Assembly: GCA_948567375.1 (NCBI GenBank)
Contig: OX419756.1
Location: forward strand, 687,001-751,000
DNA length: 64,000 nucleotides
From: Lunularia cruciata
Taxonomy: Eukaryota; Streptophyta; Marchantiopsida; Lunulariales; Lunulariaceae
Direction of reading: 5' to 3'
Both the position numbers and the translations under genes were made by a program. The notes beneath the pieces were generated by a model. It had not been told where the DNA came from and made no database searches. It saw only the letters and a program-made list of their open reading frames with translations. Of the stretch, positions 1 through 64,000 are shown in pieces (the first letter of the stretch is position 1; the number at the start of each line of letters is the position of its first letter).

Positions 1-68
1 GTGCAAAGATAGTCCATCACTAAGACATCATCATGAATGTCTCGCTGAACTGTACCAATATCTTCACT

Positions 69-791
69 CTATGGATCTGTGACCTCAATAACTCCTCCTC
101 TATGCGCTGAGAGAGAAACCACCAAAGCCTCTACAAATATACACAGAAAGGCCAATGCATGCCAACCTGGCACCATCTCCTCATATGTCTCACCATGCCA
201 ATGTGCTCCGGTCTGATACTGCTGGCTGGGACATGGGTTTCTACTCAACCCATCTGCATCACGGTTCACCACTCCAGGTCTGTGAACAACCGTGAAATCA
301 TACTCCTATAAAATCAGAGCCCACCATGCGAGCTTCCCTGAAAGCTTGTTGGACTTTATCAACCACTTCAATGGCTGATGATCAATGATGAAAGTGAAGG
401 GGTTACCAAATAGGTAACATCAGAAATGTGCTACTGCCCAAACTGCTGCCAAGCACTCTCCCTCATATGAACTATACTTCGCCTCCACTGAATTGTTGGA
501 GCGACTAGCATAGGCCACCACAAACTCCTTCTCCTCATCATCATGCTGGGTGAACACCGCTCCAAGCCCCAACATACTCCAATCAGTGTGAACCTGAAAT
601 GGTCGTCCCCTGATCAGTCTCCTCAAAATAGGAGTAGATGTCAACCTCTCCTTGAGCTCTACAAAAGCTCTCTCCTGCTCATCTCCCCAACACCACTCCT
701 GTGTAAGCTTGGTCAGCTTCGTCAAGGCCTTGGCAATGGCACTAAATCCTCTAACATAGCGGCAATAGAAGTTTGCCAACCCAAGGAATGC
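69..791 (-). pseudogene. RNase H and linker of copy A
   Basis: The RT connection and RNase H read FYCRYVRGFSAIAKALTKL, FQVHTDWSMLGLGAVFTQ (first catalytic Asp), SSYEGECLAAVWAV (catalytic Glu) and DHQPLKWL (Asp). RNase H degrades the RNA strand of the RNA-DNA hybrid. A stop near 420 splits it from VVHRPGVVNRDADGLSRNP (272-69), the conserved end of Ty3/gypsy RNase H. A stop at 69-71 then leads into the linker before integrase, which is off the window. Confidence 0.88.
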
Positions 792-1700
792 TCACACTCT
801 ACTCACATCCGTAGGCCGAGGAATACATGCAATAGCCTCCACCTTGGTTTGCTGAACACCAAGTCCTCCGGGGTAGATAGTGTGACCCAAATACTCAACC
901 TGCTCGTGGAAGAACCTACACTTCCCAGGATGTAGTTTGAGTCCATGAGATCTCAACCTCTCAAACACCTCCAACAACTGTCTCTCATGCTTCTCCACAG
1001 TAGTGCTATAGACCAAAATGTCATCAATATAACACCGAGCAAAATCCAATCCAACTAAGACCCTATCCATGACCCTCTGGAACTCAGCAGGAGCGTTCTT
1101 CAACCCAAATGGTAAGAACCTCCACTGATATAACACATCCTTGCCGTGAGGATCAATAGCCCAAAATGTTGTCTTGGACTTATCTTCCTCCCTGATTGGC
1201 AACTGATGATATCCTGCTCGAAGATCCAAAGTATTGAAGACCTTTGCATGCCCAATCGCATCAAAAATCTCCTCTGGTGTAGGCATGGCATACCGATCAG
1301 CCCTGGTCTATCGGTTGATAGGACGATAATCTCCACACATCCGCCTATCTGTATAGTTGCCATGCATATCCTTCTTGGCTGGCATCACTGTCGCTGATGC
1401 ATACTCTCCATGTGAAATCTCCACCAAACCAGCCTCAAAAAGGTCACTACTCCGGCTCTGAATCAATGTCCTCTCCATATCACTATATCAATAAGGACGT
1501 CGGAAAACAAGTGTGTTGCTAGTCAGCTCAATCCGTATACCAGGTCCCTTAGAGCACCCAAATCCTTCATACTGAAGGCAAAACAACTTGTGTGACTCCT
1601 CAAGAACCTCCAAACCCTCCGTCTTTCCTCTCCAGTAAGCTTGGGTCCAAGATATGGCTCCCAAGTATCCTCTGTAACTATAGTAGGAGTGGAAGACGTA
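792..1700 (-). pseudogene. Reverse transcriptase of copy A
   Basis: The Ty3/gypsy RT palm is clear in the 165-codon stretch 1286-792: FNTLDLRAGYHQLPI, FLPFGLKNAPAEFQRVMD and the catalytic CYIDDILVYS box near 1010-1040. The N-terminal fingers lie upstream (near 1290-1660) in other frames because of a 1-nt deletion near 1550 relative to copy B. The TGA at 792-794 before the connection domain is shared with copy B but is CAA in copy C. Confidence 0.9.
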
Positions 1701-1711
1701 CTGACTGGTTG

Positions 1712-2029
1712 CTACACTGGGCCCTTGGGAGCAATAGTGTCATGCTCCCGACCACTAGAGGTCCCAACCTCTGTGTGAAAAACTCCCTCCACTCTGGCTG
1801 CAAGCTCCACACGTCCTCTGGCTGCATCCCATGTGGACCAAGGGTGTAATCCAAGTAGCCCACGCTCACCTGGATGGACTCCAAGTAGACCACTCTCCCT
1901 AGTAGCTACTGGATGTGTCCCAAGAATACCATGTCTACTTGGTCCACCGCCCCCAGCATGTGCTTGAATCGTCTCGATAGGCACAGGGCTCACAAGTGTT
2001 CGAGTGGTGATGCCTATCAAGCGCATCCT
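1712..2029 (-). other. DNMT-RT linker of copy A pol
   Basis: About 100 residues with no recognised domain. It contains short Gly/Leu/His/Pro repeats (GILGTHP, GLLGVHP, GLLGLHP), also present in copies B and C. A stop at 1712-1714 ends the open stretch and is also present in copy B. Confidence 0.5.
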
Positions 2030-3124
2030 GCGCTACTCTGCCAAACCAAGGCTCACAATCCAGGTCAAACAGTTCAGGTCCATAGCCTGACCTAACACTT
2101 GACGCCTAGATGCCTTTGACACTACTGGAACAGCGGTAATACCGGTGCGAAAACCCATCGCCCGCTCTCTCTCATCAGCATTGGGCTCCACCAACTGCTG
2201 TAACTGTGAGTCCCAAACAAGTCCAAGTCCTCCCTCTCAAAAAGCATGAGAGCCTGGGAAACTCATGAGTGTAGGAAATGGAGCTCTAGGCTGTCCAACT
2301 AGGTTCACCACTGCCATAGGTGACCTATCAGCCACTACCACTGTTTGAGACTGACGCGCAGCATCCAAGATATCATCAACAAGAATGTGGTCTAGTCGCT
2401 GAATCCCATCATAACTACGTTGTAGAACCTCTCTGGGTAAAAGGTTCGTCCACCAAAGGCGAAGACGATGAGCCCGTGATCCCACTCTGGCTGCATCTAA
2501 CAATACAGCAGGTCCCATCCATGAATGGACCTGATGTGTACTCGCCACCACTCTAGTGCAAGAATCACCCATCAATGGAACGTTCTCCAAAAGGTAAGCT
2601 GGAGAAACAGACTGATGAACCTAGAGATGTCGTAATATCTGTAACATCTCCCAAAACACACCAGAACGAGGATCCTGAAGACCCAAACCGTGGCCCGCAC
2701 GTGTATGTCCCTGACATGGCCATCCAGAAATCACCAAGTGAACAGGCCCATGTCTCTCTAGGTCATGCGCTCCTAGTAAGGAAATATCTCCTGGTAAGGC
2801 CTTCTGGTAACCTCTGACTGCTGACATCGGTAATAACTCCGGATACCGATAGGCCAAGTGTGCCACATGATGTAGAGAGACTCGCCTAGCAGTCTCATCT
2901 CTCTCTACATACAAGTACCTCTGTACTCGGATACCCGCCTGTAACACCGCAACTAGTCCGGTGCTGATCCCACCAAACAACTCCAATAGGCATATCCCCT
3001 CTACTGGGTACTGCCAAGCAATGAGTGTGGTATCCAGAGGTGTCAAAGCAATCGCCTCTGGAGGCTCATCCTCACACTCATCCCTTGATGGTACAAAGGC
3101 TCCACTCCAAGCCTGCTGCACCAA
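2030..3124 (-). pseudogene. C5-cytosine DNA methyltransferase domain of copy A
   Basis: C5-methyltransferase motifs appear in order. Motif I (AdoMet binding) is CLLELFGGISTGL. Motif II-like is YLYVERDETARRV. Motif IV with the catalytic cysteine is LVISGWPCQGHTRAG, encoded near 2700-2735. Motif VI is YLLENVPL. Motif VIII-like is GSRAHRLRLWWTN. The motif IX-X region is NADERERAMGFRTG...VLGQAMDLNCLTW. About 350 residues is a complete catalytic domain with no added reader domain. It would transfer a methyl group to cytosine in DNA. It is fused in frame between protease and RT. Breaks are a TAG at 2621-2623 (CAG in copy B), a TGA at 2237-2239 shared by all three copies, and a TAG near 2037. Whether it is DNMT1-like (PCQG) or DRM/DNMT3-like cannot be settled by eye. 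Confidence 0.85.
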
Positions 3125-4222
3125 CTAATCTGCATGCTGCTGCAATGCCTCCTCTGAACTCCACAATGGAACATCCAAGGTGGATGGAACAATCCCACTT
3201 GTACTCCAAAGTCGAGTGATCTCCTCTGGTACTGGAGTATCCTCTGCATGGGCATTCCCCTCCAACAAGTCACCATGCCAAGTAACTACACCACTGAAAG
3301 CTAAAACTGATGTTGCCATGGTCCCGGACTGTAGTGAGCCAAGACTGCCACTACTGAAGCATACTGGTAGGCGACATACCCATCCCTCACCAGACTGCCA
3401 ACCAGGTCTATAAGAGGATGTCTCCTCCCAATATTCAATGCTGAAACCCATAGGGTATAACACTGCTCCCCCAACTAGCACATCATATGACTCAGCTATC
3501 GTTGCAATAGCCTGAGCTCTCACCACTGAGCTATCAGTCGGATGACCAGGCTGAACCTGGACAACAAGCTCTCCACGTGTGATGTGCTATGTCGAACCAC
3601 CACCAAGAGATGTCTAGATCTGAAATGGACACCTCTCCACATCGGTCTTCCGTAACTCCAGACCGACAACTGCAGCCTTCCCCAACATAAGGGGCTGCGC
3701 ACCAGAGTCTAAGAAGACTCTCTGTGGTGTATAGACCTTCCCTAAAGGTCCCACCAAACAAAAAATCCCCCTCTGGTTATCCAATAGGACAACACCAGGT
3801 GTAAACCGCGCTCTCTCAAAGGCCGGTCTAGCTGGCAACTCCTCCAGTCTAGCCGCTGCTGCCTGCCATAAACCACTGGTCGCTGAACGGATCCCATGCT
3901 CCTCAACCAAGTTAGCTCCACTACCAACCACCTCTGCTCTAGCAATAGGAACTGCACCATCCCTACTCTCACACAACGTGGCAGCCAACCAGAATATTGG
4001 GGCTGGGTCAACTCCCAATGTAAACATGTCACTGGCTGAAAACAAAGGATGCCGCATAATCAGCTGAGCCGCCCCCAACATCATGCTAGACTCAGTCTGT
4101 GTAGTAGTAGGTGGTTGACTAGCAAGTAGTCCATCATGTACTCCATCACCACCTACCACACTTGCACTGGGATGTCTAGGAACCATGGATGTTGTCTGCA
4201 ATGCCTTAGATGGCGTGAAAGA
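3125..4222 (-). pseudogene. Aspartic protease region of copy A
   Basis: The retroviral-type protease active-site motif is seen in VFLDSGAQPLMLGKA, encoded near 3690-3720. A hydrophobic IAESYDVLVGGAVLYPMGF segment follows about 90 residues later, as in Ty3/gypsy proteases. The enzyme would cleave the gag-pol polyprotein. Upstream sequence (about 130 residues) is element-specific and unrecognised. Stops occur at 4223-4225, at about 3614 and at 3125-3127. The last (TAG) is shared with copy B, whereas copy C has a glutamine codon (CAA) there. Confidence 0.75.
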
Positions 4223-4559
4223 CTAGGGAAGTCTGACCTGTCTCCCAACCTCTCTTCTCTGTGGGTCCAACTCCACTGATGCTCCTCTAGGCTGTGGAGC
4301 ACGTACTGCACTCTTAGTCATTGCTGCAGATGCATCCACCTGTGCTGCTCCGCACATGAAGTCCAAAGCAACTCTATCACCAGCATATGAGGTGGAAGCC
4401 CCAACACCCGAATCTGATCTCCTCTGAGCAATAGCCATACTAGCCAATCTCTGCTCCAACTACTCAATCCGAGTAGCCATAGCTGTGTCAGAAGTAAGGG
4501 CAGGTACTGCACCCCTACTAGGTGTAGATCCTCTACCACCTCGTCCTCCATGAACTGAA

Positions 4560-5785
4560 GCTCCTCTACTACCTGCCATAGCAACCCTACCACTCCGTAA
4601 CTCCGGGTGTAGGTCAAAACACCGGTCACTAGTGTGACCAAATCTGTGGCAATGCTCACACGGCCTCTGTGCTGGCTGTGATGCACCAGAGGTATCAGGT
4701 CCGCTGCCCTAAGTACACTCTCTCCTATGGTGAGGTCCACCACAAGTCCAACAAGCAACACCACCACTCACTGGCTGTTGTTGACCCGAAAATGAGGGTA
4801 AGGGTCTAACTCCACTAGGCCCTCCACTCGCTCCATAGGATCTAGGCTGTCCACCCTATCCTCGAAAACCAACTGGGCGTGGTGCACTCTGCTGCACTCT
4901 AGAAGAAGTCACAACCGTGGATGAGGTCTCTCTACCAAATCCAGTTGTCACCACTCTCTCCTCCACCATGTTGAGCTCAATACGCTCAGCCAAACCAAAG
5001 ACTACTGCCAAAGTGGGCGAAGTAGCCTGCAACAACATAGCATCACGAACTCTACGTCGCAACTCCCTGTCCAGTATCCCATACCAAAACTGGACTGCCT
5101 AGGCCTCAATAACTCCTTGAGTGAAATTGATCAGCCGCCTCATGCGAGTGTATGCCTCGCATAGGCTCTCTCCAGCCTTCCGCTGGAACTCCTGCAAGCT
5201 CCTCAGCTTGTCAGTCCGCACTCTCTGGTAGTTCTGCCTCAAACATAGGAAGAACTCCACCATGGGGTTAAACCCCGGTACCACACCACCTCTTGCAGTG
5301 GTACCTCCACTCGTAGTAGCACTATCTCTAGCTAGTGCACCTTCACTAGCTCCACCAACACTACTCGAGCTAGAACTTGTGGGTACAGCCGATCTACTCC
5401 TAGCCACCGAGCCTGAAGTAATGGAGACATAGTGTGGAGACCAATACTGTCTCCATAACTCAATCTCCTCTAAATGAGCTCTCCTGAACTCATGGTAGTC
5501 ATCCATCGGTGGACCCTCCAAGTGCTGAAACAACCCCTTCCATGCCATGAAGGGTGTGAACAAAGTCGCATTCCTCATCTGCTGCAGATCACACCAACTA
5601 TCAAACTCCTGGATGAAGCCATCCAACTCAATGGTACCCACTGTACCAGAGTAACGCCTAGGGCCTTTGGAGGCCCCATAAATCTCATCCATGTCCCACA
5701 ACAACGGTGCGGACACACCAAGTGCACTCTCAATTGAATCAGCTCCTGTGTTGAACTCCAACTCAGAGTCAATCTCCTCCCTCAC
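4560..5785 (-). pseudogene. gag of copy A: capsid domain plus two zinc knuckles
   Basis: The 228-residue open stretch 5785-5099 carries a retrotransposon-gag capsid segment near its end (NYQRVRTDKLRSLQEF then GESLCEAYTRM). A TAG at 5099-5101 interrupts it. The same frame continues to 4856, stops, and resumes through two zinc knuckles near 4660-4780: CWTCGGPHHRREC (a CX2CX3HX4C variant) and CEHCHRFGHTSDRC (canonical CX2CX4HX4C), with a stop between them. Gag packages element RNA in cytoplasmic particles. Serine-rich linkers separate the parts. The upstream frame (REEIDSELEF) has no certain start codon. Copy C has a decayed homologue; copy B has none. Confidence 0.8.
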
Positions 5786-5885
5786 TGGGACCTGAGATAC
5801 AGGCTAATACCAAGCACCACTCCGAGTAAACCCATTGTGTACTGTAGGGCTAACTCCTCTGGAATCTCCAAAGAACTCGTCATGA

Positions 5886-7210
5886 CCACGTAACTGCAAT
5901 AGCAAACCCGAACCACCAACTGCAACCGCAAGTCGCAACCGCAAGTGCCCCACCAAGTGTCAACACCAACTAGACACCACCCACTAATGTAACTCTAACC
6001 GAGATAACTACACTAGGGGAAAGGCAACCTGTAACCTGCCATCATAACACACACTCTCACGGTCTGCAGGTCATCACTTCTTGCCTCACCGGAGAGAAAC
6101 ACAGGTAGTCTGACTGGTCATCACTCCAGCCTCACCACCAAGAGCACACCAGAGCACCAACGCTCAAAAGTCAGGGCACCTCACACAAGCATGGTGCACA
6201 AACAGGAAGCAGAGAATGGAGGGGATCCAATCACAAGAAATCTAAACAAAAACACTCCATCTCATAACACAACACGGGACTGACTCTGCCAACATTTGGC
6301 ATTTGACATAAGAGTAGTTCGTCTCTAAGTCCTAAGCTACCAGGATCATCAAGAATGGGATCAAACTGCCTCTCCTAGCCAAAGCTACATATGTATAGAT
6401 AACAGTGGCGCAATCACTAGGACAACAAGTGAGGGTGGACCAGTTGGCTAGGGCACCAGTCTAGGAACAAGAGACCTAGGGGTCAAACCCTGTTGCGCAC
6501 AATCTAGCAGGAAAGGCAGATTTTGCCAACCAATGACCAAGATCTACTCTAAACTAGCTAGCCTCACGCCAGCAAGTTGGCTTGCTGGCCCTTTTGGCCC
6601 TTCTAGGCCTTCGTAGCCTCTCATAGCCCACAGCCCTATGCCTTGAAGCCTCAAAATGCCAAAATTCAGCCAAATGAGGCCTTTCTTGTTGCCACTTCGA
6701 ACCTCCTCCAAAATTGGCAAAACTTCTCCAAATCTGCAAAACTCCTCCAAACTAGCAAAACTTCTCCAAATCTGGCCAAACAGCAAAACTCCTCCAATTT
6801 TGGCCCAAAATTTGACGTAAACCCTAAAGATGGATGTACGCCAAATCCCCCGCTAACTTTCCACTCGAGCCAAATTGACAAAATGGGTTTTTCCAAATCA
6901 CAATTTCATGAGAAGAGCTTTCCAACTCCACCTTCAATTTCACTTTCTCAGCCCAACTCGCAGCAAATTGGTCATGCCTTCACCTCTTGAGCTCAAAATC
7001 ACAACACTGCTCAAAAATTGCTCCTTCTTTGCTCAAAATTTGGCCAGCGCTTCCGCACACCCTCCGCCTAACTGCCAAATCTGCATCAATTGAACTGCAC
7101 ACTAGGGAAACACAGAACTTGAATCGAGCTACCACGATCCACCGAGCTTGGAGATACCACCAACACTCAACGTTCCTGCACCCGATTTCCCCCTGACTTC
7201 ACTTCTTTGA
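5886..7210 (-). other. Untranslated leader of copy A
   Basis: The stretch between terminal repeat and gag has no long convincing ORF in the sense direction. Near 6660-6800 it holds a run of about 20-bp units resembling TTTGGAGAAGTTTTGC (sense orientation). Around 6240-6550 it matches 10072-10388, the displaced leader of copy C, and around 5880-6235 it matches 17982-18330 of copy C. A tRNA-like block lies antisense at 6429-6500. Sequence just inside the A1 end (ATCAAAG in A, ATCAGAG in B) is at best a partial match to an initiator-Met tRNA primer site. Confidence 0.6.
6429..6500 (+). other. tRNA-like sequence (pol III A and B boxes), antisense in element leader
   Basis: TGGACCAGTTGG at 6436-6447 matches the A-box consensus at 11 of 12 positions. 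GGGTCAAACCC at 6480-6490 matches the B box at 10 of 11. Their starts are 44 bp apart, the spacing in a tRNA gene. The acceptor and anticodon stems do not pair well, so this is not a functional tRNA gene; it is a tRNA-derived (SINE-like) relic or a chance pair of boxes. The same block, more degraded, is in copy C's leader on the minus strand near 10110-10175, so it predates the split of the copies. Confidence 0.45.
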
Positions 7211-7667
7211 TGTAATCAGATTGCTTAACATTTTCAACTCAACTCAACTCAACTCAGATCAGTACTTGATCTATCACTCTATAAACTGCCAACAACTGGG
7301 CACTGATTACAGTCAAGCCACACCCACTCAAGCATAGAGAATCCAGGTGACGCTCGCCGGCCTCTGTCCACCATAGCCAGGAACTCGAAGGCTCAACATC
7401 AGAGAAGTGAGCTCTTTGGAGCTCACTTCGAAACTATACCCCCCTGAACTCGAGCTAGCACGGGAACCCTAACGGTCTCGCTGACGGCACACTCGACGGT
7501 GCAAACGGTGCAAAGTGATGGTGGGCCCCACCGTGAAGTCAGTACCTTGAACACCAAATTAGACTGTCGGAAAGTAGTCCCTGAGAAACTACTAGAATAA
7601 CTCTAACTACTATCACTGGAACTCCAGTGTCCGAGCAACTAGATGCGGAACTACAAGTGGCGTGACA
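7211..7667 (-). repeat. Terminal repeat A1 of copy A (457 bp)
   Basis: On the minus strand this starts TGTCACGCC and ends GATTACA, giving the TG...CA ends of LTRs. It is homologous to 10389-10839 and 17430-17874. Inside, at 7404-7429, is an 11-bp inverted repeat (GAAGTGAGCTC / GAGCTCACTTC) with a 4-nt loop, next to a TATA-like GGGGGTATAG. The arms are conserved in all three A repeats although the loop differs. No copy of the 103-bp B repeat adjoins its outer edge. Confidence 0.85.
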
Positions 7668-8282
7668 AATTCTATCTTATCTTCAATCCGAATTGAAATT
7701 GAAGTCATGGGTATCTTAAATATCTTCTTTCCCTACTTTAACTTTTTGACGCTTCAAATATCTAACCCGAAGACACTTACATCCAATGTCTCACTACCTC
7801 GGATTGAATCATATTTGTCTTGAGGTAAAGTATTTAGACACAAAGTCTTATAAACCCGAAGTTCGAAGTCTGAAGTCCAAAGTCTTGTAGACCCAAAGAC
7901 ACCAACCCGAAGACACTAACCTACTCTATAAATACACTCCCAAAACTTCAAATGCTTTTAATGTTTGCTACGGACCTCCAAACTCTACGTTTTTTGTGGC
8001 AAAGGAAAGCCCTGAATGAGATGCTTCCAACAAGATATAGCACGCTTGATTTGGACTTGCGGTCATTGAGATATAGCCCCCTCAGTATTCTTAACTTGTA
8101 ACTTTCATTCTGATGCAAAGAAACACTCTTCCAACATCTGACCTCCTCTTTCTTCTTCTTCCTCCTCTGATACAAAGTAAGCTTCTTTGAGTTTGATCCA
8201 ATCCAAGTACTTCTTCCTCTAATACAAAGTCAACTTCCTCAAGCTTGATCAAAACACAAGTTTCTACTCATTTCTTCTCCAT
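7668..8282. other. Unassigned LTR-like/leader-like sequence between two elements
   Basis: No gene is seen. A TATA-like CTCTATAAATAC at 7922-7933 lies downstream of several ACCCGAAG(A/T) repeats (7766-7920). An imperfect tandem duplication (AATACAAAGT / CTTC / TTGATC units) occupies about 8168-8255. This resembles the U3-R region of an unrelated LTR, but I see no second copy in the window. It abuts the A1 end of copy A on the left and chromovirus integrase on the right, so both junctions are insertion or deletion scars. Confidence 0.35.
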
Positions 8283-9646
8283 TTGGTTTCAATTTGGTTT
8301 CAGCAAGATATTTCTCCTTCAAAACTTATACAAAATGAAAAATGTGGGTACCACAAAGCCCATGATCTACCAATAGCTGGTCTTATGGGTATGGACAAGA
8401 CCTTGGGTACACTCCAATGCCAATGGTGGCCCTACATGACACGAGATGTTTGGGAGTTTGTTCGATCGTGTGATAGTTGTAAATGCAACAAGGCCAATAA
8501 CCAGAAGCCGAGTGGACTCCTTCAGCCACTTCCCATTCCAACTACTCATTTGGAACATGTGAGCTTAGATCTTATCACCTCCTTGCCCAAGATACAACAA
8601 GGTCACACAACAATTGTGGTGTTTGTAGATAAGCTTAGTAAGCAAATCCATTTGGCACCAACGGTTGATATTGTGGATGCTCCAACCTTGGTGCAACTCT
8701 ACTTTGATAATGTATTCAAACATCATGGGATGCCTTGTGTACTCATCTCTGGCCGTGATCCTTACTTCACTAAAAAGTTTTGGCAAGCCCTCTTCTAGAT
8801 ACTTGGCACCAAACTTGCTTTGTCCATAGCCTATCATCCTCAAAGCGACGGACAAATTGAATGTGCAAATTGCACCTTGGAAGATATGATTTGAGCCTTT
8901 GTCAACATTCACCATACCAATTAGGATGAATGTCTTGCAGCTACAGAGTTTGCATACAACAATTCTAAATAGGCAAGCACCGGATTCTCTCCTTTCTTTC
9001 TCAATTTTGGCCAAGATCCACTGGTCCTAGATTCTCTTCTTGCTCCTCCCTCGTCTCAAATCTCTCATACTTCAACCTTCTTGACCACCATATCTAAATC
9101 TCTCTAATAAGCCAAATCTCACCTCCTTGTTGCTCAGAATCGTCAAAAACAATATGTGGACTACCATCGTCGTGATCTTACCTTTGAAGTCGATGATAAA
9201 GTTATGCTATCCTCTAGTAATCTACCCCTCCCGCTTGATACCCAAGTTTGTAAACTTGCCCCAAATTGGATTGGACCTTTTGATGTCACTCAAATTGTCT
9301 CTCCTGTTGCTTACCAACTTGCCTTGCCTTGTCATATGTGCATCCATCTTGTCTTTCATGTTTCCAAGTTGAAACGTTTTGTTCCTAACCCCTCTTCTTT
9401 TCCTCTTGTGTCCAACCTCCTTCTCCTCCTATCCCTATCAGTGATCATGAGGAGTACAAAGTTGATCATATCCTTGTGCGTTGCCACATCCAACACGGAC
9501 ACCGACAACATACGGAGTACAAGATCCTTTGGAAAGGGTATCTCCTTCATGACGCCACATGGGAACCTCTTTCTCACCTCTAGAATGCACAAACGGCCAT
9601 CCAGGAGTTTGAAGCTTCAATAGCGACGAGGATGTCACCAACTAGC
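8283..9646 (+). pseudogene. Chromovirus (Ty3/gypsy) integrase with C-terminal chromodomain, fragment
   Basis: This is the 3' part of a second, conventional Ty3/gypsy element. The zinc-binding region reads HDLPIAGLMGMDKTL (second His replaced by Leu) and CDSCKCNK. The DDE core reads VSLDLITSLP, ISGRDPYFTKKFW (second catalytic Asp replaced by Gly) and YHPQSDGQIEC. A GPY/F-like segment (APNWIGPFDV, HLVFHVSKLKRF) follows. Near 9445-9600 there is a chromodomain, EYKVDHILVRC and EYKILWKGY with ATWEPLSHL, in a shifted frame. Multiple stops interrupt it. gag, protease and RT are missing. A purine tract (AGTGGGGGAATA, 9647-9658) precedes the LTR. The chromodomain would have targeted insertion to marked chromatin. 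Confidence 0.88.
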
Positions 9647-9658
9647 AGTGGGGGAATA

Positions 9659-10071
9659 TGTAACAATATGGAGTTTAACGACGTAGTTAGTAAGGCTAAC
9701 AAAGTAGAGAATGAGCCAAATTAGCCTACAATATTCTAGAAGCATCTAGGAAGCTTCACAACTAGTTAACTTGCACTCCAAGCAGGTAGCTTCTAGAAGG
9801 AAGTTTCTAGAAGCTTATAACTAGCTTAGCTTGCGTGCTAAGTAGGCGGCTTCTAGAAGGAAGCTTCTTGAGAAGCTTCCTAGTTAACTTGGATTGCACT
9901 CTAAGAAAGCGGCTTGAGGAAGCTTCTTGAGAAGCTTCTCAAGGGCTTTGTATGCTACCTATAAATACCAAAGACAAAGCTCATGCTAGGCATTTGGAGT
10001 TTTCCCTCATTCAAGTGTCCAAATGTGAGTTTCCATTCTCCTATTTCTCTCCTCGGTCTTGGTCTTTTGTA
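9659..10071 (+). repeat. 3' LTR of the chromovirus fragment
   Basis: It starts TGTAACAATATGG directly after the polypurine tract and ends near CTTTTGTA, and its right edge joins the leader of copy C. A 312-bp relative at 35178-35489 shares both ends (TGTAACAATATGG...TCTTTTACA), confirming the boundaries. A TATA box (CCTATAAATACC) lies at 9959-9970. Confidence 0.85.
9790..9970 (+). promoter_or_regulatory. Heat-shock-element-like array plus TATA box in LTR U3
   Basis: Alternating GAA/TTC units with 2-nt spacing recur, for example TTCTAGAA, GAAGCTTC and GAAGCTTCTTGAG near 9788-9812, 9850-9875 and 9912-9940, 25-170 bp upstream of TATAAATA. nGAAnnTTCn arrays are the binding sites of heat-shock transcription factors. 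Heat induction is inference. Confidence 0.5.
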
Positions 10072-10388
10072 ATTTTGGTCATTGTTTGGCAAAGTTTGTC
10101 TATCCTGCTATATTGTGCGCAATAAGGTTTGATCTTTAGATCTTTAGTTCTTAGACTGGTGCCCTAGCCAAATGGTCCACCCTCACTTGGTGTCCTAGTG
10201 ACTATTCTATTGTTATCTATACACTTGTAGCTTTGGCTAGGAGTGATAGTTTGATCTCATTCTTGGTGATCCTGGTAGCTTAGGAAGTAGATAACTCATA
10301 TTATGTCAAATGCCAAATGGTGGCAAAGTCAATCCAACTTTGATTTATGAGATTGAGGGTTTTTGTTTAGATTTCTTGTGATTGGACC
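10072..10388 (+). other. 5' leader fragment of copy C, left of the nested copy B
   Basis: It matches, in opposite orientation, the leader of copy A at about 6236-6550, ending TTCTTGTGATTGGACC. The matching continuation of the leader resumes at 17982 (GACCCTTTATTCTTTGC). The 7.6 kb between them is therefore an insertion. Its left edge abuts the chromovirus LTR, so copy C's own terminal repeat is missing. Confidence 0.75.
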
Positions 10389-10839
10389 TATCACGCTATT
10401 TGTAGTTCCGCATCTAGTTGCTCCGACACTGGAGTTCCAGTGATAGTAGTTAGAGTTATTCTAGTAGTTTCTCAGGGACTACTTTCCGATAGTCTGATTT
10501 GGTGTTCGGGGTACTGACTTCACGGTGGAGCCCACCATCACTTTGCACCGTTCGCACCGTCAAGTGTGCCGTCAGCGAGACCGTTAGGGTTCCAGTGCTA
10601 GCTCGAGTCCAGGGGGTATAGTTTTGAAGTGAGCTCCAGAGAGCTCACTTCTCTGATGTTGAGCCTTCGAGTTCCTGGCTATAGTGGACAGAGGCCGGCG
10701 AGCGTCACTTGGATTCTCTATGCTTGAGTGGGCGTGGCTTGACTGTAATCAGTGCCCAGTTGTTGGCAGTTTATAGAGTGATAGATCAAGTACTGATTTG
10801 AGTTGAGTTGAGTTGAAAGTGTTAAGCAATCTGATTACA
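10389..10839 (+). repeat. Terminal repeat A1 of copy B
   Basis: 451 bp, TATCACGC...GATTACA, roughly 95% identical by eye to A2 at 17430-17874 and homologous to A1 of copy A. It starts TA where the other copies start TG, probably a point mutation. The conserved 11-bp-arm hairpin is at 10626-10651. Confidence 0.85.
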
Positions 10840-11537
10840 TCAGAGAAGTGAAGTCAGGGGGAAATCGGGTGTGGATCGTGGTAGCTCGATTCAAGTTCTG
10901 TGTTTCCCTAGTGTGCAGAAGCTCGTTCAGTTGATGCAGATTTGGCAGTTAGGCGGAGGGTGTGCGGAAGCGCTGGCCAAATTTCAAGCAAAGAAGGAGC
11001 AAATTTTGAGTAGTGTTGTGATTTTGAGCTTAGGAGGTGAAGGCAGGACCAATCTGTTGCGAGTTGGGCTCAAAAAGTGAAATTGAAGGTGGAGTTGGGA
11101 AGCTCTTCTCATGAAATTGTGATTTGGAAAAACCTATTTTGTCAATTTGGCTCGAGTGGAAAGTTAGTGGGGAATTTGGCGGACATCCATCTTTAGGGTT
11201 TACGTCAAATTTTATGTCAAATTTTGGGCCAGAATTGGAGGAGTTTCACTGTTTGGCCAGATTTGGAGAAGTTTTGCTAGTTTGGAGGAGTTTCGCAGAT
11301 TTGGAGAAGTTTCGCCAATTTTGCGAGTTGGGCTTAGAAAATGAAATTGAAGGTGGAGTTGGGAAGCTCTTCTCATGAAATTGTGATTTGGAAAAACCTA
11401 TTTTGTCAATTTGGCTCGAGTGGAAAGTTAGCGGGGGATTTGGTGGTCATCCATCTTTAGGGTTTACGTCAGATTTTGGGCCAGAATTGGAGGAGTTTCG
11501 CTGTTTGGCCAGATTTGGAGAAGTTTTTCACCCTATT
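10840..11537 (+). other. Leader of copy B with a 264-bp tandem duplication
   Basis: It begins TCAGAGAAGTGAAG, a weak partial match to an initiator-Met primer site. A unit starting GAGTTGGGCT occurs at 11061 and again at 11325 (period 264 bp; the second copy is partial, to about 11530). Both contain GAAATTGAAGGTGGAGTTGG and short TTTGGAGAAGTTTTGC-type repeats. Copy A has a single copy of this unit. No coding function is seen. Confidence 0.7.
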
Positions 11538-12626
11538 CTTTCATGCTATCAGAGGTATTGCAGACGACATCCATGGTTCCTAGACGTCCCAGTGCAGGTG
11601 TGGTAGGTGGTGATGGAGTACATGATGGACTACCTGCTAGTCAGCCACCTGCTACTACACAGATTGAGTCTAGCATGATGTTGGGGGCGGCTCAGCTGAT
11701 TATGCGGCATCCTTTGTTTTCAGCCATGTTTACATTGGGACTTGACCAGCCCCAGTGTTCCGATTGGTTGCCACGTTGTGTGAGAGTAGGGATGGTGCAA
11801 TTCCTACTACTAGAGCAGAGGTGGTTGGTAGTGGATCTGACTTGGTTGAGGAGCATGGATCCGTTCAGCAACCAGTGGGTTGTGGCAGGCAGCAGCGGCT
11901 AGATTGGATGAGTTGCCAGCTAGACCGGCCTTTGAGAGAGCACGGTTTACACCTGGTGTTGTCCTGTTAGATAACCAGAGGGAGATCTTTCGTTTGGTGG
12001 GACCTTCAGGGAAGGTCTATACACCACAGAGAGTCTTGTTAGACTCTGGTGCGCAGCCCTTTATGTTGGGGAAGGCTGCAATTGTTGGTCTGGAGTTACG
12101 GAAGACCAATGTGGAGAGGTGTCCATTTCAGATCCAGACATCTCTTGGTGGTGGTTTGACACAATACATCATACGTGGAGAGCTTGTTGTCCAGGTTCAG
12201 CCTGGTCATCCGACTGATAGCTCGGTGGTGAGAGCTCAGGCTATTGCAATGATAGCTGAGTCATATGATGTGCTAGTTGGGGGAGCGGTGTTATACCCCA
12301 TGGGTTTCAGCATTGACTATTGGGAGGAGACAGCCTCTTATAGACCTGGTTGGCAGTTTGGTGAGGGACGGGTATATCGCCTACCAGTACATTTCAGTAG
12401 TGGCAATCTTGGCTCACTACAGTCCGGGACCATGGCAGCATCAGTTTTGGCTTTCAGCGGTGCTGTTACTTGGCCTGGTGAGTTGTTGGAGGGGAACGCC
12501 CATGCAGAGGATACTCCAGTACCAGAGGAGATCACTCGGCTATGGAGTATGACTGGGATTGTTCCATCCACCTTGGATGTTTCATTGTGGAGTTCAGAGG
12601 AGGCATTGCAGCAACATGCAGATTAG
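11538..12626 (+). pseudogene. Aspartic protease region of copy B
   Basis: The 249-codon open stretch 11880-12626 contains VLLDSGAQPFMLGKA (active-site DSGA, near 12034-12080) and IAESYDVLVGGAVLYPMGF, as in copy A. The upstream part (from 11543, in another frame) matches copy A's pre-protease segment but loses frame between about 11725 and 11880. It ends at a TAG (12624-12626) shared with copy A; copy C reads CAA. The protease would mature the polyprotein. Confidence 0.75.
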
Positions 12627-13733
12627 TTGGTGCAGCAGGCTTGGAGTGGAGCCTTTGTACCATCAGGGGATGAGTGTGAGGATGAGCCTCCAGAGGCGAT
12701 TGCTTTGACACCTTTGGATACCACACTCATTGCTTGGCAGTACCCAGTAGAGGAGGTATGCCTATTGGAGTTGTTTGGTGGGATCAGCACCGGACTAGCT
12801 ACGGTGTTACACGCGGGTATCCGAGTACAGAGGTACTTGTATGTAGAGAGAGATGAGACTACTAGGCGAGTCTCTCTACATCATGTGGCACACTTGGCCT
12901 ATCGGTATCCGGAGTTATTACCGATGTCAGCAGTCAAAGGTTACCAGAAGGCCTTAGCAGGAGACATTTCCTTATTGGGGGCGCATGACCTAGAGAGACA
13001 TGGGCCTGTTCACTTGGTGATTTCTGGATGGCAATGTCAGGGACATACACATGCGGACCGCGGTTTGGGTCTTCAGGATCCTCGTTTTGGTGTGTTTTGG
13101 GAGATGTTACGGATACTACGACATCTCCAGGTTCATTAGTCTGTTTCTCGAGCTTACCTTTTGGAGAACGTTCCTTTGATGGGTGATTCATGAACTAGAG
13201 TGGTGGCGAGTACACATCAGGTCCATTCATGGATGGGACCTGCTGTATTGTTAGATGCAGCCAGAGTGGGATCACGGGCTCATTGTCTTCGCCTTTGGTG
13301 GACAAACCTTTTACTCAGAGAGGTTCTACAGCATAGTTATGATGGGATTCAGCGACTAGACCACATTCTTGTTGATGATATCTTGGATGTTGCGCGTCAG
13401 TCTCAAACAGTGGTAGTGGCTGATAGGTCACCTATGGCAGTGGTGAACCAAGTTGGACAGCCTAGAGCTTCATTTCCTACACTCATGAGTTTCCCAGGCT
13501 CTCATGCTTTTTGAGAGGGAGGACCTGGACTTGTTTGGGACTCACAGTTACAGCAGTTGGTGGAGCCCAATGCTGATGAGAGAGAGCGGGCGATGGGTTT
13601 TCGCACCGGTATTACCGCTATTCCAGCAGTGTCAGAGGCATCCAGGCGTTAGGTGTTAGGTCAGGCTATGGACCTGAACTGTTTGACCTGGATTGTGAGC
13701 CTTGGTTTGGCAGAGCAGCGTAGGATGCGCTTG
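12627..13733 (+). pseudogene. C5-cytosine DNA methyltransferase domain of copy B
   Basis: Motif I LLELFGGISTGL is encoded at about 12761-12797. Motif II-like YLYVERDETTRRV follows. Motif IV reads ISGWQCQGHTHAD near 13020-13050: the catalytic Cys is kept but the preceding Pro, present in copies A and C, is Gln. Motif VI YLLENVPL is near 13155-13178, motif VIII-like GSRAHCLRLWWTN near 13269-13305, and motif IX-X NADERERAMGFRTG ... VLGQAMDLNCLTW at 13568-13700. Stops are at 13137-13139 (CAG in copy A), about 13191 (TGC to TGA), 13512-13514 (TGA in all copies) and about 13651. The first 170 codons are open. The domain sits in frame with protease and RT, so methyltransferase would have been released from, or acted within, the polyprotein. 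Confidence 0.85.
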
Positions 13734-14099
13734 ATAGGCATCACCACTCGGACACTTGTGAGCCCTGTGCCTATCGAGACGATTCAAGCACATGCTGGGG
13801 GCGATGGACCGAGTGGACATGGTATTCTTGGGACACATCCAATAGCTACTAGGGAGAGTGGTCTACTTGGAGTCCATCCAGGTGAGCGTGGGCTACTTGG
13901 ATTACACCCTTGGTCCACATGGGATGCAGCCAGAGGACGTGTGGAGCTTGCAGCCAGAGTGGAGGGAGTTTTTCACACAGAGGTTGGGACCTCTAGTGGT
14001 CGGGAGCATGACACTGTTGCTCCCAAGGGCCCAGTGTAGCAACCAGTCAGTACGTCTTCCACTCCTACTATAGTTACAGAGGATACTTGGGAGCCAGAT
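13734..14099 (+). other. DNMT-RT linker of copy B pol
   Basis: Continuation of the pol frame with GILGTHP, GLLGVHP and GLLGLHP repeats and a TAG at 14037-14039, the same place as in copy A. No domain is recognised. Confidence 0.5.
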
Positions 14100-14960
14100 C
14101 TTGGACCCAAGCTTACTGGAGAGGAAAGACGGAGGGTTTGGAGGTTCTTGAGGAGTCACACAAATTGTTTTGCCTTTAGTATGAAGGATTTGGGTGCTCT
14201 GAAGGGACCTGGTATAAGGATTGAGCTGACTAGCAACACACCTATTTTCCGACGTCCTTATCGATATAGTGATATGGAGAGGACATTGATTCAGAGCCGG
14301 AGTAGTGACCTTTTTGAGGTTGGTTTGGTGGAGATTTCACATGGAGAGTATGCATTAACGATAGTGATGCCAGCCAAGAAGGATATGCATGGCAACTATA
14401 CAGATAGGCGGATGTGTGGAGATTGCCGTCCTATCAAGCGACAAACCAGGGCTGATCGGTATGCCATGCCTACACCGGAGGAGATTTTTTATGCGATTGG
14501 GCATGCAAAGATCTTCAGTACTTTGGATCTTCGAGCAGGATATCATCAGTTGCCGATCAGGGAGGAAGATAAGTCCAAGACAACATTTTGGGCTATTGAT
14601 CCTCACGGCAAGGATGTGTTATATCAGTGGAGGTTCTTACCATTTGGGTTGAAGAACACTCCTGCTGAGTTCCAGAGGGTCATGGATACGATCCTAGCTG
14701 GATTGGATTTTGCTAGGTGTTATATTGATGACATTTTGGTCTATAGCACTACTGTGGAGGAGCATGAGAGACAGTTGTTGGAGGTGTTTGAGAGGTTGAG
14801 ATCTCATGGACTCAAACTACATCCTGGGAAGTGTAGGTTCTTCCACGAGCAGGTTGAGTATTTGGGTCACACTATCTACCCCGGAGGACTTGGTGTTCAG
14901 CAGACCAAGGTGGAGGCTATTGCATGTATTCCTCGGCCTACGGATGTGAGCAGAGTGTGA
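14100..14960 (+). pseudogene. Reverse transcriptase of copy B
   Basis: A 270-codon open stretch covers nearly the whole Ty3/gypsy RT: RIELTSNTPIFRRPYRYS, MCGDCRPIKRQT, FSTLDLRAGYHQLPI, FLPFGLKNTPAEFQRVMD, CYIDDILVYS (catalytic YIDD at about 14720-14733) and KLHPGKCRFF. It ends at a TGA (14958-14960) shared with copy A and replaced by CAA in copy C. It copies element RNA into DNA. This is the best-preserved RT of the three. Confidence 0.92.
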
Positions 14961-15707
14961 GCATTCCTTGGGTTGGCGAACTTCTATTGCCGCTATGTTA
15001 GAGGATTTAGTGCCATTGCCAAGGCCTTGACGAAGCTGACCAAGCTTACACAGGAGTGGTGTTGGGGAGATGAGCAGGAGAGAGCTTTTGTAGAGCTCAA
15101 GGAGAGGTTGACATCTGCTCCTATTTTGAGGAGACTGATCAGGGGACAACCATTTCAGGTTCACACTGATTGGAGTATGTTGGGGCTTGGAGCGGTGCTC
15201 ACCCAGCATGATGATGAGGAGAAGGAGTTTGTGGTGGCTTATGCTAGTCGCTCCAACAATTCAGCGGAGGCAAAGTATAGTTCATATGAGGGAGAGTGCT
15301 TGGCAGCAGTTTGGGCAGTAGCCGATTTCCGATGTTACCTATTTGGTAACCCCTTCACTCTCATCACTGATCATCAGCCATTGAAGTGGTTGATAGAGTC
15401 CGACAAGCTTTCAAGGAAGCTTGCACGATGGGCTCTGATTTTACAGGAGTATGATTTCATGGTTGTTCACAGACCTGGAGTGGTGAACCGTGATGCAGAT
15501 GGGTTGAGTAGAAACCCATGTCCCAGCCAGCAGGATCAGACCGGAGCACGTTGGCATGGTGAGACAGATGAGGAGATGGTGCCAGGTTGGCATGCATTGG
15601 CCTTTCTGTGTATATTTGCAGAGACTTTGGTGGTATCTCTCTCAGCGCATACAGGAGGAGTTATTGAGGTCACAGATCCAGAGAGTGAAGATATTGGTAC
15701 AGTTTAG
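14961..15707 (+). pseudogene. RT connection and RNase H of copy B
   Basis: The open stretch 14973-15707 (244 codons) shows FQVHTDWSMLGLGAVLTQ, SSYEGECLAAVWAVADF, LITDHQPLKWL and VVHRPGVVNRDADGLSRNP, the canonical Ty3/gypsy RNase H signature. The catalytic Asp, Glu and Asp residues are present. It ends at TAG TGA just before the integrase. Confidence 0.9.
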
Positions 15708-15719
15708 TGAGATATTCAT

Positions 15720-16811
15720 GATGATGTCTTAGTGATGGACTATCTTCGCACTGGTGTTGTGGGTGGCACAGTTGGGGCCAAGGAGAGAGACCGTGTTCTT
15801 CAGCGAGCCAGACGGTTCAGATTGGAGGGTAGACACCTTTTGCGTGTATGGGAGGATGGTAGAGTGCGAGTAGTACCACTTCCATCACAGAGACCACAGT
15901 TGGTCCGTCATGCTCATGAGGAGCTAGGACATTTTGGAGTAAAGCGTACATATAGCTTACTCCAGAGTCATTATTGGTGGTGCGGTATGCAGACTAAGGT
16001 ACAGCAGTTTGTTGCCAGATGTATGGTTTGTGACCGAGTTAGAGCATCATTCAATGCTCCTACGCCACAGTTACACCCATTACCTATCATGGGATTGGGT
16101 TACCGTTGGAGTTTGGACTTCACAGGACCTTTATCGCTGACTGTGAGACATCATCGGTATGTTTTGGTGATGGTGGAGCACTTCTCTAAGTGGATTAAGT
16201 TGGTGGCACTTCCTGACAAGTCTAGTGAAGAGACAACTTACTCGTTCTTGGATCAAGTTCTTAGTCATTTTGGTGCACCAACTGAGGTTTTGACTGATCA
16301 GGGTACAGAGTTCTTGGGAGAGTTTCAAGTCTTGTGTGACAAGGCTTTGATTGATCATCGTACTACATCCCAAGATCACCTTGAGGAAGATGGCTTAGCA
16401 GAGAGAGTGGTTCAGACGGTGAAGAGAGGATTGCAAAAGTATGGTTTGCAGAGAGGCCACTTGGGAGATTGGGATCTCTAGTTACCTTGGTTGGCCATGG
16501 GCTATCGGTTCAGCCGGCAAGCCTCCTTAGCATCCTTCTCTCCATACTTTCTACTCTATGGACGAGATCCAGATTTACCTGCAGCCATTTGTCGAGATGC
16601 TACTGTAGTTTTGGACTTGGATGACCCCGATGTGTGGATGAGCGCATGTTCTCAAAGGGCAGAGATCTTTCGGAGAGTGATGCCGATGGCCTTTGAGAAC
16701 TTGGCGATTGCTCAGCATAGAGATACTTTACGCTATGCTACCATTCAAGGAGGAGGTTATAGATCCTCGATTCGTCGATTTCATCTAGGCGACTATGTAT
16801 ATCTACAGTAG
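15720..16811 (+). pseudogene. DDE integrase of copy B
   Basis: The HHCC zinc finger reads HAHEELGHFGVKRTY with CMVCDRV. The core reads YRWSLDFTGPLSLT (first Asp), EVLTDQGTEFLGEF (second Asp) and EEDGLAERVVQTVKR (Glu, about 34 residues after the second Asp). One TAG at 16479-16481 splits core from C-terminal region. The latter (16491-16808) has FSPYFLLYGRDPDLP, typical of Ty3/gypsy integrases. A further TAG at 16809-16811 precedes the PHD segment. Integrase joins element DNA to the chromosome. No tyrosine recombinase was seen despite the split repeats. Confidence 0.9.
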
Positions 16812-17153
16812 ACAGCACCGACGACACTTGATGTTTCTACAGGCCGCACTATCTTGAGGGTGCGCGAGATTTTGCCATCTGGAGTCCTTGTGTCAGAAGG
16901 ACGTGATGGTGTTGTTTGGAAGGATCATGTGTGCAATTGTGCGCCATGCCACATCCCAAACATTGATGGTACTATGGACCCAAGCTTGGCACTTGTATGT
17001 GCAGGCTTAAGGTGTATGTTATGTGGCTCTTCTGGTGGAGCTGCTACTATGTTAGTGTGTGATAGCTGTTGGAGAGGATGGCATATGGCATGTATGACTC
17101 CTCCCCTCACGGTGGTTCCTCAGGGACAGTGATTATGTCCTAGATGTACTTGA
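16812..17153 (+). pseudogene. C-terminal PHD finger of copy B pol
   Basis: Following the integrase in frame, about 30 residues after RILPSGVLV-type SH3/GPF-like sequence, is a C4HC3 PHD finger. It reads LRCMLCGSSG, MLVCDSCWRGWHMACMTPPL, VVPQGQ and LCPRCT (17013-17147). All eight metal ligands are present. The usual Trp before LCPRC is a stop (TGA 17130-17132, TAG in copy C), a TGG decay. The natural end is the TGA at 17151-17153. PHD fingers bind histone H3 tails. Here it occupies the position of the chromodomain in chromoviruses, so a role in targeting integration is a reasonable inference. Confidence 0.8.
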
Positions 17154-17320
17154 CCTATAGCTAGTTCATTCATTATATGGTATAGATTGCAGACAGGCGA
17201 CTAACGATGGGGCTCCATAGCACCCGGCCTCCTGATCTTTGCCCATTAGAGGGTATACCATATACTTAGAGTAGATGGCTATCTGGAGTTAGAGGGACTT
17301 AACCGCCAGCTAGGGGGGCA
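17154..17320 (+). other. 3' untranslated segment and polypurine tract of copy B
   Basis: Non-coding sequence conserved in copy C (25440-25589). It ends in a purine-rich TAGGGGGGCA at 17311-17320, immediately followed by B1. This tract is the best plus-strand primer candidate. It sits before B1, not directly before A2. Confidence 0.6.
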
Positions 17321-17423
17321 ATTGTGGCACTTTAGAGTCTATGTATGACTTATGTATGAGTTGTGCTTCTATAGTGTATGATGTTGACAGTGATGTATGT
17401 TGTGTAGCGATGTATATACGCAC
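17321..17423 (+). repeat. Internal repeat B1 of copy B
   Basis: 103 bp, ATTGTGGCAC...TATACGCAC. It is identical to B2 (17875-17977) except for one base. A six-base spacer (AATAGC) separates it from A2. Confidence 0.85.
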
Positions 17424-17429
17424 AATAGC

Positions 17430-17874
17430 TGTCACACCATTTGTAGTTCTGCATCTAGTTGCTCGGACACTAGAGTTCCAGTGATAGTAGTTAGAGTTAT
17501 TCTAGTAGTTTCTCAGGGACTACTATCCGACAGTCTGATTTGGTGTTTGGGGTACTGATTTCACGGTGGGGCCCACCGTCACTTTGCACCGTTCGCACCG
17601 TCGAGTGTGCCGTTAGCGGGACCATTAGGGTTCCAGTGCTAGCTCAAGTCCAAGGGGGTATAGTTTTGAAGTGAGCTCCAGAGAGCTCACTTCTCTGATG
17701 TTGAGCCTTCGAGTTCCTGGCTATGGTGGACAGAGGCCGGCGAGCGTCACTTGGATTCTCTATGCTTGAGTGGGTGTGGCTTGACTGTAATCAGTGCCCA
17801 GTTGTTGGCAGTTTATAGAGTGACAGATCAAGTACTGATCTGAGTTGAGTTGAGTTGAGTTAAGTAATCTGATT
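17430..17874 (+). repeat. Repeat A2 of copy B
   Basis: About 445 bp, TGTCACACC...AATCTGATT, homologous to A1 (10389-10839). It includes the conserved hairpin at 17668-17693. It is followed without a gap by B2 instead of host or copy C sequence. Confidence 0.85.
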
Positions 17875-17977
17875 ATTGTGGCACTTTAGAGTCTATGTAT
17901 GACTTATGTGTGAGTTGTGCTTCTATAGTGTATGATGTTGACAGTGATGTATGTTGTGTAGCGATGTATATACGCAC
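17875..17977 (+). repeat. Terminal repeat B2 of copy B
   Basis: Second copy of the 103-bp B unit, forming the right end of the insertion with the next four bases (GACA). It is followed by GACCC, the target duplication and the resumed leader of copy C. Confidence 0.8.
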
Positions 17978-17981
17978 GACA

Positions 17982-18420
17982 GACCCTTTATTCTTTGCTT
18001 CTTGTTTGTGCACCATGTTTGTGTGTGGTGCCTTGACTTTAGAGCATTGGTGCTCTAGTGTGCTCTTGGTAGTGAGGCTAGAGTGATGACCAGTCAAACT
18101 ACCTATGTTTCTCTTAGATGAGGTAGGAAGTGATGATTTATACACCATGAGAGTGCATGTTATGATGGCAAGTTACATGTTGCCTTTTCTCCTAGTGTAG
18201 TTGTCATAGTTAGAGCTAAATTAGTCGGTGATGTTCAGTTGGTGGTGTTGGCACTTGGTGGTGATTTTTGGTGGGGTACTTATGATGGTTCTGGTCATAG
18301 GTTGCAAGTTTTGGTTACTTTGTCATGACGGAGTTCTTTGGGGATTTTGGAGGAGATGGCATTGCAATACATAGTGGGTTTACTTGGACTGGCACTAGGT
18401 ATCATCCTATATCTTAGGTT
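17982..18420 (+). other. Leader of copy C, resumed after the insertion
   Basis: It matches the reverse strand of about 5800-6235 in copy A (CTTCTTGTTTGTGCACCATG and following). No ORF is supported. Confidence 0.65.
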
Positions 18421-19570
18421 CCCATGAAAGAGGAGATTGACTTTGAGTTGGAGTTTGGCACAAGAGCTAATTCAATTGAGAGTGCACTTGGTGTGTCCGC
18501 ATTGTTGTTGTGGGACAATGGATGAGATTTATGAGGCCTACAAAAGCCCCAAGCATTTCTTTGGTATAGTGGGTACCATTGAGTTAGATGGCTTCATGTA
18601 GGAGTTTGATAGTTGATGTGATCTATAGCAGATGCAAAACCTAAGTTTATTCACATCCTTCATGGAATTTCAACACTTGGAGTGTCCACCAATGGATGAT
18701 TACCATGAGTTCAAGAGAGCTTACTTGGAAGAGATTGAGCTATGGAGACAATATTGGTATCCAAACTATATCTCCATCATTTCAAGCTTGGTTTCTAGGA
18801 GTCGATGGGCTGTACCCATGAGTTCTAGCTCTAGTAGTGTTGGTGGATCTCTTGGAGATGGTGCTACTATGAGTAGAGTTACTACTACATGAGGTGGTTT
18901 AGTACCGGGGTTTAAACCCATGGTGGAGTTCTTCAATGTTTGAGGCATAACTACTAGGAGGTGCGGACTGACAAGTTAAGGAGCTTGTAGGAGTTCCAAT
19001 GGAAGGCTGGAGAGAGCTTACACAAGGCATACACTCACAAGAGACGACTGATCAGTTTTACTCAAGGAGTTACTGAGGCCTAGGTAGTCCAATTTTCATA
19101 TGGGATATTGGACAAGGAGTTGTGACATAGAGTCTGTGATGCTATGTTATAGGCTACTTCACCTACTTTGGTAGTGGTCTTTGGTTTGGTTGAGCATATT
19201 GAACTCAACATGGTGGAGGAGAGAGTGGTGACATTTGGATATGGTAGGGAGACCTCATCCACAGTTCTTACTTCTTCTAGGTGCAGCAGAGAGCACCATG
19301 CCATGTTGGTTTCCGAGGATAGGGTAAATAGCCCAGATCCTATGGAGTGAGTGGAAGGCCTATATAGCTAGATCTTTACCTTCATTATTGGTCAGCAGTA
19401 GCCAGTGAGTGGTAGTATTACTTGTTGGACTTATGGTGGACCTCACCATAGGAGAGATTGCACTTAGGCAGTGGATCTAGTACCTCTAGTGCATCACAAC
19501 TAGCATAAAGATAGTGTGAGGATCCACATCTAGTAGGAGTGCAGTACTTGCCCTTACTTTTGATACAACC
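18421..19570 (+). pseudogene. gag of copy C
   Basis: Homologous to copy A gag (EEIDFELEFGT, then PPMDDYHEFKRAYLEEIELWRQYW at 18690-18755, then a serine-rich stretch). It is broken by many stops. The zinc-knuckle region is at about 19410-19510, where CWTYGGPHHRRDC has lost one Cys to Tyr. Confidence 0.75.
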
Positions 19571-19864
19571 ATGACTACACGGATTGAGCAATTGTAGCAA
19601 AGATTGGCTAGTATGGCCATAGCTCAAAGGAGATCAGATTTGGGTGCTTAGGCTTCCACCTCATATGCAAGTGATAGAGACATCTAAGACTTCATGTGCG
19701 GAGCAACATAGGTGGATGCATCCATCATAGTGACTAGGAATGCAATACGTGCTCTTGAGCCTAGAGGAGCATTAGTGGAGTTGGACCCATAGAGAGGAGA
19801 GGTTGGGAGATAGGTCAGACTTCCTCAGTCTTTCATGCTCTCTAAGGCCCTATAAACATCATTC

Positions 19865-20925
19865 ATGGCTCTTAAACTACCTAGTGCAAGTGTGATAGGT
19901 AGTTATGTGGTGCATGATGGACTACCTACTAGTCAACCAACTACTACTACACAGATTGAGTCTAGCATAATGTTGGGAGCGGCTCAGTTGATTATGCACT
20001 TTCCATTATTTTCAATTAGTGATATGTGTACATTGGGAGTTGACCTAGCTCCAATGTTCCGGTTGGCTGCCATGCTTTGTGAGAGTAGGGATGATGTGGT
20101 CCCTAATACTGGAGCAGAGGTGGTTGAGGAGCATGGGATCCACTCAACAACGAATGGTTTATGGCAAGCAGCAGCGGCTAGATTAGAGGAGTTACCAACT
20201 AGATTGACCTTTGAGCAAGCACGGTTTACATTGGGGTTGTCCTATTGGATGATAACCAGAGGGGTATTTTTTTTGTTTGGTGGGACCTTCAGGGAAGGTC
20301 TATACACCACAAAGGGTCTTACTAGACTCTAGTGTGCAGCCCTTTATGTTGGGGAAGGTTGCAATTGTTGATTTGAATTTGCTGAAGACCAATGTGGAGA
20401 GGTGTCCATTTTAGATCCAAACATCTCTAGGTGATGGTTCTACACAATATATCACATGTGGAGAGCTTTGTTGTTCAGATTCAGCCTAGTCATACAACTA
20501 GCAGCTTTGTGGTGAGAGCTCAGGCTATTGCAACAATGGCTGAGTCATATGATGTGTTAGTTGGAGGAGTAGCATTGTACCCCGTGGGTTTCAATATTGA
20601 CTATTGGGAGGAGACAACCTCCTATAGACCAGGTTGGTAGTCAGGTGAGGAATGGCTATGTTGCCTACCTATATGCTTTCATAGTGGCAATCTTGGCTCA
20701 CTATTGTCCAAGACCATGGTGGCGTCAGTTTCAACTTTCAATGGTTTTGTTGCTTGGTCTAGTGATTTATTGGAGAGGAATGCCCATGCAGAAGATACTC
20801 CAATACCAAAGGCGATCACTTGGATTTGGAGTAGGAGTGAGATTATTCTATCCACATTAGATGTTCTTTTGTGGAGATCAAAGGAAGCATTGCAACAACA
20901 TGTAGATCAATTAATGCAATAGGCT
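19865..20925 (+). pseudogene. Protease region of copy C
   Basis: VIGSYVVHDGLPTSQP and MLGAAQLIMHFPLFS (19890-20015) match the pre-protease segment. The active-site region near 20318-20370 is frameshifted (VLLDSSVQ-like, with the Gly of DSG changed). AESYDVLVGGVALYPVGF follows at about 20530-20590. It is not functional. Confidence 0.7.
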
Positions 20926-22010
20926 TGGAGTGGAGCCTTTGTACCACTAGGTGACCAGTGTGAGGATGAGCCTCTAGAGTCAATCACCTTGACACCTCTA
21001 GATACACTCATTGCTTGGCAGTATCCAATAGAGGAAGTATGTCTATTGGAGTTGTTCAATGGGGTTAGCCTCAAACTAACTACGGTACAACATATGGGTA
21101 TACGAGTACAGAGGTACTTGTATGTGGAGAGAGATAAGATCACTAAGCAAGTCTCTCTACATCATATGGCACACTTGGCCTATTGGTATCTTGAGTTATT
21201 ACTGATATCAACAATTAAGGATTACTAGAAGACCCTTCCAACAAACATTTCTTTGCTAAGGACGCAGGATTTGGAGAGATATAGTCCCATTCATTTGGGG
21301 ATTTCTAGATGGCCATGTCAAGGACATACATGCAGTGGCCGAGGTTTGGGTCTTCAAGATCCTCACTCTGGTATGTTTTGGGAGATGTTACGGATACTAT
21401 GACATCTCCAGGTTCATCAATCCATTTCTCCAACTTAGATTTTGGAGAACATCCCTTTGATAGGTGATCTCATACCTAGGTGGTGGCAAGTATGCATTAG
21501 GTCAATTCTTGGATGAGACTTGCCATGTTGTTAGATGTAGCCAGAGTGGGATCATGGGCTCACCATCTTTGTCTTTGGTGGACAAACCTCTTACCTAAAG
21601 AGGTTCTATAATGCGCTTATGATGGGATTCAACAACTAGACCACATCATTGTTGATGACATCTTAGATATTGGACATTAGTCTTAGACAATGGTAGTGGT
21701 TGATAGGTCACCTATTGCAGTGGTGAACCTAGTTGGACAGCCCAAAGCCACTTTTCCCACACTTATGAGTTTCCCAAGCTCCCATGCTTTTTGAGAGGGA
21801 GATCTTGGACTGGTTTGGGACTCATAATTATAGTAGTTGGTGGAGCCCAATGCCGATGAGAGAGAGTGGGTGATGGGTTTTTCCACTAGTATTATTGCTG
21901 CTCTAGTAGTGTCAGAGACATCCAAACATCAAGTGTTAGGTCAGGCAATGGACCTGAACTATTTGACTTGGATTGTGAGCCTTGGTTTGGCAAAGCAGAG
22001 TAGGCTGCAC
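20926..22010 (+). pseudogene. C5-cytosine DNA methyltransferase domain of copy C
   Basis: Motif I is degraded (LLELFNGVSLKL, 21040-21075). YLYVERDKITKQV follows. Motif IV SRWPCQGHTCSG (near 21300-21335) keeps the Pro-Cys pair. Motif VI is LENIPL, and GSWAHHLCLWWTN-like motif VIII follows. The end reads NADEREWVMGFSTS and VLGQAMDLNYLTWIVSLGL (21850-21990). It shares the TGA (21792-21794) found at the same codon in A and B, but has CAA where A and B carry the protease-DNMT TAG. Confidence 0.8.
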
Positions 22011-22319
22011 TTGATAAGCATCACCACTCAAACACTTGTGAGCTTTGTGCCTATTGAGATGATTCAAGCACATGTTGGGGGCAATGGACCAAGTGGAAAG
22101 GGTATCCTTGGGACACCACCAGTGGCTACTAGGGAGAGTGGTCTACTTGGAGTCCATCTAGGTGAGTATGCTCTACTTGGATTACACCCTTGGTCTACTT
22201 GGGATGTAGCTAAAGGATGTATGGAGCTTGCAGCTAGATAAGAGCAAGTTTTTCACATTGAGGTTGGGACCTCTAGTGGTTATGGGCATGACACTATTGC
22301 TCCCAAGTGCCCAGTGTAG

Positions 22320-23240
22320 CAGCCAATCAATACATTTTCCACTCCTATGACAATTACAAAGGATACTTTGGAGCCAGATCTGGGATCCAAGCTTACAAGA
22401 GAAGAAAGACAGAGAGTTTGGTGGTTCTTGAGGAGCTACATGAGTTGTTTTGCCTTCAAGATGTAGGATTTGGGTCCTCTAAAAGAACTTGGTATTTGGA
22501 TTGAGTTGACTAGCAATACATCAATTTTTTGACATCCCTATTGATATAATGACATGGAGAGAGCATTGATTCAAAGCTGGAGTAGAGACCTTTTTGAGAC
22601 TGGTTTGGTAGAGATTTCACATAGAGAGTATGCATCAACTATAGTGATGCCAACCAAGAAGGATATGCATGGCAACTGCATAAATAGGCAGATGTGTGGA
22701 GATTACCATCCTATCAATAGCTAGCCTAGGGCTGATCGGTATGCCATGCCTACACCAGAGGAGATCTTTGATGTGATTGGGCATGCAAAGGTCTTTAGTA
22801 CTTTGGATCTTTGAGCAAAGATATCATCAATTACGAATCAGAGAGGAGGATAGGTCCAAGACAACATTTTGGGCTATTGATCCTCACGGTAAGGATGTGT
22901 TATATCAGTCGATGTTCTTACCATTTGGGTTGAAGAATGCTCTTGTCGAGTTCCAAAGGGTCGTGGATAAGATCCTAGTTGGATTGGATTTTGCTTGGTG
23001 GGTATATTGATGACATTTTGGTCTATAGCACTATTGTGGAGGAGCATGAGAGACAATTGTTGGAGGTGTTTGAGAGGTTGAGATCTCATGGACTCAAATG
23101 ACATCTTGGGAGGTGTAGCTTCTTCCAAGAGCAAGTTGAGTATTTGGGTCACACTATCTACCCTAGAGGACTTGGTGTTCATCAGACCAAGGTAGAGGCT
23201 ATTGCACGCATTCCTTGGCCTATGAATGTGAGCAAAGTAC
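22320..23240 (+). pseudogene. Reverse transcriptase of copy C
   Basis: RT blocks remain readable (FSTLDL, YHQLRIREEDRSKTTFWAID, FLPFGLKNALVEFQRVVD). A one-base insertion at about 23000 throws the YIDD box out of frame (the nucleotides TATATTGATGACATT are still there). Confidence 0.85.
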
Positions 23241-23990
23241 AAGCATTCCTTGGGTTGGAAAATTTCTATCGCCACTATGTTAGAGGATTTAGTGCTATTG
23301 CCAAGGCCTTGATGAAGCTAACCAAGCTTACACATGAGTGGTGTTGGGGAGATGAGCAAGAGAGAGCTTTTGTAGAGCTCAAGGAAAGGTTGAAATTTGC
23401 TCCTATTGGAGGAGACCAATTAGAGGATGACCATTTTAGGTTCACATTTATTGGAGTATGTTGAGGCTTGGAGTAGTGCTCACCTAACATGCCAATGAGG
23501 GGAAGGAGTTTGTAGTGGCTTATGCTAGTTGCTCCAAAAATTTAGTAGAGGTAAAGTATAGTTCATATGAGGGAGAGTGCCTTGTAGCAATATGAGCAAT
23601 AGTTCATTTTTGATATTACCTATTTGGTAACCCTTTTACTCTCATCATTGATCATCAGCCATTGAAGTGGTTGATGGAATCCAACAAGCTTTCAGGGAAG
23701 CTTGCACAATGGGCTTTGATTTTATAGGAGTATGATTTCACAGTTATTTACAGACCTGGAGTGGTGAACTATGATGCAGATGGGTTGAGTAGTAACCCAT
23801 GTCCCAACTAGCAAGATCAGACCAAAACACATTGGCTGGGTAAGACATATGAAGAAATGGTGCCAAGTTGGCACGCATTTGCTTTTCTTTGTATATTTTC
23901 TAAGGCTTTGGTGGTATCTCTCTCAATACATACAAGAAGAGTTATTGAGTTCATAGATCCAAAGAGTAGAGATAGTGGTATAGTTCAATG
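23241..23990 (+). pseudogene. RNase H of copy C
   Basis: VQAFLGLENFYRHYVRGFSA at 23235-23295 is in frame, without the stop seen in A and B. DHQPLKWLMESNKLSGK and the DADGLSSNP end (near 23780) follow. The region is frameshifted around 23400 and has several stops. Confidence 0.82.
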
Positions 23991-24012
23991 AGACATTCAT
24001 GATGATGTCTTA

Positions 24013-25085
24013 GTGATAGACTACCTTCGTATTAGTGTTCTGGATGGCACAATTGGGACCAAGGAGAGAGACTATGTCCTTCAACAAGCCAAACGGTTCA
24101 GATTGGAGGGTAGACACCTTCTTTGTGTACGGGAGGATGGTAGAGTGCGAGTAGTACTACTTCCATCTTGGAGCCCACAATTGGTCCGTCATGCTCATGA
24201 GGAGCTAGGACATTTTGGAGTAAAGCATACATATAGCTTACTCTAGAGTCATTTTGGTGGCATGGTATGCAGACCAATGTACAGTAGTTTGTTGCCAAAT
24301 GTATGGCTTGTGACCAAATTAGAGCATCATTCAATGCTTACACTATAGTTACATTCATTACCTATCATGGGATTGGATTACCAATGGACTTTGGACTTTG
24401 CTAGACCTTTACTATTGATTGTGAGACATCATTGATGTGTTTTGGTGATGGTGGAGTATTTTTCCAAGTGGATTGAGTTGGTGGCATTTCTTGACAAGTC
24501 TAGTAAAGGGACAACTTACTTGTTCTTGGATCGGGTTTTTGGTCATTTTGGTGCACCAGTTGAGGTTTTGACTGATCAAAGTATAGAGGTCTTGGGAGAG
24601 TTTCAGGTCTTGTGATTAGACTTTGATTGATCATTTACTACCTCCCTAAGATCACCATAAGGAATATGGCTTAGTAGAGAGTGTGGTTTAGATAGTGAAG
24701 AGAGGATTGCAAAAGTACAGTTTGCAGAGAGGCCCCTTGGGAGATTAGGATCTCTAGCTACCTTGGTTGGCCATGGGCTATTGGTCCAGCCGGCAAGCCT
24801 CCTTAGCATCCTTCTCTCTTTACTTTCTACTCTATAGACGAGATCCAAATTTACTTGTAGCCATTTGTCAAGATGCTACTATAGTTTCGGAATTGGATGA
24901 TTAGATATATGGATGAGCATATATTCTCAATGAGCAAAGATCTTTTGGAGAGTGATGCCAATGGCCTTTGAGAACTTAATGATTCCTCAGCATAAGGATA
25001 CCTTACATTATTCTACCATTCAAGGAGGAGGTTATAGACCCTCAATCCGTCAATTTCATCTAGGTGACTGTATATCTATAGTAGA
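24013..25085 (+). pseudogene. Integrase of copy C
   Basis: HAHEELGHFGVKHTY (24190-24235), the core Asp regions (LDFARPL, VLTDQSIEVLGEF) and the FSLYFLLYRRDPNL end are recognisable. They are broken by a deletion near 24252 and by stops. Confidence 0.8.
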
Positions 25086-25093
25086 CAACACCA

Positions 25094-25440
25094 ATGACAC
25101 TTGATATTTCTACTGGCCGTACTATCTTGAGCATGCATGAGGTTTTACCATCTAGAGTCCTTGTGTTGGAAGGACGTGATGGTGTTGTTTGGAAGGATCA
25201 TGTGCATAATTGTGCGCCATGCCACCTTCCAAACATTGATGGTACTATGGACCCAAGCTTAGCACTTGTACGTGTAGGCTTGGGGTGTATGTTATGCGGC
25301 TCTGGTGGAGCTACTACTATGTTAGTGTGTGATAGCTATTCAAGAAGATGGCATATGGCATGTTTGACTCCTCCCTTCATTGCGGTTCTTCAAGGACAGT
25401 AGTTATGTCCCAGATGTACTTGACCTATAGCTAGTTCATC
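25094..25440 (+). pseudogene. PHD finger of copy C
   Basis: LGCMLCGSGG, MLVCDSYSRRWHMACLTPP and LCPRCT (25288-25420). One ligand Cys is Tyr and the Trp is a TAG, so the finger is dead. Its presence shows that the PHD is an ancestral part of the family. Confidence 0.78.
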
Positions 25441-25589
25441 CTCTATATGGCATAGATTGCAGATAGGCGACTAACAATGGGGCTCGATAGCACCCGGCCT
25501 CCTGATCTTTTGCCTAACATAGGGTACCATATACTTGGAGTAGATGGCTATCTGGAGTAAGAGGGACCTAACTGCCAATTAGGGGGACA

Positions 25590-25693
25590 ATTGTGATACT
25601 TTAGAGTCCATGTATGACTTATGTGTGAGTTGTGTTGTATAGTGTGTGATGTTGAAAATGATGTATGTTGTATAGCAATGTATATTTGCATGA
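25590..25693 (+). repeat. Single B unit at the right end of copy C
   Basis: It follows the purine tract AGGGGGACA at 25581-25589. ATTGTGATAC...TATATTTGCATG is a degraded homologue of B1/B2. Confidence 0.75.
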
Positions 25694-28640
25694 GAATAGG
25701 AGTAATAGTACTATTTTTCAGCTTTTTCACTGAAGTGTAAGAGGTACATTTGGCATAAAAAATTCTAAAATTTGGATTATTATTATATATTCTAGCATTC
25801 TGTGTGGAAAATCATACTTGTAATATTGTTAATCTCTTTGGTGGATTTCCTTAGCTACTTCTAGAGTCATTGAACTGAAATTTTCAAAATTATTCTTCCT
25901 TTCATTGAATCTTATTTTCTCAAGCTCTGTTTGATGTCATTTGAAGAGCATCATCTTCTTGACCTCTGATTTGGCTATTTGCTTCTCTATCTTGTCCACT
26001 TTTTGAACTTTAATTTTTGCTAATTTTTGTACCTCTCTCTTGCTTCTAGTGATTCTTTTCTTACATGACTTGTTGTATCATTGGAGAAGGATGGAACAAT
26101 GGTTCTTAGTTTACAATAAATCTTAAAATCCTTTTTATTTCTTTGGTTCAAGTAAGCCTCTTCTTCATAGCCTCGGTCTATAAAAGCTTTTTGGTCTCAT
26201 AAAAGGTCTCAATAAATCTTTTATATCTCTATCATCTATATCTTCGATGGATGATTTCATACTTGAAATAAATTCATTAGGCAATTCAAATTGATAGAAT
26301 TGATTTTCCTCCTATTTACTTTACAAGTGATGTACACCCAAAAGGAAGTGACTAGGTTTTTTTAAGATAAATATAGCATTAATTTTCCACTTCTTGAACT
26401 TGAATTTAAGCACTACTTACCAAGGGAAGTGGAGAAATGTTAGCTCAACATCAAAATATACTGTCCATTTTTCTCAAAATAAGGATATTAATAATTTGAG
26501 TGGATTTAATATAGTTTTACATTTGCATTTGAGTTTTCCCTTTATGCAACGCTCTCTTTTGTATTTGTCTGTCTATCCTCTTGTTGATTTATATGATCTT
26601 ATGTATCTAGCATGATTTTTGTAACTTTTCTCTATTTATTGACTCAAGGAATACTCTCCTATGCTTCATCAAATACGTTCCTATGTGATTGCAATCGCTT
26701 TCTGAGTATGGGCTTCTTGCATGTTCCACTATTAAAAAAAATTTAATTATCTTGTTTATCTATATAATATAAGATTTGCATGTAATGTTGTTGAATCATC
26801 CTAAATCTATCTTTCTCCATCTTTTGTTTTCTTTGGCTCTTTAGGGAAAAAGAGGAGAAAATGATGATACTATGCTCACGAGATATTGAAATCTCACGAT
26901 TTACAATTGCCCGGGAATTAGAAAAGAGAGAATGCACTCAATGGGAATTACAATAAATAAACACCAATTCTCATTGTTGGTGGAACAGCTAAAAGATTCC
27001 ATTCTCAATCCGAGAGGGAGGGAAGTTTGACAAGAAGCAACTAATTAAGTGATAAGAGTGTAGACTTGGTTTGAAGGGACCCTTCAAACCAAGTCTGAAA
27101 TTCAGTTGTACCTTCATGTTGATCATAGGCAAGGTGCTCAAACTTTATATCTCCTCTTGTTCATATTATGGGAAAACTTAATGCTCCTTTATCTTAAGCT
27201 TGAGACTAGTCTTCCTAGAAACTTACAATCAAATGGCCTGTGAATAAAACTCTACCACCAAAGACTTTACGTACACCTACCACTTATATTCTTTCTATCA
27301 ATTTATAGGTACCTATATAGTATAATTTGTATGTAAATTGTACTATCTAACCCATCTACGCATAATATGCTATAAACAAAAAATCTATTGAAACCAACCA
27401 ACGTAACATTCAATATCTCATTTAGTGTGTAGCATCTACGGAAGGAAGCATGCATTCCTTCCTCCCATAAAACATGCGAAAAAACTAAGGGACGAATTCT
27501 GAAGCAAAGTAGGGCTTAATAGAGTTCAGAACTAATGTAGTTGAATAATCTGTTCAAGGGAATTGCTACGTTATCTAGACTATAAAGTATATGATAGAGG
27601 CTGTAAAGAAGACCATGAACAACACACCGTAGAATACACCCTAAGCATTTCTGCATTTTGTGTGAGTAAATATTATTGATATTAACATGAAGGTGAGACA
27701 AGATAATCAAATTTTCCTGTATGGAAATTCAACCTTGCAAGAAAATCTTATATCTCTATGTATATTAAATTTATTAACAAGCAATCATGAAAGGAAAAAC
27801 CTTAGTTAGGAAATATTCCGTTTATTTATTCTAATATTTTTTATTTGATCAACTTATAATGATGATTATATTATCCTCTCCTTACTTTCAAATTAAAAAA
27901 GTTTTGAGTACAACAGTTAAAATAAGTGTCTTGCTTTAGATAGAGAACAACACCACTTCAGGCTCAAATTTAATTTTTCAATAAAATAAACGGAACATCT
28001 TCTATGTTATGAGAGATTTCAATTTAATTAACAAGAGAGTTAAGGGCAGTGGACTGATCATATAGATTATTCCAATACAGAAATCTCAGCCAAAAAATGA
28101 TTCAAAATCATTTAGTCCAATATGTAGGTTTTGTGACAAATCAAACCATTAGAACTGGGGGTAGAAGACCACAGCCATGAACATTTACAGGGTACACAGA
28201 TATTGTATGAATTTGCCACACGATTCGAGAAACAACGATCGAAAAACATCGAGAACTCATTGGTGTATTGTAGAAAAAAACTCGGGACTATCGAGTAGTT
28301 TCATCTACTTAGTTCATCGACATTTCCAACTTTCTGGTAACTCGGCTCATGCGGACACAGAAGTTGGTTATTTCATAGTATGTGAAACGAGAGGAAAACT
28401 AAAACGTATATAGCATGGAAGACCGTGTGTGAAAGAGGAGGAAATCTGGAACTATATATGAGGGGTCTTCCGCGGCTTGAATAGCTTCCTTCATTTATCT
28501 GCTTGAATAGCTCCTACGTGCACACGATTTTCATGACAGTACGGTAACCAGGCAATGGCAGGCACATACATTGATAATATATACAAACCTGGAGTGATTC
28601 TTACAACCACGTGAAATTTGTTCAAGGGCTAATAGAATTC
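25694..28640. other. AT-rich region without a recognisable gene
   Basis: No coding region is supported. The base composition is clearly more AT-rich than either flank. A reverse-strand stretch at about 25900-26290 could be read as a lysine-rich degraded ORF, but no family is recognised. A perfect palindrome lies at 27062-27096. Confidence 0.5.
27062..27096. repeat. Perfect inverted repeat, 17-bp arms
   Basis: AGACTTGGTTTGAAGGG is followed by a single A and its exact reverse complement. It stands alone, with no ORF beside it. Confidence 0.85.
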
Positions 28641-31600
28641 TGTCAGAACAGTGTCGTGTTTACTCCGAATCAATTGAGCTCCGGATCTTGATCTTCAATT
28701 GAAAAGATAACGACGGGTAACAACTTCAAACTCACCCAGGAGTGAAACGACAACCGAAAAAACGTAGAAAAGTCGGGATCTGGACTACAGATTCGGATTT
28801 TCTTGACATTTGTGAACAACCACAAATACTCACAAATTGTCCATAATGCTCTCACTGGTTCCTACAAAACATGAACTGAGTGGCGTTAATGGAACGATGT
28901 CCAAGAATGCATCGATGTTTGTCTCAGAAATCTAGGCAGTGCAGCAGTGGGCGTTCCTTTATAACAATGTATGCATTAGAAGTTCTGTGGTGATGCAAGG
29001 GATGTGTGGATGACAGATAATCCGAGAACAGTAGCAATATTCCGTCAAGTGTTTAAGCCAACTTAGTGGTCCGACGTGGATACTGCAAATAATTCAATGT
29101 GCTGATCGTAGAACATTTGAAAATTGCACGTTAGGAGGCTTGCATGAAATCGCTTTTAATGGATTATACACGTTAGCTTGCAAGAACATCTGTTGTTCCT
29201 GCCCCCGGTAGAGGAGAATGAAATGCATTCTCCAGTATCGGATCGGACAAGCTTGAACGATGATTGCCATGGTCAAAGAAGGCAAGTGCTTGACCGTCAT
29301 CAGCACGAATTGAGAGGAGAGAGAGATAAGATATAGGAAAAACCGACGGACAGGACTGTAACGTGCTGCAGCAAGAAGTTTCACGCGGATTTGAATTTAA
29401 GAGCAAAAACATCAGGCTCGCACCGGACTCCGGAACTATGGCTTTGGATTCGCCGACGCTCGATGGTGCCCAAGAGCTAATGGTGTGAACCGAGATGCGT
29501 GATTCGTCGAGAGCATGTGCGCTGCGCCTGAACGATGTGGAGACAATAGAAAGTGAGGGCAAGAAGAACGAGCATGGGATATTCTTGGCCGACGGGAGGG
29601 AATGGATTTGTATCCCACGGAGGGATTGGTGGCTGTGCTGCTTGAACAGTTCCTGTATACACGTAGATACTTTGCGCTGGAAAGGCATGTGAGTCGACTG
29701 GGGAGGGTGAATATCGTATGGACGAGAAAGGTATGTGGTGCAGGCGCTTGCAAACTAGGACTCCATTCCGGATCATCGAAAGTAGCAACGGGTGAGAGGG
29801 GTGACTGGGTGCCGGTCATCCCTGAATACTGTACTGTTGTGAGAAAGAAATCTACATCACAGGAATGTGTGGGAACTGAATGTGGCTCTGGGATCTAAAA
29901 AGGACGGGTTTGTTACAGGGACACTCCCGATAGTGATACTGAATCCCAAGGGAAAGTAGGATATGGTATTGTTCACCAACAGGAGATTCCTTACTGACCT
30001 CCGGCTCCGTGGGTCAAATTCTGAGGAAATTGTGTTCAGTTTAAGAGTGTTCATCGCGAGAATCTGTCCATGCTAGTATAGTCTTCCTGTGCTCCATAGC
30101 CAGCTTTCTTTCTCACTGTAACGAAAGGCTGTCTCCTTTCTAACTGAGTTGGCGTGATGGGGACTACAATAAACCCCAGTCGGCTATTAAGTCTTCTACT
30201 GCCTTCGGCAAAGCTGGCATTGCTTGCTTTTGATCTTATAAATGGATGTGGGTCCCGATGCTTAAGATTTAGTAGTGGAATATTGTGACTCGGTGTGGTA
30301 GAAGTGAGAAATATTCGCTTTCTGGCCTCGTCTTCTTCTCCCTTCTGCTGCAGGTAATCCACCTACTTCATATAATGTATTGGTCGCAAAGCGGGCTCTT
30401 TGTACTCAAAGCAAGTTGCACACTGAAATCAAGCTTCGATTTCCCTCTGCTCTCATCTGTGTCTGTTCCGGACCCTCAACCATATTACGGTTCGCACACC
30501 CATGCCTTGCAGCTCTGTTGGCCTCTGACAACTCGGACAGACAAGGTGTTTTGTCTTCTTGTAATTGCAAAACAAACCTGGCTCCCGTAAAAGCGGGAGC
30601 AGGCCCACAGCAACGCTCTTGCGGGGTTCTCCAGTATTGTTGTGCCGGGCCCAGCCCGAGCCCGCCTGTTCGGTCAAAGATGATATTGACAATTAAGCTA
30701 AGCCGATGGTTAATACATGGAGTATCACGTCAAGGAACGCAGAATCAACCGCGCCTGGAGCATCAATTCTCCAGGAGCTTTCTGGTGAAGATTATCTGCT
30801 CTGGCTGCCCCGGTCTCTCTCTTTAATAGGCCCATGGATTAGCATATATTGAAGTGGATAGGTATGGCTCACTTCACTCTCTTCTGTTGTCAAAGGCAGG
30901 ATACCGACATGCCTTCGTCCCATTTTCCCTCGTCATTGGAGGGACAGTAAAAAATCACATTCACCTGTACTCTGCTCGGGGTGGGTAGCAATTGGGACAA
31001 TCTGTGCCCAACTTCTCTAAGAGTTGAGGTCCCTCCTGGCTTTGCCGGAATCTCTAATTAAGCAGAGCTGCCATGTCCAGGTGACTTTCTTTCCTTTGGG
31101 TTCAGTTTCACGTCGAAGACACCTCCGCGTTCCACAGAGCGTTACTTTGAGGAACAAACACTCGTGACCTCCTCATGAGGCTCTCATTCCCTTCCCCTTC
31201 AAAGTATTTCCTGCTGTACTGTCTTCGTTTTACCTTCTTTACATATGCGCAAGTGACGTACTGCAGTGCTTCCGAAGCATCTATCTGTGGAAGATATCTA
31301 ACATCTTTTCTTTATTGACTCTTTCTCCTTCCCCATCTCTCACGCTTCCGTAATCCATGAATGCAAAGTGTGTCCGAAGTACGACTCCCTAAAACAAAGG
31401 AGCTAGATATGTCGAGCGACCTGCTGTCTACAGTAAGTCAATCTCTCACTCTCGCTTTTCTCGGATTTGCCTTCATCTGGTTTTTCACCATCTCCGTGCC
31501 ACCTCCTCCCTGCCTTGGTTTGGGCTTTTGGAGAAGTGCTGTGACCGGCATAACGTGAGTCATTTTTGCTCATTCTAAGTAATGATGAGCCCACTGAGGA

Positions 31601-33979
31601 TTGACACTACGAGTAAGGCGTCTGGGCACCTTCTTTGCTTGTGGTTTCAGCTTTTATCCTATTCGTTCTCTTCCAATACGTTTCTCTCCTCCCAGTACTA
31701 GGTCCTAATTAGCTGAGGTAACTCGATCTGGTTTCTCAGACACAGACATTCACAAAGTTTACGAAATAAGACGTCCGATCGCAGTTCCCATCGATGTGAT
31801 GAACATTAATTCTCTGCACTAACCGCCATGATGATAAAATGCAATAACGAGGTGAATACGATACTGTATGTTCCAATTCCAAGCCTTTTGATTAGCGGTA
31901 GTTTGGTTTAGAGCGTCTAAAAGCCAGGTTTGATCCGCAAGTTCTTGCTCCCTTTTGACACTAGTAGACTAGCACGTTATGATGGAATGGTGTGAGGTCA
32001 AGTTGCGACCCTCTTGTGTGGGCTGCGCAAATTGTTTACGTTTCCTCCAAGGTCCCACCCCGGGAAAAGACGAGATGGTTATTTTGGTCCTCATCATTTC
32101 TCTCTTCGTAGTGAAGGAGGATTGAGGAGGACCCACACCCCCTTGTCTTACATTTCTTCTCAGTGTCGAACGTTGAATAGTGTGTCCTGAATATGTATGA
32201 TATATTTGAAACAAACAACTGATGATTGCTCTGCATTATTGATGTGACTTCTCACCTATCTACACCTATCTCACCTATCTACGCGGTCGCCTTTTTTCTC
32301 TACACCACAGCCAGCAGATATTCCCACTCTTCTCCACCCTCGTTTGTATCCAACCTAAACACTGGTTTGTTTACTCGGATACAAATAAGAAGTCGAATTC
32401 AAAATCGGCTCATAGACCAATCGTGTTTCTGTGCTTCCCAAGGCATACGTGCAAGGATCTGTAATCGTGGACAGCCAGTGGGGTACATTCGTTGGGTTCT
32501 CCAGCGCATTTGTGCCGAGAAAGGGAACTAGTCTAGAGAAAAGACCTCCGTCCGTAGATAGAAGCGCGGCCTTCTTGGTCCTGTTCAGAGCATGGTACAG
32601 AATCCTGTTAACCCGTTTTATGATTTGCGAGTCGCAGGGGCAAAATTTTCATCTTGGACGCGCGAATCATTCGCTTGAACTAAGTTCTGAATCTGGTGAC
32701 TCGATCGTCGTCCTCTTTAGACTGTGGTACTGTATTTCTCTATCTTGTGGTGGAAAAATTGTACTCTTGTTGTTGTACAACGGTACTCTCTTCTCGTACC
32801 TTTTGTCCTATTAGCCCAGGAGTTTCTATTCGCTTTCTGAAACCCTACCTTGGTGGGGTCTTCCCATCCTTCGTGTTTTCTACGAGGTCGCCCTTTTCCC
32901 TTGGGCAATGTGCAGTATCGTATACAATATTGTACCATCCGACTATCACCGTGTGAAGTCACCAACTGGCGATTTCCATGTTTCATACTGGTACGGATGC
33001 TGGTTCATGCATTGAATCTTATCTCCGTCGAATTACAAGAAAAAAATTATACACGTACAAGACTGCAGGCAACGATAAATTTTCTTTGTGTTCTTCTTTC
33101 TCACCCTAAGAACACCCGACCTGCCGCAGTGGCAACAATAGTTGTAACTAAGCCTTGATCTACATGTATGTCTGGGATCTGATCAAATCTTATTCTTTGG
33201 TTTGTTCTTCGGAATTTAGCCAAATTTCTGAACCTGCCTTGGAGTCCCGAGGAGGACCGACATTAATACGCATGTTAAACCCCAATGTACTCTTGCACAC
33301 GAGATACGTAGCCTTGTGAAACCACCCACAAAGTCATCCAGAGCAGAAAATCGTTAAAGAATCTTTCCTCTTTCCGAAACTACCTGCTGTAGCCACCACA
33401 TTACCCAGGGGAGGACCTGCGGTGGTACTCACGTCCGTTACCAGCGATCATGATGTGGGATTCGAAGGTTGTATTCTTCTATTACGATCTATTTTAAGAG
33501 AAATGCATTGAACTTCGTAATCGAAGGCCATGGGACTTGCCTGCTGTTTTCTGCCCGAGCAGTTTTTGTCCCCCACATTTCATGAGAAGAGTGTTCAAAC
33601 CGTGGCTTAATCTATGCTTTCGTGTAATTAAAGTGATATGTGAAGGACCAAGGTATGCTGCGGATCTCAAATTTGACTGGAGCATAGGGCTTATGGACCA
33701 ATCTGGTGGTTCCACCATAAAATAGAAATTTATATTCTTGATATAAGTACCTGCCTCACCGTGGCCAAACAGTTTCAGAGCCCATCCTACTAAATCATCT
33801 CGACATAAATATGAGTAATCTATTGACAATTTGCGTACTTTGACGGTGTATCGTTGTACCGCCAGGAACAATCTATCTTGAGCTTCATACTAATCCATAA
33901 AACTTAGTTTCATAGAAGAAAGGTATCGATGATTAAATAATGCACTTCTTTCGGATGCGGATATGCGGATTCTTAGGAG
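28641..33979. other. Unassigned intergenic DNA of higher GC
   Basis: Overlapping ORFs on both strands at 29.2-29.9 kb and 30.3-30.8 kb are the longest open stretches, but none shows a family I recognise. A plus-strand segment near 29590-29690 (DLYPTEGLVAVLLEQFL) looks protein-like and might be an exon or gene relic. Nothing else is supported except a LINE-tail fragment at about 32850-32905. Confidence 0.4.
32850..32905 (+). repeat. LINE 3'-tail fragment
   Basis: TGGGGTCTTCCCATCCTTCG then CTACGAGGTCGCCC matches the 3' tails at 39.3, 52.4 and 55.6 kb. A short CCTTGG on both sides may be a target duplication, but this is weak. Confidence 0.55.
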
Positions 33980-35177
33980 AGTGAACGGGAGGTGCGGAGG
34001 GAGAGGAAACGGGAGAGAAAGGAGGCAAGGATATTCTAGAGTTGTAGAGAGTTCACATGTCTACCTTATATGAGTGAATAGTCTGTTCTGTTTATTTTCA
34101 ATGCAGGTTCCATATGTACCTAGATTGAAAGCTATGGAGAATTGAGTAGAAAATTATAAATACTTTTAGGTTTTTTAGGGTTTAGAGTGACTCTTTCACA
34201 TTGAGAGTGGTGGGTCAGAAATTTTCATTTCTAATCTCTTTCAAAATTAGTTTGAAATCTTTTGAGATGTAAATTGAAAATTATAAGAGTTTATAGTTTT
34301 TAGTGTTTGGAGAGATTGTATTTGTTCAGGTGAGTTTGGATATGAAGGGTTGTGGTTTTGCAAGTAAGGAGAGATATGGAGAGGAGGATAGTGTGTTGAG
34401 ATCGTTATTCTTGTGCTAGCCATGGCTACACTTCTCCATGTGGCGCCACCTAGAGCGGCTTGAGATACACCATGCTCAGTACGTCATCGATGTTTTACCT
34501 TGCAAGGGGTAAAGACCCATGTGGGAAGGATGCACAAAACTATGATTGGACCGCTTTGGATGCTCATGTGAGGCGAGCGACCATATTGACAATGGTGACA
34601 CTTGAGATTATGTCCGCTTCCTCTATCCTTTTGTTGACCATTCTAAGGATACCGACCGAGTCGTGAGAGTGGTTAACATCTTAGACGGGTTGTATTTTGG
34701 GACTAGTTTTCCATGTCTACATCTATACCATAGGCTACCACATACACTCCATGATGAGGCTAGATAGGCTTTTTTGTCTACCACTTGATAGTTTGGCATG
34801 TGATCCTTTGGACAAGTTAGAATGGTCCTTATTCCTCTTACTCCCCTGATGGAGCCTTTGTTATGCTAGAGAGGGATGTGCAGGGCATAGAGAGGTGGCT
34901 GTTAGATTTTTCCAATTCTGAGTGGGAGATTGTGCTATCTTACAAGAGGAGTTGGTTAGGACTACACATTTAGGAGACAGATTTTGTCATATGATACCAC
35001 AGAGTTCACTCAATTATGATGGTGTAGGACTTTGGGTCATGCATGAGATTTTAGTAGAGTAGCACAAGTGCTACACCCTTTATCTATGGCTAGTCCCACT
35101 AATGAGATTATCTCTTCCTTACACTCACTACATCCTATGGCATGAGAGGAGTACTACTAAAGGTCTTAGATGATTAA

Positions 35178-35489
35178 TGTAACAATATGGAGTTTATTGA
35201 CAAGTTAGTCAAGACTAATGAAGTAACAAATAGGCCAAATTAGCCTATAATATTTTAGAAGCATCTAGGAAGCTACTTGGTACCTTCCAAGTATTGGGTA
35301 ATGTGCATGCCAAGTGGTGACTTATAGGAGGAAGCTCTTGAGAAACTTCTCAAGAGCCTTATATGCTTCCCTATAAATCCTAAAACCCAAGCCCATGTTA
35401 GGCACTCGGAGTTCCATTCATTCAAGAGTCTCAATGTGATCTTTCATTCCAACCTTCCATTCTCCTATTTCTCTCCTTGGTCTTTTACA
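35178..35489 (+). repeat. Solo LTR of the chromovirus family inside LINE copy 1
   Basis: TGTAACAATATGG...TCTTTTACA, 312 bp, matching 9659-10071 at both ends and lacking about 100 bp of its middle. Comparison with copy 2 (TCTTAGATTATCAGC, about 50030) shows it is an insertion. No exact target duplication remains (flanks ATTAA / ATCAG). A GAAACTTC heat-shock-like unit is kept. Confidence 0.82.
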
Positions 35490-36260
35490 ATCAGCCTAAG
35501 CAACTTTTATGTCATGATAGGTCACTTTTTGTACAAGCGTTGTGCACTGCCCCTTGCCTCTCCATGAGATGCTTGTTAAGGATAGTATATGAACATCTTA
35601 GAGATTGCTTTCAAGCAAATGATACTCCTACTGGATTTATCAAGCAATTTCAGGTGGCTACAATAGTAGCAAGGGGAGATATTCCTACATTAGTTAATTG
35701 GGTGTTAGGGGCTAGTCTACTTCTTGTGATGGAGAAGGGCACGGAGGACATTAAACCAATTGCTATTGGAGAGGTCTTTTTGTGCTTGGTTAGCCACGCA
35801 CTTTGTCCTTCAACATCAATCTCACTTCCAAGAGCACCTTAGTCCACATCAGGTTGGAGTAGCTACACCTAGAGGTTGTGTGGCTATATTTCTAGGCATC
35901 AAGGCAGTCCTAGATATCCATTTGGAGTGTGTCGTCCTATAGGTGGATGTTGAGAATGCTTTTAATAGCATCTCTTGAGCATCATCTCAAATTCATCTCT
36001 TTAGAGAGATTAGGGAGGCCGGTGGATCCTTAAAAATTCTCATTCCCTTTGTGCGGTCTTTCTATGGCTCTCTTGCTTCCCTTTACTACTAGCATGGGTA
36101 GTCACAAGAGGGAGTCATTGTCTTGGAGTCAATTTTTGGTACACATCAAGGAGATCCTTTGGAGGGACCTTTGTTTGCCATGGCTTACTTTAGAGCTCTC
36201 TTATCTACTATTTTGTCCATGCTAGGTTGTATATTTCTCTCCTTAGCAAACAATACTCAC
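35490..36260 (+). pseudogene. Non-LTR reverse transcriptase of LINE copy 1
   Basis: The RT reads GTEDIKPIAIGEVFLCLV (35735-35790) and VDVENAFNSIS (35940-35975), corresponding to RT motif A with its Asp. IPFVRSFYG and GTHQGDPLEGPLFA (36135-36180, the GDP box) follow. The catalytic AxDD-type box reads LANNTHIM, both Asp changed to Asn, as in copy 2. Target-primed reverse transcription would be its function. Stops break the frame. Confidence 0.75.
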
Positions 36261-37204
36261 ATTATGCAAGATAAGGCAATCTTTTGATCACTTGACTAGG
36301 TTGCTACATCTTGTTGGCTTGAGAATCAAGGTGTCAAAGTGTAGAGCATGGTCCTCTTTAGGTATCCTTCTCCACTTTGAGCTTCCAAAGTGGTGTGTCA
36401 CATCTACTTATGGACTACATATTCTTGGAGTGCCAATAGGATCCTAGGACTTTGTCACATGCTTCTTAGATGCTGCTCTTATAGAGGATTTTCTCCATGT
36501 GGATGACCTTCCTCTACTAGGAGATCCACAAGTGGCATTTGGTATACTCTCCTCTAGTATTGCCCATCGACTGACTTACCTTCTCCGCACAATTCCTCCT
36601 TCCTTGACTTTCTTATCATGTTTGAGAGTTTTCGATAGGAGGATTATGAGAGTCTTTGGTGATATCATTGGACTAGGGATATTTGAGTGTGTGATGAGAG
36701 ATTGTGCGCATTGACAGACATTTCTACTGATCTTTTATGGAGAGCTAAGCCTATTATCAATGGAGGAGATGTTGTCTATAGTGTTTTTGGGTAGTTGAGC
36801 TTTCTTGGCACCCACACTTTCTTCCCGTTTTGTTTAGTCGTTGCTAATAGGCTAGTTTTGGAGACTTATATGGCCAAGGTGGAAGAGGAATCCTTTTTTC
36901 TCTAGGTGTTATTGCTATAGAAGAGAGATTTTCTATTGTCATGTGCAAGAAGACCTTCCATCCTTTGCTTCACTATCATCAGATTCGACTAGAGGTTTGC
37001 AGTCGTCCTTGTTGGAGTGACAATGTCAACATATGCTACATTCTCTCTTAGTTGACTCGTCCATTCCTTGGGCCACTAGAGCACACTTTGCTCTTGCTTT
37101 GGCAAGGGTTCAAGCTCTTGGATCCTATTTTGATCGTGCATTATGGCATTCTGACTTGCATTAGCCACTTTCTCTACAATGATGAGGTTCCGCTTAGGAT
37201 TGGT

Positions 37205-37660
37205 CCACCCATTTGCATCTTTGTTACTCACTTGTGAGTGTGGTTCTACACTAGATGCAACAACAGTCCATATGACACGGTGTCCTTATGGAGGGCAGAG
37301 GACACAGGTTTGCTATGGCACAAGAGAGTGTATACCTTGCTTGGAAGGAGCGTTCATATTCTTTGTAGATTACACATATCAGAGTAGACTTATACTTGGT
37401 TCAAGATGATCAAGTGAAAGTGGCGGATGTTGTGGTTTACAAACCCTACATGTGATGCAGTTTGGGAGGGAGTGATTATTCATCCTCATGGATGGGCTGC
37501 GAGTGGAGCAGCAGCATGGCAGGTCTCCAAGTATAGAGGTATGTAGCAAGGTCACCTCTTTGTTCCTCTAGTTATATGGAGCTATCGACATGGCATTCGA
37601 AGCTTTGTCAAGGAGTGCCTGAGAGCTTTATCATATTAGATGCCATGGGTACCACTCTCA
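37205..37660 (+). pseudogene. C-terminal Cys/His motif and endonuclease-like region of LINE copy 1
   Basis: CECGSTLDATTVHMTRC (37233-37285) is a CCHC-type motif placed downstream of RT, as in LINEs with a restriction-like endonuclease. The endonuclease part that is readable in copy 2 is frameshifted here. Confidence 0.55.
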
Positions 37661-38146
37661 CTCTCATACTTTGTAGCATACTTTAAGCAGCATATGTCCA
37701 TTGCTCTACATATAACATTGGACGGTGTAATCCATAGGAGAGCAATCACTCTAGGTGATGCTTCTTTGGATGCTCTAGTAGTTTGTAGACCGCCTTGCAT
37801 AGTTTGGATATCTTAGCTGCGGGCAGATTTCTCATATTGATACTAATATTGATACTATTGGGGCCTAGTCCCATTCTACCTCTTTTGTTAGGCTTCATTC
37901 TACTTCTTTTGTCTCTCCCTTGTATGGCTTCCCATCGTGCTTCCCATCGTTTTTGTGTTCTTTGTGGTCTCCTTCTCTCCTTTCTCAAATTGGCTTCAAG
38001 GTTGTCTAGACTTGTGGATATAGTGCTCTACTTTGGAAAAAGTTTACTCTACATCCGCATCCTTTTCAGTAATGTATATTCCAAAGTCGTAATCATAAGT
38101 AGCCTCCTAGCTATATTGACTCGGTTGCCTCATAAACTATATTGAC

Positions 38147-38201
38147 GGCTTGATGGGGTCTTCTCATCCTTCATGTGTTCGACGTGGTCGCCTGTTTCTC
38201 G
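38147..38201 (+). repeat. 55-bp LINE-tail micro-insertion with target duplication
   Basis: GGCTTGATGGGGTCTTCTC...GTTTCTCG is flanked by CTATATTGAC at 38137-38146 and 38202-38211. A third CTATATTGAC at 38111 means local duplication could also contribute. Confidence 0.65.
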
Positions 38202-39278
38202 CTATATTGACTCAACTTCACTATGAAGATAATCACTAGAGTTGTCGTCGTCGAGTTAGTATTAATCGATACCCCAGTTTTGGATCCCACTTAGGATCAT
38301 CGATAAATGTTCAGAAGATACTGCTTCATTTGCACTAATTGGCGACCTAATGTTGATTAAGGTGAGTCACGGAGGAACCAGTCTGGAAAAGGAGGAGCAG
38401 GACTAGACGACCTTGTGTTCGGGACCGGCGAAACCGTGTCCTTGTGGATGATCAAATATCGGGGTGGGCATTTGAAGACTATATCAAATCTATATCTCTG
38501 TCCCTGTGGACTGCACTCATCGTGGCCGGAGGCTTCTTTTCCACTGCGGTACTTCTCTGAATGTCTTAAAAATCGTACACCCCTCGCCCCCCCACCTCAC
38601 CTACTCCGAAGACTGGAAACTAACAGCTTTTCTTAAATATTTTATTCCGTTAATACTCTCGAGTGAAGTGCATGACACTGACAGGACTTGCGTGGTGTTT
38701 ATTCGGGAACAGCACGCTGTCATCCTCTGCAGCTTACACGATCTTTGTAACTCCTGGTAAAGCCGTGGCCAAGTTGCAATAGCACAGACACATCCAGGTG
38801 ATAAACGGAAAGGGACCTCTGCAATCACACTAACTGTCGGCTAAAATGGCTTATACCATGTAATCTCGCTAGAAATCTATCTAAAAGAGATGGATATAGG
38901 TATTAAATATAAGCATCGAGTTCAAATTTACTGAGTCGTAGGGGTCAATTTCCATGTCAGGCACACATCTATACTTACATAGTTGAATGCTGGCGATTCA
39001 TTCTTCCATCCGGGCAAAGGCAAAATTTGTAACGCAATCTCCGCGCATGTAAGAGCAGCCACGTCTACTTACTACTTTACCAGTCAACCGGTAACACCTG
39101 TATCCTGTTCTAGTTCGCTTCTCTCCTTCCATCACACCTACTACTCCCGGCGGGACTAGTGAGGGATGGAAACAGACTGATGACTTCCAACAAAATGTAG
39201 AGTACATAAACTTTGACAGTCTTAGCTGCAAGAGGGTAAATAAAGTACTAATAACTTTGTGCTGTTCCATCTGTATCT

Positions 39279-39369
39279 TGGGGCTTAGCTCCATTTTACC
39301 TTTTTTGTCTCTCCCTTGTACGGCTCGATGGGTTTTCCCATCCTTCGTTTCTCTACGCGGTCGCCTTTC
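39279..39369 (+). repeat. 91-bp LINE-tail insertion with target duplication
   Basis: It begins TGGGGCTTAGCTCC and continues through CTCGATGGGTTTTCCCATCC and CTACGCGGTCGCC. It is flanked by TCTGTATCT at 39270-39278 and 39370-39378. It matches the last 90 bp of LINE copy 2. Confidence 0.75.
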
Positions 39370-39395
39370 TCTGTATCTGCAGTAACTCTAAGGAC

Positions 39396-39427
39396 ATACA
39401 GGGGGCGCTGGATACAGGGGGCGCTGG
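39396..39427 (+). repeat. 16-bp tandem repeat, two copies
   Basis: ATACAGGGGGCGCTGG occurs twice in direct succession. No function is evident. Confidence 0.8.
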
Positions 39428-40822
39428 ATACAAGTGTGGATGCAGTGTAGCCACGCTAGGTGTACCATGAGAGAGGTAAAATCCTAACAGTACTATTGGC
39501 ATTTGAAAATTATTGTTTTTGCTCGAAATTAAAATCGCATTTACGTCGAGCGCGGTAACTCTTCACGTAAATCCTATCCCCTCTCGCTGATCAGAACGCG
39601 AGCCCAATGCCTGTATTACTACTGTCAAGGTGCCCCGCCTGCAATCTGTCCCAAATTTCCACCAAGGCTGTGCGATATTTCACTAAACTCTACATGCTCA
39701 AATATTCGGTGATGTAAGAGACCCCAGTGTCAGTGCGGATGTAAATCTGAGGAATATTTGCTTCCCGGGTGACCATGAATTCCCTAGCCTAAGAGTTCCC
39801 AATGGCGGGATAGCTTTTACACAAGAAAAGCTACTTCCTGCGCAGGACCCAAACATACACTCAGAGAATATGCATACAAAGTCGGGGGGGCCAGAGTCTG
39901 GAGTCGAGTCATTGTTGGTAATTTGGCATTTCTTTTTACATGTGGCTCTTAGCCAATGAGAACAATGAATGTAATTCAACATCTAACTGCACCTTATCGA
40001 CAATTAACCATGGCACATTTCGAGCGGCAGGCTTCGCCCACATATCTTCTTCCGGCAAAACGCTATCTCTACTTCCACTATCCTACAGCGAGCAGCATGT
40101 GCCAATGCACACCCTTTCAGCACAGTGATGTTCCGAGCCACAACAACTGAAGAGAGGCGGGACCATTGAGTAACAAACTGACCACCTTCTTTTGGCACTA
40201 CTGACCACGTTTGAGGCTAGTTAAAGCAAGCAATTATCCTTGCTGATTAAAGTACAAAGACCAACGCCCTAGCCCTGGGTCTTGCATGGCACCGCAGTAC
40301 ACCGCTAATACGAGGGCAGTAGACCTTCTTAATACACGTCCCATTCTGCGATCTAGTACACACTCTTCACCACTGTTGCCGCCCAGGTTGAAGGCGCCTA
40401 CAAGAAACTTGGTGGATCCTGATCAATCGTACTTTCCAGTATGAGATCCGTGATGTTTACAAATCCTCCCACTAGACTACAAAACTAAGAGGTGGTAACC
40501 CATGATGTACCGAAATGCACTGCACGTCTTCCACATTCAGATGTAGAGTGCAAAATCATCAACCTGTATACGGATTCACAGCCACAGCGATTTCTGCTCC
40601 TGCCCCGCTCTACCTCTAAACAGCTCCTCCACCCACTCTTCTTCATATGTAGAGTGGCCTGTCATTTGTGGGAGCAGAACCTAGGTGTGTCCACGCTCTA
40701 CAACTATGAATTCAGAAGGCAGTGAGTGGTTGGATGGTTGATTGAATGACTCCGTGGCTCAACGAAGAATGACAGAGAGGAATGAAAGCATGATGTTTGA
40801 GATCACCAAGCATCGACAGTGC

Positions 40823-43800
40823 TCATTGAGGAGCTCCACCCCCCATGCTACTTGGTAGATGATGGAGAGTGTGCTGATGTTGATGTTGCTGCATCTGGTG
40901 CTGTTGATGCTGCTGCTGCTGTTGCTGCTGGTGTTGATGCATCATGTAGGCATTGTACACGTCCATGTTCATCTGCTGCACGAACGACATACGACCGACA
41001 TCAGTAAGTTTACACCTCGACTTGTGTCGACCAATCTTTCCTTATGTGAGGTTGAAGCCATCACTACAATAAGACTCCAAACACAACCGACCTGCGGAGG
41101 CAATTGCATTTGCCGGTGTTGTTGTGCAAGGTACACATTCAGCGAGTCCATGACGCTTGGGTTTTGCAAGCGATGGTCGTGGGTGTCTACCATCGAAACA
41201 GCTGGTGAGGTTGCAGATACGTTGTGCGAGTGGGACGGTCCGCTGTGAGACGGCAACGGCATCATAGGTCGACCAGGAGCTCCACCTCCCATGTCCATCA
41301 TGCTCATTCCCATGCCCATGGGCCCCATCCCCATCCCCATGCCCATTCCCATCCCCATGGAGGGCATTGGCCCCATCTGAGGCAACTGGGGGATTTGAAG
41401 GTGTTGCATTCCTGCCGGCATCACCATAGAGGGGATACTCATTCCACTTCGCATTGACATCATCTGCTAAAGAGGGCAAAGTGAATTCAGTGTTATGCAC
41501 AATCAACCACTTGCGATTGTAAAATTAGGATTAGAAAGTATAAGGATGCCCCAGTCAAGGATTGAGAAAGTTACCTGAAGTTGCAGCTGAAGCATTTTCA
41601 AATATTCAATTGCTTCGTCCAGCATCGATGCCTTGTCTGTCTGCACAACCATGGCGAGTCTACACGATAAGCTGGTGCTATCCAGAGAAACAATCTTGAT
41701 TAGCGGGGCCACAGTGATGGGCTAGGAAGAACGAAACGAACCTTGTTCGAGTTGGGAATCAGCTCTTGCAAAGCCTTCATTTTCTCGTTAATACGATCTC
41801 TTCGCCTCTGCAAAAAACAAACGGAAGTCCCGGTAAATATTTACTTGCAGGCAGGGTCAACAAGAGTCAATCAGCAGCTCGAGGCCATCCATCTGATACA
41901 CAATCACAAGACAAAAGGAGAATCTCACTCGCTCGGAAAGATTGTGGACTTCGGCAGCCCTGCTCCTTTTAGTAGTACTTCCTCGCGGTTGAGGTTTCTT
42001 GAGCTCGGTCGTTTCATCCTCTCCTCCATCTTGCTGTTAACCACAAGAATAGACAAGAACAATCAGCGGCCAACAACCTTGCAAACTGACGCATATTAAA
42101 GCAACTCAAATCATCATTCGACCACTTGGCGAGGAAACAGTAGTAACCGAACAGACTGAATCACATACCCTGTGAGCTACAGCCCCAATTTGGGCTTGGG
42201 CTTGATTTTGCAACAAGTTACTCACTTCGCTCTGGCACTCAGACTCCTCTCCTTCTCTTGTCCTCCTCTTGCCACTCCCACCAGTAGCCTCTTTCCCTCT
42301 CTCAGCACTATTTCCCGAACCACCGGAAGAAGATGTTATTGTTGGTTCCTGGGCTTCCTGCACATCCGACTGCTGTTGTTTCTCCGTCGTTCCTAGTACC
42401 GCGCTACCCGTGATACTAGAGTTTCTGCAGGCATCTGGATGGGCTACACCGAGCTTCGAATCGCAGTCGATGCCATCTACGCTGGAATTGACAGCATCGC
42501 CGTCCTTCTGCATGGAAGGCCAACTAGATTCAGCTCCAAGGCTCTGCTGGGCTTCCGAACCCCCGTCTACTTGACTCTCACTTTCCTTCCGGAATGCTCC
42601 GCTGCGTTGCCTCGTGGTAGAAGACTCAGCTATGGAGGAACCCGAAGAAGTGCTTGCGTCCACTGGTGGCTTTCCACTGTACGATTGGGCTTTCAGGCGA
42701 ACATTAGCGCTACCATTGCCATGAGGAGCCACAGTGCCATGAGTCATTCCTAAGCATTGAAGGTTGGCCTTCATCACTGCAGCAGGCCGCGAGAAGTGGG
42801 AGAAATTCATATGAGGACCTGACGTTCTCGGAGGTGGAAAATTGTGTCCCTGAGACTTGGGAGGGAGCATGGGGGTGGTCATTGGAGGGGATCTTGAGCC
42901 CGGGCCGGGACTTGCCTGACTCGATGGCCCCGCACCTAGAGTCTTGCCGGGGTTGTTGCTGTTCTGGTTACCACTGGAAGGCCACTTCCCTCCATGATGA
43001 TATGAGGGCTGCATAGTAGTACGAACTTTGGTGAAAGCTTCTACCCCTGCTTGAGGTAACAGACCGGCAGCTCGCCCAGCTCCCATAGCCATCGCCGCAT
43101 CCGCACTAGATACTCTGCTATTCAAAGTGTTATTTCCTATATTCACAGGCCCTGGGTTTCTACTGTTGCGTCCAGCTGCTTGGTTCTGTCCCCCAAAAGC
43201 ATCTCTCATCATCTGCATGTTCGATATGTTGGAGTTTGGGAGCTCTCCAAAAAATTCCGAACAATAGTTCCTCTCGAGGGAGTCATCTAAAGGATACTGA
43301 AGCCAGGAAACCATCTCATCCTCATGATCGACAGGCTCAGGTGCCACGAGGACAGTGTCCTTTCCAGGTGACGATGCATTCACAGGCTTCACCGGGGTAA
43401 CGGCGTCTTCCGTCTCCTGTCCTGTCGACCAAGTATTCGCAAAATTAAGCTGCTGCCACACGGGCTTGTTCCCTTTATTACCTTGGCCCTGCATCGCGGC
43501 TATATGACCATCCTCTGTCCACTCTGGTTCAATGCCACCATGAGCTTGCCTGTGAGGATGAGAAGAAGCAGAAAGGTAAGAATTTGCCTCAGAACTCGAG
43601 ACTTACTGAATCAAGCAGCAGAGCAACAAGTCAACACCGCCAGTGGAATTTCTAATGTGGATAACCAATCAAGAAACAAAACGCTGGCATCAAGAACACG
43701 AGAGATAAAAAGCCAGAGCAAGCGCTTACACAAACGTCAAATCAGACAAGTGCGACCTTTTATGAGGCAAAGACTCCCACTTTCCCTTAACCGGCAGAGC

Positions 43801-43872
43801 AAAATCGGTCGAGGGTAGGACGGCATCTAACTCTCCACCGTTACCATCCCAGTCTGGAACACAGTGACTCAT
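40823..43872 (-). CDS. PIF: Phytochrome-interacting-factor-type bHLH transcription factor
   Basis: Exons traced by eye (minus strand): 43872-43730, 43651-43607, 43549-42169, 42033-41929, 41807-41742, 41640-41575, 41466-41092, 40975-40823; 777 residues, GT-AG introns, all phases consistent. The protein starts [10 protein letters not shown], the usual PIF N-terminus, and has the conserved [15 protein letters not shown] block in exon 3. The bHLH (about residues 545-602) reads [56 protein letters not shown]. Its His-Glu-Arg set is typical of G-box binders. A Met/Gly-rich run (GMGMGMGM) and a Gln/His-rich end follow. PIFs are nuclear, bind G-boxes and are controlled by phytochrome. The expected phytochrome-B-binding motif (ELxxxxGQ) is absent: where it should lie, the 45-nt exon 2 encodes [10 protein letters not shown]. 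Exon 2 can be skipped in frame. Acceptors of exons 7 and 8 are NAGCAG tandems. Ser/Pro-rich exon 3 looks disordered. Confidence 0.92.
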
Positions 43873-46800
43873 GGTCTGCGAGTCAAACAGTAAGGAATTT
43901 ATCAAATGCTACCTAAGGCATCTACGGCATCAAGTTCTCGACCTATTACTTCTTAAGCACAGGCTTCGAAAATATTCTCGACTCAAGGTCAGAAAGGTTC
44001 TGATGTCTGTGCAAGGCGGGGGTAAGATGTGTTCTTTCTTGTGTGAGTTTCTCGACATGTCTCAAATGCTTACTGACGATCTCTCTACGCTGCTCATCGG
44101 ATGTAGCTGCTCACAGTTGTCTAATTCCCTGGGCCATGCGTTGTTCTTTATTCCTTTGTCTTCCCTCATCCTCTCAGTCGGCTACTCGGAGGCAAGATTT
44201 CCGGACCCATCGGCACGCAACACAGTAACAAAACCGCACATAAAATCTACAGCTTCAGAAACCGTCGTGACTTTCCCATAATGAACTCACCTCTAAAGGC
44301 GGTCTGTTGGCAACCGGTGCTGATACTTCCTTGATTCGGTGCGCTGATCCGAAATCCTTTACCTGGACGAGCAATTTCCCACGTCAGACCGTATACAAAG
44401 GGTCTTTCCTTGGTTACAAGCGAGTAATCTCTCGGTCTATCTCAACTACTTTCTTATCTCGGTCGACTAAATGGACCCGGTCCTGCTCGACTAGGGAGAT
44501 TAGGAGTTGCATTTGCGATTTCGTAATAATGTTCTCATAGTTCCCTTACATGTCCTCATCATTCCGAAGCTTCAGAAAGAAGCACTGTATGGGCGGTTTG
44601 TTCACTCACTCCTCGAGAGATAAAAAAAGGCGTACCCCCGTCTCAATCACACGGCTCTGTCACAAGAAAAGGATCTCACTCAGAAGGAAGCTAACGATCT
44701 CAGTCCCTGTGTTACCAAGGGCGGGAGACCAGGCCAAGTGTAAGAGCTAAGGAGCTAATTACTTACAACTCAGAAGAGAAATGGCAACAGTAAAGAGGAA
44801 GGAATTGTTCAATCTACAGGGGGTGGCCAAATCACTCGCTAGACGAGACAACACTTAGAGACGACAAGTTCAACCAGCTAGCCCAGCCACAGTATTGCAC
44901 GACCGTAAAGAAAATCTTGCGGCGCACGAGGTCCTGGCGAGATGAGAGACGAAATAGAAGCGGAAATTATAGAGTTCGACTGCAATAAACCTCGGGGACG
45001 AGCAAAGCTCTTTAGGCTGGGAACGACAGTATCACCGGCGGTAGAAAATCCCGGCTTCTGTGCTTCATTCCGAGGTATGACTTCCAGTCATCAGCAGGCA
45101 ATCGAGGAGAGACACTTCCCTCGTTCCTTCTTCCCACTAGAAGATGTCAACTTGCCTCTCTTCTCTTCTTCACCGATAGTTGACAATCGAATCCTCTCTG
45201 TCTCGCTTTTCCCCTCTCCTAGAATCGAATCACATCACTTAGAGCACTACATGTTCCCTTCTCAATCCTCCCTCCCCAACTCTCGAGCCGCCTCTGCCTA
45301 GTGGCTCCGAATCAGCAGCCATCGGTTCCGCTACTGCTTCTCTCGTCCACATCTGCAACCAGCTCTCCTGCTCGAACTGGAACTCTGAACTGAACAATCG
45401 CAATCGACAGACAGACTAAACTCGTCGCTCGCCTTCCGCAACATTCAGCAAAATGAATTTCCTTCCTGCTCCACGTTCTTGTAGTCGTAGCCACCCCAGC
45501 GTCCCCGGGGTTCCGTCCTTTCCCTTCCGTCTGTCCGTCCGATGCCTCCCTCTCTTTACAGGTACCGTATGCACAGCGTAGCCTATCCTGCGCAAGTTAA
45601 CCAGAGCTAACAAGAAGGGCACGGTGTTTGAGTTCTATGGACAAGATTACATAAGAACTGTGATCGTGCCTGTCTTTAATGAGGACTAGGTTGGGTCCTG
45701 ACCGTGGAGTTAACCGAGGTCATCTCTTCCCGAGGAATGATGCTGCGCAGTATCAGCTATGCGAAATGCCCTTGCGCGAGGTTGTCTACAATACAATGAT
45801 TATCTCTATAGTATTTGTATCCATCCTGGTATACCCTACACTAAAGAAGGTTGATCCAGCACTCTTCTCCTTGCTTCTCTTTTTCCTCCACTGGCTACTG
45901 CACCTGCTGTACTAGTAGTGTGTGTACTACCGTAGTGACCACTCTACTCTATCCCTGCACCCGGTTTGGTCTTTGCGTCCCACCGCACCCCGTTCTTACC
46001 CGAAGAGCATCTCCTACCTACGTATATCCATCTTTATCGCCCGGAGGAAGCTCAGCCGCCGAATGTCGTCCCTTCACTTGAACAGGTACGCGCAGCCGGT
46101 GGGTGCATCGTACTACTTCCCCCGACATCGGAATCATTTGGGCTTAAAAGCCAGGGTCCGGGGAAGTGTGGCTAGACCCGGTACGACGAGGAGACACAGA
46201 AAGGCCAGTATATGGATAGCTCCACGTGAAGATATCTCGGGGATGGTGCCACGTATACATCACAATCAATCGAGCGACATTCATGCGGCGAAAGAGGGCT
46301 TTTGAAGGGACCGGGTTCACATGATGATGAAGTACTTCACTGGCTCCCTAAATGAAAATCGAACCCTCGGCCGCCTGCTTCCGGTAATAAGAAGTTTGTT
46401 TAGAAAAACAAGAAATCTTCTGCCCGTGAGTCCTGCTTGTGAGAACAGATAAAATCACGTGTCATTTAGCGAAGCAAACGGATGCAGTGCACGCAAAACA
46501 AATTTCGCACTTTGCTACGAAAAACTAACAGTTGGAGGTAAACATTTGACTGGTATACCGGGTCAGCTTGCACCCGGAAGTATCTTACCGATTCCGAGCA
46601 GCTTTAGGATGGATAAGTGCGTCGCATCAGTTGCGTTTTCATCACCAGTGAATTCTGGCTTAAAGGTCAAAGCTCCGCGCCGGGAACCAGTCTACGGTAT
46701 CAGAGACATGTCAGGGTTTAGCAATAATCAAGTATGGATTTTGGTTAGATTAGGGTTTCGGATGCAGCTGGCATGGTCTCATAATGTACAGTATCATGGG

Positions 46801-48824
46801 CCATTATGAGGTGCATGTGCAGAGTCGCCTTGCTTTTGAGCAACGCTTCTAGTCCAGATTTTAGCCGCATCGTTGGGCCCATTCCCGTCCATTTTCTAGC
46901 CAAATTCTCCAAATCTCCTCCTCCTCCGAATTTAGAGGTTGAGTTTCTTCAGGTCTTTTCTTCAACAGTTGAGATTTCCAACTTTCGTAAACAGCGAGCA
47001 GATCTTTTCCAAGTTATAGCAGATATTTGATTGTTTTTCAGCCTTCTACTGTATCATATGATTCGGAGAGCACAATCAAGCGGAAAGAAAATCTTTCTTG
47101 AGCCATGACGTAAGTCTCCTATGCTTGAGGCATTCTTCCGCCTCACAAAAAATATACTGGACCGGATTGATCATCCTATCGGATATGATAAAATCCTTAT
47201 CATGACGTCTTCAAAAGTTGCATCAGTCCCATCATACTCCACGATCTATGGCCGTGTTCATTCCTTTTCAAGGACCTGTGCGGTGACGGACAATGCAGAA
47301 ACAGGGCGAAATTCGAGGGTACTGCTCACCCTTATAACACATAAATAAAGGGAACAATGACTTCAATATAAGTTGCCCGGTGTATAGAAGAGGAATATCT
47401 AGATTCTTGTCTGGTCAACTCATAGTCAGCATGCAAAGATGGTCACTGTATTGCAAACCTCCGAACCGGAATGACAAATGATCGTGGTTTCACTACATTC
47501 CAAATCTTCCATCGCGTCTAAGCCCAGGAAGGCGACACGCATAGGATAAGGAGAAGGACGGGAAGACCCCATCATCCATCTAGTAAGACGAGCTCATGTT
47601 ACGTCCCTTATTTCGGAGGACAGGTCATATGTGTTCGATCAGTGTGGTGTTGTCTTTAAACTCTCTTTACCATTTCACAGTGGAATTTCCTTCCTTCTAT
47701 TCAGACTAATGAATTATCTTCCGTCTCCGGTCTCAACGCTAAACCCTCTGCTGTACGAGGTGAAAGAGGATAGTGACTTGCATGATGATTTTGAATGTTG
47801 TATAGCGTTACTCTTCGTCGTAGAGAATGTGGTCGATCTCTTTATGTGTTCAACAATGGCACTCATTATTTTCCACCTTGAAAGCTCTCGTCTTCCTCTT
47901 CCTCGTTTGATCCAATCTTCCAAAGCTGAACGGAGGAACGTGCAAGTTGCATCATCATGTGCACTTCTACCTTTCTGGCAAAGCATACAAAACGAATAAT
48001 GTATATCCACGTGCAAAGCATGGCTCGATGTTCACTCGTGCATAGATAACTATTCAATATATGTATACATAAAGCAGGTTCTGTAATACAGTAATACTTT
48101 CAAACGATCTCCATAGAAGAACTTTGTCCTCCTCGTGACAACCAAAGCATCTATCTGAACAACATTTAACCCCACACACCTAAAGCACCAGCTGCGGCTC
48201 CTTACCCCACCGCACCCTTATCCGGAAGGAAAGACCCAACAGTTCTGCACAAGGTTGAAAATTGAAACTGTCAGGCAGTTCTATTGCTTCGCTGATGCTC
48301 TGGATTGTTCAAATTATTTCAGGGTACGTAAACTACGATAATACGATACTGACTTACAGTACTAAAGCATGTACATGCGCAGCTAAAAGTACCGGTAGTG
48401 GAATCTAGACTAGACTCAGAACCATGGTGGAGTCAAGCCAACAACAGAATAAGGAGTCGTGCATGGAGGCAGGAGATTCATCACCTCGGTCATCATCCTA
48501 AATTGTACAGTAGCATGTTCTTCGGTGTATGCCATCGCGGAGTGTATTCCGCGCACTCGTCTACGTACTTCGTGTTGAACTTCTTCATCAGGAACATGTC
48601 ATTTTGCTAGATTTTTCTTTGGAAGTACATGTACCTCGTGAAATTTGAGCCTCGAGGGGGTATGCGCTGACCAAAGCAGGCCCGTTCTTTCGAAGTTAAG
48701 ACTATCAAATTGGCAACTTGTACTTACACTTTTTAAGGCCTAGAAGAACACCAAACTTTTTCCTCTGTTTAGAAACACAAACGAATTACAAAATTTCCAT
48801 CCCGCTTGAAAAACTTTTTCGGTA
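43873..48824. other. Upstream region of the PIF gene, no other gene recognised
   Basis: It presumably contains the PIF promoter and 5' untranslated exons, whose limits I cannot place. Two G-boxes (CACGTG) lie at 46223-46228 and 46456-46461, about 2.4-2.6 kb upstream of the start codon. Open stretches on either strand show no known family. A degraded LINE-tail copy lies in reverse orientation at about 47545-47580. Confidence 0.45.
47545..47580 (-). repeat. Degraded LINE-tail fragment, reverse orientation
   Basis: The reverse strand reads GATGGGGTCTTCCCGTCCTTC, followed at a distance by GCGTGTCGCC. No target duplication was found. Confidence 0.45.
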
Positions 48825-50059
48825 TAGGGAAGAGAGGGAAAGGGAGAGAGAGAAGGGAGGCCAACCAATGAAAGGGTATTATAGAGTTTTAGAGAGTCAC
48901 CTAATACCTCACATGAGTGAATCGTTTGTTTGATGATCCTATTTGTTTTACCATTTTTGTTCTATTGTACCTAGATTGAAAGCTACGGAGAATTGAATAA
49001 AAAGTTATGAGAACTTTTAGATTTTTTAGATTTCAGAGTGATTGCTTCATATGGAGAGTGATAGATCTAGAATTTTCATTTCTAATTTCTTGATACTCAT
49101 GCTTGAGTTCGAGTAACTTAGTTTTAAAATTTTTGAGATGGAAATTGAAAGTTATAAGAGTTTATAGGTTTTAGGGTTTGGAGAGATTATATTTACTCAT
49201 GTGAGTTGTGATGTGAGGGGTTGTGGTTTTGCAGGTATGGGGAGATATGGAAAGGAGCATTGTGTGTTACTATTGTTATTCTTGGGCTAGCCATGGCTAC
49301 ACTTCCCTATGTGGAGCTACTCAAAGCGACTCAAGATACCATGATTGGTGTGTCACCGATACTTTATCTCACATGGGGAAAAGATCCAGGTGGAAAGGAT
49401 GCACAAGGACCGTGATTAGACCCCTTGGGATGCTCATATGAGGTGAGTGACAACATCGATATTAATGACACTCGGGATTACACAAGTTTCCTTTATGCCT
49501 TCATTGACCATTCTAGAGATGGGAGTGGTTAGCATCTCAAACGGATTGTATCTTGGGATTATTTGAGATTAGTTTTCCATGTCCACGTCTATTCCATAGG
49601 CTACCCCGTACACTCCATGATGAGGCTAGATAGACTTTTTGCCTACCACTTGATAGTTTGGCACGTGATCCTTGGACGAGTGAGCATGGTTCTTATTCCT
49701 CTTACTCCCTTGATGGTGCCTTTGTTATGCTAGAGGAGGATGCGCAAGGCATAGAGAGGCGGTTGCTAGATTTTGTCAATTCCAAGCAAGAGATTGGGCT
49801 GTCCTACAAGAGGGGTCAGTTTGGGCTACATGTTTAGGAGACAAGTTTTGCCACATGATACCATAGAGACCACTCAATTATGATGGAGTAGGACATTAGG
49901 TTAGGTGGGAGAGTTTGGTAGAGCAACACAAGTGTGCCATCCTTTGTTTATGGCTAGTCCCACTAATGAGACTATCTCTTCCTTATGCTCACTACATCCT
50001 ATGGTAGGAGATGGAGTAGCATTAAGTGTCTTAGATTATCAGCTTGAGTAGCTTTTATG

Positions 50060-50880
50060 GCTTGATAAGTCACTCTTTGTACAAGCGTTGTGCATTGCCC
50101 CTTGCCTCTCCTTAAGAGGCTTGTTAGGGATGGTATATGAGCATCTTTGAGATTGCTTTTAGGCAAATGATCCTTCTAGTGGATTTACCAAGCTATTTTA
50201 GGTGGATGCAACAGTAACAAGGGGAGATATTCCTACATTAGTTAGTTGGGTGTTAGGGCTGGTCAACTTCTTGCAATGGAGAAAGGTACCTGGAGCATTA
50301 GACCAATTGCTATTGGAGAGATCTTTTTGCACTTTGTTAGCCACACCACTGTCCTTCTGCATCAATCTCACTTTTAAGAGCACCTCAATCCACAATAGTT
50401 TGGAGTAGCTACATCTAGAGGCTATTACCCTAGGCATCAAGGCACTCTTAGATATCTGTTTGGAGAGTGCTATCCTATAGGTAGATGTTAAGAATGTGTT
50501 TAATAACATCTCTCAAGCATCCATCTTTAGCGAGCTTGGGGGGCCAGTGGATCCCCCCACTTGGCGAGTCTCACCTCTTTTGGGCTATTCTATGGCTCTC
50601 TTGCTTCCCTTTATTACCAACATGGATGGTCATAGGAGAGAATCACCTTCTTGGAGTCAATTGTCAATACACAACAAGGAGATCTTTTAAGGGGCCCTTT
50701 TTTTGCCATGACTCACTTTAGAGCTTTCTTATCTACTACTTTGGCCATGTTAGGTTGTGTAAATTCCCTCCTTAGCAAACAATATATACATTATGGGTCT
50801 CGTAGATCAGATTAGGCAGGCCTATGATCACTTCACTACCAAGTTACATCTTGTAGGCTTGAGAGTCAAGGTGTCGAGGT
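50060..50880 (+). pseudogene. Non-LTR reverse transcriptase of LINE copy 2
   Basis: GDIPTLVSWVLG (50220-50260) and a motif-A region AILXVDVKNVFNNIS near 50470-50515 are present. The GDP box is degraded (QQGDLL), and the catalytic box is LANNIYI, with Asn for both Asp as in copy 1. It is inactive. Confidence 0.68.
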
Positions 50881-51764
50881 GCAAAGCATGGTCCCCTTCA
50901 AGTATCCCTCTCCACCTTGAGCTTCCAAAGGGGTATGTCACATTTGCAAACGTATAGCAGATCCTTGGAGTGCCAATAGAATCCAAGAATTATATCACAA
51001 GCTTCTTAATGTTGCCCTTGTAGAGGATATTCTCCATGTGGATTACCTTCCTCTATTAGGAGATTGGTAGTGGCATTTGGTATACTCTCCCCTTGTATTG
51101 CCCATCGAATCGAATACCTTCTTTGCATGGTTCTCCCTTCCTTGATTTTCCTATCATGTTTGAGAGCTTTTGATAGGAAGATTATGGGAGTCTTTGGTGA
51201 TATCATCAGACCAAAGGACATTTAAATGTGTGATGGGGGATTTGGCACGTAGACAAACATCTCTACCAATCTCATGAGGAGGAGTAGGCCTATTATTTGT
51301 GCAGGAGATGACATCTATAGCATTTTTGGGTAGTTGTGCTTTCTCAATACTCCTACTTTCCTCCCATTTTGTGGTTGTTGATAGGTCAATTTTGGAGACA
51401 TATGTGATCAGGGTAGAGGAGGGATCCTTTTCTCTCCAAGTGTTATTGTGGCATATGAGAGTTGGTCTATTCCCATAGGTACGGGAGGACTTTCTATTCT
51501 TTGCTTCATTATCGTCAGATTGGATCAAAGGTTTTGCAGTCTACCTTGATGGAACAATAATGTCAACATATGCTACATTCTCTCTTGGTTGACTCATCCA
51601 TTCCTCAGGCCACTAGATCATATTTTTGCTCTTGCTCCAGCAAGGGTGCAAGCTCTTGGATCTTAGCTCGACAGTGCATTAGGGCATTCCAAACTAGCAC
51701 TGGCTACCTTCTCTACAGCGACAAGGTTCCACCTAAGTTTACTCCACCCATCTACATCTTCATT

Positions 51765-52200
51765 ACTCACTTGTGAGTGTGGTTCTACACTAGATGCAAT
51801 AGTGGTCCACATGACACGATGTCTTTTTGGAGGATAGAGGATAGCTACCCATGATACCATGAGGGATATAGTGTTTGCTATAGCATGAGAGAGTGGATAC
51901 CTTGGTTGGAGAGAGCGTTCATGTTCTTTGCAAACAACACATGTCAGAGTAGACTTATACTTACTCCGAGATGATCAGGTGATAATGGTGGAGGTTTTGG
52001 TTACAAACCCTATGCATGATGCAGTTTTGGAGGGAGTGATTACTCATCCTCTTGGATGGGCGGCGAGTGGAGCAACAACATCCAAGGTCTCCAAGTATAG
52101 GGGTTTGTAATGAGGTCACCTCTTTGTTCCACTAGCCTTGGAATTATATGGAGCTATGGACATGGCATTTGACACATTTGTGAAGGAGTGCACGAGATCT
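51765..52200 (+). pseudogene. CCHC motif and restriction-like endonuclease region of LINE copy 2
   Basis: CECGSTLDAIVVHMTRC is followed by THDTMRDIVF, then HVRVDLYLLRDDQVIMVEVLVTNP (given here in two overlapping halves: HVRVDLYLLRDD and DQVIMVEVLVTNP). VDL...MVEV resembles the PD-(D/E)xK core of R2-type LINE endonucleases, and the order RT, CCHC, endonuclease is the R2-clade order. Family assignment is by motif order only. Two stops are present. Confidence 0.6.
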
Positions 52201-52495
52201 TATCACTCTCACTCTCATACTTTGTAACATACTTTAGACACAATGTGTCCATTGCTCTACAAAGAGTATTTGGCTGGTGCAATCATAGGAGAGCAATCAC
52301 TCTAGTTGATGCTTCTTTGGATGCTCTAGTAATTTGTAGACTTGCATAGCTTGGATATCTTAGGTGCGGTCGGGGCAGATTTCTTATATCAATACTATTG
52401 GGGCCTAGCCCTATTTTACCTCTTTTATCTCTCTCTTGTATGGCTTGATGGTGTCTTCCCTTCCTTCATGTGTTCTATGTGGTTGCTTTTTCTCT

Positions 52496-55400
52496 TGCAA
52501 AACCAAGTTGTCTTTCAGATAGAGTTTCGAACTCTCCTGACTAAGATAGAAAAGACACACGATCCCATTGCTTCTGCGCAATTCATCCTCCTCTCCTTTG
52601 TGTACCAAGTGGCCATGCGGGCTCTGGCAACGGGAAACTCCATGACTCACCACTCAGAGCCGGCCCATTCCACTACAGTTCTGTTCTATACCGCAAGGTG
52701 GAGAAATCTACCGTAAAGTTCGAGCGCAAACAGAACGATCTCACCAAGGGATAACCTCATAAGATAATATCGCGCACGCGAACCAGACTTAACTAGCAGG
52801 GTTAGTCTGGTTTGAGAAGTCTAAGTTGGGCACACCGGTGGCCGAGATCAACAGCACACCTACAGAACGCCGGTGCATGTGTATGTTCGCCTTCCAGTTC
52901 TGACATAGACTCTGTTGGACGGAGTCACACTCTGGTTACCACGTCGGCTTAACATGCGCTCGAGAGGACCGTACGGTTCCAGAACTTTGAAAACCACGTT
53001 GACTGACAGAGCACTAAGACTGATGGGACGGATGTGAGATTGGCGGTATAAGGCTAATACTGTGGGCCAGACTTTGGCAGACTAGTTTGTGAAGGAGAAT
53101 GGATCCGGCTGGCAGATGGCCAATGAGGGAACCAGATTAGATCGGCGGGATTCGGGCAAGGCTGAGGCTGTGGCTACCTGTTGCTCAGAAGAAAGCCCAC
53201 CGCTGTTTCGCCACTTAATAGGTTTCCAGCCCCTAGCCGCTTTCCTGCCCGGAGCTTCAGACGCCGGCTTTACAGGGCCGTCGTCGTGAAAAGACGAGGC
53301 GCATGGCTCTACTTTCCTGCGCTTACGGTTTACAGGCGTTCCCTCGCCAGTGTGCCCCGCGTGGGTCTTTCCGCGCAAGGTAACTCCCCACAAACCAGAG
53401 GTTACTTTTGCTCAAGGGTATACCAGGGTTACCTCCCCGTGGTCAGAACATAATCCTCCTCGGTTCATGAATGCACGGTACAGCTTTCGTCCAACATGCT
53501 CTGCAGACGGAAACCCTGGTGAGTGCCCGCGGAATGACCAATTTGGGATTCATCAGTGCTGAAGTGACCATCCTGCAGCAGCGCGGTATGCCAAATACAG
53601 TAGATGATTTCACATGTATGATTTCCTTAATATCTACAGGTAAACGATATCCACATTTTCCCATCCGCGGAGGTTCACAAAAGAAGCTCTCTTGTGTAAA
53701 GTCAAAATCTGTGAAATGGAGTAAAGAAGACCGGAAGCAGACAGACCTATTCCAAACAGCTTGCATGTCTTCATATTCAATCAGGTTGTAGTTATAACAT
53801 ATTTTGCCTCACCTGGAAGGACAGAACAATGGTTGATACAGTGTGCTCAACCTAGAATGAAGAGAATGAAAACCTCTTTTGTCCTCCGACATGAGTAAGC
53901 CAAATCGTCCGTTTACCGACTTTGTGGTCGTCTCTAACTCTTTGACAGTATCCAGAACTCAAGTGTAGAGGAGTACTTTGTAAGTCATGCGAGAGGTAAG
54001 CTTAGATTTGATTTTCACAACCTCAAAAATGTGCCCCACATCTAGAAAAATAAGTTTTAGAAGTGAGGAAGTTGCAGAAATCAGTACACATTTCTCTTGA
54101 CAAGGATATCGAGAGTGTGGTACGTTATAGTGTTATCTAAAGTGAGATTCCTAATCGATGGTGAGATTATGACGGACGTCCCAAATGACGGAGTCAGCAA
54201 TGGAAAATATGGAGGCCTTCAAAATGGCTCGGTACCGTCGTCTTTAATCGCGCTTTTTCCACAAATTGCGTGCAAGAGCAAATAACTTGGAGCACAACTT
54301 ATATGGTCATTTGTGTATAACGCAGAGACGTTGTTTACAATCAGAACTGAAGCTCGCCAGCGACGCCATATGGATGATACAAACGCATCATCAATTTGGT
54401 TCTGATATTGGTCCAGGAGGATGAACTTTTCCAATCGCTAGAGGACAATAATGTGTCACCAAACATTGGGGCAATTTTGGTGGCCTAATAATCCCAGTTT
54501 GAGTTTACAGGAGCCTAGTTAGAGAAACATGATCCGCTGATACTTTCAGCTGGTTGATGGCTCTATGCTCATGTGCAGACCCTGAACACTCGAACCCGCA
54601 GAAAATGAGAAAATGATTATTTCGCGAGTAACAAGTTTACCCTAGTTCGCATCTTTGTCCTTCTGGTGGGCCGAACAAAGGTAGAGGATATTCACAAACC
54701 CCACGGATCTACTAATACTATGTCCATCTTGGTGCCATTGAGGGACAAACGTTGCAAGTTTGGTGATGTCTAGTGTGAGGAGGATATGCCTCTCTGCTTG
54801 TACTTTCAACGACAGGGCATGTCATCTGGGGAACAATGACAATATTACCACATAGGTATGGCTAGGGAAACACAGTGCCCTTTGACAATTAGTAGTGAGA
54901 TGTATCACCTGCGTCCATAATCGCTCTACTGTATCATTCCGTATCTGCGACTCGAACATCTAGCAATGCATAACAAGAGGCACCCTCTGTAGTAGACCTT
55001 TGTACACCTATCGAACTCCGAATGGACGGGAGCAATATTGCAGGTGGTTAATAAGTCAGGGAAGATGCAGCATGTGGTCACGGTTCATGATGAGCGTGTC
55101 CGGTGTTCTTACACTCTCACATCCAACACACTTTATCCATTGCATAATGGAACACCTAAGAGACAGGATTCAGGAAAATGGCATCCGCTTTTAGGAGAAT
55201 ATGTCATACTTCAGAATTTTGATCGACTGAACTATAAAGTTTTATAGAACCCACTGGCATGGACAAAAGACAAATGACTTACACATGTACAGTGTATCTT
55301 TGAGTAATATTAATTAGCCTATTTTATTATGTCAAAGTGGACTTTTTTCTCTATTGTAGACTGTGACTCGGAAATCTAATGGTGTTCATATTTCGAACTT

Positions 55401-57229
55401 GGATTCATTCTTACGTGGAGCAGATCCTTAAGGAAGTATTAAATTTTAAAAGGTGTTTTGTGTTCCCAGTGAGGAGTCACTTTCCTTACTTAGAGCACAT
55501 TTTATTCAAAAACCATTAAATTTACATCTTAAAAGCCAATCATCAAACTAATACCCATATTTATAATACCGAATATTCTACAACGGCTTGATGGGTCTTC
55601 CCATCCTTCGGTTTTTCTACGCGGTCGCCTTTTCACTAATATTCTACAACAGTCTAAATATTTTGTTTAATTTGTCTAGAACTCCTTTCTGTAAATGACA
55701 AAATTAGCTCAACTTGCTGGGCACCATCCCGGCTTCATCATCTGGACCTTGATGATAGGGGTTGAGTTTTAGGGTTCAACTAGTTCAACTTTACAAAGGG
55801 GTTAATGGATAGGATTCCAGTGGATAATTTTATTCAAGCATGTTTTCAGACGTATAAATTATGATCCCCATCTGTACCGGATATGCACTGTACGCAACTG
55901 GTATGGGGTACATGAACCATAGGATGTTTCTGGTGCTCTGTTTGGGAACATCTGTCTTGAGAAACCAATTTCTACGGAGATCTGGAGTTTTCTCTGCTGC
56001 CCACATAGAGGCTTCTCCTCACTCCTATACTGATCTTTCCGACGAGAATGTAGATTCCATGCATGGGACATTCCTTTTAGGTAGAGTATAGTCTTACCTT
56101 CTGATTAACCCGTGAACCATGAAGTTCGGGTTTATCTGAATTGGTGAGTTTGTCATTTTGTCTTTGACTTGTTGGATGGATGGACTCTGTGCAGGATCAT
56201 CATCCGATCAGGTGATACACGAAAACGGCCAGACGTGCAAAGCCACTGATAGTTTACGGGGCCTCTCAACACGTTTTTGTTCAATCCTTATCTTCTTGGA
56301 ATTTCCAGAATACTTCGTGTCAAACTAATCGTTGGACCGAATCCTTACATTTAGTCGTAGGCTTGCTTGGTAACAACTTAGCATGCCTTAAAGAGGTGCA
56401 GCATTTGATGATTCAGCATCGGAGTTGTTAGGGATCAGTTTTCAAGAATCTCCCAAGAAAAGGACAAAATAGACATATGCTATGACGATCAAGCTATACG
56501 CCTAGCCGCAGTGAAATTTGTGATAAAAGTCTGTTTCAGAACGTGTATTTATCACAAGAACTGAAACATGTTTTTATCACAAGAACTGGAGAAGCATATA
56601 GATTCCGTCACCGGAGCTGGAAAGTAGATAAATTCGATAAGAGCAATCTAGGAAATATTTAGAATCCGATTAAAAGCACAACTTGCAGTCATGTTTCGCA
56701 CAGTTGGTGGAATAATTTCCAGTTGACGGGGGCAATGGGATGAGATACAACCTGAAAATTTAAAATATTCTACGGCATGAGGACAAGCAGACTGAGCGCA
56801 GTTAAGCAATGAACGGGTTGGGATCCGAAACCAGTAGATTGGAAAGAGCAAGACTTTCAGGATACTTTCGGAGTGTGGTGTGGAGTATAGTGGAGAGGTA
56901 AGCATGGGAAGCAGGGAGATAATAATCGAATTCATTACCACCGGCTTGTTCAATCACAGGACCAACCGGACGATCCAATGAGGAAAACACACAAGCATTC
57001 CTGGGCTCGGTTCCCTTAGAAAACTGAAGGCTAATCAAAAGAATTGAATTATGGGATATACCTAAATATTGCGCTCACGTTCAAATCTGTTCATCGTTCA
57101 AATCTGTGCATTTGTGGACCATGGAATTGTTATCGAGTGAGCAGATTAGGACTCAGAAATGTGCTTCACACACACCCTCGTAGATTTCGAATGAGACATC
57201 ATAGGCTCATTTTAGATGCGGAACGAAGT
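52496..57229. other. Unassigned intergenic DNA
   Basis: Several ORFs of 60-107 codons occur (for example 53471-53791), with none recognised. It contains the clearest LINE-tail micro-insertion, at 55585-55637. Nothing else is supported. Confidence 0.4.
55585..55637 (+). repeat. 53-bp LINE-tail micro-insertion with perfect 13-bp target duplication
   Basis: It starts GGCTTGATGGGTCTTCCC and ends TCGCCTTTTCACT. AATATTCTACAAC is repeated exactly at 55572-55584 and 55638-55650. GATGGG and CCCATC form a hairpin with a TCTT loop. Confidence 0.85.
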
Positions 57230-57366
57230 ACTGCTCCAACTATATATAAAATATATAAAAATAGTACACCGAAGGAAGAGGGAAAGGAATATAAAACACA
57301 CCTAAAGTGCAAAAGGAAAAGGAGCACAAGGTCCGAACCTTCAGAAAGAGGACCGGAAGTTAACCA

Positions 57367-57426
57367 AGAACCAAACACAAACCCACAAAAGGAAAATGAA
57401 CCAAACACAAACCCACAAAAGGAAAA
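57367..57426 (+). repeat. 30-bp tandem repeat, two copies, in the LINE copy 3 tail
   Basis: A unit beginning GAACCAAACACAAACCCAC occurs twice in a row with one mismatch. Confidence 0.75.
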
Positions 57427-58121
57427 AGAACTGCAGTAACACCAATGAAAGTAAGAGATCTTAGTTTACACCTGAATGGTATAATAAAGGTCCTCCAATG
57501 GTATATCCGGTAAGTGGTGGACGACCCTAGTCTTGCAAGGTGTGCCCACCGCTGCCGCCCATTGATGAAGACCTAAAGCCTTGAGCGCGTTGCAATGTGA
57601 CTGATACGTGTTGACGTGAGCATTGCTAGAGAGACTGGCAATGCTCCTCTTTGCTGCAATAAACCCCGAGCTGCATCCTTGAGGAGACCATCAAAGTGGT
57701 GATGAAGGTGCACAAAAATCTTAATCACCGAAGGGACAAAGGCATCAGAGGATAGTCATAGTGCGTAGTGGTCTTCCTTGCCTATAGAAGCAATTGTCAT
57801 TGCTGCTCTCGCTTTTGTGCCTGCTCATTCCAATGACTCAGCTTGTAAAGAGTTCACCACCACCATGTCATGCAAGGTGCGATGACCATCTATGAAAGTA
57901 ACAATATATGCTATGTGGAGACCCAATCTCAAGCATAGTGTTGTGGTAAACTCCCCAAAAGTAAATTGGAAGTTGTCAATCAAGGGTGAAGCATCAAGCC
58001 AAGCTTTAGAGCTTTTCTCCTTCCATGAGATAATCCTAGCTTTGTCAAGTAGAGGCACATTAGTGATGATGCTAGTAAGTGGTTGAGTGTGCATATGCTG
58101 TTGAGATATGTTTGAATCTTC

Positions 58122-59250
58122 CTAGAGTCTAACAAATACAAACTCATTAAAATTGAAGACTGATGTGTGTGTTGGGTCTAACAATAAATCCCAAGCTAAC
58201 CAAAGATATAACTGAAAAGTGTAAGTGCCTGAATTCATTGTCGTGATGGGTCCCAACAAAAAAGGAAGCCCCTCATGTAAGAGCCTTTTTGCTAATTGAG
58301 GAACCACAAGGGCCCAAGCTCCTATGTATGTTGTTGATGTTGTGGCCTCCTCTTTTATGAGGCCACATCTGCCCATGACTATGGGAAGAGCTATTTGTTG
58401 CTTATGCCACTTATCTAAGAGTTGTGGGAGCATGCATGGCACTAAGAGAGTGGAGAAACTATGCATGATGGTGCTTTCAAACAACCTCAAATGTGGTAGC
58501 AATGTCTTTGTAGGAGTGAAAGTATGTGCCAAATATGAGACCCTAGGAAGGTAAGATTGTGCAAGCATAAAATAAGCCACCTAGGTATTCTCCAATTGGG
58601 GTATGAGATGAACATGGGTTGTGGCTTACACTAGGGTGTCTAAACTGAAAGTACTGCAATAATCTTCTTGTCCCAAAGGAGAGCCCAAAATTCTCAAACC
58701 ACCTATGGGGAAATATAATCTTGGTGGGAAGTCAAAGGGAGTGAGGATTGTACATGGGCTCTAGACCTTGCATTTATGAGTCTGGACTCATAAACCCAAG
58801 GCCTCCAAGCAAAATGTGAAAGTAGACACCGCTTGAACTACATCCTCAAAAGTGCTCACTATATGAGTGTAGTCCAAGAAGGAAAGGAAAGACATGATGG
58901 AAAATCAGCTATCACTTATTGAAGAGCCATGTAATGCGTTATGGCAAAGAGAGGCCCTCCTCCCAAGGGATCCCCTTGTCGTATGCCATCTATTGATATC
59001 AATTGTGTAAAATCTCAAATAATAGTATGGTAGTTATAGAATAGAGGTGTCTCTATATAATAGAAAGTATGGATAAATGGTATCAAGGAGTGGATTTGAT
59101 CTCCAACTGAGCAAAGAGCATGAAACCATGTTGGATGAGAGATGGTATTGAAGGCATTGGAAACATCAACTTGGACCACCATCCAATTTGGATGTCCAAG
59201 GATGCTTAAATGCCCATAATCATTATCTCTCATCTCCTTGGAGTAGTCAC
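58122..59250 (-). pseudogene. Non-LTR reverse transcriptase of LINE copy 3
   Basis: VQVDVSNAFNTIS (motif A), LIPFIHTFYYIETPLF, GIRQGDPLGG (near 58955-58985) and a catalytic-box relic LDYTHIV are visible. A thumb-like end follows, LPIVMGRCGLI and YIGAWALVVPQL (58390-58270). Stops and frameshifts interrupt it. Further downstream DGHRTLHDMVV (57900-57865) resembles the Cys/His-to-endonuclease junction of the other copies. Confidence 0.65.
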
Positions 59251-60500
59251 TACAAATTGATAGGGAGACAATTGGAAAAAAAGACTAACACAATTGTACA
59301 CAAAGAGTAAAAGAAACCAAATGCAAGAAAACATATCCAATGGTAATGAGATGCACACCTAAGGTCTCATGTGCAAGTTCTAGGAGATGAGAAGCACCAA
59401 AAAGATAAATTGCTCTAGGGGCACTTGGCATGAAACAATGCAATAACAAAATGCTAAGAGAAGAGAAAATACTAAGTTTGGAGCATCTAAGGAAAGGAAA
59501 CTCTATAAGTGCTCAAAAATAGTTTGGATAGCCTACATGTAGAGAAATGCAAGGAGCGGAGTAATGCATGGGCAAAGTAGGACTTAATAAGTTGTAATTC
59601 CTGACTAGTAATCATGGAAGAATGATGGGAGGTCCTCAATGGTAGATGGATGTAGTGTATAGAGTGTCCAAAGAGACGATAGGAGATGGCTTTACAAAAG
59701 AAAGATTTGAAGGTTTGGGATCAAGCACATAGTGCCTCTCTTTAGCAGTGGTCAAGAGGGTGAGAGCACCTAGGTTGCTTTTTTGTACTCACCTACTTTT
59801 GTACTACCTAACCTAACACCAAGGAGCAATGATGCTTTGGTGGTAGGGTGTGGGGCTATGGAGACTTTGAAATCCACAAAGTAGCTACTTGGGCCTTAAT
59901 GGTGTACTCTTTCAAAAACCTTTGAATCCTAGAGGTAGTCTCATGATGTCCCAAAGCACCTACATGAGCCAGAAGGAGTAAAATCCACCATGAGAAAGGC
60001 TCAATAAAATCCAAATGACGACATCTCTACCATGAGCATTGCCTAAGATAGCATAGAATAAGAGAGAGTGTGGAGCCAATGAAAGTACACAATAGAAAGA
60101 GGATCTAAGTGTACATTTTTGGTCAAGGCAAACTTGGTAGAATGCTTGGAGAGGGTCCAACAAGTTTAACCAAGAATACAAGTATGGAGGAGCCTAGAGA
60201 GCCATTATCAACATACAAATAGGATCTAAAGGGGTAAGACTAGTGGTGATCTCAACTTGTATATGCATGCATTAAGATCTTCTTCTATATTAGGCAAGTC
60301 CAATCCCTACCCATGGACAATTTGGACAAGACTGAGTAGGATACTAATGAAATAGAATATATGGATATGATGATAGCCTTGGTATAGAAGAAGAATCATG
60401 TGTGAGTGGAGGAGTGGTTGTGATGGGAGGAGGGTCTATGGTAGGAGGAGGGTGTGGATGGTCCATATGATGAAAATGAGAGGTAGTGGTCAAGTGATGG

Positions 60501-62374
60501 AGCATCTTCCATAAGAGAGTCACCCCTTATATGGCCCATCAATGGAAGAGAAGTACATGATCTAAGGATCAAAGGAGATCTATCTAGATAAGTGTCAACA
60601 ATTATGAGTGTATGCTAAAATAGACAAGGTAAGGGCCCTACAAACCCTATGTCACATATGGGGTATGGGTTACCAGATGAGGAGTGACACCTAAGGTAGT
60701 CCCTCTATGGCCTCATGCTAGGAAGTGTAAGGGATGCATGAAGAGAGATTCTACAAATGTGTGTACACCCTAAAGAGGACAAAGGAAATGCCATCCCAAA
60801 AGAGCAAGACATAGAAGACAAAGAGTCAATATCAAAACACAAAAGAGATAAACAAAAAGGACAAAGAGAAACATAAAAGAGAGAGTGTGCAAGGGAAGTG
60901 AGAGGGCCTAGCTATGGCCTCTGGAGACCTCCTTCTTCCTCCAACATCCAATTGCCTAGCAGGTCCAATTGCCCAAACATGCCAAAAATGACAAACCCTC
61001 TAGTACAAGAACCTTGTATAGAACAACCCATTGCTACAAGAACCTCTAATGGAATAACCATTTGATACAAGAATTCTGTATGCAGAAAAATCTCTAATTC
61101 TCAAATGCACCAATACCTCATGTGTATTGAACCAAATAGGGAGGTCCTATTGTGTTGTGTTGGTCCCAAATTTCCCAAGCCCAAGGGTCTAATGTAAGCA
61201 CACATGTCCTTGCTCTATCCAATCATCCTGTCCTTGCTTGCACTATACACAAACCTACTTGAGCATACATCAAACCTTTTATTGTGCTCCCATGAAATGG
61301 TTTCTCATGCACCTACTGTCTTGCCTTGGTGCATAGTGTTACTCTCTCCCTCAAAGAAGTAATTCTGCCCTGATCCACATTAATTTCTCCCAAACACTAA
61401 TTTCTGAAGTGGAAACTGTGAGGACAACAGTCCAAGGTGATTGCCTCGTAATGGCATAACTCAAATCAGATTGTAGCAAGGATAAGGATGCCCTATTGTA
61501 GCTTTTGTCTCTTGCATGACCCACTTAGATTGATCAATCAATCTGACCTTGGGTTTTCATCCCTCACTTGACTAGAGATAGGAATCTAAGCAAAGGGAAG
61601 AAAAGAAAAGGAAGAGGTTCAGATTTCTCTACCTCCTTATCAAAAGCACCAGATCCACATACTAAGCTATTTCAATCATCTATTTGCAATTCTTTAGATC
61701 ATAATCAGATTGAAAGCCAACTTGAGAGGATAGCTAAATAAAAAACATCTTCCACATATAATTCTAATGCTCCATGTTGCCACCATCATGACATTTGGAA
61801 ATGTGATATAGAAAAAAAATAGACGAGTATCCTTCATTTTGCCTCATTCCAATAGGAACGTGATGAGAAAGGGCCATGAAAGTTTCAATTGCATATTCTA
61901 GAATATGCTTCCTACTGCTCTTTGTAAGCAAAGAGGCAATCAATTGGTGGTGATTTAGGATCAAAATAGCAAAAGTAATAGTAGAGGAGATCAATTATAC
62001 ATCATCTTGGAGTTCAAACTTGTCCATTCTGATGATGTTTTTTGGGGTACTGATTATATCAGGCAGCCCACCAATAAAAGAAAAGCAACACCAACAGCAA
62101 TCAAAGGATTTGGCCTCTCCATATGAATGGATTTGAATTACCGCACACACCCTAAAGTCTTTGCATATATTTGCATCTAAAGCCAATGTCAACTCTCTTA
62201 CATAATCTCCACATTTTTATTGCTCCTTTATCCATTCCAAAGGTGGACTAACTACAAAAGCCTTAATTATGCTACTATACTTGCTTCTGAGAAAATTATC
62301 AAGCCAACAAGATTTGTAAACTTCAACCCACCCTCAATCCATCTTCGATTTCTATCATTTTTCCAATGGAGACT
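60501..62374. other. Unassigned AT-rich DNA
   Basis: It may include the far 5' part of LINE copy 3. Otherwise I see no gene, RNA or repeat here. Confidence 0.4.
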
Positions 62375-62888
62375 ATATATATATATAGTACCCCAATGGA
62401 AAGGAGTAAGGAGTAAAAATGGACAGAAAAGTGCAAAAGGAAGTGAAATACTACAATGCACAACAGTCCAAAGTGACCAAGAAAGAGATCAAAGAAAGCC
62501 CAAATGCATCCTTGGAAAAAGCAAGTGCAAACTAGCACTAAGTGTAACAAAGGAGTGGATAGCCAATACAAGCCTATTCTTGAATTTTGTGGTAAAGGTC
62601 CTCCAATAGTATGTTTGATAAGTGGGGAAGGTGGATCCTAACTATGATGGATGTGCCTATTGCAATTGCATGTCACTAAAGACCCAAAGCTTGTAAAGTG
62701 ACTTATATGCACTATTAGTAGTACAATATGAGCATGGCCAAGGAGGTAGCCTATTGTCCTCTCCTTTGCAAAGAACCTCATTCTACATCACTAAGAAGAA
62801 TGTCAAAGTGGTGATGCAAGTGCTCAAAAAGAGACAAGGGTATCACCAATTGTAATAGAGACAAAGGTATCCAAACATAGTCAAAGAA
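62375..62888 (-). repeat. LINE copy 3-family 3' fragment
   Basis: It shares with 57240-57840 the AT-rich end (TATATATAGTACCCC), CAAAAGGAAGTG-like sequence and GGTAAAGGTCCTCCAAT. It looks like a 5'-truncated insertion of the same LINE family. Confidence 0.6.
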
Positions 62889-63695
62889 TGTTAAGTGTAG
62901 AGTCTAATTTTTATTAAAATGCTTCATAGGATAATTATCATGAGAATTTTGAAGAGTTAGTACAAGACAAATGTTCTATGGGAGTGTGGAAGTGTAAGTA
63001 TGGGACAGATATTCCCATTATGGGATTCCATTTATGGGAATGAACAAAAAGATATTCATGTTAGGAACCATATCTTTATGAATAAAAATGAAAATGGGGG
63101 AAGCCTTACCTTTTTGAAGCATCCTATCAAGGGCTTTCCATAGACACCAAAATCATTGAAAATGGATCTCTAGAAAAGAAGTTACGCTCACTTGGAGTTC
63201 AAATGTATCCTATAGGAGTTGCTAGATTTGAGTGCAAGAGATGTAAGCATGGCTATGAGACTTGAGGGAATGGCTCATATGGGCATGCCTCCAGGACCAT
63301 GTGATATGTGAGAAGGCTATGGGCATGGTTCCCACTTGTGAAATTGAGTGAGGTGACGTATTCCAATTGGTACTTCACAATCTAGGGTTTAGATACGGGA
63401 TCAATCTGCACCACACATTTAGAACTTGATAAAGTTCTCTAAGTGCAAGTGCATAAATAGTGCAATTCTTGGTAGTGAGTGTGACTTTCATAATTCTTGA
63501 TTAACATTTCATGAATGAATAAAAACCATGTGTAGTTGTGGATGTAGGCAAACGTTGGTCTAACCACATGAACTTTGGCATAATTTCTATGCATGCTTTC
63601 CATCACCAGATTGATGAATGTTTTCTACTCTATCACATAGCCAAGTTTTTGATTTTTTTTGCTCTCTTAAATTCCTAGTTGCAAATTTTCTCCCA
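62889..63695 (+). repeat. Putative 5' LTR of a copia element
   Basis: It lies directly before a primer-binding site and copia gag. Proposed ends are TGTTAAG (62889) and CTCCCA (63695). A TATA-like GCATAAATAG lies at 63451-63460. No second LTR is in the window, so the left end is a guess. Confidence 0.4.
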
Positions 63696-63700
63696 AAAAA

Positions 63701-63712
63701 TGATATCAAAGC
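63701..63712 (+). promoter_or_regulatory. Primer-binding site for initiator-Met tRNA
   Basis: TGATATCAAAGC matches the usual plant site TGGTATCAGAGC with two G-to-A changes. It lies 29 bp before the gag start codon. Confidence 0.7.
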
Positions 63713-63740
63713 ATTGATTCTTAGGAGAGAGAAGTGAAAA

Positions 63741-64000
63741 ATGGCAAAAGATGGGAAAATCAAAATCAACAAGTTCAATGGTAAGGATTTTGGATTTTGG
63801 AAGATGCAAATTGAGGACTATCTATCAGAAAAAACAACACCTACCTCTTGAGGCAGAAAAGAAAGAAAAGATGGAAAAAGCTGAGTGGGAGCTTCTAGAT
63901 TGACAAGCCTTGGGTGTGGTCAAATTTACATTGGCAAGAAATTTGTGTATAACATTGTCCATGAGAAGACCACTCACGGGTTGATTAAGTCATTGTCAAA
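63741..64000 (+). pseudogene. Copia gag, 5' end (runs off the window)
   Basis: MAKDGKIKINKFNGKDFGFW then KMQIEDYL is the start of a Ty1/copia gag (KFDGxNFxxWKxxM type). A frameshift near 63828 leads to a TGA at 63849-63851. The other frame continues LPLEAEKKEKMEKAEWELLD, and after another stop QALGVVKFTLARNL and EKTTHGLIKSLS. It would form the particle shell; it is inactive as read. Confidence 0.82.

Follow-up and report, generated by a model that had tools for sequence, protein, structure and literature searches.

The Element Copies in the Window

The window, i.e., the whole 64 kb stretch of DNA analysed here out of a host genome of 566 Mb in 74 contigs, contains three copies (A, B and C) of a Ty3/gypsy-type family carrying a DNA cytosine methyltransferase (DNMT). 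Copy A lies on the minus strand and is truncated by the window edge at base 1. At its 5' end is an A1 repeat (7236..7667, 94.7% identical to 17430-17861), followed by gag (4787..5689, 94% to the gag segment of L009, an open copy described below), the protease (PR) region (3047..3778, 93% to L009), a stop-interrupted DNMT3-type methyltransferase (1964..3046, 94.7% to the L009 DNMT and matched by Pfam), a UAG with CAACCA after it at the junction of DNMT and reverse transcriptase (RT) (1712..1714, from junction inspection and a motif scan), and RT (693-1505) with RNase H (303-692), together 303..1505 and placed by segment alignment.

Copy B, on the plus strand, is an entire inserted unit of 7.6 kb (10389..17981, delimited by its ends and by flank alignment) from which part of gag is absent, and it is flanked by the 4-bp target repeat GACC (10385-10388 and 17982-17985). 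It was inserted into the copy C leader: its flanks, once joined, align to the copy A leader without a break. It comprises an A1 repeat (10389..10837, 94% to A2 at 17429-17875), the protease region (11973..12704, segment alignment), a stop-interrupted DNMT (12705..13787, 92.2% to L009), a junction UAG followed by CAACCA (14037..14039, located as in copy A), RT (14247-15059) with RNase H (15060-15449; jointly 14247..15449) and a DDE integrase with H2C2 and rve (15837..16439), both from Pfam and segment alignment, a PHD finger (16992..17150, 90.6% to the PHD of L012), and a terminal block (17321..17981) that repeat comparison divides into B1 17321-17423, A2 17429-17875 and B2 17875-17981. Copy C (plus strand) retains gag with its CCHC part and the protease region in decayed form (18521..20985, segment alignment), a frameshifted DNMT (20989..22067, 69-72% to L009), the junction UAG followed by CAGCCA (22317..22319, again from junction inspection and motif scan) and, over 22527..25693, RT, RNase H (to 23730), integrase (24118-24612), PHD finger (25265-25420) and a B repeat (25590-25693), assigned by segment alignment and repeat comparison.

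The first-pass annotation had reported three in-frame DNMT copies (2030-3124 on the minus strand, 12627-13733 and 20926-22010); a DNMT3-type domain is indeed present in all three, but each is broken by stops or a frameshift. Copy A keeps the motifs and has 3 stops within 2030-3124, while copy B is interrupted by 4 stops and lacks the Pro of its PCQ motif. Pfam DNA_methylase matched the first piece of copy A with 22.6 bits (cut-off 22) and gave no match on the first piece of copy B or the second piece of copy A. The three window copies are pseudogenes, dead members of a large Ty3/gypsy family.

The window also holds a fragment of another Gypsy-type element (8379-8861, plus strand, with open reading frames at 8223-9620), 29.6% identical to the integrase segment of the DNMT element, a near-perfect palindrome of 35 bp (27062-27096), a direct repeat pair about 77% alike (33997-37886 and 48834-52426), and an exon of a PIF-type (phytochrome-interacting factor) gene (42109-43602, minus strand). 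Among named proteins the best matches of this exon, at 45%, are to the mosses Physcomitrium and Ceratodon, with Sphagnum behind at 34-35%, and one further protein reaches 70%. On this exon the analysis placed the host, a land plant, among the mosses.

Open Copies in the Host Genome

A genome search with PF00145, in which 123 of 2,161 candidates were scored, returned at least 123 matches, many within long open frames (the longest listed being 1,428 aa), and 17 stretches were retrieved from it for inspection. Open copies of the element exist in the host genome. In L009 and L010 the 1,428-aa frame consists of gag, CCHC, protease and DNMT. Pfam scored PF00145 at 31.2 bits in L009 and 30.4 bits in L012, so the domain does match DNA_methylase, the check that the first-pass annotation had proposed; the gag match of both was below the cut-off, and past PF00145 both show RVT_1, RNase H, H2C2, rve and a C-terminal PHD finger (42.6 bits in L009, 39.1 bits in L012). 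The order of the element is gag-PR-DNMT, a single UAG, and RT-RNaseH-integrase-PHD finger, with both halves in the same frame. The closest solved RT in the PDB is that of Ty3 (E 1e-71), which bears out the placing of this DNMT inside a Ty3/gypsy element.

When up to 3 mismatches were allowed, at least 3,111 DNMT-RT junctions were counted in the host genome, and the reversed junction pattern, used as a control, occurred 0 times. A full-length DNMT (at least 88% identity) was found in 29 of 30 loci chosen by the junction alone, L070 being the one without an aligning DNMT. Among 38 distinct copies, 8 of which had been chosen for long frames, 9 have an open DNMT and 6 an open RT; in the junction-chosen loci only, DNMT is open in 2/30 and RT in 3/30. 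Scans of viral contigs with the A1 repeat (2 stretches) and of genome contigs with the L009 domain (26 stretches) gave no relative.

The UAG Junction and Predicted Readthrough

The DNMT is located between PR and RT, on the gag-PR side of the single in-frame UAG that separates it from RT, and the full Pol would be reached only via readthrough. The first description, of a DNMT in frame between protease and RT, was right as to position, but the domain belongs to the gag-PR frame ahead of the UAG and not to the RT frame. The 17 junctions tabulated represent 15 distinct ones (L005/L021 and L006/L024 are each one place), and all 15 fit UAG-CARYYA, as UAG-CAR followed by CCA in 14 and by CUA in 1 (L014). 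With the stop position left free, UAG is present in 719 of 734 exact junctions genome-wide, a pattern that fixes CAR-CCA and tests the stop only; the 100 of these 734 that were listed have 97 UAG, 2 UAA and 1 UUG. On both strands of the window, TAGCARYYA occurs 3 times, always at the DNMT-RT junctions of copies A-C, and CARYYA comes directly after 10 of the 6,365 stop triplets counted over all frames. According to the consulted parts of PMC5382211 and PMC3542737, tobamoviruses have UAG followed by CARYYA, the sequence found here, as their type I readthrough signal; the motif was not found in PMC8310308.

Since UAG-CARYYA is conserved after the DNMT, this enzyme is expected together with Gag and PR, and RT by readthrough; judged from sequence, the DNMT is probably made with Gag and the protease, and RT, integrase and PHD finger through readthrough only. 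The leaky stop is not general: DNMT continues into RT in the protein of Closterium and in some Marchantia gene models, other Marchantia gene models end after DNMT, and in relatives with the DNMT after RNase H, the DNMT, RT and integrase share one frame. We found such leaky-stop anatomy described nowhere in the literature searched, which excluded most subscription journals and bioRxiv, and it provides a testable handle on the dose of DNMT versus RT.

Split Repeats, Integration and Comparison with Known Elements

The repeats of copy B are laid out as A1-coding-B1-A2-B2. In 5 other copies examined, the complete A-coding-B-A-B set was present in 4, and the fifth has B1-A2-B2 plus just 77 bp of A; in the copy at C8:22.294-22.304 Mb, for example (about 9.95 kb), A1 and A2 are 99.1% identical and B1 and B2 100%. 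The element termini are TGTC...GACA. Ten copies were inspected for ends and both ends were located in 7; 4-bp target repeats flank 6 of these (GAGG, CATA, ACTC, GACC, GAAA and ACAA; chance of observing them 2e-14), the exception being the copy at C1:44.2 Mb. From these 4-bp target repeats, the TGTC...GACA ends and the insertion of copy B in copy C it follows that insertion proceeds as in LTR elements, via a DDE integrase, and not as in DIRS. DIRS retrotransposons are not known to leave a target-site repeat, and the H2C2 and rve integrase together with target repeats in 6/7 copies exclude our element from that group. In the C8:22.3 Mb copy (L043), the inner joint of B1 and A2 (C8:22303655-22303660) is GACA-GC-TGTC, which resembles two element ends joined with an extra GC and hints that the DDE integrase may use an intermediate that is circular or joined end to end. 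Two extra bases at the joint are also seen at window positions 17423-17429.

KnitGypsy-Dnmt3 of Klebsormidium nitens has a DIRS-like split repeat layout, as described in the consulted part of de Mendoza et al. 2018 (PMC5890265), and the comparison with Klebsormidium elements that the first-pass annotation had drawn holds in the DNMT3 class and the DIRS-like repeats. The element of the host genome shares with it, as far as that part describes it, the Gypsy domain set (Ty3/gypsy RT, RNase H and DDE integrase, from Pfam and the PDB match to Ty3), a DNMT of the DNMT3 class, unrearranged and placed within the coding part, and the repeats (copy B, with 4 of the 5 other copies complete and 1 partial). 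It is therefore a variant of the KnitGypsy-Dnmt3 kind, abundant in the host genome and present in other bryophytes. Unlike KnitGypsy-Dnmt3, it resides in a land plant. Its DNMT lies on the Gag-PR side of UAG-CARYYA, and it has a PHD finger and 4-bp target repeats, three features that KnitGypsy-Dnmt3, compared by its description, may or may not share. SymbioDIRS-Dnmt3 of Symbiodinium, also a split-repeat retrotransposon, likewise encodes a DNMT of the DNMT3 class, but it carries the DIRS tyrosine recombinase instead of a DDE integrase with target repeats (PMC5890265).

Retrotransposon DNMTs were previously reported from dinoflagellates and one charophyte (PMC5890265, in the text consulted), Sarre 2025 speaks, in the portion available, of DNMT3 within retrotransposons as reported in streptophytes, and an opinion paper considers transposon-encoded methylases absent from land plants (PMC6338049, likewise in part). 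No land-plant report of the PR-DNMT-RT order was found in the literature searched (most subscription journals and bioRxiv were outside its scope), so that the order appears uncatalogued there. The earlier statement that no such DNMT is known in land plants holds for this literature but not for the databases, as proteins of Marchantia, Riccia, Calypogeia and Sphagnum match; with these and the alga Closterium, the element is not peculiar to this host.

Class, Conservation and Source of the Methyltransferase

The element DNMT belongs to the DNMT3 class, is unrearranged and has the key residues; the catalytic Cys, the Glu-Asn and two Arg are invariant across seven distant elements. Assignment to DRM, CMT or MET1 was rejected, as DNMT3 ranks first, DRM2 lower and bacterial enzymes lower still. 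By motif, the host genome has two DNMT3 genes (L001, L004), two rearranged DRM genes (L002, L022) and two other fragments (L003, L023). The host DNMT3 and DRM genes resemble the element DNMT as C5-methyltransferases of the DNMT3 class and differ from it in that the former are intron-split and the latter rearranged, with scores of 30, 14 (a partial row) and 19 bits.

Host DNMT3 scores 30 bits against the element DNMT, which scores 813 against itself, and by this score a recent capture of the host's own DNMT3 is unlikely. The same distance speaks against the idea that a host DNMT3 gene, or a processed copy of it, simply landed beside a retroelement by chance. The fact that all 3/3 window copies are broken would suit such an accident, but with at least 3,111 junctions in the host genome, and with relatives inside elements of other bryophytes, Closterium and further contigs, we regard it as extremely improbable. 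Six DNMT3-like enzymes of tailed phages, which unlike the element DNMT are free-standing genes, scored 66, 55, 52, 50, 47.0 and 42 bits, 4 of them higher and 2 lower than human DNMT3A (47.4 bits). In AU tests, neither a clade of elements and host DNMT3 (p 0.40), nor elements with eukaryotes (p 0.39), nor elements with phage-like enzymes (p 0.13) was rejected, so that the DNMT may have come either from a host DNMT3 or from a phage-like enzyme.

Between the elements of the host genome and Marchantia, identity is 69% in DNMT and 68% in RT. Variants were compared with L009 in 34 copies (L015/L047 counted as one place; L046, L054 and L070 excluded), and the shared ones are poorer in amino-acid changes than the rare ones, both in DNMT (p 0.03) and in RT (p 0.004); among copies, selection is weaker on DNMT than on RT. 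Because the DNMT is as conserved as RT and because of this variant pattern, the comparison argues for a DNMT kept by selection. Transitions relative to L009 amount to about 8% at CG, 6% at CHG, 0.7-1.4% at CHH and 1.7% at A/T. This excess is the signature left by methylation at CG and CHG, whichever enzyme carried it out.

PHD Finger and Proposed Function

The nearest solved relatives of the PHD finger are those of CHD4, KMT2D, KMT2C, PHF12, DPF3, KAT6A, KDM5B and PHF21A. Several such PHD fingers read histone H3 with unmodified K4, like the ADD domain of DNMT3, and by analogy it may be guessed that the finger of the element does so too. Chromoviruses are Gypsy elements with a C-terminal chromodomain, and our element resembles them in having a chromatin-reader type of domain at the integrase end; it differs in that this domain is a PHD finger, and with no chromodomain in the Pfam matches of L009 and L012, it was not classed with them. 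Among 46 relatives of the element DNMT, PF00628 was found in 13, and no PHD was seen in the Marchantia or Sphagnum models.

Cytosine methylation silences plant transposons, and an element that keeps its own methyltransferase is a paradox. To hypothesize, ribosomes would mostly terminate at the UAG and yield Gag-PR-DNMT, with a minority reading through into the full polyprotein, so that particles would receive the DNMT in the same dose as Gag but only little RT-integrase. The DNMT would then add 5-methylcytosine to the new cDNA during reverse transcription, and the integrase would insert the methylated DNA while the PHD finger reads histone H3 at the target; a methylated incoming copy could pass for host heterochromatin. 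Self-methylation of cDNA is what we infer as the best account of the DNMT function from its sequence, and PHD-guided integration is inferred likewise. Taken as a whole (an element of the KnitGypsy-Dnmt3 kind, Gag-dose DNMT by a leaky stop, self-methylated cDNA and PHD-guided insertion), this is the explanation towards which we lean, with some reserve.

Several points weigh against this explanation: host methylation alone is enough to explain the CG and CHG decay; the KnitGypsy domain had no activity in yeast tests in which the SymbioDIRS domains were active, a result called inconclusive (PMC5890265, in the part consulted); the DNMT is under weaker selection than RT among copies; and neither the leaky stop nor the PHD finger is seen in all relatives. 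The first two would agree with a DNMT kept for binding, or for work on RNA or chromatin, where Gag-PR-DNMT would coat or condense nucleic acid and methylation of the copies would be left to the host, and the Gag side of the stop would indeed give the DNMT a structural dose. Still, the catalytic Cys, the Glu-Asn and two Arg, invariant in seven distant elements, exceed what binding by itself needs, and we think such a role rather unlikely. De Mendoza and colleagues also named the possibility that the DNMT tempers the element, i.e., that new copies are marked for silencing, damage to the host is limited and the element persists. That copies are numerous but seldom open (2/30 junction-chosen loci have an open DNMT) and that their CG and CHG decay is strong are in line with tempering; self-limitation is, however, hard to maintain among competing copies, and as the present data do not separate it from self-methylation for entry, we give tempering a low probability and retain self-methylation as our preferred account.

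Relatives in Other Plants and Algae

A protein search with the DNMT region gave 46 proteins, including those of Marchantia polymorpha, Sphagnum fallax and Closterium, and a profile search gave 190, of which the 120 listed add Calypogeia fissa, Riccia sorocarpa, Marchantia paleacea, Sphagnum troendelagicum and S. tenellum. The named matches among the 46 and the 120 of 190 listed are 35-72% identical, some across part of the domain only, and no Klebsormidium protein is among them. The PR-DNMT-RT order, which the first-pass annotation had proposed to seek in bryophyte genomes, was found in bryophyte relatives. Three domain orders occur: PR-DNMT before RT (bryophytes, Closterium and further relatives), RT-RH-DNMT-INT, often with PHD, and DNMT-RT-RH-INT (P0047). 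The 19 tree rows spanning these orders form one DNMT clade (support 95/94); 4 of them (P0048, P0059, P0064 and P0106) are short proteins in which a retroelement setting is not visible.

The first reading had been that the acquisition is either older than land plants or was transferred. Because Closterium has the PR-DNMT-RT order and the DNMTs of the elements compared form one clade, the sequences favour an element lineage older than land plants. The tree groups the Sphagnum copy with Marchantia rather than with the element of the host genome (100/83), a pairing of the Sphagnum and host-genome rows is not rejected (p 0.096), so that transfer may or may not have taken place. A tentative joint reading, which we consider possible but doubtful as a whole, is that a retrotransposon lineage predating land plants acquired an enzyme of the DNMT3 type in a single event, with a donor that may have been phage-like rather than its host, retained it for replication in mosses, liverworts, charophytes and further hosts, and moved it among three places in the polyprotein; in bryophytes a virus-type leaky stop would set the DNMT at Gag dose, and the particle would deliver pre-methylated DNA to chromatin chosen by the PHD finger of the integrase. 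Presence in bryophytes, including Marchantia, brings the question to genetically tractable land plants.

In P0024, P0025, P0026, P0028, P0036 and P0042 an extra region follows the PHD finger; a DPWAGTG...TSPWFA-like stretch within it is reminiscent, in its sequence, of a second methyltransferase; a Pfam scan of the post-PHD region in P0025, P0028, P0036 and P0042 returned no named domain. P0051 is labelled as a Candidatus Obscuribacterales MAG, yet it is 50% identical to the element DNMT and is probably a misbinned eukaryotic contig.
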